DNA of 64,000 bases from Erodium maritimum (lineage: Eukaryota; Streptophyta; Magnoliopsida; Geraniales; Geraniaceae): contig OY997592.1 of assembly GCA_963921825.1 (NCBI GenBank), positions 25,709,730 to 25,773,729 on the forward strand. The letters run 5' to 3'. The position numbers and the translations under genes were made by a program. The notes beneath the pieces are model-generated. The model was given only the letters and a program-made list of their open reading frames with translations, searched no databases and was not told the DNA's origin. Positions within the stretch are counted from its first letter, which is position 1; the number at the start of each line of letters is the position of its first letter. Shown here piece by piece: positions 1 through 64,000 of the stretch.

Positions 1-600
1 GTGATTTTAAAGGGTAAAGAAGAAAGGGTCTCTTTTCAATTTTCATTGAAAGTTGCAGTAGACAGATTTAGACAATGAGAGGACTTGCCCATCTTGACCA
101 ATATTGTATTATGCTTCCCATTAAACCAAACAGAGCAAATCAATAGGCTCCTTCATGGCTCTTGGTTACTTGAGAAAAATTATAAGTTATGACTATGACA
201 TAATCTTGATCACCCCATCAAATATTCAAATACTTAATTATACATTTGAAAACTATTTATTTTACATTCATATGAATCCAAACAGATAAAAACGATAAGT
301 TTATATGACTTGATTACTTGATCAAGAATTTAGGTTATGGTTGATTATCATACTAATGACTCAAATATTTTACTGTTAACTTAATAAGTCTCAATACCGA
401 ATAATATCATTCCACGTCTACTATTTTTTACATAGCATTGCGTTTATTCATTAACGATGGTGTGTTTTGGATGTTAACATACTTTTACATCAATCACAGA
501 AACAAACCAAATAAAACGGTAAAAGAGATTAAGACGATATTTTCTCTTCTAACACAGGGTTTCTTTCACTTAATGTTTCTAGTACGATTAGTTGTCGGTT
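1..600. other. AT-rich intergenic DNA, no gene seen
   Basis: AT-rich sequence with stop codons in all frames. No coding region, RNA gene or clear repeat boundary was recognised. Confidence 0.6.
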
Positions 601-613
601 AAGGTATACTTTG

Positions 614-2695
614 TACAAAGACATTGAAACACAACTTAAAAATAAGCCCATTTTCTCTCTAACAGAAACCCTACCTGCCAAGGTCGACCTTCTTCTTCCC
701 CCTCTACCCATCAACGACATCCATGGCGTTGACGCCATGGTATCCGGCCATGGATGTCGTCGGCGGTATCCCCTCTTTCCCCTCTTCCCTCTCCCCACCA
801 CTTTCTCCTCTTACTTTCTCTTTCCTCACTACAATGCCTCTCTCCCTGGTTTCCTCTTCGTCTCTTTTTGAATCCTCCGATAGCTTTGTTGGAGCTTTAT
901 CGTGCTCGACTGGTGTTGTTCAGACTATCCGATTTCAACGGTCGTTCCCTCGCCTGATTTTGGTCGTGTGTTCGCTAGAGGTTACACAATGGGTTGCGGG
1001 TGCTCCCGGTTTTTGCAGATCTCTGCTTCTCCAGCCAAGATCTGCAACTCGGGTTTGCGTCTTGCCTCCTCATGCCTTATGTTGCTTTGGGAGCTGATTT
1101 TTGGTGTTGCGGCTCCGACATGGGGACTTCTCGATGGTCATCTCGGGTTCGTTCTGGGTCGGGTCCAGCTTCGTCTGGTAGGGGCAGGCCGAGTGTGAAC
1201 TACGTAGGTTCTGGCCTAGGTCGGGTTCTACAACAGTTCGGGCCCTAGACCGGGTCGGATTCAACCCAAGTTTTGTTTTGTTTGAATAGGGCTAGGTTGA
1301 CTACTTCTTCCTCACAAGTGCTTCTCGGTTCGTCGGGCTGCCTTTTCTGCTTCTCGTGAACTTAGTTTAGGGGAGTCCAAGCTCGCACACCAGATCTGGT
1401 TTTGGTCAGATATCGTTTTGGGCTCTGTCCATGTTTGGCTTCGCTCGTGCTCGGTATTATTACAGGTTTTTCCTATCAGGTCTTCGTTTGGTGTTTGTCG
1501 ACGAGGGATTACCGGTTTTGGTATCGGAACTCTCAGCTCGAGCTTTAGTGTCGGATCCCCAATTCGTGAAAGGGTCAGTATTCGACCGGTGGTGTGGTGG
1601 TGGAAGCAGGGTTGTTGTGCTTTTTTCAAACCCGTTCTTGATGGTTCTCAAGCGGCTTGTTTCAGATCTATCGTGGGAAGCGTTTCTTAATCGTTTCGAT
1701 CTTTGATTCGTTGTGAATCTGGTCTCGTCCCTCGTCATCGCGGAGGGTCAGAATCTTAGTGGTGGCGTTCCGCTTCTCTACAACCTTTAATGTCTGATAT
1801 GTCCGAGTGTAGGCTGGCTCGTGCTCGGTATAACTACAGCCCTTCCCCTTCGGGTCCTTGTTTGGTGTTTGTCGACGAAGGGTTATCGATTTTGATTTTG
1901 GAATGCTCATCTCGAGTCCAGCCTCGGATCCCCAGAAGTCTAGACTTATGACTGCCTGTTTGTTGGAGTGTATTGGTCAGAAGCTCGGTCATGGTGTTGC
2001 GCTTCTATGTTGGTTTTGGTGTTAGAATTGTCCGGGTTCGTGTTAGTTCATGCTCAGTATAATTACAAGCCTTCCCCTTAAGGTCCTCACCTGGTATTGG
2101 CTGGCGAGGGGTAACCGATCACGATTTCGGAACGCTCAACTTGAATCCAGCCTCGGATCCCCGGAAGTGATGTCTTGTTGTTTCCTATTTGGAAGTTTGT
2201 GTTCGTTCTTGGTAGAAATAACGGTCCTCCCCCTATGAGGACTTTTTTGGTGTAGGCCAGAAATTGGTTTCGGAGGAGTGAGTTCGAGCTCCACCGTCCA
2301 CAAACGAGATAACCTTGGATGATGTCGGCGACCTAGTTTTTCTTTAGACCTGCGTCAGTCTGGGTCATCCTTTTCTTAGCTCTTCATGGTCGGAAAATCT
2401 AGGTACTAAGACCTCCTCATTTATCGTTCTAAGCATCATGGTTGGAAAATCTTGTTAGTAGACCTTGTTTATCTTGTTTGCACCTATGTTAGGTTGCTAT
2501 ATGTTGTTGTTGGATTCACGGGTCTGTTTAGACCCTTTCATTGTTGTTGGGTTTTCATGAGGTTGAGTTGTCATGCCAATGCTCGAGTTAGTTGGTTATT
2601 GGTTTCTTTCACTGGTCTGTAGCTACACCACCTTCATGTACTCCTTTTCTCTCTCTGAAGATGTTTAATTTAAATATGCATTTGCTGATAAAAAA
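614..2695 (+). mobile_element. Candidate poly(A)-tailed retroposon, non-coding
   Basis: The segment starts with a CT-rich, 5'UTR-like stretch and is T/G-rich throughout. It ends at a short A-run after TGCTGATA. A 13-base direct repeat, AAGGTATAC/TT/CTTG, lies at 601-613 and 2696-2708 with two mismatches, consistent with an aged target-site duplication. Base style and tail resemble the better supported retroposon at 15517-17134. The sequence just downstream (2709-3230) has similar composition, so the A-run may instead be internal to an older element. No reverse transcriptase or other domain was seen. Confidence 0.35.
1430..2165 (+). repeat. Three dispersed copies of a ~135-bp module
   Basis: Three related segments begin near 1430, 1803 and 2033. 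Each contains TCGTGCTCGGTAT (or a variant), then a pyrimidine-rich stretch, then TTTGGTGTTTGTCGACGA or a decayed form, and ends near CCTCGGATCCCC. Spacing is unequal (about 373 and 230 bases), so this is dispersed internal duplication and not a clean tandem array. Confidence 0.6.
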
Positions 2696-2708
2696 AAGGT
2701 ATATCTTG

Positions 2709-4560
2709 CATAAATTTATTGGTGTTCAGCTTTGTGTTATTTGTGAGTATGTCTTCTTGGTTTAGTTCCATTTCTTGCATAGTTCTTGTAGGTCTTATTC
2801 AGTTCTCCTCCACCTCAGGGGTTGGGGCTCATCGTTTATTTAGGTGTTGGTCTCTGACGAGTTGTTTGGGACATTGAGCTTGTGGTTTGAAGACTATGTG
2901 GTTCTAATGATAGGGGTTAATGATTTTCTGGTGGTTTTGACCACCAACATGTCTTTTTTCATTTAACGGTGTTGACCATCGGCATGTTGATGGCCACTCA
3001 ACTCTCTAAGTCGATGGCCCTGATGTGATAGGTTGCGCAATAACAAGTTCTGGTATGGTTTTGGGGTGTTCCGAGTGGAAGTCAAGTAGGTGTGGTGGGT
3101 GCTACGGTTGGATGTTTGTCGTCTGAAGTTTTCGTTGGTACTTTGGGTTTCACGGTGGTTAAATCTAGGTTTAACCCCTGTTTTGTTTTTTCTTTCTAAC
3201 CCCTTTTATCTCGTGTAGTTGTGTTGAAGTGTTTAGCATTTTATGTTTGCCTTAGTCCTAATTTTTTATCATCTAATTAATTTTTTTAAATATATACTAT
3301 TAATAAATATTATGTTTTCATCTTAAATATTTATTATTAATAACTTTCTATTTTATTGAGATTATTTATATTAAAACAATATATATTATTATAAAATTAT
3401 TTGTGATTATTATTTTTAAAATTAATAATAAAAGTTAATAAAATATATATTTTTTATATATTAAATATTGACTATTATTTTTATATGATATAATTATTGT
3501 GTATATAATAGTTATCTGGAAAAAATTACAAAAATACGAATAAGACTAGCGTCCAATGTATTTTACAATCTTAGATGAGATAATGCACTTTGACGAATTG
3601 TACACAAAAATGGAGTTGTGTCCTCACTATTGGGAAACTTCAGAAGGGAAGCGTATCCATTGTGTCGCATTAGTGAATGTTTATATTGTTTTGATAGTAG
3701 GGAGATGTAGTCTATATTGTAGAACTGGAAGTGCACTAAATACTTAGGGTATGCATCAAAGAATGTTGTGTCTCCTTAATGGCATTGTGCCGACGTAATT
3801 TTGATGTATTGTGTTATCACATTTACTTCGAATCTCAAATGCATTATCAGTTGAGAGACGCAACTTTTAAATGTTGTGCTATTAAATGAGACAAAATAAG
3901 AAAAGAATAAAACAGAACATGTGCATCCTTTGTTGTTCTAGTGTAAACCTAGTATCCACAATACAGTTCACTATTCACTTCACAATTTCATAAATTCTAA
4001 ATACTTGTTAGTTGATAATTAAAAATATTTTAAAAGTTGTCAAATTCAAATAATTATAAAAGTTATCAACTATAATGGATTTTTTAATCAAAATATGAAT
4101 AAAACCAGTGACCTTATCAAATATCTACCTTCAGTCGCTTCGTTCAAGGTTCCATACTGCTTGACATTCTCTCCACGCACAACCTCCGTCTACTCATTGT
4201 GTTGCCAAGTGAGTTCGTTCTATAATTTGTTAGATGTCCTAGATGATCTGGTACGTACAGGTGCAGAAGGTGCGCGGTGCAACCATGCTAATCCAGCGTT
4301 TGATCTTGTCAACACACAGTCTTCTCGATCTGCGGCTGGAAGTGCTCTAGCTCATGGTAATGGTCTGGACCGCGAGGCGCTGGACTGCTTTCCTTATTTT
4401 CTTACTTTAAATTTGTGTCGCTCATTCCCGCTCTGTTTGTGCTCTGATTGACCTCGTTCTTGCGCCAATATTTTTCTCTTTCTGCGGCCTACAAAACAAA
4501 ACTAATCATAAATATATTTGGACACATGAAAAATATCGACTATGAACGAGGTTTTGCACG
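2709..4560. other. Gene-free stretch, partly very AT-rich
   Basis: 2709-3230 is T/G-rich and resembles the retroposon-like DNA before it. About 3270-3530 is almost pure A/T. 3556-4560 has only short open frames with no recognisable domain. The solo LTR that follows is inserted into this DNA, whose continuation is at 10681. Confidence 0.5.
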
Positions 4561-5437
4561 ATTATTGTAAAGACCGCCCCGGTTAAAATTATTAATATTT
4601 AAATTATTAGTTTGGACCGTCGTTGGTTGGAAAACGATTTGAATTTTGGGCTTGATTCAAGAAAGAAAATAGAACAGGAAAAAAAAAGGACATTGGACCA
4701 AGCCAGACCAGGCCCAGCCTGTCGGGCCCAACTCGCCAGCCCAAGCCCACGCCTTACCCTAGCTACAGTGCGTCTCTGTCTCACTTCAGTGCACGCATCC
4801 CAATGCTTCGTCTTCCTTCCTCTCTTCTCTCTCGATTCTTCTCCCTCTCTCTCGACAACTCATCGCCGGCGAGCTTCTTACTACAGCTCCCGGTCTCGAA
4901 ACGAAGCACGCCGATACGAGACAGACGCTGAAGCCACCGTTACCTCGCCGTGTCCGGAACTGAGCCACGCCGTCGAGCGAGCTACGCGAACCAGATCTGG
5001 ACGCCGCCGCCACCGGAAGCTCTCGCGTTGGTTCTCTCTTCCGGGCTCGATTCGCACCGCGCCGGAGACAAGGGAATAAATCCAGGTGAGCGACGCGTTC
5101 GGCCGTCTCCTTCCCCGACTTTCCCCCATCTTTCTCGAGCTCCAGTGTCTTTTCTCCTCACGCCGGCGAACTTCGTTCTCACGCCAGATCTGAGGCGGAG
5201 GAGGTCGTGGGTCGCGCGCCAGACACCGTCTCACTCGCCACGTTCAAGCCAGCACCCTGCCGCCACTCCCAGCCACCACCGCTCGTCCCTCCGAGCTCCC
5301 CTGACGCCGCCGGCCGCCGTCGAGAACCCAAACCCTAACCCTCACTTCTTCCCCGTTCACAGCTCAGGCCAGGACCTAGACTTTGGCCAGGCCGAGGCTC
5401 GACCCAACTGGGCCTTGGGCCTCTAGGCCAGTTTGGG

Positions 5438-8400
5438 TGTCACGCCCCAATTTCAGTAAACCGAACTCGGGACGCGAACGTTCAGAATAAGAAAGCACTT
5501 TGAAACCCTTTCCATTAAAACGCTTTACAATACCAGTTTAGTTCAACAAAAAGATAATTACAACTCAAAATAAAACGTCCCACAAGCGGACAAAAAGCGA
5601 GGTATCCGTCGCTAGACTAAAAAGTAACCCGGACTCCCGCCCCTAGCTCTTCAAGCTTCGGAAGCTCACCTAGTCCGACCTGCGACAAGTACCTGTAGGA
5701 AAAGCAGCTAGGGGTGAGCGTTCGCTCACCACCACGGATAACAGACTGACTACGGCATAATTAGCAGACAATGCCGGTAACACCAACAATAAACTCAACA
5801 CCGGGGAACATTATCCCCAACTCAAGTACTCCGACTGACACACGCCCACTGTTACCTTCCCTGACCAACTCAACACTCTGACACGTAAAACTAGACCCGA
5901 CACGACGATCACGACCTCTTCCAAGGACTCAAGACCACCACGCAACTCCCAAGATCACAAAGGATCGCACACCAAACAAGATCACAAAGGATCGCATACC
6001 AGCTGCTCAGTAACCTCCCTCAATCACGCGCTTCGCCGAACCACTCAGGCCAGGCGGTCGACCTGTATCAGTAACCTCTCTCTCTCTCACGCGCTTCCCC
6101 GACACAAAGTCGGGCCAGGCGGTCGACCTGTCACACTCACAACCACTAAACCACACACGCGCGGCCAGGACCCCTTTACTGACGGGCGGGCCCCCTACCC
6201 CGTCTGAACGTGCAGACGCGTGTGATCGAGGACCCCCGTTTCATGAAGCGGGCCCACAACCTCAGGTAACCGCAATCACAATCACAAACACAGTTCAACA
6301 AACAGCAACTACACAAGTTCAGCACTCCACAGGCACTCATGGCCACCCAAGACACCAACCGTAAAACACGGACTCAATAGCCCCACAGGCACTCACGGCC
6401 TCCCAAGATACACCAACAGTAACTCACGGACTCAACAGTAACTCACGGGCTCAACAACCCCACGGGCACTCACGGCCTCCCAAACCACCAACAGTAAAGA
6501 CACGGGTTCAACAACCCTACAGGCACTCATGGCCACCCAAAACACCTAAGGTAAAGACACGGGTTCAACGACCCCACGGGCACTCATGGCCACCCAAACT
6601 CAACAATAATACACGCTCGCAACTTACCGAGACTCTAACTCGTAAGCCAGCCAAAGACACCAACCTTAGTACACGGGCTCTCATGGCCACCCAAACACAA
6701 ATAATAACACTGGCTCTCATGGCCACCCAAGACTCAACAGTAATACCACGGGCTCTCATGGCCACCCAAGACACGACAGTAATAACACGAGCTCTCATGG
6801 CCACCCAAACTCAATAATAAAACACAACAACCTCCGGCATAACCAATGCCTCCAACAGTTCTAATATCGATAAGTTCACAATCAACCTCCAGGCATGGTC
6901 ATATGCCTACAGTAATTCTAATAACACTAAGTTCTCTGCTCCTACGACACTACTAAGTGTCACATGCATTTCCAATATTCGCTACGTTCCCGTATCATGT
7001 CTTTCTAATATTCGATAAACCTACTTAACCCACGACACCCCGGTGTGACATGCAATTCTACTGTTAACTTTCCCTAGTCAGGGCCGAGATCCGGCTACTT
7101 TTCCCTACCTCAACTGAAGAGCAACCGCTATGTCTCCTAGCTGCTGACGTCCTGGCTCGCTACCTCCGGTCTTCTCTTTGATCGAAGCCGGACTCTAAAT
7201 TTAACACGAAGCCACAATTAATAACGGTTCCACCGCTAAATTAACGGTTACGATTAGTCCAGTCTAGATCCGACAGTTGTCCTTTAAACTCGAGCGGGCT
7301 AAAAGAGGGATTACGACGTATCGGGTTCGAGCACCCGCGCACCGAGGCCGGTGCATGTTCCCGAGGGTAAATATCGAGGCACGGGTTACGTGGCACGATT
7401 CCTGAGGTAACCGATTTACCGCTCCACTTTTATCCCGTTCTAAGTCCGTTTAACGTCTAGTTTAAACGTTCAGGTTCCCAAACTCAATCCAGTTTCGATC
7501 CAATAATCTCAACAAGAAAACCTTTTGCTCGACTCTGGTTTCGTTTTCCTTTTTGATTAAAACCATTTTATTTCCAAAGTCGATTCTCGTTTTTAAACCC
7601 ATTTTCCTTTAAACTCTGATAGATTAAATTCTTTTGTTTTGGTTTGCTTCTACTTCGACCTAACACCAACACACAGAATTCAAAAAAAAACCTAACTGCT
7701 TCTAAACAACTTTCTTTTCATTTTCCCCTTTTACATCTCGAAGATTTGAGTCCAGAACAAGATACAAAACAAACGGTTTTAACAGTTTGGGACAGAAGAA
7801 AACAACGTGAAGGAGAAGCACGGGTTTCGAGTCCGGCCGGCCAAAACCTCACAGCGGTGGGGGCTCACCGTACAGTGGTGGGCGGCGGCTGCTGGAGCGG
7901 CGGAGCACGGCGGTTCAGCCTCAGATCCGGACGAGACCGACGATCCCGTCCCCAGATCTGTCGCGCTCGTTGGCGAGTTCGTCCGGACGGCACGACGACG
8001 GGGCTCAGGCGTGGAGGTGAAGGTCGTTGGGCGGTGCACGGCGGCGGTGACTTCGGACGGCGAGGAGGTGGCCGCGGTCGTGGGTTCCGCCTCAGATTTG
8101 AATGGGAACGGACGGTTCCGTCCCGGATCTGAGTGCGCGCCGGCGAGTCTGTCACGCCTCTGGTCGTGCACGGCGACGGCGGACTCGGCGACGCTCGAGC
8201 GTGGAGAGGAGCGACGGTGGCGCGAGGAGAGAGGGACGGCGGTGTTGGTCTCGAACGGCACTGGATCGGGAGAGGGAGAGGGTGGTCGGGGACCCGAGCT
8301 GGTCGGAGGTGGTGGTTCGGGGCGACGGCTGGTGTGCGGAGAGAAAGGTCAGGGTTTGAGGGGGAGCGGTGTAGAGGGAGACGAGGGAGGACGGGTGGTG

Positions 8401-8737
8401 TCCGGATCCGGTGAGGGAGAAGAAGACGGCGTGGAGGAGGAGGAAGACGCGAGGGCGAGGGCGAGGGCGAGGTCGGGTTCGAGAGAGAGGGGGGCGGCAG
8501 AAGTGAAGGGGAGTTAGGGTTTCGACCCTTAACTCACCCTTTTATAGTCCGGACGGGAGGTGGGCATGAACGACTTGGGCCGTTGACGGGGAAACGGGCT
8601 GCACGACCCAACCGCGCAGAGGCCTGTTCGGTCTGCTCGGTCGGGTCTGGCCTGGCCGGGTTGCTGGTCGGGTCCGGTCCGACCCGGTCCGACCCAATAT
8701 TTTATTTTATTTTTTATTTTTTTTAGCGGTCTTCACA
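5438..8737 (-). mobile_element. Solo LTR nested in the outer LTR, opposite strand
   Basis: On the plus strand it begins TGTCACGCCCC and ends CTTCACA, i.e. TGTGAAGACC..GGGGCGTGACA on its own strand. The duplication TTGGG flanks it at 5433-5437 and 8738-8742. At 3300 bp it is the longest copy. It carries the stem-loop GTGAGCGTTCGCTCAC (5715-5730), a tandem array (about 6317-6815) and a GC-rich purine strand (7760-8540). That GC-rich part makes a 236-codon open frame on the plus strand (7807-8517), judged spurious. It is younger than the outer copy because it interrupts it. Confidence 0.85.
6317..6815 (-). repeat. Tandem repeat array inside the nested LTR
   Basis: Some ten imperfect units of about 38-48 bases share the core CATGGCCACCCAA or CACGGCCTCCCAA, followed by a CCAACAGTAA-like spacer and CACGGGCTC. 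The same array type occurs in the solo LTR at 29227-32249 but not in the other LTR copies. Confidence 0.8.
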
Positions 8738-9719
8738 TTGGGCCTCGGGCTAGGCCAGGCCAGGCTAAGGCCCAATCCGAGTTCGGATCTGGGTCCGGGT
8801 CGGTCTGAACCTGGGTCTGGGTCGGGTCTGGGTCGGGCTCGGGTCAGGTCCGGGTCTAGATTCGGATCCTGGTCAGATTTGGGTCGGATTCAGGTCGGGG
8901 CCGGGTTGGATAGATTATTTAATTAATTAAAGTAAATGATTTAAATTGGAAAACTTAAAGGACCTAATTGATAAATTAAAGGACTTAATTGGTAAATTAG
9001 AGGACTGTTACGGACTGAACCGGGACTGATTACCGCCTTTACTTGTTAAAATCAGACTTTGACCTCGATCGTGGAGAAGACCGGAGGTAGGCCCGGACGT
9101 CATCAACTAGGAGTTCCAGATAGTGTTTGAGAGGTAAGGAAAAGTACTAAACTCGTTTAATTTAAATAACGCTAATAGTATGCCTATAGGATAATAATAA
9201 CCGGAAAGGTCCTAGATTGCATATAGGATGTGATTCACTAGAATAACTACTTTTCAATTACAATAATAATCGGGCGTGTCTTAGTATGCATATAAGATGT
9301 GATTCACTAGAATAACCGCTTTCAATTATGGAAATTGCCGTGCTGGTAGAATGGCTATGTCGAGCCTTAGGATTGCTTGTTGATTGTATTTATTGATGAT
9401 TGTTCACCGTAAGGTCGATGCATGATCCGTCCTTCAGATAAGATAAGAGTCATACTAAACTAATTGAATTATGATGATCGTAATGTAATTGGTTGATCCG
9501 TGTTATGATTGATTGATCGAGTGAATGTTTGAATGTGAATTGGTTGTGCCTAATGATATGATCGGGTGAGTGATAGACCGATGGTGCGTGGTTGGTAAGG
9601 CATGCCAGTAAACTGGTTGTTATGATGTGTTCGTTGTAACGTGTTCGGTAAGTTTGGTTGGTATAGTATGTCGGTGTGAATTGTTGGGTTGATATGTTGG
9701 TATGATGGGTACACGATGA

Positions 9720-9935
9720 TCAGGTTACGTGATAAGGTGTACCTACCTTCCGACTAGGAGTCGGTAAAATGCGTTGTGATTCCATGATAAGGTGTACCTA
9801 CCTTCCGACTAGGAGTCGGTAAAATGTGTTGTTGCCAGTGTTAAGGCGCACCTGCCTTCCGACTAAGTGTCGGTAAAATGAGGGAAGAATCGTGATAAGG
9901 TGCGCCTGCCCTCCGACTGGGTGTCGGTAAATTGC
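9720..9935 (+). repeat. Four ~57-62 bp tandem units in LTR
   Basis: Four tandem copies contain AAGGTGTACCTACCTTCC (or a CGCCTGCC variant) followed by GACTAGGAGTCGGTAAAATG. Each unit has the self-complementary core CCGACT..AGTCGG, so every unit could form a small hairpin. Confidence 0.8.
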
Positions 9936-10370
9936 GTTATAGCTGTGAGATCCAGCGTATTAAGGGGGACTTATGTGTGTGTATTGCTAATGATTTGCTG
10001 TGTGATTGATATTGCTTTACTGTTGTGTGTATATTGGTTGGACGCTGTGACTTGTACCCCGTGCTATGGGAAGATACCCGACCGAGGTGTGTGCCGGTCC
10101 GGTATACCGTTTGTGTGTTTTACCCCGATGTGAGTTCCAGAAAGTCAGTGTACGGATCAGAGTCTTGTGATCTGATATTCAATTATTTCGGTATTCGTGT
10201 GTTCCTTTAAGTGATTCCTTTGGTAAATTCGTTACCTTTCCTATGATCTCCTTGAGTGTTACCTTCTTTAAGTATTGCATTTCTTGTTGATCTTTATTCA
10301 GTGTCTGTCGGATAAGTGTACTAATCGGTTTTATTGGTAAAACGGGGGTTCCTTTACTGCTTTTTCCTAC

Positions 10371-10384
10371 TGAGCGTAAGCTCA
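10371..10384. other. Conserved LTR stem-loop TGAGC-GTAA-GCTCA
   Basis: A five-base-pair palindrome with a GTAA loop lies 28 bases before an acceptor-like TACAG. The same site occurs in every LTR copy that includes this part: 14613-14626, 39523-39536, 60300-60313 on the plus strand and 54494-54507 on the minus strand. Two copies have a longer stem variant with a GTTC loop (5715-5730 and 29504-29519, minus-oriented LTRs). Conservation of both arms across divergent copies suggests a function in the LTR transcript, but the role is unknown. Confidence 0.7.
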
Positions 10385-10685
10385 CCCCCCTTCTTGTTTA
10401 CTGTCTGTACAGGTTTTCTTGATGAGTAGACCTAGCGGTGGTCTCAGGGCCCGGGAGCTCCTTGAGGCTTCGGGAGATTTCATGTTTTAGAGACGTACCG
10501 TACTTTGTACTAAACTACATTTTCTGTCATTCCGTTGGTTTGAGCTTTTGACTCTTAAATTTTGAACTTAATTTAAGTTTTGCGGAGATTGTATTGTTAA
10601 ATTCCTTTTTATTTACTGTTTAAATTATTATTCCTAGTTCACGTCTCGATTCCGGTCAAAACCGGATTCGGGGTGTGACAATTAT

Positions 10686-11937
10686 TAATTAACACTAAAA
10701 ATATAAAAACGAGGCACAAACCATGTAAAAATATAGGGAAAACTAGCCAAATTAGATAGGACAAATTTACGCTCATCAAGTTCCCCTCACACTTAAACAT
10801 TGCTTGCCCTCGAGCAAGTGAAATAAACTAAGATAAGTACCAAGGTAAAGCCAGCGATATAAAATTCTCTAGGCAGATATTGGCGGCTTCGGATTATTGA
10901 AAGCAATAAAAGATGCAAATGTTGACTCAGTTAACCGGACTAAAAGACCTCATGTAAATGCACAAGCAAATAAAAGAACAAAAATCTACAACTCAAACAA
11001 AGCGTGCTTACAACTTAGATCTGTTAGCAAAATTTGGCCTAGAGCTCGCTAATGAAGTGAAATCTCCTATCATTTCTTTCCACTTTCCGCTAACTATTAT
11101 TTACTTGTTGTAGATTAAGAGTGTATACGTAAAGGTCTATAAAATGAAATGAAATGTTTAGAAAAATTTCAAGTCTCCCTATCATCGTTTAATCTTTTTC
11201 TCTCTCGGCCCTAACATACTAGCGGTACTAATTAGGAGCATACATAGACGCATTCACAACTCATGCGAGAAGGTGTTGACATGCAATTACATTACCTTAG
11301 GACTACGTTTTTTTTTAAATCCAACCGCTACAAAGTGTAGCAGAAGGACAAGGGTTGAGCCCTCAGTACAAACAACCAACACCCAACAAGGGGTGTAAAC
11401 TTACAACCAACCAAACAGGCTCAAAACCCAGATAAACTTACATGAAGAGCAATAGAGAAACCGGGCTACAAGCCCAACCAACAAATAACACAAAGCCCTA
11501 CAAAGGCAAACCGGGGCAACAATGCCCAACCAAAAAAACAACATCAAAACCCAACACCAGGCTAAACAGGGCAAAAAGGCCAAACTAAAACTAAAACCAG
11601 AAAAAGAGAAAATAAAAAACCTAACTACAGCTCCCCACCTCGAGCCCCGCAACCACCAGGACAGCAGAAGCACAAGACCGCTCAAAACCCGCGCCGACAA
11701 AGGATCTCACCGCAGCCACGAACCTCTTCTTCTCGGAGTTGAAGCACAAATGACCACCACCGGACGGAAACAAGGATCACCACCGATCCGAACAACACAA
11801 AGGGAGAAGGAAGAGACCCAAGAACTTCGGCAAAAGACAGACGAAGGCCACGGAGACAAGCCCTAGAAAAACACCACCCAGTCCCATAAACCTAAACTCC
11901 AACCGCCCCACACACGGTCGAGCCCCGGAAGAGGAAG
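10686..11937. other. Gene-free DNA, probably old repeat remnant
   Basis: 10686-11300 continues the target sequence of the outer LTR. On the minus strand it holds GGGGAACTTGATGAGCG and a nearby CTTGCTCGAGGGCAAG, words often seen near the 3' end of plant gypsy-type internal regions; this is a weak hint only. From 11309 a poly-T run starts an A/C-rich segment that may be a minus-strand retroposon. It is interrupted at 11938 by a solo LTR and resumes at 14923. No domain was recognised in its short frames. Confidence 0.4.
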
Positions 11938-12866
11938 TGTAAGAACCTCCCCCGGCCGATCCCGGTCGAACCGGTGTTTTTTGGCAAAGTTTGACTTTCA
12001 GCCGGAAAAGTCAACTAATGACTCCGGGAGTCGTTCGGGACCTTTTCGGGGCCCAAAAAGCTTAGCCGTCATCACGGTTGGCTTAGTTGGGCCATTTCCT
12101 TTAATTTGACTGTAATATTGGAAAAGTCAATTTTTGGTCAAACGAGGACGTTTTATCGACTAAATCAAAATTTATTAAAGTGCTGGATTTTTTACTAGAG
12201 GCAAGTGGTCCCTACATGGACACTTGTCCATGCTAGCTTGGAGGGGAAGAAAAGAGGCTAGAAGGACCATTTTACCCCTCCCAAATGTCCTTAAGTGGAT
12301 AAAAATCTAAAGGGCTTTTTGGTCATCCATCAAACTAGGTCTTTTTAAAGCTAGTGGAGCAACAATTTCAGCACATTTACAAGTGCTAGCCGAATTCTAG
12401 AGAGAGAAAGTAAGGAGAGGAAGAACAAAGGAGACTTGAAGAAGAAGAAAGGGAGAAAGGAGCAATTTTGATCCAAGTTCTTCATCTTTTCTTCACCAAA
12501 ACCTTGTTTTCTTCATCATCTCACCATCCTAAAGGTATGTGCACTAACACAATCTCATTTCAAGTCATTTCAAGCTTTGGGTTTTCTTAGAAATGCATGA
12601 ACTAGCTAGGTCTTTGAGTTCTATGTTGTTAGATGTTGTCCTAAAGCAATAGATGATTGTTTTTTTTTTTTGTAGAAATCTTTGGGTTTTGGGTTGTTTT
12701 GAGTGGAAAATCTTTTGGGTATTTGTTGGTTTGATGAATCCTATCATGGGTAATGATGGATTGAGGTTATTTGACTATTTTGGAGGTTTTGAATGACTGA
12801 AAATGGAGTTTTGGGCGTTATTTTCGTGAAAAGGAGGCTGAAGGAAGAAGAAGGACGGAACTGGTC

Positions 12867-13005
12867 TGGGCCGTCACGAATCCGTGACGGGCACTTTGAC
12901 GGGAGACGTCACGGCTCCGTGAGGGAGACCGTGACGGCACTCGTCACGAGTTCGTGACGTTATCCGTGACGGGGAGTCTCACGGCTCCGTGACCCTATCC
13001 GTGGC
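12867..13005 (+). promoter_or_regulatory. Cluster of eight TGACG motifs in LTR
   Basis: Within about 140 bases there are eight TGACG or CGTCA cores, mostly inside CGTGACGG / CGTCACG contexts, with related CTCCGTGA words between them. TGACG is the core of as-1/CRE-like sites bound by plant TGA-type bZIP factors. Binding is inferred from the motif alone, and the array may simply be a decayed tandem repeat. Confidence 0.5.
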
Positions 13006-13865
13006 AGACCAGTTTTGGTCCTTTTGAATCCTTTTTTGGGTGTTTTTCGTTTATTTCGAAAGGTGTTTTTGAACCAAACGGTTGGGTTTTTTGACTTAGA
13101 TGTGTGTCTCTTGGTTAGTCGTTAATTATAGTTGTAATTGTGATCCAAGACCTTGGACCCGAGCTCGACGAAGGAGGAGTCCTTGGGAACCACGTGAGAA
13201 GACGGAGATGAAGCTAGCCCGGACGTCAGCAGCTAGGAGTATTTGAGCGTTGGAGATTTCGAGGTAGGGAAGAGTAGTAAACTCCACCTTTACTTTAAAG
13301 AATGCTAATAGTATGCCTATAGAATAATTAATAACCGGAAAGGTCCTAGTTTGCATATAGGATGTGATTCACTAGAATAGCTGCTTTCAATTATATTAAT
13401 AACCGGAAGAGTGAGTATGCATGTAGGATGTGATTCACTAGTTTAATCGCTTTCACTACTTTGGGAAATTGACGTGCTGGTAGAATGGTCACGTCGAGCC
13501 TTAGCATTGCTTATTGAATGTATATATTGATGATTGTTCGTCCTTAGTATCGATGCATGTTTCGTCTTTAGGTTAATACAAGAGTCATACTAAACTAGAT
13601 GAATTGTGATGATTGTATGTGAATGGTTGATCAGTGTTATGATTGATTAAGTTATTGTTGATTGTCAAATTGATTATGCCAAATGGTATGATCGGGTGAG
13701 TGATAGACCGATGGAACGTGGTTGGTAAGTCATGACGGTAAGCGTGATTGTTATTATGAATTCCTTGTGCGTGTTGTGATAAGATTGTTGGGTTTGCTAA
13801 GCTGTGGTCGAACTATGACTTGTGATGCGTGTTATTCTCTTTTTGTGTGTTCCAAGAGGAGTTGT

Positions 13866-14080
13866 GTTCCGGTATGGTACCTACACCTAGGGAGTATGCC
13901 GGTGTGGGGTAGTACCTAGACCGATGGTTTGTGTTCCGGTATGGTACCTACACCGAGGGAGTATGCCGGTGTGGGTAGTACCTAGACTGATGGTTTGTGA
14001 TTCGGTATGGTACCTACACCGAGGGGAATACCGGTGTAGGGTAGTACCTAGACCGATGGATTGTATTTGTACCCCGATGT
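13866..14080 (+). repeat. ~62-67 bp tandem repeat in LTR
   Basis: At least three imperfect units run GGTATGGTACCTACACC, GAGGGAGTATGCCGGTGTGG, then GTAGTACCTAGACCGATGG. A related CCGGTGT repeat appears in the LTRs near 55.2 and 59.5 kb with different unit arrangement. Confidence 0.75.
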
Positions 14081-14922
14081 GAAACCCGGGAAGACGTCCA
14101 GGCCGAAGGGAATTCCGGTATGACTTGAGGTTGTTTACCCTGAGGGGACTGTTTACTGGTTGCTTCATCCCGAGGGTATGCGTTCCTGCAGGAGCGTTTC
14201 CGGGAGGACATCTTATTTCACCCTGATGATCTATGGTCCTTTGGGGACATTTCTGAGAGCTCCGATGATATGTGTCCCCTTAGGAATGTTTCCGGTAGCC
14301 TCGACGATATGTGTCTCCTCTGGGCCGAGGGGCAATCCGATATGATACATTGACCAATTGTGGATCGGAGTATTGTGGTTTAAGTTATCTATGAGACGTT
14401 ATACGTGCTTTCTTTAGTTGTCTTTATTAAAGAATAAACCGCCTCTCCTTTGGTCTCCTTGAGTTATTGTTTTATTAAGCATTGCAATTATTGTTAATCT
14501 TTGATTATGGCGTCTTTTTGGTTAATTGTGCTAATCGGAACCTTTGGATAATTGTACAAACTGTGTTTTATTGCTAAGCAGGAGTTTCTTTTACTGTACC
14601 ACTTTTTCCTACTGAGCGTAAGCTCACCCCCTTTCTTGTTTACTGTTTGTACAGGTTTCCTTGATGAGTAGATCTAGAGTTGGTCTCAAGGCTCGGGAGC
14701 TCCTTGAGGTTTTGGGAATTTTTCTTTCTAGAGACGTATTGCCTTTGTATCAACTATACTTTCTGTGATTCTGTTTATAGAGCTGTTGACTCTTGACTTT
14801 GAATTTCAATTAAGTTTTTCATGGAACTTACTTTATTAAATCTCTTTTTCTTATTATTTAATTATTGTTCTTACTTCGCGTCTCGAGTCCGGTCAAAACT
14901 AGATTTGGGGCGTGACAGGAAG

Positions 14923-15500
14923 CCCCGACGCCGGTCAAACCGAACACCGACTCAAATCAATAAAAGAGAACCCAGGACCCAACACCACCAAAATCAACCA
15001 GTGAAAGCCCCCACAAACCCAACCCTCAAGCTTCAACAGTGCCTAGAAGGCAACAAACACCCAAAACAGTCAAACACCACCGAGAGCCCCAGATTAAACG
15101 AGCCGGGAGGGGAAGACAAAGAGAGGGAAGGGCTCAAAGAGTACCAACAGGAGAAAGTGAAGGAAAGGGACAGAAGGACTCACCCTTGAAGAAAACAGTA
15201 AACCATCTCTCAGATCTACGAAGACGAGATCATAAACTCATCTAATTCATGTACGAGTCAAGTGGTAGATCAAAGTTTTGTTTGATTCCCTCGTGTTCGT
15301 GAAAATATCAACAAACAAGAATTTTCACTAACTTGCCAAAGAGACGTGTTCATCTCCTAACCTCTAGTTGTCGGGTAGCCTCCTACCTGATGCGCTACTC
15401 TATATTCGTTTTTCTGATACTCAATAAACAAGTGTGTTCCGTTTAAAAAAATAATGGTATTAGTAGTCAACTTTCCCTTGGATGAATTCGATTCGGAAAC
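14923..15500. other. Continuation of DNA interrupted by solo LTR; no gene
   Basis: A/C-rich sequence resumes after the LTR's second GGAAG. The open frames here are low complexity and have no domain. A retroposon-like 3' end (GTTCCGTTTAAAAAAAT near 15435-15452) resembles the tails of the poly(A) retroposons in this window. Confidence 0.4.
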
Positions 15501-15516
15501 AAAGCTCCAACTTTAG

Positions 15517-17134
15517 TAGAGTTTGAATAGATATCATTGGCTTTTGCTTTTCTTTCTAGGATCCTCTCTCTCTAGATTTTCTCTGAAACCCTCGCAGCTT
15601 TCTTCTTTCTTGGTCTTGCCAGTGAAGGTCGTGCCTCCGGCCATGGCTGGAACCGGTGAATACCTTCTTCGTTTTCATCTTTTTTGCTTCTTTTCTCCTT
15701 TCCCCTTCCCTTTCTAATCCCTCCCGTGGTCTTTGGTTCCTCCTCTCTTCTTCGATATTGTCGTTTCACAACAGATCTTGAGTGGGAAGCCTTTTCTTGA
15801 CTCCATGTTCGAGGATTGGCTCAGATCTGTCTTTGGTTAGTTGTTTTTCCCTCTTCTCTCCTTCGATTCTGAACCCTAGATCCCCCCCTTTCGGTCTCTT
15901 TTGTGTCTCCGACCGGTTTTGGGGCTCGTTTCGACCCTGAGTTTTGGTCGGAGGCGGGTTTTGGTGCTCTCCTTTGCTCGTCGCGTGGTTCTCTCGTTCC
16001 GTGGGTGTTTTGGCTTGTACCTTCTGTGGGACGCTCTTCAACTCGGTTGATGGCGGTGGATCTGGCCGACTTTACTCCCGCCTCTCCGATTGACGACGTT
16101 GTCTCTTCTCCTGGCCTCAGATGTAGTGCGGTTAACTCTGGGATTTTATCCTGCACAGGTTTCGCTGCCTTTCAGATACTGGACTTCCTAGCTCGTGGTT
16201 CGTTGCTCCTCTCTTTGGTGCCTCGTGGTTGTTCCAGGTCCCGTCGTTGGTGTTGGCCGGTCGGGATTGTTCGGGTCGGGAAGACCCTCGTTGGAGTAGC
16301 TCTGCGAGTTTGGCCTATTTATCTCAGGTTCCTATTCCCCCCTCTCCCTCTTTGTTTCCTCTTCTTCCTAATAGTCCTAAATCCCTTGACTACTTCACTG
16401 GTCCTGCATCCGTTTTGGATTTAGGTCGTCATCGTTTTCATGGTGTTGGCCAGCGATGACGTTTGATCTTTGGATCACTGGTGAAGCCTGGGTCAGGGGG
16501 TCTGGGACTTGGCTCTGTCTGGTGGGGTTTCGCCATTGCCAGACAACAGTTGATAGTGGTGTTGGCCACCAACCGTTTGTTTTCTTTTCTTTGAAGAAGG
16601 CAATAGCTTGGAAGTTTATGTTCAATTTGGTTTATGGGTGGGTGATGTTGTTGATGTTTCTCTTTGGCTGGGTTTGGTCTCGGTAGACTCTGGTTTGTTG
16701 CACTTTTGCCCTACTTCCTGAGCTTCAAGGTTGTGAGATTAGAGTAACTAGACTCAGTTTTTTTTTTAAATGTGCTTCAAATTTGTGAAATCCAGTTTAT
16801 TAAACTATTGGTCTAAGTTTCTTTTGTTGCTTCTGTTGGTTTTTAATTGCTTAATCTAATTCTGAGACCTCTGTTTGTGTTTGGTGTTGGTTTTGTTTAC
16901 TGCAAAGTTCATTCTGGGTATAAGTTCATGTCAGACCCCGTTGTGTTCTTCATGTTGTACTTCAAGGTAGATAAATTTGGGGACTTAGCCCCTTGTGTAC
17001 CCATTCAATGAGTAAGTGTTTTGAGGAGCCGATTGGACATATTCTATGTTGTACTGGAGGGTTCGTCCTTGACCTTATTTTTCACTTTGAAAACCTGGCT
17101 CTTTATAAATAAAAAAAACTTGGTGATAAAAAAA
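15517..17134 (+). mobile_element. Poly(A)-tailed retroposon, 1.6 kb
   Basis: The segment is flanked by AAAGCTCCAACTTTAG (15501-15516) and AAAGCTCTAACTTTAG (17135-17150), a 16-base target duplication with one mismatch. It ends in an A-run after CTTGGTGAT. The 5' part is CT-rich and leader-like. An open frame at 15903-16424 has no domain I recognise. Long variable TSDs plus an A-tail indicate LINE-type (target-primed) insertion. No reverse transcriptase is present, so it is non-autonomous or a decayed 5'-truncated LINE. Confidence 0.75.
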
Positions 17135-17150
17135 AAAGCTCTAACTTTAG

Positions 17151-17806
17151 ATGTCGAAAGTAATAGACAAAGAACATTGTCATAAACTGTGTAAAAGATA
17201 CTATTTGGATCCATTATCCACTCTTTTCCAGTAGCAATCAGATGAAATCCTTTCTTTGTCATAAATGAATGGACCCATATTATTTCACTAATAATACATT
17301 GAGAACGTAACAATGTTTCATAATTTAGGACACTCCATATAAATATGTGTACCACACATGTCTTGTTTTAATAATGATATACCTATACTATAACTTTAGT
17401 CAATTAACAAACCTCATTTTTTTATTTCTTTCCCTTGAGTCTCAATCTTAACTTCCAATTTAGAACACATAATGTCAGAACTCGTGGATGCATGCATAAT
17501 TAATCAACGTGAATCTTTATCATGGACCATCTACATGTATTTAATTAAATTAGAAATCCTTGGGGTAAGAACTGAACATAATAGAAGTTTAGTAAAAATG
17601 CCTTGAAGTTGTAGGGTTCATTTCCTTTATGAATTCAAATATTTTGCTGTGATTTGGTTTCAATAATGATTTTATAATTAATTGGGATAAGAAAAATGGA
17701 AAAAAAACAGGGGTTAAACATAAAACTGTCTTATGTAGGTTATAACATAATCGGGGAAAAAAAGGTCAAGGTCACAACTGAAAAATGGTTGAAAGCATAA
17801 ACAAAC
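17151..17806. other. AT-rich intergenic DNA, no gene seen
   Basis: AT-rich DNA between two retroposon insertions. No coding or structured element was recognised. Confidence 0.6.
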
Positions 17807-17820
17807 AAAAAGTAAAGGTT

Positions 17821-19200
17821 CTTAATTCAAATAACGTTTGAAAAAACCTCACAGAGGATACTCTCACAATCCTTCTAGGGTTCCAACCTTCGCCGCCAGT
17901 GTCGCCGCCTGTCCGTCGCCCTCCTCCACGATTCGTTCACCTGGTCATGTCCCCTTTCCCCGTAGTTGCTACTCTCCCTCTCCCTCATCACTATGGTGTT
18001 CCCGTTCCACCGCTATCATCGCGAAGGATATCCCCCCCCCCCCCCCCGGAATCCATGGATGCCGAACCATCTCACTCAGGATCATCTCCTTGAGTCTGGT
18101 CGTCCACGCCCTCCCATGATCGATCAAGCCAACCCCATTTTGGTTCTACACAATAGGGGATGGTCCATGCACGACATGCACCACGATCCAACGTGGTTGC
18201 ATAGGGATCCTTGGCACCGCCCTCCACCGGAGTCCGTCCGGACCTTTGCAGCCAATCCCGGCAACCGCCGCCCTCTCCCGGATTGGGATCAGCCACTCCA
18301 ACGTCAGGAGACGCTAGCTCGGGGCCTGGTTCCAGTTCCCCCACCGGCGTGCACCGGGAATCCGGCCTTTCCATCGGATCCGGTGCACTATTTTTCCTGG
18401 TCTTCGGCTTATCAACCAGGATATGGCCAGCCGGAGTTTGGGATGCAATCGGGTAGGGCTCCCCTTTATCCAGGCCCTGTCAACCCGAGAAGGACCGAGA
18501 CCGGCAGGAGCCGGGCACACCAGGAGCATCGGAGTACTACTGTCAAAGTGCTGCATCCGTCGCCGACAATAACCAAACGTCAAGCCACGGATATCCCAAG
18601 CCCTAAATCTCGCTTGAAGATTGGGGCCAAGTGGAAGAAGCCTGATCCACGGCTGGGGGATCTGATGAACTGCACTTTGGCTCGACGGGGGATCCTGCGT
18701 TTCACTACAGCCGTTGGACCAAGACCCAGGGTGATCAAGACGGGTCACAAACCGGAGCCTAAAGAGCAGCCAACCTCCACTGACCAAGCACAGAAACGGG
18801 ACACTAGCTCGGGGGACTGCAACCCCCCGGGGGAGAAATGATCTCCCAGAGCAGGGGTGGGAAGGACCGTCAGGGACCTATACCCACAGACCCGGGACGT
18901 CTACAGTCGGGAAGTCTCGGGGAATCCGCAACAAAGGCATTGTCTACTTTCAGGTTGATTGTTTTAGGACAAATAAGACTTTGGATAGGTAGATTTCATT
19001 CTGTTAGTTTTATTTTGTTTGAAACAGTGGATCGAGGAATTCATGAGATTGGATCTGCGAAACAAAGCAGACTATTGATATGGAACCATGTGCGCCCGAT
19101 GGGTCACGATCGATCGGGACAACAACTGGTATCCGGAACTGTTAGGTCCCACATTGTAAGCACGTTGATTTAGTAATACTACTTCATTCCCGTTTCAAAA
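17821..19200 (+). mobile_element. Poly(A)-tailed retroposon upstream of LRR kinase gene
   Basis: It is flanked by the perfect 14-base repeat AAAAAGTAAAGGTT (17807-17820 and 19201-19214) and ends CCCGTTTC followed by A's. It contains a 16-C run (18032-18047) and a long open frame (about 17966-18841, 291 codons) that is Pro/Arg-rich with no clear domain. The sequence after that frame (CAGAGCAGGGGTGGG, then ACAGACCCGGG) matches the same position in the element at 43477-45898, so both belong to one family. This copy lacks the DUF4283 domain seen there. Confidence 0.8.
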
Positions 19201-19440
19201 AAAAAGTAAAGGTTAAATTCAATGCTTAAGGGATTGGAGCTCTCACTCTCTCTAACTGCGTGTCTCATCTTCAATCATTCTCTCAACCCATTAACAAGTC
19301 GTAGTTTCGGTTTGTGTTGTGTTTTGGTGAGCTGTTTCTCTCTCTCTACACTTCCATCACATGCCCCCACCACTCCACCATAAAATTAAATCTCACTTCC
19401 CTCTCCGTTTTTGTGTCTCCTCAAGAAATATAGACAGACC

Positions 19441-21793
19441 ATGATGAATCGTTTTGAGAGTCGGAGATTTTACCGTTTCGATCTCCGACTTGTTGCGATT
19501 CTTGCCGTTTTAGTGGTTCAGTGTGGTGGGCTCAATACAGATGGTGTTTTGTTGTTGTCTTTCAAGTACCGTGTCCTCAACGACCCTCTGCGAGTGCTTC
19601 AGTCCTGGCACTACGCCGACGACACGCCCTGCTCCTGGACCGGAGTCACGTGCGGCGACTCGGCCCTGCCGGAGCCCGATCGTGTCACCGCCCTCGCCCT
19701 CCCGAGCTCCCAGCTTCTGGGTTCAATTCCGGCTGATCTGGGCATGATCCAGCACCTTCGGATACTCAATCTCTCCAACAACTTGCTCAACGGCTCGCTG
19801 CCGGCATCGATTTTTGACGCTAGGGAGCTTCAGACCCTCGACTTGTCCAGCAATTTCATCGCCGGCGACCTCCCTGACGGCATCGAGAACCTGCAGAGTC
19901 TCCAATTTCTCAATCTTTCCGACAATGCCTTGGGTGGGCAAATACCCAATTCCCTCCGGAACCTGCGCAACCTAACCACCGTCTCGTTGAAGAACAATTA
20001 CATCTCCGGCAGCCTCCCAGGCGGCCTCACGGCGGTTCAGGTTCTAGATCTGTCTTCGAATCTCATCAATGGGTCTCTGCCCAAGGACTTCGGAGGCGAC
20101 AGTCTATGGTACCTTAACGTTTCCTACAATAAACTTTCCGGGCCAATCCCGTCGGAGTTCACCGAGAAAATTCCAGGTAATGCCACTATCGACCTCTCCT
20201 TCAACAATCTCACCGGAGAAATCCCAGAATCGGAGGTTTTTTGGAACCAAGAAACAAGTTCGTTTTCTGGTAATCCTGATTTGTGTGGCGATCCAGCTAA
20301 CAGCGCCTGCTCTGTTACTTCTTCTTCTCCGACCTCTCCTCCCGCCATCGCCGCCATCCCCAATTTAGACTCCAGCCCAGACCCACCGGAAAAGCCTAGT
20401 AGACTCAGGGCAGGCACGATTATTGGAATCGTGATCGGAGACATAGTCGGAACAGCCATTCTGTCTGTGATTTTCTTGTATGTCTACAAGTGCAAGAAAA
20501 ACAGGACCTTTGAGAAGGAAGAAGCCAGTGAGAGCGGCTCGGAGTCGGAACACATGACGGCGTGGTCCTGTTTGAGAAAAGGAGACAGCTCCGACTCCAA
20601 TGAAAATGGTGGTGCATGTAAGCAAGAAAGCCCGGAGAAGGAGAAGAGCAGCACAAGTGGGACCTTGGTGACTTTCGACGGAGAAAAGGAGCTGGAGCTG
20701 GAGACGCTGCTCAAAGCCTCGGCTTACATCCTCGGCGCCACTGGCTCCGGCATAATGTACAAGGCGGTGCTCGATGACGGAACCGCCCTCGCCGTCCGCC
20801 GGATCGCCGACAACAGCGTCGAACTGTTCAGGAATTTCGAGAGCCAAGTTCGAGTCATGGCCAAATTGGTCCACCCCAATTTGGTTCGGGTTCGCGGGTT
20901 TTACTGGGGCACCGACGAGAAGCTCATCATCTACGAGTATGTCTCCAACGGTAGCCTCGCCAACGCTCGTTACAGTAAGTGCTCTGTTTTAACATAAAAG
21001 TCAACGGTCAGATCATACTGATAGTGTTGGGTCAACCACGGACCATAATTCTAGGGTCAACCGTTAGCGACCAACTTTATATCTTCTTTGAAAATGACTC
21101 ACTACTTACTACATAGTCAATTTTGTTACTCCAGGAAAAATAGGATCTTCTCCTTGTCACATACCTTGGGTGGTACGGCTCAAAATAATAAAAGGAATTG
21201 CTCGCGGGTTATTGTATCTCCACGAGAAAAGGCACGTGCATGGGAACTTGAAGCCCAGCAACATCCTCTTGGGTTCCGACATGGAGCCGAAAGTCGGAGA
21301 TTTCGGGCTCGAAAGGCTCGTTACAGGCGATACAAGCTACAAAGCCAACACATCCACTCGGAATTTCGGGAGCAAGAGGTCCACGGCTTCGCGGGACGAC
21401 CACACCATGCCTAGCCCGAGCCCAAGCCCGAGCCCGAGCTCGGTTGGGTGCGTGTCGCCGTATCATGCTCCTGAATCGCTGAGGAGCCTCAAGCCCAACT
21501 CCAAGTGGGATGTGTATGCGTTTGGGGTTATACTGCTTGAGCTGTTGACCGGAAAGGTGGTGGTTTTGGATGACTTGGGCCATGGGCTTGGGCTCGGGCT
21601 CGAGGATAAGGCCCGGGTCTTGCGGATGGCTGATGTGGCAATTCGTGCTGACCTGCAAGGGATAGAGGAGTCCTTGACAACTTGCTTCAAGTTAGGGTAT
21701 AGTTGTGTATCACAAGCACCACAGAAGAGACCCCAAATGAGGGAAGTTGTGCAAGTTCTTGACAAAATCCCTTGTCCATATTATTATGGTTGA
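19441..21793 (+). CDS. LRR receptor-like kinase, probable pseudokinase (At4g37250-like)
   Basis: Two exons, 19441-20974 and 21135-21793, encode 730 residues; the 160-bp intron is GT..AG and joins in frame. ATG at 19441 (context ACCATGATG) is preferred because the frame upstream has only a non-ATG start. The N-terminus has a hydrophobic signal, then an LRR N-cap (PCSWTGVTC), about six leucine-rich repeats (residues ~75-265), a membrane segment (~323-348) and a kinase-like domain (~430-725). The intron position and order of parts match the plant LRR-RLK group of At4g37250/At2g23300. Key catalytic residues are missing: the usual Lys is Arg (AVRRI, residue 453) and the HRD loop is HGN (547-549), while DFG (567-569) is kept. 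Phosphotransfer is therefore unlikely, and a scaffold or co-receptor role at the plasma membrane is inferred. A retroposon ends about 230 bp upstream. Confidence 0.93.
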
Positions 21794-22686
21794 TGTTTAA
21801 TTTAATTTTAATGGTAGAAACATAATTTGACTCATAACTCATAAGTAGTTCTTTACACTAACATCATATTGGTGATATTTCATTCACTCAGTATAATTAT
21901 GAATAAAATATTTTTCTGAATAAGAGATTCATTAGTAAATTGATAAATCGCACTGAATAATACAAGCGTTATATCTATCAATCATTTTCGAGAATCTGAA
22001 AGAGAGCGAGATGATAACTCTCCAAAAAAGCAACACAACGTTTAAACACCAGCTACCAGGTCAGCCTTTCTCATCGGCGATTCGAAAAGATCGGTCGATA
22101 GAGAAACCCAAACGGATACGCCACCAAAAACATCAACCACATCTACCGGATATTCGAGATTCGGTAGAGGGGACATAAAAAAAACAAGAAACAACAACAA
22201 CGAGCAAGAATGACTCAAGGTCGACTCCAATGTCTGGAGTTATGATCGGAGCGAGGGAGAATGTGGATAGCACCGGATGGTGCACATCTAATCCAGTTGG
22301 GACAAGAACACAATTGAGCTGCTCAAACTGCAAAATTGCAGAAAAGAGTAGAGTAGATCTAATCGTTTGACCGGAAGAAAAACGTGACAGAAACATTATA
22401 TTGACAAGAAAACATACTTCGGTTAAATAATCTCTATAAGAAAAATACATTCATTTTGTAATTGGGCTTTGGTTATACAACGGAAAGCCCACACAGTAAG
22501 GAGCGTACAAAAGTAAGTTTGAAATGCAAAAGCTGCCGTTCACATCTCAATATAAATTCTTCACTAATCTAGTCGTTACATGCACAGAAGAAATTCAAAT
22601 TCAAATCAAATCAAATCTACTCTCGACCGTTTCTCTGTAGAACTAGAATCAGAGCGCATAGACGCCGGTAATTTGGAGAAGAAGCG
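21794..22686. other. Intergenic spacer between LRR-RLK and EB1C
   Basis: It holds the LRR-RLK 3' flank and the EB1C promoter. Nothing coding was recognised. Confidence 0.6.
22551..22557 (+). promoter_or_regulatory. Candidate TATA box of EB1C
   Basis: TATAAAT lies 130 bases before the EB1C start codon, which would give a 5'UTR of roughly 100 bases. It is inferred from motif and spacing only. Confidence 0.4.
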
Positions 22687-24763
22687 ATGGCGGCGCACAT
22701 AGGCATGATGGATTCGGCCTATTTCGTCGGCAGATCTGAGATCCTTTCATGGATCAACTCCACTCTTCATCTCACTCTCTCCAAAGTAGAAGAGGTTCGT
22801 TTCTCCACAAAACCCTAGCTCTTTATCATGTCTTTTCTTCTCTTTATCATTTCCTTGTGATGATTGCAGGCATGCTCCGGTGCGGTTCACTGCCAGCTCA
22901 TGGACGCGGTGCATCCGGGGATGGTGCCGATGCACAAGGTCAACTTCGACGCCAAGAGCGAGTACGAGATGATTCAGAACTACAAGGTTCTTCAAGATGT
23001 ATTCAACAAACTCAAGATCACTAAGGTTCGATTCACGGTTTCATTTCCCTGTTTCGCGATTGGACTCTGGTATTGGAACCTTACTATCTGTTTGAGTATT
23101 AGGTTATATGCGATCCTTTAATTCACCTGTCTGTTGTGATGGATTTAGGAATTGTCGATTCACTATCTATTTGAGCATTAGGTTATGGCTTTATTTGTTA
23201 AAATCCTCAAATTGACCTGTCTGTTGTGATTTGGTGGTACAGCATATTGAGGTTAGCAAGCTCGTGAAGGGCAGGCCGCTTGATAACTTGGAGTTTATGC
23301 AGTGGATGAAGAGGTACTGTGATACTGTCAGTGGAGGCCTCGTTCAAAGGTAATCCTTCTCCTAATTTGACCTTCTTGCTTTTTCAGAAATTTAGTTATG
23401 TTTGTATGTGTAAACTGAAAATTGATAGAAAAGTAGATTGTACTCCCATGGAGCAATGCCTGAAATGTAAAATTTGGGTACATGTCATGTTGTACTATGG
23501 ATGCTTCTTTTTGAATAGATTGTGATCGCCATTACAATTGTTTACTAGAGAATGAGCATTATAGTAGGTCTGTTATATTCCCCCAATAGTTTTGAAGGAT
23601 TGATTGGTTTGAAGTTCTTAGGGTGCTTTTGATGTAACATAAAAACTGTCATTTACCTCCATATATTATTTCTTGGTAGAACTCAGTTATCCATAGTTCT
23701 GCAAGTTAAATGAAACTGGCCTGCAATTGATATTGAGTAGTTTCCTTTTTTGATTGGATTCAACTCGTAATGTTACTTCTAGAAGATTGTATGATTTATG
23801 TCTAACCAGAAGCAAGTTATGAGTGGTATGTCAAATGATATGAACTTGACATTTACAATTGTTCACTGTAAAAGTTCATGAAGTTCTACTGGTTTGATAT
23901 TGAATTTTATTGTCAATAATTATTAGTTCGATTCCAACTGAAAATTTTGTTAACCGGTTGTCTTACTCCTGTTAGTTATAACCCTCTGGAAAGAAGAGAG
24001 GGTTGCAAGGGAGGAAAGGAAGCAGGCAAAAAATCTGCACCATCTCAACCTTCAACTAAGAGTGTCGCAGCAGCGGCCAGAGTTCAGTCCTCCCATGGTG
24101 CTCGAAGGAATGATGCGTCTTCTGCTAACTGCACAAATCATCAATCTGCAAAGTCTTCTAGACCACCCACTCCTCCTACTGTTGTGCCTGCATATGATGA
24201 ACAGGTACTTAAAGCCAGTTTAGAAATAGAAAAAATGGTGCATGGTCTAATGGTAAAGTCCAATGCAGATCACAGAGTTGAAGCTGTCAGTTGATAGCCT
24301 GGAGAAGGAGAGGGATTTCTACTTTGCTAAGTTGAGGGACATTGAGATTCTGTGCCAGACTCCTGAAATCCAACGCTTACCTGTACTGTCCTCTCAGAAA
24401 TATGTGTAAAGTTCACATTTCAAGTGATTGACAATTACTGGAACGGCGAGTGCTAAACATATATGTGTTTTCTCTTTGTAGATTGTTGGAGCTATACAGA
24501 GGATCCTCTACGCCGCAGATGACGATGCATCAGTGGTGGCAGAAGCTCAAGCCATGCTGTCGTCTCACCAACAACAGGAAGCGGAAGGTCTGAGTCCAAT
24601 TGCTGAGTTGTCTGAAGAAGGGATAAAATCAGAAGCGCCAAAGAGGAAAAACATTCTGAATCTTGACGTTGATGCTGCTGGCATCACCGTATTGTCTCCA
24701 AGGCAGAGGGTCTCAGATGCTTCTGATGTGCATTGCAGCAGTTCACCTCTAATGACCTACTGA
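22687..24763 (+). CDS. EB1C: Microtubule end-binding protein EB1C
   Basis: Six exons (22687-22794, 22870-23025, 23243-23349, 23976-24204, 24269-24382, 24482-24763) join in frame to 331 residues, all with GT..AG introns. Residues ~10-115 form the calponin-homology domain that binds growing microtubule plus ends ([35 protein letters not shown]). A Ser/Lys-rich linker follows. Exon 5 starts the EB1 dimerisation coiled coil ([20 protein letters not shown]). The tail is basic ([15 protein letters not shown]) and lacks the acidic C-terminus of EB1A/EB1B, which, with the CH domain sequence, marks the EB1C type. In plants EB1C acts on spindle and phragmoplast microtubules and is partly nuclear. Intron 4 (24205-24268) is only 64 bp, close to the lower limit for plant introns. 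Confidence 0.95.
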
Positions 24764-25240
24764 TGTGCACATTATTTGCTTTCTTGGCTAAAAGTATATC
24801 TCTGGGTGTCTCAAATGTAGTTCAGAAGTAATGGTTAGGAACATAACAGGTAATGACTTGGGAACTTGTATCTGGGTAATTACTTACATATGAATGTGAT
24901 GTCGTGGATTTTCATTTTTAATATGCATTTTATTTACAATTTGACTTCTCTCTTCTCTTTTCAATATGTTGCTGTTTTGTGTGTGCCAAGTGAGTGGCAC
25001 AATGGGTTGTTGTCCTGATTCCTCGGATACATTTGCATGAAGTGAGGAGAGGCCCCAAGTCCTTGAAGCAAGAAACATGGGACTTAATCAAATGTTTTTC
25101 TCTTACACAAGCAATAATTTAATTGGTTGACCTTGTAATAATATGAGTGCACATCTTAAGAAGGAACATTTCCATCTCTCTTCGCCCAACATCATTTTTC
25201 CTTGACATCTTCCTCGGCTGGCATTTTCACAATCACAAAC

Positions 25241-25506
25241 ATGGTAATGAATCAGTGATGAAAACGAAAGCATGACATGTTGTTGATTCAGAGTTTTGTT
25301 GATTAATGTTGTGAAATTGTCAGAAAGCACAAGGAGGAGAAAAAGATGTTCAAGAGGTGAAGAACGTGCAGGTGGTTCATCAGCCCAACAAGGCTCCGAA
25401 AACCAGCGGGGGCATCTTGTCCGGTGCTGCAGCCTCCGCCACCACCACCCTTGAGCATGCCAAGGAAGCCATTTCTGCTTACAACAACTCTCCCACCTCC
25501 AAATGA
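25241..25506 (+). CDS. Possible small protein (61 aa), two exons, function unknown
   Basis: An ATG at 25241-25243 is followed directly by a GT donor. The acceptor CAG at 25321-25323 opens a 61-codon frame (25324-25506, TGA). The spliced product would be Met plus a Gln/Glu/Val-rich part, a KAPKTSGG turn, an alanine-rich segment (GGILSGAAASATTTLEHAKE) that could be a short amphipathic helix, and a polar tail. The sequence looks protein-like and not random, but I do not recognise the family. The first exon having only one codon is unusual, so the true 5' exon could differ. It lies 0.5 kb downstream of EB1C on the same strand. Confidence 0.5.
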
Positions 25507-26951
25507 AATTATCAAACATTGGGTTGTTATACTGTGATATTCATTTGTACCATGTACTCAAAATAAACATTCCCCCCCTCTTAATATGTTGTTTCAATTT
25601 AGATACTCTTTGTAAATACATGAATTCATTCCATGCATATATATGCTCCATCAGGGGATGACATTCTTTTATTCTCAAGTTAGATGTCAATTGAGATTAG
25701 GGGAAATCAATATGTTTATAACGTCCCGATCAAGCTACATCTTATTAAGGTGTCAAGTATATAGGCAGAAAGAACGATATAAGCAAAACTCTTCCATCCA
25801 TGCATGCCAAGTCAGTGTTGAAGCAGCCCATTAGCTTGCCCAAGGTTTCGAACAGTCCAGAATCATTTCCCTTGAGGGTAAGATGTTCCAGATTGTCTAA
25901 AATTTTAAATATTTGTAAATGTGTGATGTAACTATTTGTTTGTGAACAACATTTTAAAGTTTTTCTTATTAGAGGAACGAAAGATTCTGATGCTTATCTG
26001 TTGGGTCATATCGGACACAATCGGTCTTAACCACATTGTCCGACCTAACCAGATATTGGACACTATCTGAGGCAATCAGAATATACTCGGACATGATCAG
26101 AAACTATCATGTACTGTCAGGCACTATCGGGGAAGGAAGACTATAGAGTTTTAACATTTTCCAATTGTATGTTGAACTCTAAGCTTTAGAATTTGCAGAT
26201 GAAAATGTGTATACAACATCTTAGTTCAACAAAACCGTACCCAGACTTCATAAACGTAAGCATTGAGAGCGAAGCTGAAACGGTGGGTTGAGAGAGTTCG
26301 ATAATCATAGGGTGAGCGAGATCAAATGTGAGTATTATAGGTGTTAGATAAGATAGGTTGTATTTAAACACAACTCATCAATGAGAAAAGGCAATGAATA
26401 CGATTCCAACAACAGGAAAAAAATTGATATTGAGAGAGAGTTCAAGTTTTATTTCGAAATGGGATAGTATAAGTTGTGAAAATGGAGAAAAGACAAAAAG
26501 TGTAAGTTAAGAAGTAAAGATATTTTCGGTAGTTCGTCAAAAATATGTTTTTTTTATTTAAAACACAATAGGATATTTTCCAAATTTCAATTTGCACTAA
26601 AATAGCACTTCCCTTCGCATAAAAATAACCAAGGATTCATACATATAAAGATCTAGAAATTGAGCTGCAAAGCAAACCAACTATGGCAACTAAAAACATC
26701 TGAAAGTAGTAAGCTCCGAATGAAGACTTAAATTGAAAGATATATCGAGTTGCAACAATGTCAATGACAATTTTGCAGGTGCTGTTGTGGGTAATTGAGA
26801 AATATTTACAACAATGACAAGACCAAACATCAGAAGGCAGCTTCTCATGGGTTAACTTAAACCACAAGAAGTGAGGCCGAGAGCACATAGACTATAAACA
26901 AGCAATTTTGATTTCTGCACCTTTTATGAAATTTCGAGAGAGTTTCAACTT
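25507..26951. other. Intergenic, no gene seen
   Basis: AT-rich. 25990-26125 has several imperfect copies of a TCGGACA(N)ATC-like word at 20-30 base spacing. Otherwise nothing was recognised. Confidence 0.55.
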
Positions 26952-29121
<2,170 letters not shown>

Positions 29122-29226
29122 CTACGTACGGTGGTGATGGTCCTCTACATACGGTGTGGTCCGGGACAACAAGATCTGCAAACGGATCAATGGGCCACGG
29201 CCTACGCTCATCCTCAACAATCATGT

Positions 29227-32200
29227 TGTCACGCCCCAAATTCAGTAGAACCGAACCCGGAACGCGGACTTTTAAAACAATAAAACATTTTCAAATCTTT
29301 TAAATAAATCACTTTAAAACCACCATTTACTTAACCAAAATAATTATTTACAACTCAAAAGTACGTCCCAACAAGTGGACAAAATATAAGGTATACGTCG
29401 CTAGACTCAAAAGTAAACCCGGACTCCCGCTCCTAACTCTTCAAGCTTCGGAAGCTCACCTAGTCCATCCCGCGACCAGTACCTGTAGGAAAAGCAGCTA
29501 GGGGTGAGCGTTCGCTCACCACCACGGATAACAGACTGACTACGGCATACTTAGCAGACAATGTCGGTAACACCAACACCAACCCAACACCGGGGACTAC
29601 TATCCCCAAACTCAAGTAACCCGACTGACACACAAACCGTTACTTTCCTTAACCGACTCAACACTCGGACTCGTAATGTAGACCCGACACAACGATTGAC
29701 GACCTCCTCCAAAGACACGACAGATAACCACGCAACACCCAAGATCACTAAGGATCGCACACCAAACTAGATCACAAAGGATCGCACTCCAGCTGCTCAG
29801 TAACCCCCCTCGCCCTTTACTGATCCCTGTCAGGCCAGGCGGTCAACCTGTCGCCACTTTTGCTGATCCCTGTCAGGTCAGGCGGTCGACCTGTTGCACT
29901 TTTCCCGACACAAAGTCGGATCAGGCTGTCGACCTGTCACCACCACGCACGCGCGGCCAGGACCCCTTTCCTCACGGGCGGGCCCTCTACCCCGTCTGAA
30001 CATGCAGACGCGTGCGATCACAGGACCCCCGTTATTATGAAGCGGGCCCCCAACCTCAAGTAACCACAATCACAATCACAAACAAAGTTCAACAAACAGC
30101 AACAACACCAGTTTGACACTCCACAGGCACTCATGGCCACTCAAGACACCAACGGTAAAACACGGGCTCAACAACCCCACGGGCACTCATGGCCACCCAA
30201 GACACACCAACGGTAACTAACGGGCTCAACAACCCCACGGGCACTCACGGCCTCCCAAGACACACCAACAGTAACTCACGGGCTCAACAACCCCACGGGC
30301 ACTCATGGCCACCCAAGAACACCGACAATAACTCACGGGCTCAACAACCCCACGGGCACTCATGGCCACCCAAGACACCAACAGTAAAAACACGGGCTCT
30401 CATGGCCACCCAAGACACAAACAGTAAAACACGGGCTCTCATGGCCACCCAAGACACCAACAGTACAACACGGGCTCTCATGGCCACCCAAGATACAAAC
30501 AGTAAAGTACGGGCTCTCATGGGCACCCAAGACACAACTACACAATCAACCTCTGGGCATAACCAATGCCTCCAGCAGTTCTAATCTCAACAGGCTCACA
30601 ATCAACCTCCGGGCATAACCAAATGGCTCCAGTAGTTCTAATATCGAAAGTTCACTGCTCCCACGACACTACTAAGTGTCACATGCATTTCTATTGTTCG
30701 ATACGTTCCCGTATCATACGACACCACCCGGTGTCGCCTGCCTTTCTAATATTCGATAAACTTACTTAACCCACGACACCCAAGTGTCACATGCATTTCT
30801 ACTGTTAACTTTCCCTAGTCAGGGCCGAGATCCGGCTACTTTTCCCTACCTCTTGAAGCGTGTCACAACCGATCCTCGCTCTCCGGCAATGCTCCAAATT
30901 TCCCGCTTAGCCTCCTCTTTCCACGGTAAGCGACACGGTCTACAATTATTACAATTAACACAATTTTTAAGTAAGCATGCGAAACCTGAATTTAAGGAAT
31001 TAAACGCCCAAACTCAACCCCGACAATGTCGATCACTCCCAACCTTCCCAATTACTCGACATTGTCGATAATGGGCTCGGAAAAGCCCGATTCGCCCGAC
31101 ATGGCGAATCTGCCCGGGTTTTGAAAACGCCCTTCCGGGGCTCCGAAAATTCCCGTTTTCGTTTCTACGGTCTTAGAATAATTCAAGGGTTCCTATGCAC
31201 TCGACGGAATCCAATTCCGACTTCCGAGTAATTTAGTTTGCGTTTAAAGATTCTAAACCCGTCAATTACAACTTTCACAATTTAATTCCAAATTTCGATC
31301 CGGGTGTAGATTAATTACTTGGGGAACGTCCTAAACCACCCGAACACGAAAACTCGACACCCGAGCATGTGGGCCCCACCCGGCCACAATTAGGAAAATT
31401 TCCTTTTCGCCCTTAAAAGTCTCCAACAAACCCCACACCTCAACTCCACCATAAACTACTCATTTTAACTCAAACCCTAACTTTTAAACTTTACAAAACG
31501 AAAATCGGTTAGATGCTCACCGTAGAGAATGACGGTGTGAACTCGATGCTCCTATCTTTGAGACGATCCAACGGTTTGACGAACGAGAAAAGGAAAAACC
31601 CAAACAAGCTCCTTCTCTTTTCTCTCTTCTTCTCCTTCTCCTTCTCTCTCTAAACTTTCTATTTTTTTTCTCTTTTGAAATGTGTTAGCCGAACACTCAT
31701 ATGTCTCATCCTTTTTGTTTTGTTTCAAACCACACATTTTTACCATAATTACAAAACTAACACCACCTTTCCATCTCTTGTTTTGTTCAATGTTACCTAA
31801 CACCACCACATTGGTGACATGTGGCAAGTGGGTCCCACACTTTTTGGAAAATATCTTCTAGATAATTTCCAATCAGATTCGCGAAATTCGGCTGTTTCGG
31901 GCCCCGAACGGGCACTTTTTCCAAGAAATTATGAAACTTCACGGGCTACAAGGAAACAGCTCAACTAAGACCTCTGTGACGACGGCTAAACTTTTTGGAT
32001 CCAAAACGGACCTCGAACGGACCAAAACGTCGCTCGGTTGACTTTTCCAGCAAAAAGTCAACCTTTCCCAATTTGGTCAGAAAGTTGCCCTGAGTCCCCC
32101 GGAACTCACTTAGGTCAATGTCGGGTTCAATTTAAGTCCGGTATGACCCTCGGGGTCAAATTTAGGTTCACTTAAGTGTCTATCCAAAAATTTTAAATTT

Positions 32201-32249
32201 TCCTGTTTTTCGCAGGTTTGACTTGCGTTGACCGGGAGTGGTTCTTACA
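29227..32249 (-). mobile_element. Solo LTR inserted in the Harbinger transposase
   Basis: On the plus strand it runs TGTCACGCCCC to TTCTTACA, flanked by CATGT at 29222-29226 and 32250-32254. It is 3023 bp. It has the long-stem variant hairpin (29504-29519), the acceptor-like CCTGTAGG nearby, a tandem array (30120-30540) and, on its own strand, a donor-like AGAGGTAGGG near 30860. The outer ends match the copy at 11938-14917 best. Confidence 0.85.
30120..30540 (-). repeat. Tandem repeat array in LTR (CATGGCCACCCAA units)
   Basis: About nine imperfect units. The left units are ~48-50 bases, with GGCTCAACAACCCCACGGGC. The right units are ~38-39 bases and share ACACGGGCTCTCATGGCC. This shows unit shortening within one array. 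The same family of array is at 6317-6815. Confidence 0.85.
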
Positions 32250-33721
32250 CATGTTGTGTAGGATCACACAAGCAGTCATGATCACTGCGAGTGAGCCCCT
32301 ATCCCACATTCGACCCGGGCGAGTAACGATGTGAAACCGGGCCTGTAGAACTCCAAACGCCCGTTCGATGTCCTTCCTACACGCCTCTTGGTATCTAGCA
32401 AAGCATCGTTGTTTCAGCGTTTGTGGAGCATGTATGGACTTCACAAATGTTTCCCAAGCAGGATAAATTCCATCTGTCAAGTAGTACAGGGTTTCGTATT
32501 CTCTACCGCTGATCTTGAACTTCACATCTGGGGCGAAGCCTTTTACTGCTTGGGAGAATAGTGTAGACCTATTTAGCACGTTGATGTCGTTGTTGGAGCC
32601 CGGTGTCCCGAAGAAAGCGTGCCAGATCCAAAGGTCTTGGGATGCAACGGCTTCGAGCATGATTGTGGGGACGTTCTCGTGGTCCCTACTTGCGAACTGT
32701 GCAGCCCATGCCATAGGGCAGTTCTTCCAATCCCAATGCATGCAGTCCAGGCTCCCTAGCATCCCCGGAAAGCCGCGCTTTTCGTTGATTCGCAACAACC
32801 GTTTTGTATCGTCCACGGTCGTGCGTCGTAGATAGGTCCGCCCGTAAACCTTGATGAGACCAATGCAAAACTTCTTCAAGCAGTCCAGCGCAGTGGTCTC
32901 CGCTATTCGCAAATACTCGTCGCAATCATCGGCTGGACTTCCATAACATAGCTGACGAAGTGCTACCGTGCACTTCTGGTGTGGAGTGAAAGAGGGCATC
33001 CATGTAGCATCCTTTCCGTTACGGAAGTAGGCGTACCGGCCACTCAAACCATTAATGATCCGAAGGAACATGTCCCTCGACATCCGGAACCGTCGCCGAA
33101 ATTGTTGGTCGCTGTACACCGGTTGAGGCGCGAAGTAGTCGCGGATCAACCCTTCGTGTGCATCTTCGCAGTTGCGCTCAATCACTCTCTGCTTGGGTCT
33201 CGGCGCCGACATTGAGCTCTCCGCCTCATCATCATCCTCACTCATTGGCTATAAGGCTGCCATCAGTTGATCCTCTAATGCTTGTTGTGTTGCCTCCAGA
33301 TACCTATCCATCGCGGCGTCTATTTCTTCTGTCATTTGCTTCATTTCGTCTAGCGTTGGAAGACTCGCCATCAAAAAAAATAGAAATAGGAAAAAATTAT
33401 AGGATTTGGAGAGGAATAGAGGAATAGAAGCTTGAATGAAGAGAGGAGAAGTGAGATTTCAATTGGGGCAGATCTGAATTTATAGGAAATTGTTGGGCAC
33501 TATGGGAGTCGGCATCGCCACGTGTCGGGTCGTGACTGGCCAACCGACTAGCTGTTGGCGCCAGACACGACCAGCTGCGTCGTTGCCAGAACCAGCAACG
33601 ACTAGCAGCAACGGCACCGCAGAGACGGCTTCCAGACACGACCAGCCGTGCCTACGCGTCGTGTCAGGGCCGTGTCTACGCCAGACACGACGCGTAGGCA
33701 CGACCCGTTGGAGCTGCTCTA

Positions 33722-34735
33722 AGCTTTGAGTTCCTTCTCTATATCCATTGGAGAGACGTGGTACTTAATTGATGCATTGTTTCACTGGTCATTACAACGA
33801 TACATCCAGTGGCGGAACTACATATTAACGTAAAAATAATACAAAATAACGTTAAAATTATTATTATGTATAAAAACTTAATACTTATGACAACACATGA
33901 CGTTTAAACTTCATATTTTAGAAATATGATAAAACAATTTCATTGTCAATACGATAAAACATGTCTTTTTTTTATGTGCACGATATTTATCGGCCTCTTG
34001 ATTTTTTCTTCTTCTTATCAAAAGATGGAGTCAGATTTTTTCAAAACATATGTTCATGACTTAACAATTAATTTTAAGATTACTAAATTTAAACTGATAA
34101 TAGTCTTAGACCTTAAAGAATAATTGTTCTGAAAACTCAATTGAATAAAAGTCTTAAATTATAAAAATATAAGCTTTTGTAGGAATTAAAAAAATAGAAA
34201 ATATAAAAGAATTACGAAAATACAAAATTAATGTAATAAAAAGACATACATTTATAAATATAAGGGAACAAAATATAGAAGTTAGAAAATTTACGATTCA
34301 AATAGAGTTTTATGAAAGGAAATACAGAAAAATTATTAACAAACTAGAATTTTATGGAAGGAAATAAAGAAAAATTAGATGATATTAGATTTCTCAACTT
34401 TTCAGGAGGGGCACTCATAGTAAAAAAAAAAGGTTTTATATACGGAAATATAAATATATAGGGTATAATATATGTTTTTCTATAATTTAAGGGGGGCACG
34501 TGCCCCCCGGGCCCTTCATGAATCCGCCTCTGGATACATCGAGCGACGCGGGTTAAAAAACTACAATTGAGGACTAAAGTCGATAAGAAATTGGACACAA
34601 ACACTACACTAGATTTTAGCTTATGCGACGGAATAGTAAATTACCGTTACGGGAGTTGGGCATTATGTGTCACAATAGAGACCAATTATTACGACAGTAA
34701 CTTATATTGGCGCAGTAAAGAATGTGTTTTACCCC
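33722..34735. repeat. Copy 2 of the ~275-bp duplication, split by a hAT element
   Basis: Homology to 28845-29121 starts just right of the Harbinger TAA, pauses at 33806, resumes at 34533 after the insertion and ends at about 34735, where the copies diverge after GTGTTTTACCC. Confidence 0.85.
33807..34532. mobile_element. Non-autonomous hAT-type element, 726 bp
   Basis: The ends are CAGTGGCGGA and TCCGCCTCTG (inverted, one mismatch). The 8-base duplication GATACATC lies at 33799-33806 and 34533-34540. The related empty site at 28921-28928 has it once, directly confirming the insertion. An 8-bp TSD with CA-G-GGCGGA ends is typical of plant hAT elements. The interior is AT-rich with no transposase. 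Confidence 0.88.
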
Positions 34736-34740
34736 ATAGG

Positions 34741-36560
34741 CGGGGAACACTCGACCCTATAACAGTAGACCCGTTATACCAAGGAAGCAAAAAGAGGGGC
34801 AACCTCTTAGCAAAGGGGTGATATGATCAAAGTTGATCACCTTTCTTGACTTGACCTGAAATCTATGGGCATGGATTTGGATAAGTTGTAAATTATCTAG
34901 GATGTTGGGGAGAACACCAGTAAAGAGAGGATCAGGGCCTCAGGATTACGACAAGCAGAGTACGTAGGCGGATTATGCATCCCCATGCACACCCCGATGT
35001 AGTGGAGGTCGTTCATTGACCTTGTCGAGGCTGCTTCGCAGACCTTGCCTCATCCTGTTCTAGAGCAGAGTGCATCTTAGTCGGTATGAGGTCATCCAGG
35101 TTTCTCTTCTTCAGGGCATGTAACACGGCTAACATCCTTTCATACTTTAGACTAAACTTTGTGGTCCTTTTTTGTGTTTGACGGGTAATCGGGTACTCGT
35201 ATGGGATAAGAGGGTTGATCGTCTCTCCCTTGTCTATTTGAGTCTTTTCCTTCTTTAGGAAGAGAAAAGTTTCCCTTGCCACCATAACCCGGTCCATGAC
35301 CGGAGGGTTTATCATGGATGGGTTGGGGAGCATGGTCCGATCATTCTACTTCATGTGTGTGCCACTGGTTTAGACGTGAGTTCTTGTATCGATGTCAGAG
35401 CCGGTAGGGCTAAGGGGGCAAAGCCTGGGGGTAAATTGGGTCGTGGTGCACTGAGGTTCTTCGGGATGTGGATAGTCCACATGCCCGAACCCTTCAGGGG
35501 TTTATGTCTGGTCGGGTGGGTTCCGACCAAGTCCTTCGAATACATGCCTTGATGTAAGGGGTTTATGGAGCCATAAGAGAAAGGTCATGACTGGGTAGAC
35601 TTATCGGCTGAAGTGGGTCTTTCCCTATGTATTCGCTTTTCTGATGTTCGGTGTCTCCAAGATTGGCGTCTCTTAATCATATATAGTAACTCTAGTCCTT
35701 CGCCTAAGAGGTGTTGTTAGGTCCTTCCAGAACTGGACCTAGAGAATGCCACCACTTCTCATTCCTGATGTGTTCGTACAGACATCCAGACAGCCCCCAG
35801 TGAATCATCAATCCTCCATCCTATTTTCCTTGTTAGGTTGTCTCACGGGAGGTCTGAAATCACATCCCATAGCTGAATCTTGGAGAACGGGAGGGTCGTC
35901 GGGTTTACTCCTGACACTAGGCCCTCAATGATGATTGGTATACTCTTGAAGGACCAAGGTTCTGTCTGTCGGATACGATCCTTCTCTACTTGGGATGTGA
36001 AGCGGAATCATGAGATTCCCCATCCAAGATCTCTGATAAACAAGTCCATGTGCTTTTAGGCGCTGTTCATTACTCCTTCTACTACTTTTTGATCATGTTT
36101 GTGTATGGTAATAAGTTGTTCGGTCATCTCAAATTTGTGTGTGCCTGGATACGAGCAGTCTTAGGATTCTCTAGGATGATGATATTCGCATTCCCCTCCT
36201 CATCCCTCTAGCGCCTGTCAAAGTTGTCTTGGAATGCCATAATTGTCTCCATAAGGGACCGACCCAGAACATGATAGTTCATTATAGTCTCTGTTGTGTG
36301 CATTTCGGATGGGTCTACACTGTTAACAAGGATCATATATTTTTTTGTCGAGAGAAAAGAAGAATTTATAGACTTGAGAATCATACCAAAAAAAACTTAA
36401 CTAGCTGATTCTAAATCCAAAATTACAACATGATGATTTGAAAGAAATAGGATTAAGAAGATTGAAAGAAAATGTTCTGGGAAGAAAAAATGGTTATGAG
36501 GTATAAAAATGACATTGATTATTGAGAAGACAAGGGATAGTTCACAAGACAATTTTGTAT
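34741..36560. other. Unassigned DNA, no supported gene
   Basis: A 106-codon frame on the minus strand (35013-35333) is Lys/Arg-rich and reads more protein-like than its surroundings (a region with NPSMINPPVMDR and SLKYERMLAVLHALKKR), but I recognise no family. It could be a decayed transposon protein. The rest has only short frames. Confidence 0.4.
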
Positions 36561-36837
36561 GGCTTATCATCGGAATTGTCGGAAATGCCTCCAAAGGACC
36601 ATAAGTCATAGGGAACCAATATTTCACGAAATAATCCATCCAACCGCCCCGTAGGGTCCCATAACCAATCAATATCCCGTAGGATCTGCCAATGCCCTTA
36701 GGCTCCAATAATCAATCAATATCCCGTAGGATCTGCCAATCCCCTCAGGCTCCAATAATCAATTCTCGTAATATCCAGTAACCAATGCCCTCAGGCTCCA
36801 ATACTCAACCAATATCTCACGAAATCTGTCAAACCCC
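36561..36837 (-). repeat. LTR fragment forming inverted repeat with 38687-38999
   Basis: This stretch is the reverse complement, at roughly 90% identity by eye, of 38687-38999 in the adjacent LTR. Shared landmarks are GGAGCCTGAGGGCATTGG units, GATCCTACGGGATATTGATT, and TATGGTCCTTTGG. The two arms are separated by about 1.85 kb. Confidence 0.8.
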
Positions 36838-39800
36838 ATTTATTTCTAAAGGGCTTTTTTGTGAAATCAAAACGTTGGGGTAGGAAAGTGAAACCTTGTG
36901 TTTTGGTTTAAAAGAAAAAAAAGAAATAAAAAAGGAGGAAGAAGAGCTGTTTGGGGCCAGCCAATTGGGCCAAGCCCAGAGTGTGTGCAAGCCCAGTCTG
37001 AATACCGGGCCCAAGCCCAATATGGTTGTGCTAACCCTAGCTACTGCACTGTTCACTCTTCAGTGTACGCACACAACTCGAGGTGCCTCTCTCTCTCTCT
37101 CTCGAAGCTCTCAGCTTCTTCTCCCTCTCGTGTCTGTACAGCTACCACGCCGGCGACCATTGCCGTACGCGAAGCAGACCACTGCCCGGACACGAGGAAA
37201 CGCTGAAGCCTCCGTCTGTCCGTGTCAAGAACGCAACTCCGCCGGTGGGACGCGATTCGCGACAGATCTTGCTCACCTTCGCCGTTGGAGGTCTCGAGTT
37301 GTCCTTCTCTTCCGAGCTCGGCTCTCTCCCCAATGGCGTGAGGGAAGACTACCCAAGGTGCGTGAGGTGTCGTCCGGCCTTCTTCTCCCTTCTCCAGGTT
37401 TTCTGCCACCGTCTGCTGCCGTGTTCGAGGACGAACCCTCGCCGGTGAACACGAACCGGATCCTTCGTGCTCGGTTTAGGTCTGTGGGGGCATGCCGGAG
37501 CTTCTGATGTTCTCTCCCTGTCACGGCTGTCACTCCCGACGTCGCACGGTCCCCTCGAGCTCCTCGCTGCCGCCGTCTCCGGCGAGCTCCACCCAACCCT
37601 CACCGTTGTCGCACTCCGTCTCCGGTTCAGTCAGGCTAGGACACATCGGGCCTTGGGCCAGCATCGAGAACGGGCCTTGGCCCATTACAAGGAGGGGCCT
37701 TGAGATCGGGCAGGCCCAGGTTGGACCTGGATCAGGTCAGACTCGGGTCAGCTTGGTTCCGGGTCCGGGTCTGGACCAAGTCTGGGTCGGGTCTGGGCTC
37801 GGATCTGGGTAACCCGGTTTCAAAGAAAAATGTTTTAAAATCAGTTTTAATTAACGGATTTAATTAATTCAAGGTGAGAAATTAAAAGTTAATTTTGGTT
37901 AAATCAGTGGACCTTTGGACAATTATTGGTTTTGATTGGACTTTTCTTTTTCAAACCTAGACGGGACTTCGCCCGAGCACAAGGGCTTGGACCCGAGCTA
38001 GAAGAACGAAGATCACGCCGGAACCCGTGTGAAGAACGGAGTTATGGCCACTCGAGCTTTTCATCAGAGTATTATTAGAGGAAGACCACAAGGTAGGGAA
38101 AGTTTAACTTCTTATTTAAACGCTTAGTATGCATATTAGGTTAATAAAATCGGAAAGGTCCTAGAATTGCTTATAGGATGCGAACAACTAGAATAATCGT
38201 CTTCAAATTATTAATAACTAGATGTGTCTAGAATGCATGCTTAGGAGGAGAATAACTAGTGTAACTCGCTTTCAATACTTGGGAATTGTTTTACTGGTAG
38301 AGAGGTCGTGATGAGCTCTCGGATTAGTTGTTGGGCTAGGTTCGCATGCTTGGAACTAGTTTACTTTATGTTTGATTAGTTGAATGTTTACTTGATTGGT
38401 TGAATGGTTGTGTGGTTATAATTGTTGATTGAACGGATGATCGAGTATGACTGGTTGTGCCAAAGGGGTACAATCAGGTGATCGATGTACCGATGGTTCG
38501 TGACAGGTAAGTATACGGTAAGTGTGGAGTGTTATTGGATGTCTTTGCTATGATGAAAGTGTGATTTGAGAAGTGTTTATTGATGGATGAATTATAGTGT
38601 ATTTTCCTTATTCTTGAATGTTTGTTTGTTCGGTTCTGTACTACACCGGGGGGGGGTAATCCGGTGCCGTTGTGGTGGTGGAGTTTGGCAGATACTGTGA
38701 GATATTGGTTGAGTATTGGAGCCTGAGGGCATTGGTTACTGGATATTATGAGAATTGATTATTGGAGCCTGAGGGCATTGGCAGATCCTACGGGATGTTG
38801 ATTGATTATTGGAGCCTGAGGGCATTGGCAGATCCTACGGGATATTGATTGGTTATTGGACCCTACGGGGCAGTTGGATGGATTACTTTGAGAGAGATGG
38901 TTACTTGGTTTCACCCAAGTGTATGCGTCTGATGGGAGCACTACCTTGGTTTCCTATGACATATGGTCCTTTGGGGGCATTTCCGAGAATTCAGACGATA
39001 AGCGCCCATTTGGGATTGTTTCCGGTGCCCCGACGCATGTGCCTCCTCTGGACCGAGGGAAAATCTGATATGATATGGGTACTCTGGTAGATCGGAATAT
39101 GGGAACCGATGTGATCCCAGAATCTACCCATGGATCGGAGGCTTGAGAAAGCGAGTGGTTGGCGTGATATTAATTGCTCCCATTTTAATGAGTTATGATT
39201 CATTATAGTATTTTCATGGAATCTTTTAAGTCACTGTGATCGTTGACAAAGCGATGCTATTCCATTACACTGATTCCATAGTTTTTCATCGATTAATAGT
39301 GTTTACTCGTTTCTAGTTGTGATGGTTTTCTATTTTATTATAATGTTCTCTATTTGTTCTCCGGGAAGTTATCGTTATCCTTGAGAATGCGCTATTGTTC
39401 TCGTTTCTTTTATCTGTTTATTATACCTTTTGGTCTAAGGGTTTTAAGCACTTTTGTGACATCGATCTAAAGTAATTTTATTATTAAACTTGGAGGCTAA
39501 AGTTGTTTACGATTTTCCCTACTGAGCGTAAGCTCACCCCTATTTGTTTATTTATTGTGTGTACAGGTGTACTTGAGATCTGGGGAATTCGAGGCTCGGG
39601 AGCTTCCGGATGTCTCGAGGGTTGTATTAGAGATGTGTTGGTCCACATTATTGAACTTTATTTATCCTATGTTACTTGTCAAATTTTGATACTGTATTTG
39701 AAATTTAGGATCGAATATTTGAGAAATATTTTGGACTCGCTTTCAGCTTTAAAAGAGTTTATTACTGTTTCGCTACTTTTATCTTGTTTGCTTCAGGTCA

Positions 39801-39839
39801 CGTCTCGAGTCCGGCTAAAACCGAATTTGGGGCGTGACA
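36838..39839 (+). mobile_element. LTR copy, 5' end lost
   Basis: It ends GGGGCGTGACA at 39839 and has all the family landmarks: GC-rich leader (37060-37640), GGGTC-rich stretch (37720-37820), donor-like AAG/GTAGGG at 38092/38093, conserved block (38120-38345), repeat region (38700-38870), stem-loop (39523-39536) and acceptor-like TGTACAG ending at 39566. The start does not have the TGTRAR-ACC terminus and there is no matching 5-bp repeat across the element. Its left part was replaced or rearranged next to the inverted LTR fragment. Confidence 0.75.
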
Positions 39840-39910
39840 GATATGAAACAGAGGTTGCAACAAGTTGATGAGATCTGTGATTACATGGAATAATAATGAG
39901 AGTACTTTCA

Positions 39911-40249
39911 AGAGGTAATTCCACCTCAGTACTCTAAATATTTCATATTTCATTTAAAATACTTTAAATTGTATCGCCTCAGTATCCTAACCTTTCATTA
40001 ATTTATTTAAAGTAACATAAATCTTTTTTGTTATCACCTCAGTACCCTAAACTTGCATTAACTCTATTTTAGTACCCACTATTAACTTTCCATCTAATTT
40101 TTCATCCAAACCAGGTAAAATGATCATAATAAAAAAACAACCAAATTTAGGGTAAAGTTAATAGTGGGTACTAAAATAGAATTAATAAAAGTTTATGGCA
40201 TTGAGATGACACAAAAAAGATTTGGGGTACTGAGATAGAATTATCCCTA
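39911..40249. mobile_element. Foldback MITE, ~340 bp
   Basis: The outer arms AGAGGTAATTCCACCTCAGT and (inverted) AGGGATAATTCTATCTCAGT match at most positions. Inside, a near-perfect ~28-base inverted repeat (core TATTTTAGTACCCACTATTA, about 40061-40090 and 40150-40180) closes a short loop. No target duplication was confirmed. Confidence 0.7.
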
Positions 40250-42034
40250 TTATCAAAGAAGGTTTTATAACTTTTCAACTCTCTTTGTCTCTTTTGTATA
40301 AATTTTGTCACTCTTTCAACAGGGGATGCATATCTTTCATATAAGCAAAAATGGCTTTAGTGAAAAGGAACACACATGTATAGTCCGGTCCACAACAGCT
40401 GCCCGATAATTTATATTTTGGAAGAAGAAATTTTTTTATAAGGATGAAGAATTTGGATATAGTAGGTTTTTAGTAAGGCTCTTTGATAACTATCTCGCAT
40501 ATTTTTTTCTGGCCTTTATATATAAATCCAATTGTTTTTTTTTTTAATCTGAGGACTAGTTTGAGTCCCGGTTCGAATGGAGGCCTTAGGCGGCGGCCTA
40601 ATCATCAATGGTTTGTGATGATGTCGCATTATTAGCTCACTTCTACGACGATATTGTATTGTTCCGGGCTATATCTCGTCCTTATATTTCTTACAATTTT
40701 CTTTATCATATTATTCCACGTTATTTTCTATGCCAATGAAGTTCCACTTATATGTTAAAAAAAAAAGTAAATTGATCTATCCAAATTTTCATACGGCATT
40801 AATGATCAAGACTTTGAGATGATATATTTATATGGCGGATCAAGAATTAATGTATTCAGATAACGTGCCCTCTTTAAATCTTTAATACACGGAAAAAGTA
40901 ATTTCCGAGGAAAGACTATAGATATTATTGATGTGGAAGAGTAATGTGTAAGCAACGAATGAGATCAATTGTAATGATATCTATATTTATACTAAAAAAT
41001 AATTATAAACATATAATATGATAAACACCAAAGAAAATATAGATTTTTTTTATAGAAACATGATGAATATTTAATTAATACATAAACAATGCTAACACAA
41101 TTCATATATGGATAGATGATCAGAAACCCTGAGTTTCAAACTATAGATCGAGACCTCACCGTGAAGCAGTTGTGTTAGTGCTCTTAGCCCGTAGAATTGA
41201 TCTACTTTGTCTGGTAGATACACTTTAGACAACAAAACAAGATAAAAAAAAATTGAAAACAAAGGACACAGATTTCCACCAGCTTGAGGTTGCTTGAGGT
41301 ATATCCTGAACCCACTAATGTGCCTCGTGGAAGATTGTGGGGATGTCAGCTTTAGTGCACGCAAGTTGGTCGTTTTCTTCACAATAGGTAAGGGTGTTTC
41401 ACCTGATGGAGAGAGGCCAATATTGGTCGGCTCATGACTATGTGGGTCAAGATGGAGTCCTACTAACCTACATCTTGTCCAGCATCAGATGACTCCTAAC
41501 GGAGCTACTCGGAAACTCTCGCCTAAAAGGGGTACCTCTTGGTGTCCTTTTGGGTCACCTCCGCGGGATGACCCCACAAAGGGTTGTTAGCCTGGAGGGG
41601 TTATTGGAGAGGATATCACCCTTAATGCATACCAGTACGGGTATCATCCATCGTTGAGGCTGCTTCGACCGAGATTATCACAGCCTTGTCATTTTCTTCT
41701 TCATCAAGAGAGACGCGCCAATCTAGCCTTGAATAGCAGTCAAACTGTCCTCTATTGTTGTTGCGGGCACTAATGGTGAAGGCACTAGGATGGATAGTGG
41801 TGAGGGCATGAAAACTCAAGACCCGATAGGGGGAAGGAAAAACCCCACCAGAAATGCGGTTCCATTGAGTAACCCTAAACGACTCATCATCTTTCGAGGG
41901 TATCTGTATAAGTAATGTAAGAAAACAATTATTATAAATTTAAAAATATCATATCAAATCATTTTGTAATTATCATTAAATGTATATAATTAAATTTTTT
42001 TTTCCAGATATAAGTATATATAAATATAACTATT
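40250..42034. other. Gene-free DNA
   Basis: AT-rich DNA. Short frames at 41092-41382 and 41622-41819 (minus) show no domain, and no repeat ends were identified. Confidence 0.5.
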
Positions 42035-42050
42035 TTAAGCGACAATACTT

Positions 42051-42830
42051 TTTTTTTGAAGCGGGCAAACAGAGGCGGGTATTATACCAATCGAACGGTT
42101 ACAAAGTAGGGCCTAACGGCCTTGGGTACCAAATATTGTCTGAGCCTCCCGTAGGCGGCCCAACTCTCACGGTCCCGTAGAAAATACTACTTTTTCTCGT
42201 AGATACATAATGAGGACAAAATCTTACCAGACATTTCAACTTATTGAAAACAAAACAGCAACATAAAATCCAACCTAAAACATGAAAAATGATCTGCTTC
42301 CTTTCTCCTTCCGGGACGGTCAAGCAACGTCGGTCCCGAGTCATGATGGGTAGGTCCCGGATCCCAACTCAACTGACTGTATCGCTCCAAAACCTTCTCT
42401 AAGTGGCTCGTGCAGATTGTTCGGTTAGTAACAATTTACCAAAACCAAGCCTCGACAAATCGAAGCCGTAAACTATGGAGGTTGGTTCGTCAATAAACCT
42501 GGGGGTTCATTATAGTCTTTTCGACTCTATGTTACCTCGATCGATGACGATGAGGAGAGTAACCACCTGCGGTTCGCCCGATTGAAGCGTAGATCCAACA
42601 GCGGTGGAGGGACACACAAAGACGGCGGCGGCTATGCTTGGACGGGGGGAAATTACAATTATTGTGCAGGCGAAAACGACTGTTGAAAGAGTGACTCAAT
42701 ACGGGAAAAAGGAGGAAGAGAACGTTTCATCGACAACCTTCATAACCAAAGTCATGAAGGCCATCGACGACGGCTAGGGTTTTGAAGGGCGATGATTCTC
42801 GCAGAACTTAGGAAGAGATTGGGATAATTA
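42051..42830 (-). mobile_element. Minus-strand retroposon with 16-bp TSD
   Basis: The perfect 16-base repeat TTAAGCGACAATACTT lies at 42035-42050 and 42831-42846. A T-run at the left edge (the poly(A) tail on the minus strand, preceded by CCGCTTC) and a leader with CCCTAGCC at the right end give the orientation. At 780 bp it has no recognisable coding region, so it is a SINE-sized or 5'-truncated LINE copy. Confidence 0.85.
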
Positions 42831-42846
42831 TTAAGCGACAATACTT

Positions 42847-43463
42847 GAAAGGGTATTTGTAATTTATTTATCTATAAACTCCCTAAGAGTTGCAGCCATA
42901 AATAATGGTATGGATTATATATTTATCCAAAGATTGGGTTCCTTAAGTTATGGGCATTCTCGATCCAATCGAATCTTTGTCCTCTTTTTAGTAACGTGGG
43001 CGGGGAGACTTTACTCTTTACCATTTATCTGGAGTCCAACTTTCGGTATCAATAAAGCTTGTATATACATGTTTTGCAGTGTCTTAGTTCCCAAGTAACA
43101 AATTACATGAAATGGGAGCAATTGTTTCTTTTTTTAAATTAAAAATGGGTTGGTTAATTAAAGGATCAATATTTAGTTTGTTTGAATAAAAATATCTTTT
43201 TGACATTCATGGATTCTTAGAAAAAAAAACCCATTGATTAGTATTCACTGCTAGTTTGGCATGCAAAACAAAATTGTGGTGAACTACTTCAACAATATTG
43301 TTCATTTGACAATTTACATTAAAAATAATAGATTTTATTAGGAGGATGCAAATCACGTTGGTCATGAGACCAATCTTCATCTCTTTGGTGTTTTATTCCA
43401 CTAGTTTGGAGTATATCTCATTTTATATCTGAATCATTTTAATTCATAAACTTGATAGAAATT
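42847..43463. other. AT-rich spacer between retroposons
   Basis: No gene or element boundary was seen. Confidence 0.55.
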
Positions 43464-44018
43464 AAGTAGCTATAAAAAACGCTCTCGTCTACCCTAGCCA
43501 CCAGAGTCCATTCTACCCTAACCATCAGGGTCTAGCTGTCGCTACCGTCGCCACCGTCGACACTCTCCGGCCTCCTCGCCATCCTCACATTCGACCTTCT
43601 CGCCACCGTCGCCTCTGCAACGCAGCAGACGCCGCCCCGCTCGTCTCACCCGTCTCGCCGCCCGTCCCCCTCGTTTCCATCTGATTTTTGCCGCCCCCGA
43701 CGACCTCTCCCATCTGTCTCCACCCATTTCCGGCCAGCCAGATCCAGATCTATCGCTCCACGTCCATTTCTCATCGGAAATGACACTACCCGGCCAGATC
43801 CAACCCGCTCTTGAAGCGCCTCAGCAGCACGGTCCACCTGGCGTGCTAGGACTCTTGTCGGCGACCTCACCGCGTCGTCTGAGGTGCAGCCCCCTTCCCT
43901 GCCAGACCCCCGGCAATGGACGGATCCCCTGGCTCTGAAGGATAAACCAGGCTCGAGCTAGGTTGAGTCCGAGGGTTTTGAGTTCCCGGCGATCGGCCTG
44001 GACCAGGGCGGACGCCAC

Positions 44019-44951
44019 ATGGTGGCGTATGAGAGTCCTCGGGACATGCTCTCCTTATCCCGACCTCCAGCTCCGAATGAGGTGGACAGATCCCGCCATC
44101 TGACAGAGCCGCCGTCGGACACGAACCCTCGACATTCAGGCGGACGAGGGCCGACTGGCAGTCCAACGGAGGTCCAACCGACCCGCATCGCCCCGGTCCC
44201 GGACTGGGAGGACGATGATGACGAGATCGTGGTCTCGGAGGAGGGGGTTCCACTCTTCACTAAGGGAACGTATCAGTTTTCCCTTGCAGCTAGGGTTGCA
44301 GGAGACCGGGTCCACAACCAGAACACCGTCTGCGCAATGATGCTCCAGAAATGGAAAGTGACGGGCATCCAGGTCGAGTTCATGTCCCTGGAAGTCACAG
44401 GCTACCATTTCCCGTCCGCTGAGACGATGGAAAATGTCCGCCACAGGGGCCCCTGGAGCTTCAAGGGCTTTCCCCTCCTTCTGGAGCCCCTCAAGCAATT
44501 TGTTCGGGCTAATGATATCAGTTTTCACCACGTGGAGCTCGGGGTCCGGGCGCTCAACATACCGGGAAATGCCAGAAATGACTATGTCCGAGGCCTCATC
44601 GCTGCCAGCATTGGTACCCAGGTCCTGTTGGCCCCAATCCCGTTTGCTCGTCGGGAGGACATGTTTTTGTGGCTACGGGTTCGGATGGAGTTACAACGAC
44701 CTCTACGGCGGAGACTTCGCCTCCGATTCCCAGTTACCACAACATCTGCTGTGATTGATTTACAATATGAAAGGGTAGTAGACTTCTGTCGCATGTGTGG
44801 AATGTTGACCCATAGTCTTTCGGGATGCACGACCCAGCTGGCAGGGATTGGTCGGGAGGAAGTTCGGTACGACCGATCTATACTGGCCCCAAATCAGATG
44901 AACGTGGATAGGCTGCTGGGGACGGTCTGGAATACACCCCCCCCCCGGTGA
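44019..44951 (+). CDS. LINE ORF1-type protein: DUF4283 plus zinc knuckle
   Basis: The 310-codon frame has an acidic N-terminus (DWEDDDDE), then a DUF4283-type region (~residues 85-215, with TVCAMMLQKW, SAETMENVRHRGPWSFKGFP), and a CX2CX4HX4C zinc knuckle (CRMCGMLTHSLSGC, ~residue 268). This pair is characteristic of plant L1-like ORF1 proteins and their derivatives, which bind nucleic acid. It ends right after a run of ten C's (44937-44946); the next frame (44948-45514) looks like the rest of the same protein, so a slip in the C-run probably split one longer ORF. Confidence 0.75.
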   Translation: MVAYESPRDMLSLSRPPAPNEVDRSRHLTEPPSDTNPRHSGGRGPTGSPTEVQPTRIAPVPDWEDDDDEIVVSEEGVPLFTKGTYQFSLAARVAGDRVHNQNTVCAMMLQKWKVTGIQVEFMSLEVTGYHFPSAETMENVRHRGPWSFKGFPLLLEPLKQFVRANDISFHHVELGVRALNIPGNARNDYVRGLIAASIGTQVLLAPIPFARREDMFLWLRVRMELQRPLRRRLRLRFPVTTTSAVIDLQYERVVDFCRMCGMLTHSLSGCTTQLAGIGREEVRYDRSILAPNQMNVDRLLGTVWNTPPPR

Positions 44952-45514
44952 CCTACCCGTCTATCACGTACCTTCTGAGTGACTTGTCCCTGAACCTGAT
45001 GATTCGCTCTAGGGAGATCACTATGGGTGAACATCTACCCGGCACCGACCACTCGAAGTCTGATAATCTGGCTAAGGTTACCCTAGGAGGGGAAACCAAA
45101 GACTTTCAAGAGGGAGGGCACCGACTCTCTGGACCGCCACCGGGCTTTACGAAGCCAGATAATCTGGCTAATGTTCACCCTGCTGCCGATGCTCTGGCCC
45201 GAGCTGGATCCGCTGATGCTGAAATGACCCGAGAGGGGAAGGAGAAGGATCCCCAGGAGCAACAGAAAGATCCCCAGTCTGGACTGGGGAAACAGAAAGA
45301 TCCCCAGTCTGGACTAGGGAGAGGAGGGCCCAGCCGAGGAAAGGGTAAGATGCCCACCATGAAGACAAGGAGCGGGTCCCTGTATGCTCGTCCACCGGAA
45401 TTGAGGAAGCTGCTGGATGACTTGCCTCCCCAACATCACACGCCAGACCAGGCCTACCAGAAGACGGAGGGGGCAGAGCAGTCGGAGGCACAAGTGTCTC
45501 CGATGAAGGAATGA
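44948..45514 (+). pseudogene. C-terminal part of the ORF1 protein, frameshifted
   Basis: An open frame begins in the zone of the C-run. It is hydrophilic, rich in Gly/Lys/Gln, with a duplicated QKDPQSGLG unit (about 45253-45322), and ends MKE then TGA. Position and composition fit the tail region of DUF4283 proteins. It has no domain of its own. Confidence 0.55.
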
Positions 45515-46280
45515 ACCGACCCAGCAGGGGTGGGTGGAGTCGTCTTCAGACTATACCTACAGACCCGGGGCAGCCAATGCTGGGAGGTCCCGGGCAGCCT
45601 GCACATTCAGCAACGATTATTTCCCTATTTTCTGATTATCTGTTTTATGTTTGGAACATTTTTCCCCTGTTTGTTTTAGGACTATTTCTTTTATGTCTCG
45701 ATCTATTGGGACGATGGTAAGGAGTTGTCTTGAGTTTGTGCCCACGATTTCAAGTGGGCTATTATTATGGGTTCATGAGCGTCGGGCTTGCTACAGTCGG
45801 CCCGGACATACATCTGGAACCCGAGGCGGTCACGCCTCATCCTGTTTGATTACCATTTGGTATTAATGAAAGTCTCCGGTTATCCGTTTCAAAAAAAAAA
45901 GTAGCTATAAAGAGTTATCTTATTCCATGTAAGGGGATCCACAGTGGTGGGCTGGGAGCTGGCGAGGAGACACAAGCGGAGAGAAATCGTCGGGGAGGAG
46001 CAAGCGTGAAGCTGGCGGGGAGCTCGATGGCTGGGGAATAAAGCCGTTGAGGTCCACGCCAACACTTCTTGCTGTCGGGGTGAGCTGGTCCTCCTCGATG
46101 CCCCCACCGATCGCTGGATTAGGACACGCTGGCGACATGTGGCAGATGCTGGCAGCCCTAAATACAATTTTTTTTCTTTTGACCTCGATAAACATCAGCC
46201 CTTATTTTACAATCTTCATCCACAAGTTCTTCCCTACCTCTCTATTATTACTCCATGAGTCATATTTTTTTCGTTTTGCA

Positions 46281-47200
46281 ATGTCTTTCGATCTCAACGA
46301 CTGGGGCTATATGTTCACCTTGTTGGCCGACGACATGTTTGACCCGACAACGCAATAATTGTTCCATCCCGGCAATTCATCCAGACAGACAACCGATCAA
46401 TCTCCAACGGTTACCGAGGCCGCCGCCGGGGTTCAACCTAAAGCGAGGCGAAATCTGTGGAGCATCGATAAGGATGAGCGTCTAGTTCGTGCTTGGATGC
46501 ACCATTCATATGATTCAATTCACGGGAATGCGAAGCATAATATGAAGTATTTGGGGCCATCGCCGACGAAGTTGCTGCTATACGTGGATCGGATGATCCT
46601 AAAAGGTCACTGAAGTAGTGTAAAGACCACTAGGCCCAAGTCAATCCGAGAGTGACAAATTTCCATGGGATTTACACATGGATGATGAGGAACCACAAGA
46701 GCAGCCGTTCCGATGATGAAGTCACGACATTGGCCGAGGAAATGTACGAGAAGAAGAAAAAAAAACTCCATTCACTTGGAAACGTTGGTGGAGGTTGGTC
46801 AAAAACGAGCCGAAGTGGACTTCAAAATATTTTGAAGTCGAGCAACCCGAGGAAGGAAACGAAGGCACACCGGTGATTCAGTTCGATGTTTCTACCGACT
46901 CGGGTAAGCGCACTCGTGAAGATACGCCTGGGGAGGAGAGTGAGCGAACCACGGGTGTTACTTCCGATTGTCGAACGACGTACCAGCGGCCTATGGGTTA
47001 GAAGGCTGCCAAAGCTGCGAAGCTCAGAGGTAAAGGCCCTGTAGCATCCAAGAAGGAGCTTGTCGAGAGTGTTCAACAGGCCTATTTAGTGGCGGAAAAA
47101 GCAAACACAGCACAGTTGAAGCTCAAGGCCTTCGATCGATGGGTGCAAGAGGAAGCGAATGACAAGTTGGCCATGACCCCCCCCCCCCCCCCAGCTTGAG
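46281..47200 (+). pseudogene. Harbinger ORF1-like (SANT/Myb, NAM-associated type), decayed
   Basis: Begins MSFDLNDW. An in-frame TAA at 46356-46358 follows DPTTQ, then the same frame resumes with a SANT-like segment (RRNLWSIDKDERLVRAWM) to a stop at 46613. Frameshifts then move the reading through EEMYEKKKKK (~46740) to a WRLVKNEPKWTSKYFEVEQ segment (~46785 on) and a Lys-rich coiled-coil-like end (ELVESVQQAYLVAEK, after a TAG near 47000), ending by a 15-C run (about 47179-47193). This order (Myb/SANT box, EEMY linker, VKNEPKW motif) is that of Harbinger ORF1 and the related plant proteins annotated as NAM-associated or GST-T3-like. Confidence 0.75.
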
Positions 47201-47572
47201 GCACATTTTGCGAACCTTGCGGTGTTGCGCGATATGATGAAGTAGTACCGCCTCCTGTGCTTTTTTTATTTTAATTAGTTGTTTTTTTAATTTGTAGTTT
47301 TAAAAAATTATTGAATTGTAGTTTTTTCATATGTTTTTTTATTTTATTTAATGAACTGTAGTTTTTTTCTTCTAATTTTTGGTTTGCGTGACATTATTGC
47401 AATGACCAAGCAAAATGACCAAATTACTCCTAGGAGGCCGGCGGTTTTGTGGCTATAAAAGTCACCTCTTCCTTACATTTTTTTCACACCTCTTCAATCC
47501 ACAACCTCTCTTGCTCCCGAGCTTCTTTCCTTCTAACCCATTCCTAGATTTCTTTTCTTTTTCGAAGGGAAA

Positions 47573-47962
47573 ATGGCCGGCATAGCAGCCTACCTCTAGC
47601 GCCATGAGGAAGATATGGTTTTGGTGTTATGTTGGCTACAGGATGCCCATCCGGAGCCAAATAATAGGTATTGGCCGGAAGTGTTCGCAAATTATGTCCA
47701 AAATGCACCGATCGACGCCCCGTCGCGCACACATAAGCAGTGCAGGGACCATTGGCAGCGGACATCCCAGAAAATCCACCGTTTTGAATTATGTTACCGT
47801 GAAGCAGTTCAGGCTCGCCTTCTGGGACAAACGGAAAATTTTCTTCGATCTGCAGCGACGGACCTGTATTTTTCCCGACATGGCCACCACTTCACGAAGT
47901 TCTCGCTTTGGGAGATCGTTAAAGACCAGCCGAAATTCCTCCAGTACGTTCACGAACTGTAA
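47573..47962 (+). pseudogene. Second SANT/Myb ORF1-like relic
   Basis: From ATG 47573 the frame has TAG at codon 9, then stays open to 47962. It shows a Trp-rich Myb-like arrangement (CWLQDAHPEPNN, HKQCRDHWQRTSQKIHRFE) and ends with a LWEIVKDQPKFLQ motif equivalent to the VKNEPKW motif of the first relic. It has its own upstream TATAAAAG (47451-47458) and CT-rich leader. It is clearly diverged from the first relic, so it is not a simple recent tandem duplicate. Confidence 0.65.
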
Positions 47963-48765
47963 ATCGTGAACATACTAAGTTGGCTTTGTGTAACGATCTC
48001 GTTTCTGTTATTTTCGACCTTGTGTGTGCTAAAAACCTTCTTAATTTTCAATAAAATTATGTATTAAAATATTACTCTTTTTTTCTCATTGCCGGCGGCT
48101 CCCTGCCGACAAAAAAATTGTCACGATAGGTTGTTGGCGGTTTGCGCAAGCGATGAGCTGATAGAGAGACCAAAAATTAGTATTTAATTGCTCACCGTCA
48201 GTCACTCCTCACCAGCAGTCGACGGTGACGCTGTGGATGCTCTAAGGAAGAGCAAAAACAATTAGGAGTTGTAGATAAAAGAGGAATAGGATAGGGGGAG
48301 TAAAAATGCAAATAGAGAGTGCAATGATTGGATTGCAGTTGGCAAAGAGACAAGTCAAATTGAATGTTAGATATCCAACTAACGGTCTCCGAAAGCAGCC
48401 AATAGGAAGAGGAGCTGTAGGGAAGGTGCACTTGTGTTACCAAATTGCATCTCCCATCTCTCCTTTTTTATCCTATTTCTTGAATCTTCATTTGGTCTTT
48501 TCTTCCACTACTCCTTGCTCCATACATGTTGCATCCCCCATGTAACTTGGATCATTGCTCAGAGACCCATTCCTCCATCACAAGTGTATCACACCTTTAC
48601 ATTTATCCAATATATCTCTTAACCTAATTATGGATTTAAAATCATGTGCACGGGTTTGGATATAAGATGTTTTAAAACAATATTTGATAAAGGTTCATCA
48701 AAGGTAAATGAAATAAGTAAAGATACAATTATATATTTTAAAGATAATGGTGTTTGAACTTGTAC

Positions 48766-49007
48766 CTTAGAATATCAACTTAACTAAAAACTCAGTACAT
48801 AGTTCAAAGTCCAATTATATTTTATATTCTAATACACGTCTAACGAACAAACCCGTTTACAAATTTTAATGTAGCTTATTTAAGTGAGACAGATAGGTCT
48901 GTTGAGAATTGAGACGTGTCTGTGAGGAACTATTGGGTATCATATTAGGGGATCAACTCAACTAAAAAAAACTAATCTGATTATTGAAGTACCCAGTATA
49001 GTTTCTA
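48766..49007 (-). mobile_element. TRIM-like miniature LTR element (candidate)
   Basis: Two ~70-base segments (48766-48838 and 48950-49007) share the order TTAG..ATCAACT(C/T)AACTAAA..TTCTAA(C/T)A and flank about 110 bases. Next to the right segment is GGGTATCAT, a possible decayed minus-strand primer site (TGATACC complement of initiator-Met tRNA). A related segment with a better preserved site is at 53909-53992. The two repeats are diverged, so the limits are approximate. Confidence 0.45.
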
Positions 49008-49391
49008 ACAGGTCCAACTTTATATGAATTCATAATCACAATGTCGTTGCTTGTATATGAATGGGTTTTATTACACTCATGTATGGTTCCTCTAAGAAAA
49101 AAGACCCCAACACAAACTCTATAACCTATGCAGAAAATTATGTATACATTTTGAAACAAATTGAATACAAGCTACAACAGCAACATGACTATACCCTCTT
49201 TCATCACATTGGAATATCAATGCCCCAACAAAAATAGAAAAGAGAAAAAGTGAAATACAAAGTGCAAAGCCAAACCTAAGAGCTTGTTGGTCTCCCCATA
49301 TGTACTTGGCATGGTTTTCTTGCTCCCTAATCAACTCTCCTACAGCAGCTCAAGGCCATAGATGTGACATATTTGGCTAGCTAACCATGCC

Positions 49392-52300
49392 TTACTTTTG
49401 TTCAGAATGCCTCGTGATGGCCCATGAGTCCAGAGTTCTTGCTTCATGCTTTCTTTTACTACGAGAACTTCTTTTTGCTCTGCGTGATGAACGCTTCACT
49501 GTTTGGTCTTTTTCATTACCTGGGACCTCGGGAGGAGCATCTGGCCATGGTGTGTGCTTAGATGGGACAGTGATGTCCAAAGGAGGATCAATTACCCATC
49601 TGTTTGACAAAATAGCTATTAGTATAGATTGGAGACGCAAAGGTTGGCTTGTGCAAAGAGTGGAACTCACTTACAACACCACAAAGTAAATAAAGCGTGA
49701 TAAGAAACAGAGAATATCTTAACAGATTATTCAGTTACATTTTAGCGAAGAAAATCAGTATTGATTTGATCATCCTGGATCTAGCAATGGTGTACCCTGA
49801 GAAAGCCACATTGATACTTAACTTGTGACATAGTCCATCCACGCGACAAACATCTTTCAAATGGACAATGGAGTATGTATTCAAATATATTATAAGGTTT
49901 TCAAAACTAAGTCAGGTTTTGAAGAAAATCAACAATTTCTATGTATGTTGATCACCACAAACAATCTATGCTTAAAGAATGTTATTTCATTAAATAAGAT
50001 AATCATAACCAAAAGGGTAAGTTGGAGTAGTTTCAAGTTTTGCCATGTTAATACATAGCCAGAAATAACACAAATAGGCTATACGGTATACTGATTATAC
50101 TGGAAGTGATACTGCTGCAAGGATCCCAGTGGGATCCCTCTATACTACCAATAGATTAGTTGGAATAACATTAAGAGTTCGAAAATTTTGAGGATCAAAA
50201 CAAGAAAGACAGTTGAGGTGCCTACTGTTCCTAAGGATTAAAAATTAGTGAAATTACATCAAAAATAGTAGGACACTCGTTTTGGAATATAGAGAGTATC
50301 ATAATGTAACAATAAATGGAGATATTTTTATTGTAGCTTTATTTGTAATACATTTTGGCTTGTACACCAAGGGGAATTAAGTTGCATGGTTTGGTTGATA
50401 AGTAGAGCCCAATAAGAAAACAATCTCATCAGTAGTGAAAAGTATAAAGTAGTCCAGAACCTTATACTACTGATTGGAACCTAAATGTACATACAAGACT
50501 GGCAAAGAATTGTTTACTAGAAGATCAACTTCTATAGTTCCATAATTAATCTTGGCGGAATTACTAAAACTGCCCAAATGAATTGGGCACGAATGATAAG
50601 CTACCTAATGTTTAAAAATATGCCACGAGATGCCCATTGAATGGGACATGTTAGCTTTTTAGGCAAAATGATGAATTTTCCCTTACAATTAAAAAGACCA
50701 TAATACCCTCCATTCACTTTTAAAAGTTAAACAAATACCCTCATATTCTTCAATAATATATTTTTAAAATCAGAATTGAAAATAAAAAATTGTTTTGTAA
50801 CATTAAATTATATTTTTTTTATAAAACTTGAATTATTTTTGAAAAATTATAAATTTGAATTACCTTTTTAAAAATAATTATCAAAATAATCCGGATTACT
50901 TTAAAAAAAAATAAATGAAGATTATAATATAATTAGAATAATTAATTAAGTAAATTGGATGAAACAATCACTATTTTTATAAAGTCTAAATATTTATTTT
51001 GAAAAAGAGATTTGAATAAATTAATTAAATCTGGATTAATTTCCAAAAATAAATTAATTTTGTGGAGATAATTGAGTAAGTTTTATAAAATTTGAATAAA
51101 CTAACTGGATATTTTATTTATAAAATCTGAATAAATAAAATAATTAATTTTATTTTATCAAACATGAATAATAAAATGTTAAATTATAAATTAAAAAACT
51201 GAATTATTATTTTTGTACAATATTTGTCAAAAAAAATTAAAAGAATTGAAAAAATATGAACATTAATTTCGAGAATTAAAATTCAAAATTGTTTTTAAAT
51301 ATTTATTTACAGAAAAAGGGTTGTTTAGGATTTTTGAAAAATATAAGTCTCATGTGTCCGGCGCATAATACTAATAATAAAAGAATATTCCGTCCATTTC
51401 AACAGAATATTCTGCCATTTTTCATTTATTTCAACCTAATGTACCCATTTCATGAGGCAGTTCTTGGCACGTTTTTAAACACATGGCAATTGTTCTTCTG
51501 CGCCCAATTCATTTGGGCAGTTTTTAGTAATTCTCCCTTGATCGTTTGAGCAAGGGTATATGATAGAACAAAAATATACAAATGACTTCAAAATTTAGGG
51601 GGTAAAAGACTAACCCTTGAGGAAATTTGCTATCCGCACGAGCTTCAACCCGGAGCCACCAAAGCAAAATCTGGCGCCCACAGCTCCCAAGAGGCTCCAC
51701 CACAGAAGGATCATTCAGCAATGCTAACGGACTGTCTAAATCCTCATCAGCTTCACCAAGTGTATCGAGATCCTTAACCCAATTTGGTTTATCTTCAGCT
51801 TCATTCCAGAGCAACCTGGAATTTATCACAAACCCGGACCACTCCAGCTTCCTGGGGAGGACTACTGCCCTATCATCATTGTGAATTGCACTCTTTCCAG
51901 CATATGGCAGCGAATTAAAGATGTGCCAACCTATCAACTGATTGGATGAATTGCAAGCTGGACCTTGGATGGGCATTGGCGGGGTCTCCTCCCCCTCCTT
52001 TTTGGATTCATCTGTATCACCAGAATGAACAAGAATCCCAACTGAAACGGCACCAATCCATTTCACATTCTGGATCTCATCAAAGAGCTCCATGCTATGA
52101 ATATTACTATCATCCACAAACACCACCACCCCATCCAGTTTCTCTTCTTGCACAACTCTGGTTCATCACAATTCACAAAGCGAGCAAGTTAAATTCACAT
52201 TCTAGCAACTACCCTAGTGCTACATCTAAATCGTAAGATTATCAACTAAGCAAATTTGAAAACAAATTGAAGCCAGCAACAGTAGACACTAGTCTTAGTT

Positions 52301-53513
52301 GAGTCAATTCCACAATCCAGCAACTCCTTCAGACCTAAACTAAACAGTAAGATTCAAAAATGGAAACTATAGCTGAAACCTAAATGTTTAGTACTAGCAA
52401 CAGAAATTGTGATTAAATTATAGGGTTAATTACCTTTTGTACCCCTATTCTATTGGTAACATACCTTTTGTACCCCTGCGTTTTGTAACGTTCAATAACA
52501 CTCCTCCGTTTTGGTAACTGTCATTTAGTACTTTTTATGAATTGGTCACAGATTATAATACCTCTTATGTACTGATAACAGAACATTTAATACCCCTTGT
52601 GAATTGGTCACAAATCATCAAAATGGCGTAAACTTAACCAAGATTTTGTCCAAAGCGTTACCAATACATCAGGGTACTAAAGGAGTGTTACTAATATATA
52701 AGAGGTACTAAAGGTAATTAACCCTAAATTATATGCAATCCTTGAGTTGAATTTGATTTCACCTCTATACAGAAATGCCTAGACCATTTCTCTCTACATT
52801 TATGCAAAGGAAGGAGGAACTCACTTCAAAGCACGAAGCCGCATCCGAGCCTCCATCTTGTGGCGATCCTCCCAGGAAGGCGGCATCTGCTGCTCAAATC
52901 CAATGTGGATGGTCCGAAGCCCAGACTTGTCGAGAAGGATGGCTGTCTCGTTGGTAGTCCCACCAGCTTCCACCACAATCCAGACGAGATCGTAAGGCAC
53001 CAGCATCAGCGAGTGCATCACGCCGGTCAGGTGGAGTGCCTGGAAAGTCCTCACATAAGTAGGCGTCACCGCAATCACCGTCCTCTTCACCCCCGACTGC
53101 CTTCTCTGCTCCATCTGCACCCTCTCAATTATCCGGTGCGCCTTCATCACCTCAACCGGGTCCGGGTGCGGCCACGGCCGGATCCGGATCCCGTGCCGCC
53201 CGACCACCACACGGCTGCTAGAGCTAGAACTAGAAGATCCCCCTGCCACCGTTTGATTCGCCGGAAACTCGGCCAGGTGCAAGGTCTCGACAATCTCGGC
53301 CGTGGGCCGGAACGGCGCCGTGTAGAGGTTTGTAGACGCAGTTGAGAAGAGGAAGAAGAAAACCAGGCGAGAGAAGCGAAATCCAAGTACAAGGCTGATG
53401 AGGCAACAGAGGGCGTGGAGGACGAGCCAAAATATCGCCGCCGGAGACTTTGAGGAGGCATCGGCCGTGGAATCTCCTCCCCGGAAGATGTTGCTCCGGC
53501 GGTTGAACTTCAT
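49392..53513 (-). CDS. IRX14: GT43 xylan glycosyltransferase, IRX14-like
   Basis: Three exons on the minus strand (53513-52825, 52157-51615, 49599-49392) join in frame to 479 residues with GT..AG introns of 667 and 2015 bp. The N-terminus is that of a type II Golgi protein: short basic cytosolic part (MKFNRRSNIFRGG) and a membrane anchor (~26-55). The GT43 domain follows (RTVIAVTPTY, ~150; LVWIVVEAGG; then VVVFVDDSNIHSMELFDEIQ with the acidic pair at 245-246, and WSGFVINSRLLW). The C-terminal exon carries GWVIDPPLDITVPSKHTPWP and a basic tail (RSSRSKRKHEA), typical of IRX14/IRX14-L. In Arabidopsis IRX14 works with IRX9 and IRX10 in a Golgi complex extending the glucuronoxylan backbone. A direct catalytic role for IRX14 itself is debated. 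Both introns hold inverted-repeat transposons. Confidence 0.93.
50555..51538. mobile_element. TIR element in IRX14 intron 2, ~980 bp
   Basis: The left end GAATTACTAAAACTGCCCAA and right end (inverted) GAATTACTAAAAACTGCCCA extend into a shared AATGAATTGGGC, about 33 bases of terminal inverted repeat. The interior is very AT-rich with no coding. A 9-base flank comparison (TTAATCTTG / TTGATCGTT, six matches) hints at a Mutator-type TSD but is weak, so the superfamily is left open. Confidence 0.65.
52421..52726. mobile_element. MITE in IRX14 intron 1, 306 bp
   Basis: The ends are TAGGGTTAATTACCTTTTGT and (inverted) TAGGGTTAATTACCTTTAGT, flanked by AATTA on both sides. The interior repeats GTACCCCT/GTACTAA words in both directions. 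No coding. Confidence 0.75.
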
Positions 53514-53908
53514 TTTGTCTCTCCGATGGCCGTGATGAAGAAGGATTGGGAAGGCCGAGCTTATTTGTAAATTGCCGCGTCCCGATTGTTGCAGGAAAGG
53601 GAAAGGCCAGAGTTGTAGCTGTTGTTGGCTTAATCATTAAAAAATTAAGCATTTCTTTGGATTTACGATTCAGTTGAATACTTATATTTTGCTTCCATAC
53701 TTGTCTTTTTCAAATATTTTTTTAAATGTTATGTCTCATTCATCATTTTCAAATAAGTCGAAATATAAATTGAGATTATAGTCAGGGTGATAAACTCATG
53801 GAGAAGAGATATAATGACTGATCTATTTAGGAAAAATTTGATAAATTTAAAAGAAATTAAAATTTTTGTAAATAGTGGGATTTGAAACCAAGTCCGTGAG
53901 GAATCAAG

Positions 53909-53992
53909 CTCTGATACCATATTAGAGGACCAACTCAACTAAAAGCTCGAGCTGACAATTGAAGACTCAATTATAGTTATATTCTAACAAAT
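53909..53992 (-). mobile_element. Short LTR fragment with tRNA-Met primer-binding-site match
   Basis: GCTCTGATACCA (the complement of the standard Met-tRNA primer site) is followed by about 70 bases ending TATTCTAACA. On the minus strand this reads as an LTR starting TGTTAGAATA and ending just before the primer site. The 3' partner was not found, so only a fragment is called. Confidence 0.5.
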
Positions 53993-54184
53993 ATGACATG
54001 TCCAGATGACCCCACAATCGGGTAGAGAGGCCGTTCCAAGGTCCGCTCATCCCATTTACCGCCCATCATGACGCCCGGCGAGGTTGACTTTTGAGGTCGG
54101 GGACAAAGAGAGGTGTGCAACTTGACAAAGTTCTAGAGAATCAGGAGGGGTGGTAGGAGTATACCCACTTGAAGGCAACCATAA

Positions 54185-57100
54185 TGTCACCCCCCAAATC
54201 CGGTTTTGGCCAGACTCGAGACGTGACTTGAGTTGACAATAAAGTAATAACAAAAAGATAATAAAATTGATTAAATACACAAGAGGTTCCGATAAAAGTA
54301 CTCGAATAACATGTTCCAAATCATAATTGGGGGTCAACGCTCCATAAAGAGTACGTAAAAACAAAGGGTTCACTATAGTGACCAAAAGGACGTCTCTAAG
54401 ATCATACTGCCCAGACTCTACAGAAGCTCCCGAGCCTCGGGTCCACTACTCAACAAGCACGCCTGTATAAACAGTAAATCAAACATATAGGGGTGAGCTT
54501 ACGCTCAGTAGGGAAAATAGATAAACAGTTTAACCTCCAATTTAGTAATAAAGTAGCTTTAGTATGACAACACAGATTGCAATTTATACTTTTAATCAAA
54601 ATGATGTTATAACATAGGCAAGATAAGAACAATATCACATTCTTAAGGATAACGGTCTTTAAGTTTAACAAATAGAAATTCACAATTTCGTTCGGGCCTC
54701 AATGATACGGAGAACTAAGAAGATGTTGAAATACGGGAATAAAACGGGTATTTAACGCTTTCAAAGAGCCAGTAACAATCATAGAAAATAAAGTAAACAA
54801 TGCATTTATTAACAATCAATAGAAGATAGAGCGTTTAAGTAATGTCGTAGGACATGAAGTCACCACCCTCCGATCCACAATACTCTTGTGTCATGTCGGA
54901 TCCCATACTCTGATCCACCAGAGTGTTCGTGTCATATCATATTTTCCCTCGGTCTAGAGGAGGCACATACATTGGGTTACCGGTAACAATCCCTGAGGGA
55001 CGCTTATCGTCGGGATTCTCGGAAATGCCCCTAAAGGACCATATGTCATAGGGAACCAAGGTAATGCTCTCGTAGGACGCATACACTCGGGTGAATCAAT
55101 TAATAAAATTGCCCCGCAGGGTCCAGTAACCAATGCCCCGCAGGGTCCAACAATACCCCACACCGGAATCCTCCACGGTGTAGGTCCAACAAGAAATGCC
55201 CCGCAGGGTAAACCATTCCCCACACCGGAATCCTCAACGGTGTGGGTACCATACCAGATCACCAATAATCATCCCCATAAACCATCCCCACACCGGAATC
55301 CTCAACGGTGTGGGTACCACAACCAATATCCCGCAGGATTAACCAATCAATGCCCCGCAAGGTCCTCTAATCAATATCCCGCAGGATTAACGAATCAATG
55401 CCCCGCAGGGTCCACAACCAATATCCCGCAGGATTAACCAATCAATGCCCCATAGGGTCCATAACCAATATCCCGCAGGATCAACCAATCAATGCCCCGC
55501 AGGGTCCTCTAATCAATATCCCGCAGGATTAACCAAACACAAGAGACCAACAGGTCGACACATTGCACAATCAAACTAAGAAGTTCATGAATTCACCAAT
55601 ACACACCATAGGGGATTCATACCCACAATCACACTTACCATCATACTTACCAACCACGTTCCATCGGTCCATCGATCACCTGATCGTACCATTTGGCACA
55701 ATCAGTCATACTCGATAATCCGTTCAATCATTCAATCACTCAAGCATCCAATCATTCATTCAAGCATTCAATCAATCATTCAAGCATTCAATCAATCATT
55801 CGATCATTCAAGCATTCATTCAATCATGCAATTTATCTAGTTTCGTTAGACCCTTAATTCATCTTAAACTAAGCAAACAATGCATGTGAGGCACACACAA
55901 CTAATTCGAGGGCTCATCACGGCCTCTCTACCAGTAAAGCAATTTCCCAAGTATTGAAAGCGAGTTAACTAGTTGTTCACATCATATGCATGCATACTAG
56001 ACACGTCCGGTTATTAGTAATTGAAAGACGAATATTCTAGTTATTCGCGTCCTATATGCAATTCTAGGACCTTTCCGATTTTATTAACCTAATAGGCATA
56101 CTAAGTATTGAATTACACGAGGAGTTTAGTACTTTCCCTACCTTGTGGTCTTCCTCTAATAATCCTTTTAGTTGCTGACGACCGGGCCAACTCCGATTCT
56201 CGGGCGAAGTCCAAGTCTGGGTTTTTAAACAGGCAAGCGGTCCAATCAGTTCTCAAGTGTCCAAAATCCTCGAAACGTCTCAAACGTCTTTAAATTACCA
56301 ATTTTAAGTCAATTTCATTAATTAATTAATTAATTAATTCTGCGACCCGGGTCCGACCCGGATCCAGGCCCAAACCGGACCCAAACCCGAATCCAACTGA
56401 CTCGGACCCGGAACCAAGCCTGACCCGAGCCTGACCTGATCCAGGTCCATCCTGGGCCTGCTCGGTCTCAAGGCCCGCCCTCACATTGGGCCAAGGCATG
56501 TTCTGTTTGCCGGCCCAAGCCCCAACCACAAGGCCCAAGGCCCGTCCGTTTCGCGTCTAAGCAGGATCTAACTCCGGCACGCTCACCTTTTCCGGCCATC
56601 GTCAACGGCGTCAGCTACGCTCGAAGAGGGGAAGAACCGGGCGGCGAAGGCGGGTGGCATCACAGCAAGGTCGTGGCTGTGACGGCGGGGCTCCAGCGCG
56701 TGTCCCGCTCGCCTCCGCCACAGATCTGACGAACCAGCCACTCGCCGGTGGTGGTTCCGTCTGAAATAGCTCGAATCAAGCTCGGGCGAAGCGAATCTGG
56801 GTAAGAAGTGGTCGGGGAAGAAGGATGAGGGTGTGAGGGAGCTCGAACAGCTCGATTACGTTGCTGGAGCGCTCGATTTCAGCTCGGAGAGGGCGGATCT
56901 AAGGGAAATTCCGGCGTCGTCTCTTCGTGTGCGTGGGCTCGGTGGTACTCTGAAGGGACGAAGAGGAGAGGTGAGGCGAGGTTTCAGGGTGGAGGAGGAA
57001 GGAGGAGAAGCAGAAGAAAGGTGGGGGTGGCCTGAGGAAGGACGGTGGCGACCGTCCGGTTCGGTTTCACGCGAGAGAGAAGGGAGAGAGTGAGGGAGAC

Positions 57101-57270
57101 GAGAGGTCTCGGGCGACGTGTGAATTGTGAGAGAGAAGCCAGGAACCCTAGTTCCTGTAGTGAGTTCCGCATGCGAGTCTCGCGTGCGAGGGAAGGGCTG
57201 ACTACGTGTGGCTTTGGGCCTGCGACTGGGCCTAGTCCATTTAAATTGGCCAGGTATGGTTGGCCCAAAA
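54185..57270 (-). mobile_element. LTR copy, minus orientation, 5' end lost
   Basis: It starts TGTCACCCCCCAAATCCGG and carries, on its own strand, the family landmarks in order: palindrome (54494-54507), repeat array (55128-55545), conserved block (about 55890-56110), donor-like AAG/GTAGGG (~56147), GGTCC-rich stretch (56341-56460) and GC-rich leader (56570-57120). The terminus TGTRAR-ACC is absent. At about 57270 the sequence passes directly into retrotransposon internal DNA, implying a small deletion across the LTR border. Confidence 0.75.
55128..55545 (-). repeat. Alternating repeat array in LTR
   Basis: Alternating units ATGCCCCGCAGGGTCC and AATATCCCGCAGGATTAACC, about 40-44 bases per pair, about five pairs, preceded by CACACCGGAATCCTC-AACGGTGTGGG blocks. 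Each unit contains its own small palindrome (CCCCGCAGGG; ATCCCGCAGGAT). Confidence 0.8.
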
Positions 57271-58153
57271 GTCGCGCGTGCGAGGGATCCATGGGGAACG
57301 TCCGTAGTTGGGAACGTGGGAGACGCTAGGCAACAACTCTAGTTCTGCCTGAAGATCTCAAATTGTACGATAAGCTGCGGGGCCAACTTGCCTCCATTGC
57401 GGTCGAACCGCTAAAGGTCTTTCTTAGGCTCACTCTCTGAAATAGCTGCTCACCAATTGAAACTGAAGAGGTCTGTGCCTTTTATCTGTGTAACTCTTCT
57501 GTTGGCTCTGCACGGTCTTTAACCGTTTTTCGAATCTATGCGACCTTCACGTATTCGTGCTTCACTAGGTCATGCTAGTTGCTCAAACGCCATACTTGGC
57601 GGTGAAAAATAGTCTTACTCAACAGTTCACCAATCCAATATGCAACGTCTCACACTAACTCAAAGAACTACCGGGTACCAACACAAGCCGATTAGCACCC
57701 AAAACACTTAAGAACTCAGGTAACGGTCCATATATCCTATCCGGGAATCGTGCATCGGTATAGATATCGTACCGTCTCAGACAACCTTGGTCTAGATACT
57801 CAATACCGGAATTTTCCGTCGGCACAGGTATCCTATCGGGACGCTCTGTAAGTCGAACCGAGTCGGAATCACACACCAACGTTACTTCTCAATTTCCTCC
57901 TTAGTAACCGTTACAGGGACTAACCACAATAGAACTCAAACACTACCAAGTCAAGACCAACCACAAACAATTCCACAAGGAGTAATACCCAAAATCAACT
58001 TGGCGTTAGCAGCTTCCACGTGTTCCCAAAACTGCGGAAGTGCACCGCGGATCCCTCGCGTGTGAATTTCGAGCGGACGTTCCCTGAGATAGGGTCAAGT
58101 GGAACACATTCGTTTTAAATTTCGAGGACGAAATTCTTTTAAGGAGGGAAGAC
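57271..58153. other. Retrotransposon internal debris, mixed orientation
   Basis: 57271-57335 is an inverted, diverged copy of about 58000-58060 (shared GCGAGGGATCC and GGGAAC.CGTGG words). 57606-57960 resembles 60590-60985 in the same orientation. The right edge reads TTCGAGGACGAAATTC, then the purine tract AAGGAGGGAAGAC (58141-58153), directly before the next LTR. No open coding region. Confidence 0.55.
58141..58153 (+). other. Polypurine tract before 3' LTR
   Basis: AAGGAGGGAAGAC abuts TGTAAGGACC at 58154. The phrase TCGAGGACGAA..AAGGAGGGAAGA before an LTR is the usual layout in plant Ty3/gypsy elements, and marks the following LTR as a 3' LTR. Confidence 0.7.
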
Positions 58154-60579
58154 TGTAAGGACCGGCTAAATTAAAAGAAGCAAAATATTATTTTGTGTTA
58201 TTTTATCGACTTGAGACATCGAGGTTGGAAAAACAATTTGTAAATTGACATCGTTTGAAAAAGAAAAAAAAGGGAAAGAAAAGAAAAAAAAAGAGAAAGA
58301 AAATGGAAAAAGGGAGGAACCGGGTTGGACGGACCAGACCCGGCCAGGTCAGACCGCCCCGGTCCAGCTGATCTGTTTGGGCCGTGAGGCCTGCTCTGTC
58401 TGAGGCCCAATACCCACCGGCCCGAGGTACTTAAACCCGAATTTAGGGTTCATAACTCACTTTTGCTCCCTCTTCTTCACACGACTGCCTCCACACCTCC
58501 CGACCCTCCTTCTCTCCACTCCCAGCCTCTCGTCTCTCGATCCCGTGCTCCGGTGACATCTCCGACCACCACATCCAGAGCAACGCAACCCCTCGTCCTG
58601 ACCAGACCTCGGCCACCACTTTCCCCCACTCCCTCATCCTCTCCTCAACACACGGCAGGCGTTTCCACCATGCGTAGCCGAGCTCCTCCCCTATCACCAT
58701 CGTCGGCCTCCTCCCCGTCCAGCTCAAGCCCGTCGTCGTCCAAGCCGCCACCGTCCACCTTCTCTCCTCTACGTCCAGATCTAGCCACCGCCCGACCCCC
58801 CGTGCTCGATCTGGTTCGCCGGCGAGTTAGGAAACCGTCGAGCCTCCCCGCGCTTGATTCCGACCGCCTCAAACCCACCCTCCGTCTCCCCGAGCCGTCT
58901 TCTCCGGATCTTCACCGTGCTCCCCGCCACCATCGTCTTTTCCCCCACGGTGAGCCTCGCGCCGTGAGACCACGGTGGGTTTAGTCACCGCCGATGGTCG
59001 GCCTGATTCAACCCCAGCTCTTCTTCCCCTTTCTGTTTCGTTTTAATTTTGTTCTTTAATCGATCTCCCCTTGTTGGATCTGGAACATTCTTGCGAATCT
59101 GGATGAGTTCGAGATGGAAAATAGACAGGAATCAGTTTTTTTAGTTAAAAGAGTTTGAACGGGTTTTCTGTTAACGGAATTAAAATTGAAAACAAATTAA
59201 AAACCTAACCGGATAAAAGAATACATTTGGGTTTCGAATCTGGTGTAGTTTAAATTGATGAACGTGTGTATCTCTATGATTTGGTTATGGACCCTGCGGG
59301 GCATTGTTAGAGTGATCCTGCGGGATATTGGTTGTGGACTCTGCGGGGCATTGTTGATAGATTCTGCGGGATACTGGTTAGGGTACCCACACCGTTGAGG
59401 ATTCCGGTGTGGGGATGGTTTATGGGAATGATTAATGGTGATTTGGTATGGTACCCACACCGTTGAGGATTCTGGTGTGGGGAATGGTTTACCCTGCGGG
59501 GAATGGTACCTACACCGTTGAGGATTCCGGTGTAGGGTGGTATAACGGTTATTTTTTATATGGCATGGTACCTACACCATTGAGGATTCCGGTGTAGGGT
59601 GATATAATGGTTTACCCTGCGGGGCATTGGTTGTTGGATGTACACTGTGGAGGATTCCGGTGCAGAGAATGGTTTACCCTGCGGGGCATTGGTTATTGGA
59701 TATACACCGTGGAGGATTCCGATGCGGATAATGGTTTACCCTGCGGGGCATTGATTGTTGGACCTACACCGTGGAGGATTCCGGTGTGGGTATTATTGGT
59801 TCCTGCGCGGCAATTGGACGGTTTTACCCTGCGGGGATTGGTTGCTTATTGTTTCACCCTAGTGTATGCGTTCTGCGGGAGCATTACCTTGGTTCCCTAT
59901 GACATATGGTCCTTTGGAGACGTTTCCGAGAATCCCGACGATAAGCGCCCTTAGGGGTTGTTACCGGTAGCCTCGACGTTAAACGTCTTTGTGATGCCAT
60001 GCGTCTCCTCTGGACCGAGGGAGAATCCGACATGACACAACGAGTATTGTGGATCGGAGGGTGGCGACTTCATGTCCCACAGCATTACTTGAGCGTACTA
60101 TCTTCTTTTGATTATTTGGGAAATGCATTGATTCCCTTATTTTCCTATGATTAATGTTGACTCTTGAAAAGTGTTAAACACTCGTTTTACTCCCGTATTT
60201 CAATGTACTTTCAGTTCTTCGTATTTTGAGACTCGAACCAAAATTGTGAAATCCAAATTGTTAAACTAAAAGGATGCCTTAGTTATGCATTTTCCCTACT
60301 GAGCGTAAGCTCACCCCTCCTGTCTTTGTGGTGTTTCAGGTGTTGAGCGGGAGCAGTATTAGCCGGACTCTCGGAGCTTGGGAGCTTGAGGGTTTAGCTA
60401 GTTTTAGAGACGTGTACTCTTTTATGTTGGATATTGTATTTTACCGTTTGAGCTGTGACTCTTTACATTTTGGAGGATTTACATCATTTGGAAACTTAAT
60501 TTTATTTTATTATTCTTGTTTTACTGTAAAACTTTAGTCACGTCTCGAGTCCGGGCAAAACCGGATTTGGGGCGTGACA
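58154..60579 (+). mobile_element. Complete LTR, probably a 3' LTR
   Basis: TGTAAGGACC to GGGGCGTGACA, 2426 bp, preceded by a polypurine tract. It has a GC/CT-rich leader after TTTAGGGTT (58440-58980), a repeat region (59288-59850), the stem-loop (60300-60313) and an acceptor-like TTTCAG ending at about 60339. The flanks AAGAC and GACAG do not match, which fits an element whose 5' half is missing. Confidence 0.8.
59288..59850 (+). repeat. Alternating repeat array in LTR
   Basis: Repeated CCCTGCGGGGCATTGG-type units alternate with ACACCGTTGAGGATTCCGGT or ACACCGTGGAGGATTCCG units, about 12 in all. It is the inverted counterpart of the array at 55128-55545, with different unit order and number. 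Confidence 0.8.
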
Positions 60580-62799
60580 GACAGCATCACTTAACAGTTC
60601 ACCATTTCAACGTGGACCAAAATATATCAACACAAGGAATCAATGAGTACACTCAACAAGTCGATTAGCCCTCAGACACTGAGGAATAACAGATAATGAT
60701 CTTGGTAACCCAAATTGGAATTCCGGCGTCGGTGTATATAACAGGCCATCACAAACAACCTCGATGTTGATACCTCACACCGGAATCCTCAACGGTATAG
60801 GTATCACACCGGAACAATCGACATCGGTCTAGACATGCCATACAGGAATTTTTTGTCAGTATGGGTGTCTTACCGGAATTTTCCGAAAATCGGACAATGA
60901 CGGAGCCATCCGCAAATGTAACTCCTCAGTTTCTCTTTAGTAACCGTCACACGAATAGTTCACACTGGAACACCAATAAGGTCATGTCACGACCTAACAC
61001 AAACAAGACAATCAAGTAACACACCAATGCAATCATCCAACCAAAGGTTCTCATAACCACTGCAGGGTTTGGAACAACCGCTCGTTTCACCACATCTGGT
61101 GGAAAGGTAGGCGTACCTCAATCAAAGAAATTATACTATTCACCGATACTCAGTCGGAAGGCGGCACGCCTCAAAACATACTACAATCAAAGGCTCATGC
61201 CCTACCAAGCATGGCACACTTGTCCAACATATCAATATATCACACCGGGTAAACCTTATCAAGATTCTCAACCTGATAACGGATCAGACACACCTCAATC
61301 ATCACAATCCTAGATCATGCCAAAACCATCACACCCAACTACGATCGATTAAGAAGGTTATCCAACCCGCGACATTTCTCTTAACGTTGACACCTGCTCG
61401 TATACTATCGCTCGACCAACTTATAGGTCGTTTCTCCCGAGTCATCATAATAATGAGTCCACAACAAGCATTAAAATCTCGAGGATTTGAACGGTCTTTG
61501 TGGTATCTTGCGTGTAAACCTTCACACGTCCTTCAACCAACTTAGGACCAGTCACTGGTCAGCTCTAAATTCTCATTGTGCTCTGCATGGCACAAGACCT
61601 GACTTACCATATGATGTTTCGCGCGGAGCCATCTTGTCACTGGCCCGGCAGCTCGTGGTAGTCGTCTTTCACTAACTGTTTCCGGGTCTCAACGTGAGGT
61701 GTTCTCACTTTTACGGTGTAACTTAGCGGTTACGCTGGTCCTCGCGGGACGTTGGTGTTCGTCCTTCCCTTGTCGACCAAGATACGTCTTGGTACTCGGT
61801 TTAATCTCTCACGTACGTCACACACTCGTCCAACTCTGCGCTCATTAACCGGGGTGTCAAGACAAAAGGGTCGTCTCAAAGGTTCAAATCTTATGACCTA
61901 AATCGTCTAGCGGGGGTAGAAGAAGCTGGATATTACGACTCATGTGGGTTATGGGTCCACCACGCTTCCGTTGCGCTACTCTGTTCTTATTGTCGCTCGG
62001 TCATCTCTGGTGACCGGTCGGACCGTTTACTGGTTTATGCTGCAGTCTTTCATTGCTCGTGTGTTCACTGCTGATAGTACTTGATGAACGCCTGCCGTCT
62101 CATCAATCGGTTCTTAAAATTCGATCCGCACTATCGGAGAAGGAAAGGAACTTTCAGTACCACAAGGTCTGTTCCTCTACTTTCAAACCATGCTGACACT
62201 AGTCAGTACTACAACACCTCTAGTCGGGTGTTAAGGTACGGGTGGGCTTAACAGTTCTAAATTCATTCCAACATAAAGTAACCACGAAACGATACAACCA
62301 AGTGTAATACTCAAGTGTCAGCAGACACGAATCCAAAATGTAAATAGTAACAAGTACTCTATGCGATCTCAAGATCGGTATCAAGTCCCTCAGCTCGGGG
62401 CCTGGCGATCGCGTACGCTCGGCCCTGCTAATTCGGAGGTCCTCCTCTCGGTGGGGGTGAAAGAATTTGCTGCTGTGACAGCATGTTCTCTTATCGGCTC
62501 TCGTAGGCCTACCTGCGGAACGGTTTGTAGATCCATCACTCAACGGCCAGTCTCGGCCCAGATGTTCCAACTGTTTGCTCGAGGGCAAACATTGCCACCG
62601 GGGCAGGTCCAACAGACGCTACTACCCCAACCCGTCGTGTCTCACCGGACTGGGCATGTGGCTGCAAGAATCCTGAGGTCCTCTGCCTCCACGGATTGCG
62701 ACTCTCTGACGGCCTCAAGAAGCCATTCGGCCTCGGCCTGGTCTTCCGCGCCTTGGCGGTTTCTCAAAATGTCTCTCTAATGCTAGTGTCTGTTCCAAT
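60580..62799 (-). other. Degenerate retrotransposon/LTR-like sequence, no intact gene
   Basis: 60590-61400 carries LTR-interior words on the minus strand (inverted CCGGTGTGA and CAACGGTATAGG blocks near 60780, and an AGTCGGAAGGCGG unit near 61150 that matches the array at 9720-9935). 61400-62799 has only short frames and probably contains the decayed continuation of the gag-pol region. Confidence 0.5.
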
Positions 62800-63609
62800 A
62801 GTACAAAATAGTCCTCGGATCTGAATGCAATGACTCAATCCGTGATAGACGGAATGAGCCATTTCTCAACATGCCTGCGGCGGTTCTCCTCGGTCTGCAC
62901 CATCTCGGCGCGAAGCGAGATGGGGACGTGAACCTCGTCTCATACTCAGAGACGGTCATCCCTTTCTACCGTAGATCCAAAAACTGCTGGTGTCAGTCAT
63001 CTCGAACAGATCGAGGGAAATATTGTCCCAGGGACAGTCTGCTGAACAGCTGAAAGCCATCTCCAATCATGGTCTGCACATGTTGCCACCAGTATCATGT
63101 TTCTCCCTCAGTTGAAAGGTCGCGAAAAATGTTCTCAAACGACTATCAGAATACTCTAAAAGTATTAAGGTTGCGGGTAATCCGCTCCAACCATACTACA
63201 ACTGCCTCAGGGTCTGAACCTCCGGAATAGATAGGTGTACCCAACCTACGAAAATTTATGAGGCCCTGGGCCGTGTAGCTATCCATCTGGCCTGGCATCT
63301 CGGTAGTGACTGCGTCGGTAGTAGGCACGGACTCTGGTGCCGGTGCTGTAGTCTCTTGCTGAGCGCTGCGAGTACTACGCGAACCACCTCATCAATAGGG
63401 GCCGCCTGAGTCGGCTCTGCGACTGGAGGAACTCTAGGTGGTGACCCTGTCAGTCTATTCTCAAAACTCTGGTGCTCTGTGGAAGCAGCACCCTGGGCGC
63501 TCGCTGCCCCTGCCAGACCAACAGCTGGTGTCTGGCTCTGCCCCATAGCTGGGCGGCTCCTGGTATCCCTCGGGATATAAACACGTGACATCTCGTATAC
63601 TCGCTGCAT
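62800..63609 (-). pseudogene. Ty3/gypsy gag remnant
   Basis: A minus-strand frame from 63609 encodes a Pro/Ala/Gln-rich leader. After a frameshift near 63350 a second frame (63328-63146) gives FRRLGTPIYSGGSDPEAVVVWLERI, the usual N-terminal segment of plant gypsy gag, and then a stop. Further downstream, pieces in other frames resemble the rest of the gag core (a SLGQYFP-like and a VSEYETRF-like motif). Several stops and shifts make it non-functional. Confidence 0.7.
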
Positions 63610-64000
63610 TTATAACATATAGGTTCATATCTCAGCTTAACACAATCGGTTCAATTCATCATGTCATGACGTTCTCATGCGTCTCATATGGATCCCACTT
63701 GGATCGATAGTAAGTAGTATAGTCATATATAATATTTATATAGACAAAGAATTCCGCACCTTGTGCATCTCACAACATCAATCAAGTATTGCAATCCAGC
63801 AAGTAGTTCAATCAAGCAAGTAGTGCAATCAAGCAAGTAGTGCAGTCAACTCCCACAGGAGGTATAACTTCAAACAATTGCACACTCAACATACCGGACC
63901 GGTGTCTACCTCGGTCGGATATCTTCCCATCACGTGGGGTTCAAATCATAACACCTCAGTTCCACAATTCATATCCTTAGTTCCTTTCTCACGAGTCTCA
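63610..64000 (-). other. Non-coding retrotransposon flank at window edge
   Basis: 63785-63845 repeats AGCAAGTAGT(G/T)CAATCA three to four times. 63890-63950, inverted, matches LTR-interior text near 10066-10115 (GGGAAGATA, CCGACCGAGGT, CCGGTCCGGTAT). The 5' LTR of the gag element probably lies just beyond the window. Confidence 0.45.

Follow-up and report, generated by a model that had tools for sequence, protein, structure and literature searches.

The window analysed here, a stretch of 64,000 nucleotides from the Erodium maritimum genome (C5:25709730-25773729), carries a Harbinger-type transposase gene split by a solo long terminal repeat (LTR), beside a papain-type cysteine protease gene of at least three exons (26976-28696, minus strand). 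Also present are an LRR receptor-like kinase gene (19390-21790, plus strand) and a glycosyltransferase family 43 gene (51527-53633, minus strand). An ORF at 43962-44948 has DUF4283 and zinc-knuckle matches in Pfam, as is presumably the case in plant LINE ORF1 proteins, and another at 47600-47959, which has no Pfam match, resembles what we take to be the orf1 protein of plant Harbinger elements. Long LTRs recur along the window. A solo LTR at 4566-10680 (duplication ATTAT) contains an opposite solo LTR at 5438-8737 (duplication TTGGG), which is related to the one in the transposase, and another with Del-like ends lies at 11938-14917 (duplication GGAAG). Pieces related to long LTRs are found at 36562-39839, 54185-56523 and 59281-60579, where a quick search gave no convincing matching 5-bp duplications. 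Rfam yielded no matches at gathering score within the window.

A minus-strand ORF (33245-32193) encodes 350 residues and matches Pfam family PF04827 with an E-value of 4.5e-95; the main transposase frame also matches PF13359 (E 3.2e-10), and the two matches identify a plant Harbinger-type DDE/DDD transposase. Motif reading assigned D167, D220 and E294 in this frame, which we take to be catalytic. Only the first 332 residues are native: sequence comparison bears out the earlier note's observation that the final 18 (CKNHSRSTQVKPAKNRKI) derive from the LTR. The same note had placed the split gene at 29122 to 33371. The frame is not open from 33371, being interrupted by an in-frame TAG at 33249-33251, and at its other end the native frame is truncated at about 29129. 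A working transposase is unlikely to arise from the 350-residue frame with its LTR tail, and the whole locus would very likely be dead DNA. The transposase had no match among solved structures at E 0.1. Relatives sought in viral and prokaryotic contigs gave 4 and 14 pattern-matching stretches, respectively, none confirmed by tblastn, and a literature text search found no occurrence of the strings HNMIVED, HNMIIED or ILHNMI.

Table 1 Features of the split Harbinger element and its flanks, in window coordinates.
Feature	Position	Strand	Basis or remark
Extra right-flank copy in place of the lost left end	28841..29122	+	Empty-site reading ...CACACG TAA CCTTTGAG...
Junction filler (probably templated)	29123..29128		Comparison with other copies
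Transposase continuation (IVEDER...GPSP), native from ~29129 rightward	29129..29221	-	Comparison with other copies
CATGT, left copy of the 5-bp LTR target-site duplication	29222..29226		Sequence
Solo LTR, 3,023 bp, Ty3/gypsy type, Del/Tekay-like ends	29227..32249	-	U3 end 32249, U5 end 29227
18 LTR-derived residues closing the 350-residue frame	32196..32249	-	Sequence
CATGT, right copy of the 5-bp LTR target-site duplication	32250..32254		Sequence
Main transposase frame	32250..33245	-	332 native residues; PF04827, PF13359
Opening 40 residues of the transposase frame, ATG 33371	33249..33371	-	In-frame TAG ends frame
Right terminus of the Harbinger element, minus strand GAGCAGCTCCAACGG...	33690..33719	-	Like ends in other copies
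TAA, 3-bp target-site duplication at the Harbinger right end	33720..33722		Other copies mostly TAA or TTA
Right flank, second copy of the sequence, split by the hAT-like insert	33720..34734	+	Sequence comparison
GATACATC, 8-bp duplication around the hAT-like insert	33799-33806 and 34533-34540		Sequence
hAT-like insert, 726 bp, ends CAGTGGCGGA...TCCGCCTCTG	33807..34532		8-bp duplication

The insert in the transposase has TG...CA ends and is bordered on either side by CATGT, the duplication that the earlier note had reported. Among 8,558 pairs of borders chosen at random with this spacing, 6 have equal 5-mers. A single LTR with such ends and an identical short target-site duplication constitutes a solo LTR. 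It shares the orientation of the transposase and lies directly after the duplicated site. The gene had been described as cut at a single codon; insertion after HNM holds, but the LTR lies between two codons and not inside one.

To place the insert among its relatives we searched the plant's own genome (763 Mb), scoring the best 40 of 18,506 first-look candidates, which gave 75 matches, and fetched 20 loci, the window's own among them. Both LTR ends were present in 14. Perfect 5-bp duplications flank six of these two-ended copies (including that of the window), four of five duplication bases match in L014 and L016, the duplications of L011 and L015 do not match, and L008, L010, L017 and L019 have internal sequence attached, in the form of a primer-binding site (PBS) or polypurine tract (PPT). 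The PBS-type sequence, GCTTGGTATC, which we read as the primer-binding site for initiator tRNA, lies next to the U5 end in 4 of the 20 fetched copies (L003, L008, L017 and L019). A PPT lies at the U3 end of two (L010 and L020), and in both an RT_RNaseH domain lies about 1.3 kb away. Across separate copies, with no single complete one read, the same LTR borders a PBS, pol and a PPT. Integrase, chromodomain and RT palm domains were not found in the retrotransposon pieces examined; a 3.5-kb interior piece of one copy held 10 ORFs with no Pfam match, as was true of four out of six ORFs beside LTRs.

Because its relatives adjoin a PBS, or a PPT with RNase H, the 3,023-bp unit is an LTR. The same copies speak against the idea that it forms a separate type of non-autonomous element and is not the LTR of a longer retrotransposon, as does a self-comparison of 29227-32249 (E 1e-5), which found internal repeats only and none linking its two ends. 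We regard that idea as very unlikely, even though no copy with an intact, complete gag-pol was found among the interior pieces examined, a point in its favour.

A genome search with 32255-33719, in which the best 40 of 2,688 first-look candidates were scored, recovered 39 further copies, at 91-95% identity, in addition to that of the window. In every one of the 29 other copies fetched first, the two halves of the transposase are contiguous and the 5-bp site is single; the apparent gap of 2 in L033 merely reflects a match that begins at base 3. Ten copies fetched later agree by coordinates (10/10). The protein across the site in these uninterrupted copies reads HNM-IVEDER. Beyond the LTR of the window, the piece starting at 29224 translates as MIVEDERRPWPIDPFADLVVPDHTVCRGPSPPYVG followed by a stop codon, with IVEDER resuming in frame as had been proposed. 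The interpretation that a Harbinger transposase was cut by a solo LTR of about 3 kb is thus confirmed, because uninterrupted copies survive in the same genome (29/29).

Excision and joining in silico, the check suggested for this reading, gave a concordant result. The 66 residues up to HNM score 99.3 bits against PF04827 on their own, 100.9 bits with the LTR tail and 113.0 bits with the empty-site tail, a gain of 13.7 bits on joining. Ten shuffled tails scored 97.8-106.1 bits, and none reached 113.0. These empty-site checks used short joined stretches and, above all, untouched paralogues, with no consensus built. The 35-residue downstream piece alone matches no Pfam family, which is what one would expect if the transposase had never been joined across the insert and IVEDER were a chance resemblance. 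Given the gain on joining, unmatched by any shuffle (the best at 106.1), and above all the 29 uninterrupted copies, which refute it, we assign that explanation practically no probability. An assembly artefact joining unrelated repeats is extremely unlikely: the region is repeat-rich, but misassembly would hardly produce an exact 5-bp duplication in frame, at a site that other copies have whole.

The surviving copies also define the family. A complete element measures about 1.95 kb between terminal inverted repeats (TIRs), which read GAGCATCTCC on the left and GAGCAGCTCC, or near it, on the right; the window copy retains the right TIR only. Its right end recurs in the same or similar form in other copies (e.g. 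GTTGGAGCTGCTC followed by TAA). The exact left TIR pattern is present in 15 of the 29 other copies, and in 11 of those 15 the trinucleotides on the two sides are identical, TAA or TTA (L023, L039, L040 and L046 differ), consistent with a 3-bp TAA/TTA target-site duplication; TAA lies to the right of the window copy. The family transposase has 446 residues, with its start near the place that corresponds to ATG 33371; the longest frame begins around there in 20 of the 29 copies. Eight retain the intact 446-residue frame. HNM-IVED falls within the longest frame in 15, and the other 14 stop short of LHNM. No orf1 is present in the family element, the 1.95 kb being mostly filled by the single 446-residue frame. 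Many near-full, transposase-only copies exist (L022-L060), with a mean pairwise divergence of 4.6% among the 28 other copies compared.

Besides the in-frame stop, the earlier note missed damage at the left end of the window copy. To the left of 29129 the window no longer matches family sequence, and relative to L050 about 374 bp are lost, comprising some 40 C-terminal codons and the left TIR. Among the 40 copies examined, 38 retain the left end, the exceptions being L032 and the window, both truncated within the left 472 bp. This stretch is unbroken in 35 copies; it is rearranged in L027, with both ends present, and split by an LTR in L048 and L049, where the left end is kept. The last two, on C1 and C2, are Harbinger copies each split by a single LTR-like insert, of about 3.4 kb (L048/L061, duplication GGTGT) and 3.2 kb (L049/L062, duplication TACGG); the two insertion points are only a few bases from one another, in the C-terminal stretch that is also hit in the window. 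Independent solo LTRs thus lie within the last ~80 of the left 472 bp in 3 of 40 copies. We do not claim a hotspot for LTR insertion at the C-terminus of the transposase, the counts being small and the comparison post hoc; a target preference for this region is possible.

A copy of the element's right flank stands in place of the lost left end. The two flank copies are equal at 254 of 279 aligned columns (the overlap of two aligned pieces being counted once), and TAA opens both; in the left copy it is a single TAA, with no element. The left copy therefore represents, by its sequence, the insertion site while still empty, and the right copy the same site once filled. This flank sequence was found at only two places in the 763 Mb searched, both in the window, although very common words were skipped and its rarity is not fully proved; the search returned three matches, the divided right copy accounting for two. 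What divides it is a 726-bp insert, missing from the left copy, whose 8-bp duplication and CA...TG ends agree with the hAT features given in a table of PMC4423477. Between left flank and element, the letters at 29122-29133, CTACGTACGGTG, are identical to a family stretch lying about 23 bp deeper in the element, and the junction probably bears a short templated filler.

Of 278 bases compared between the flank copies, 24 differ. Had the flank been duplicated at insertion, the window copy's own branch would predict 13.6 differences by FastTree or 19.1 by a star estimate (29 sequences including the window; L039 was excluded, its match ending before the right end is reached). The probability of 24 or more is 0.007 or 0.16, respectively, and drops steeply for later dates. 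The duplication is thus as old as the insertion, or older, because the observed differences exceed the 13.6-19.1 expected. This age, which a template on an empty allele would demand, fits repair from such an allele in a young insertion, with some allelic divergence, and is also compatible with a tandem duplication preceding the insertion.

We give an even chance to the likeliest route, on which the left scar would be the trace left by a single aborted repair event. After the young element had been broken, the left chromosome arm would have copied 282 bp from the homologous allele, past its empty site; the arm would then have released and been end-joined, with the short templated filler, into the element interior. 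Two observations weigh against this: the flank divergence is on the high side even if duplication and insertion coincided, and the filler match is short. A tandem duplication of the flank, perhaps with the upstream region of the protease, might instead have come first, with the Harbinger element entering the second copy and a later deletion running from the first copy into the transposase. The flank divergence, slightly above the post-insertion prediction, favours such a sequence of events, and protease genes in plants are often arranged in tandem. It requires two events, duplication and deletion, instead of one, and tblastn found no second significant protease match within the window; we consider it a serious possibility that falls somewhat short of an even chance. 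If the aborted repair is true, the pre-insertion site has been preserved beside the filled one, and the process would account for DNA transposons that are missing one end yet have acquired a duplicated flank.

The repair route set aside, we hold with high confidence that the locus records a nested LTR insertion into a Harbinger element plus the loss of an end. A 1.95-kb transposase-only PIF/Harbinger element entered a TAA beside the papain-type protease gene. A Ty3/gypsy retrotransposon with Del/Tekay-like LTRs of about 3 kb then integrated just past the HNM codon, duplicating CATGT, and LTR-LTR recombination, the standard route, would have removed its body to leave the solo LTR; we infer this step because a single LTR stands within a perfect duplication. 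Separately, the left end was lost and a right-flank copy now occupies its place, and a nonsense codon in the transposase and the hAT-like insertion in the flank were added. The clear order of events put forward by the earlier note stands for its main part, Harbinger first and LTR second; the loss of the end could precede or follow the LTR.

As a record of nested transposons the locus is ordinary but readable, with one instructive scar. It provides a clean worked example: the exact insertion can be read off, since this genome still contains copies of the host transposon that were never interrupted. It also carries a warning for annotation, as a 350-residue frame here closes with 18 residues of LTR. 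The flank duplication at the truncated end is a testable case of cut-and-paste transposon decay, and a limited search of titles and abstract openings found no published description of such a duplication at a truncated Harbinger end.

The transposon and the LTR belong to known kinds. The MtPH elements of Medicago truncatula, PIF/Harbinger transposons, share with the window family the transposase superfamily and the 3-bp TAA/TTA duplication (PMC2213677). Some MtPH copies also hold nested gypsy-like insertions, so that nesting of this sort in Harbinger elements is already in print, and the listed MtPH-E elements lack orf1, like the family described here (PMC2213677). The window family differs in that its element is only about 1.95 kb long and in its TIRs, GAGCATCTCCAATGG and GAGCAGCTCCAACGG, which are without the motif G(N)5GTT that the MtPH authors required (PMC2213677). 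The LTR has the length and conserved U3 and U5 ends that fit the Del/Tekay lineage, short of proving it. Its 3,023 bp fall inside the lineage's range of 1.1-4.4 kb, its U3 end TGTAAGAACC agrees at 8 of 10 positions with TGTAACACCC, the commonest Del/Tekay U3 end in sorghum and maize, its U5 end is of type A, with GGG at -10 to -8, and solo LTR formation is common to lineage and window (PMC4029996). For the scar, the nearest cases found in the literature are filler segments at DNA-transposon excision sites in rice (PMC4423477) and the tandem duplications that arise in C. elegans helq-1 mutants when homologous repair is abrogated (PMC8654963), with PMC10288884 and PMC7251063 bearing on the subject as background only. 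In contrast to the rice and C. elegans cases, what has been copied in the window is a 282-bp stretch of flank belonging to the element, which itself stays in place, truncated (PMC4423477, PMC8654963).
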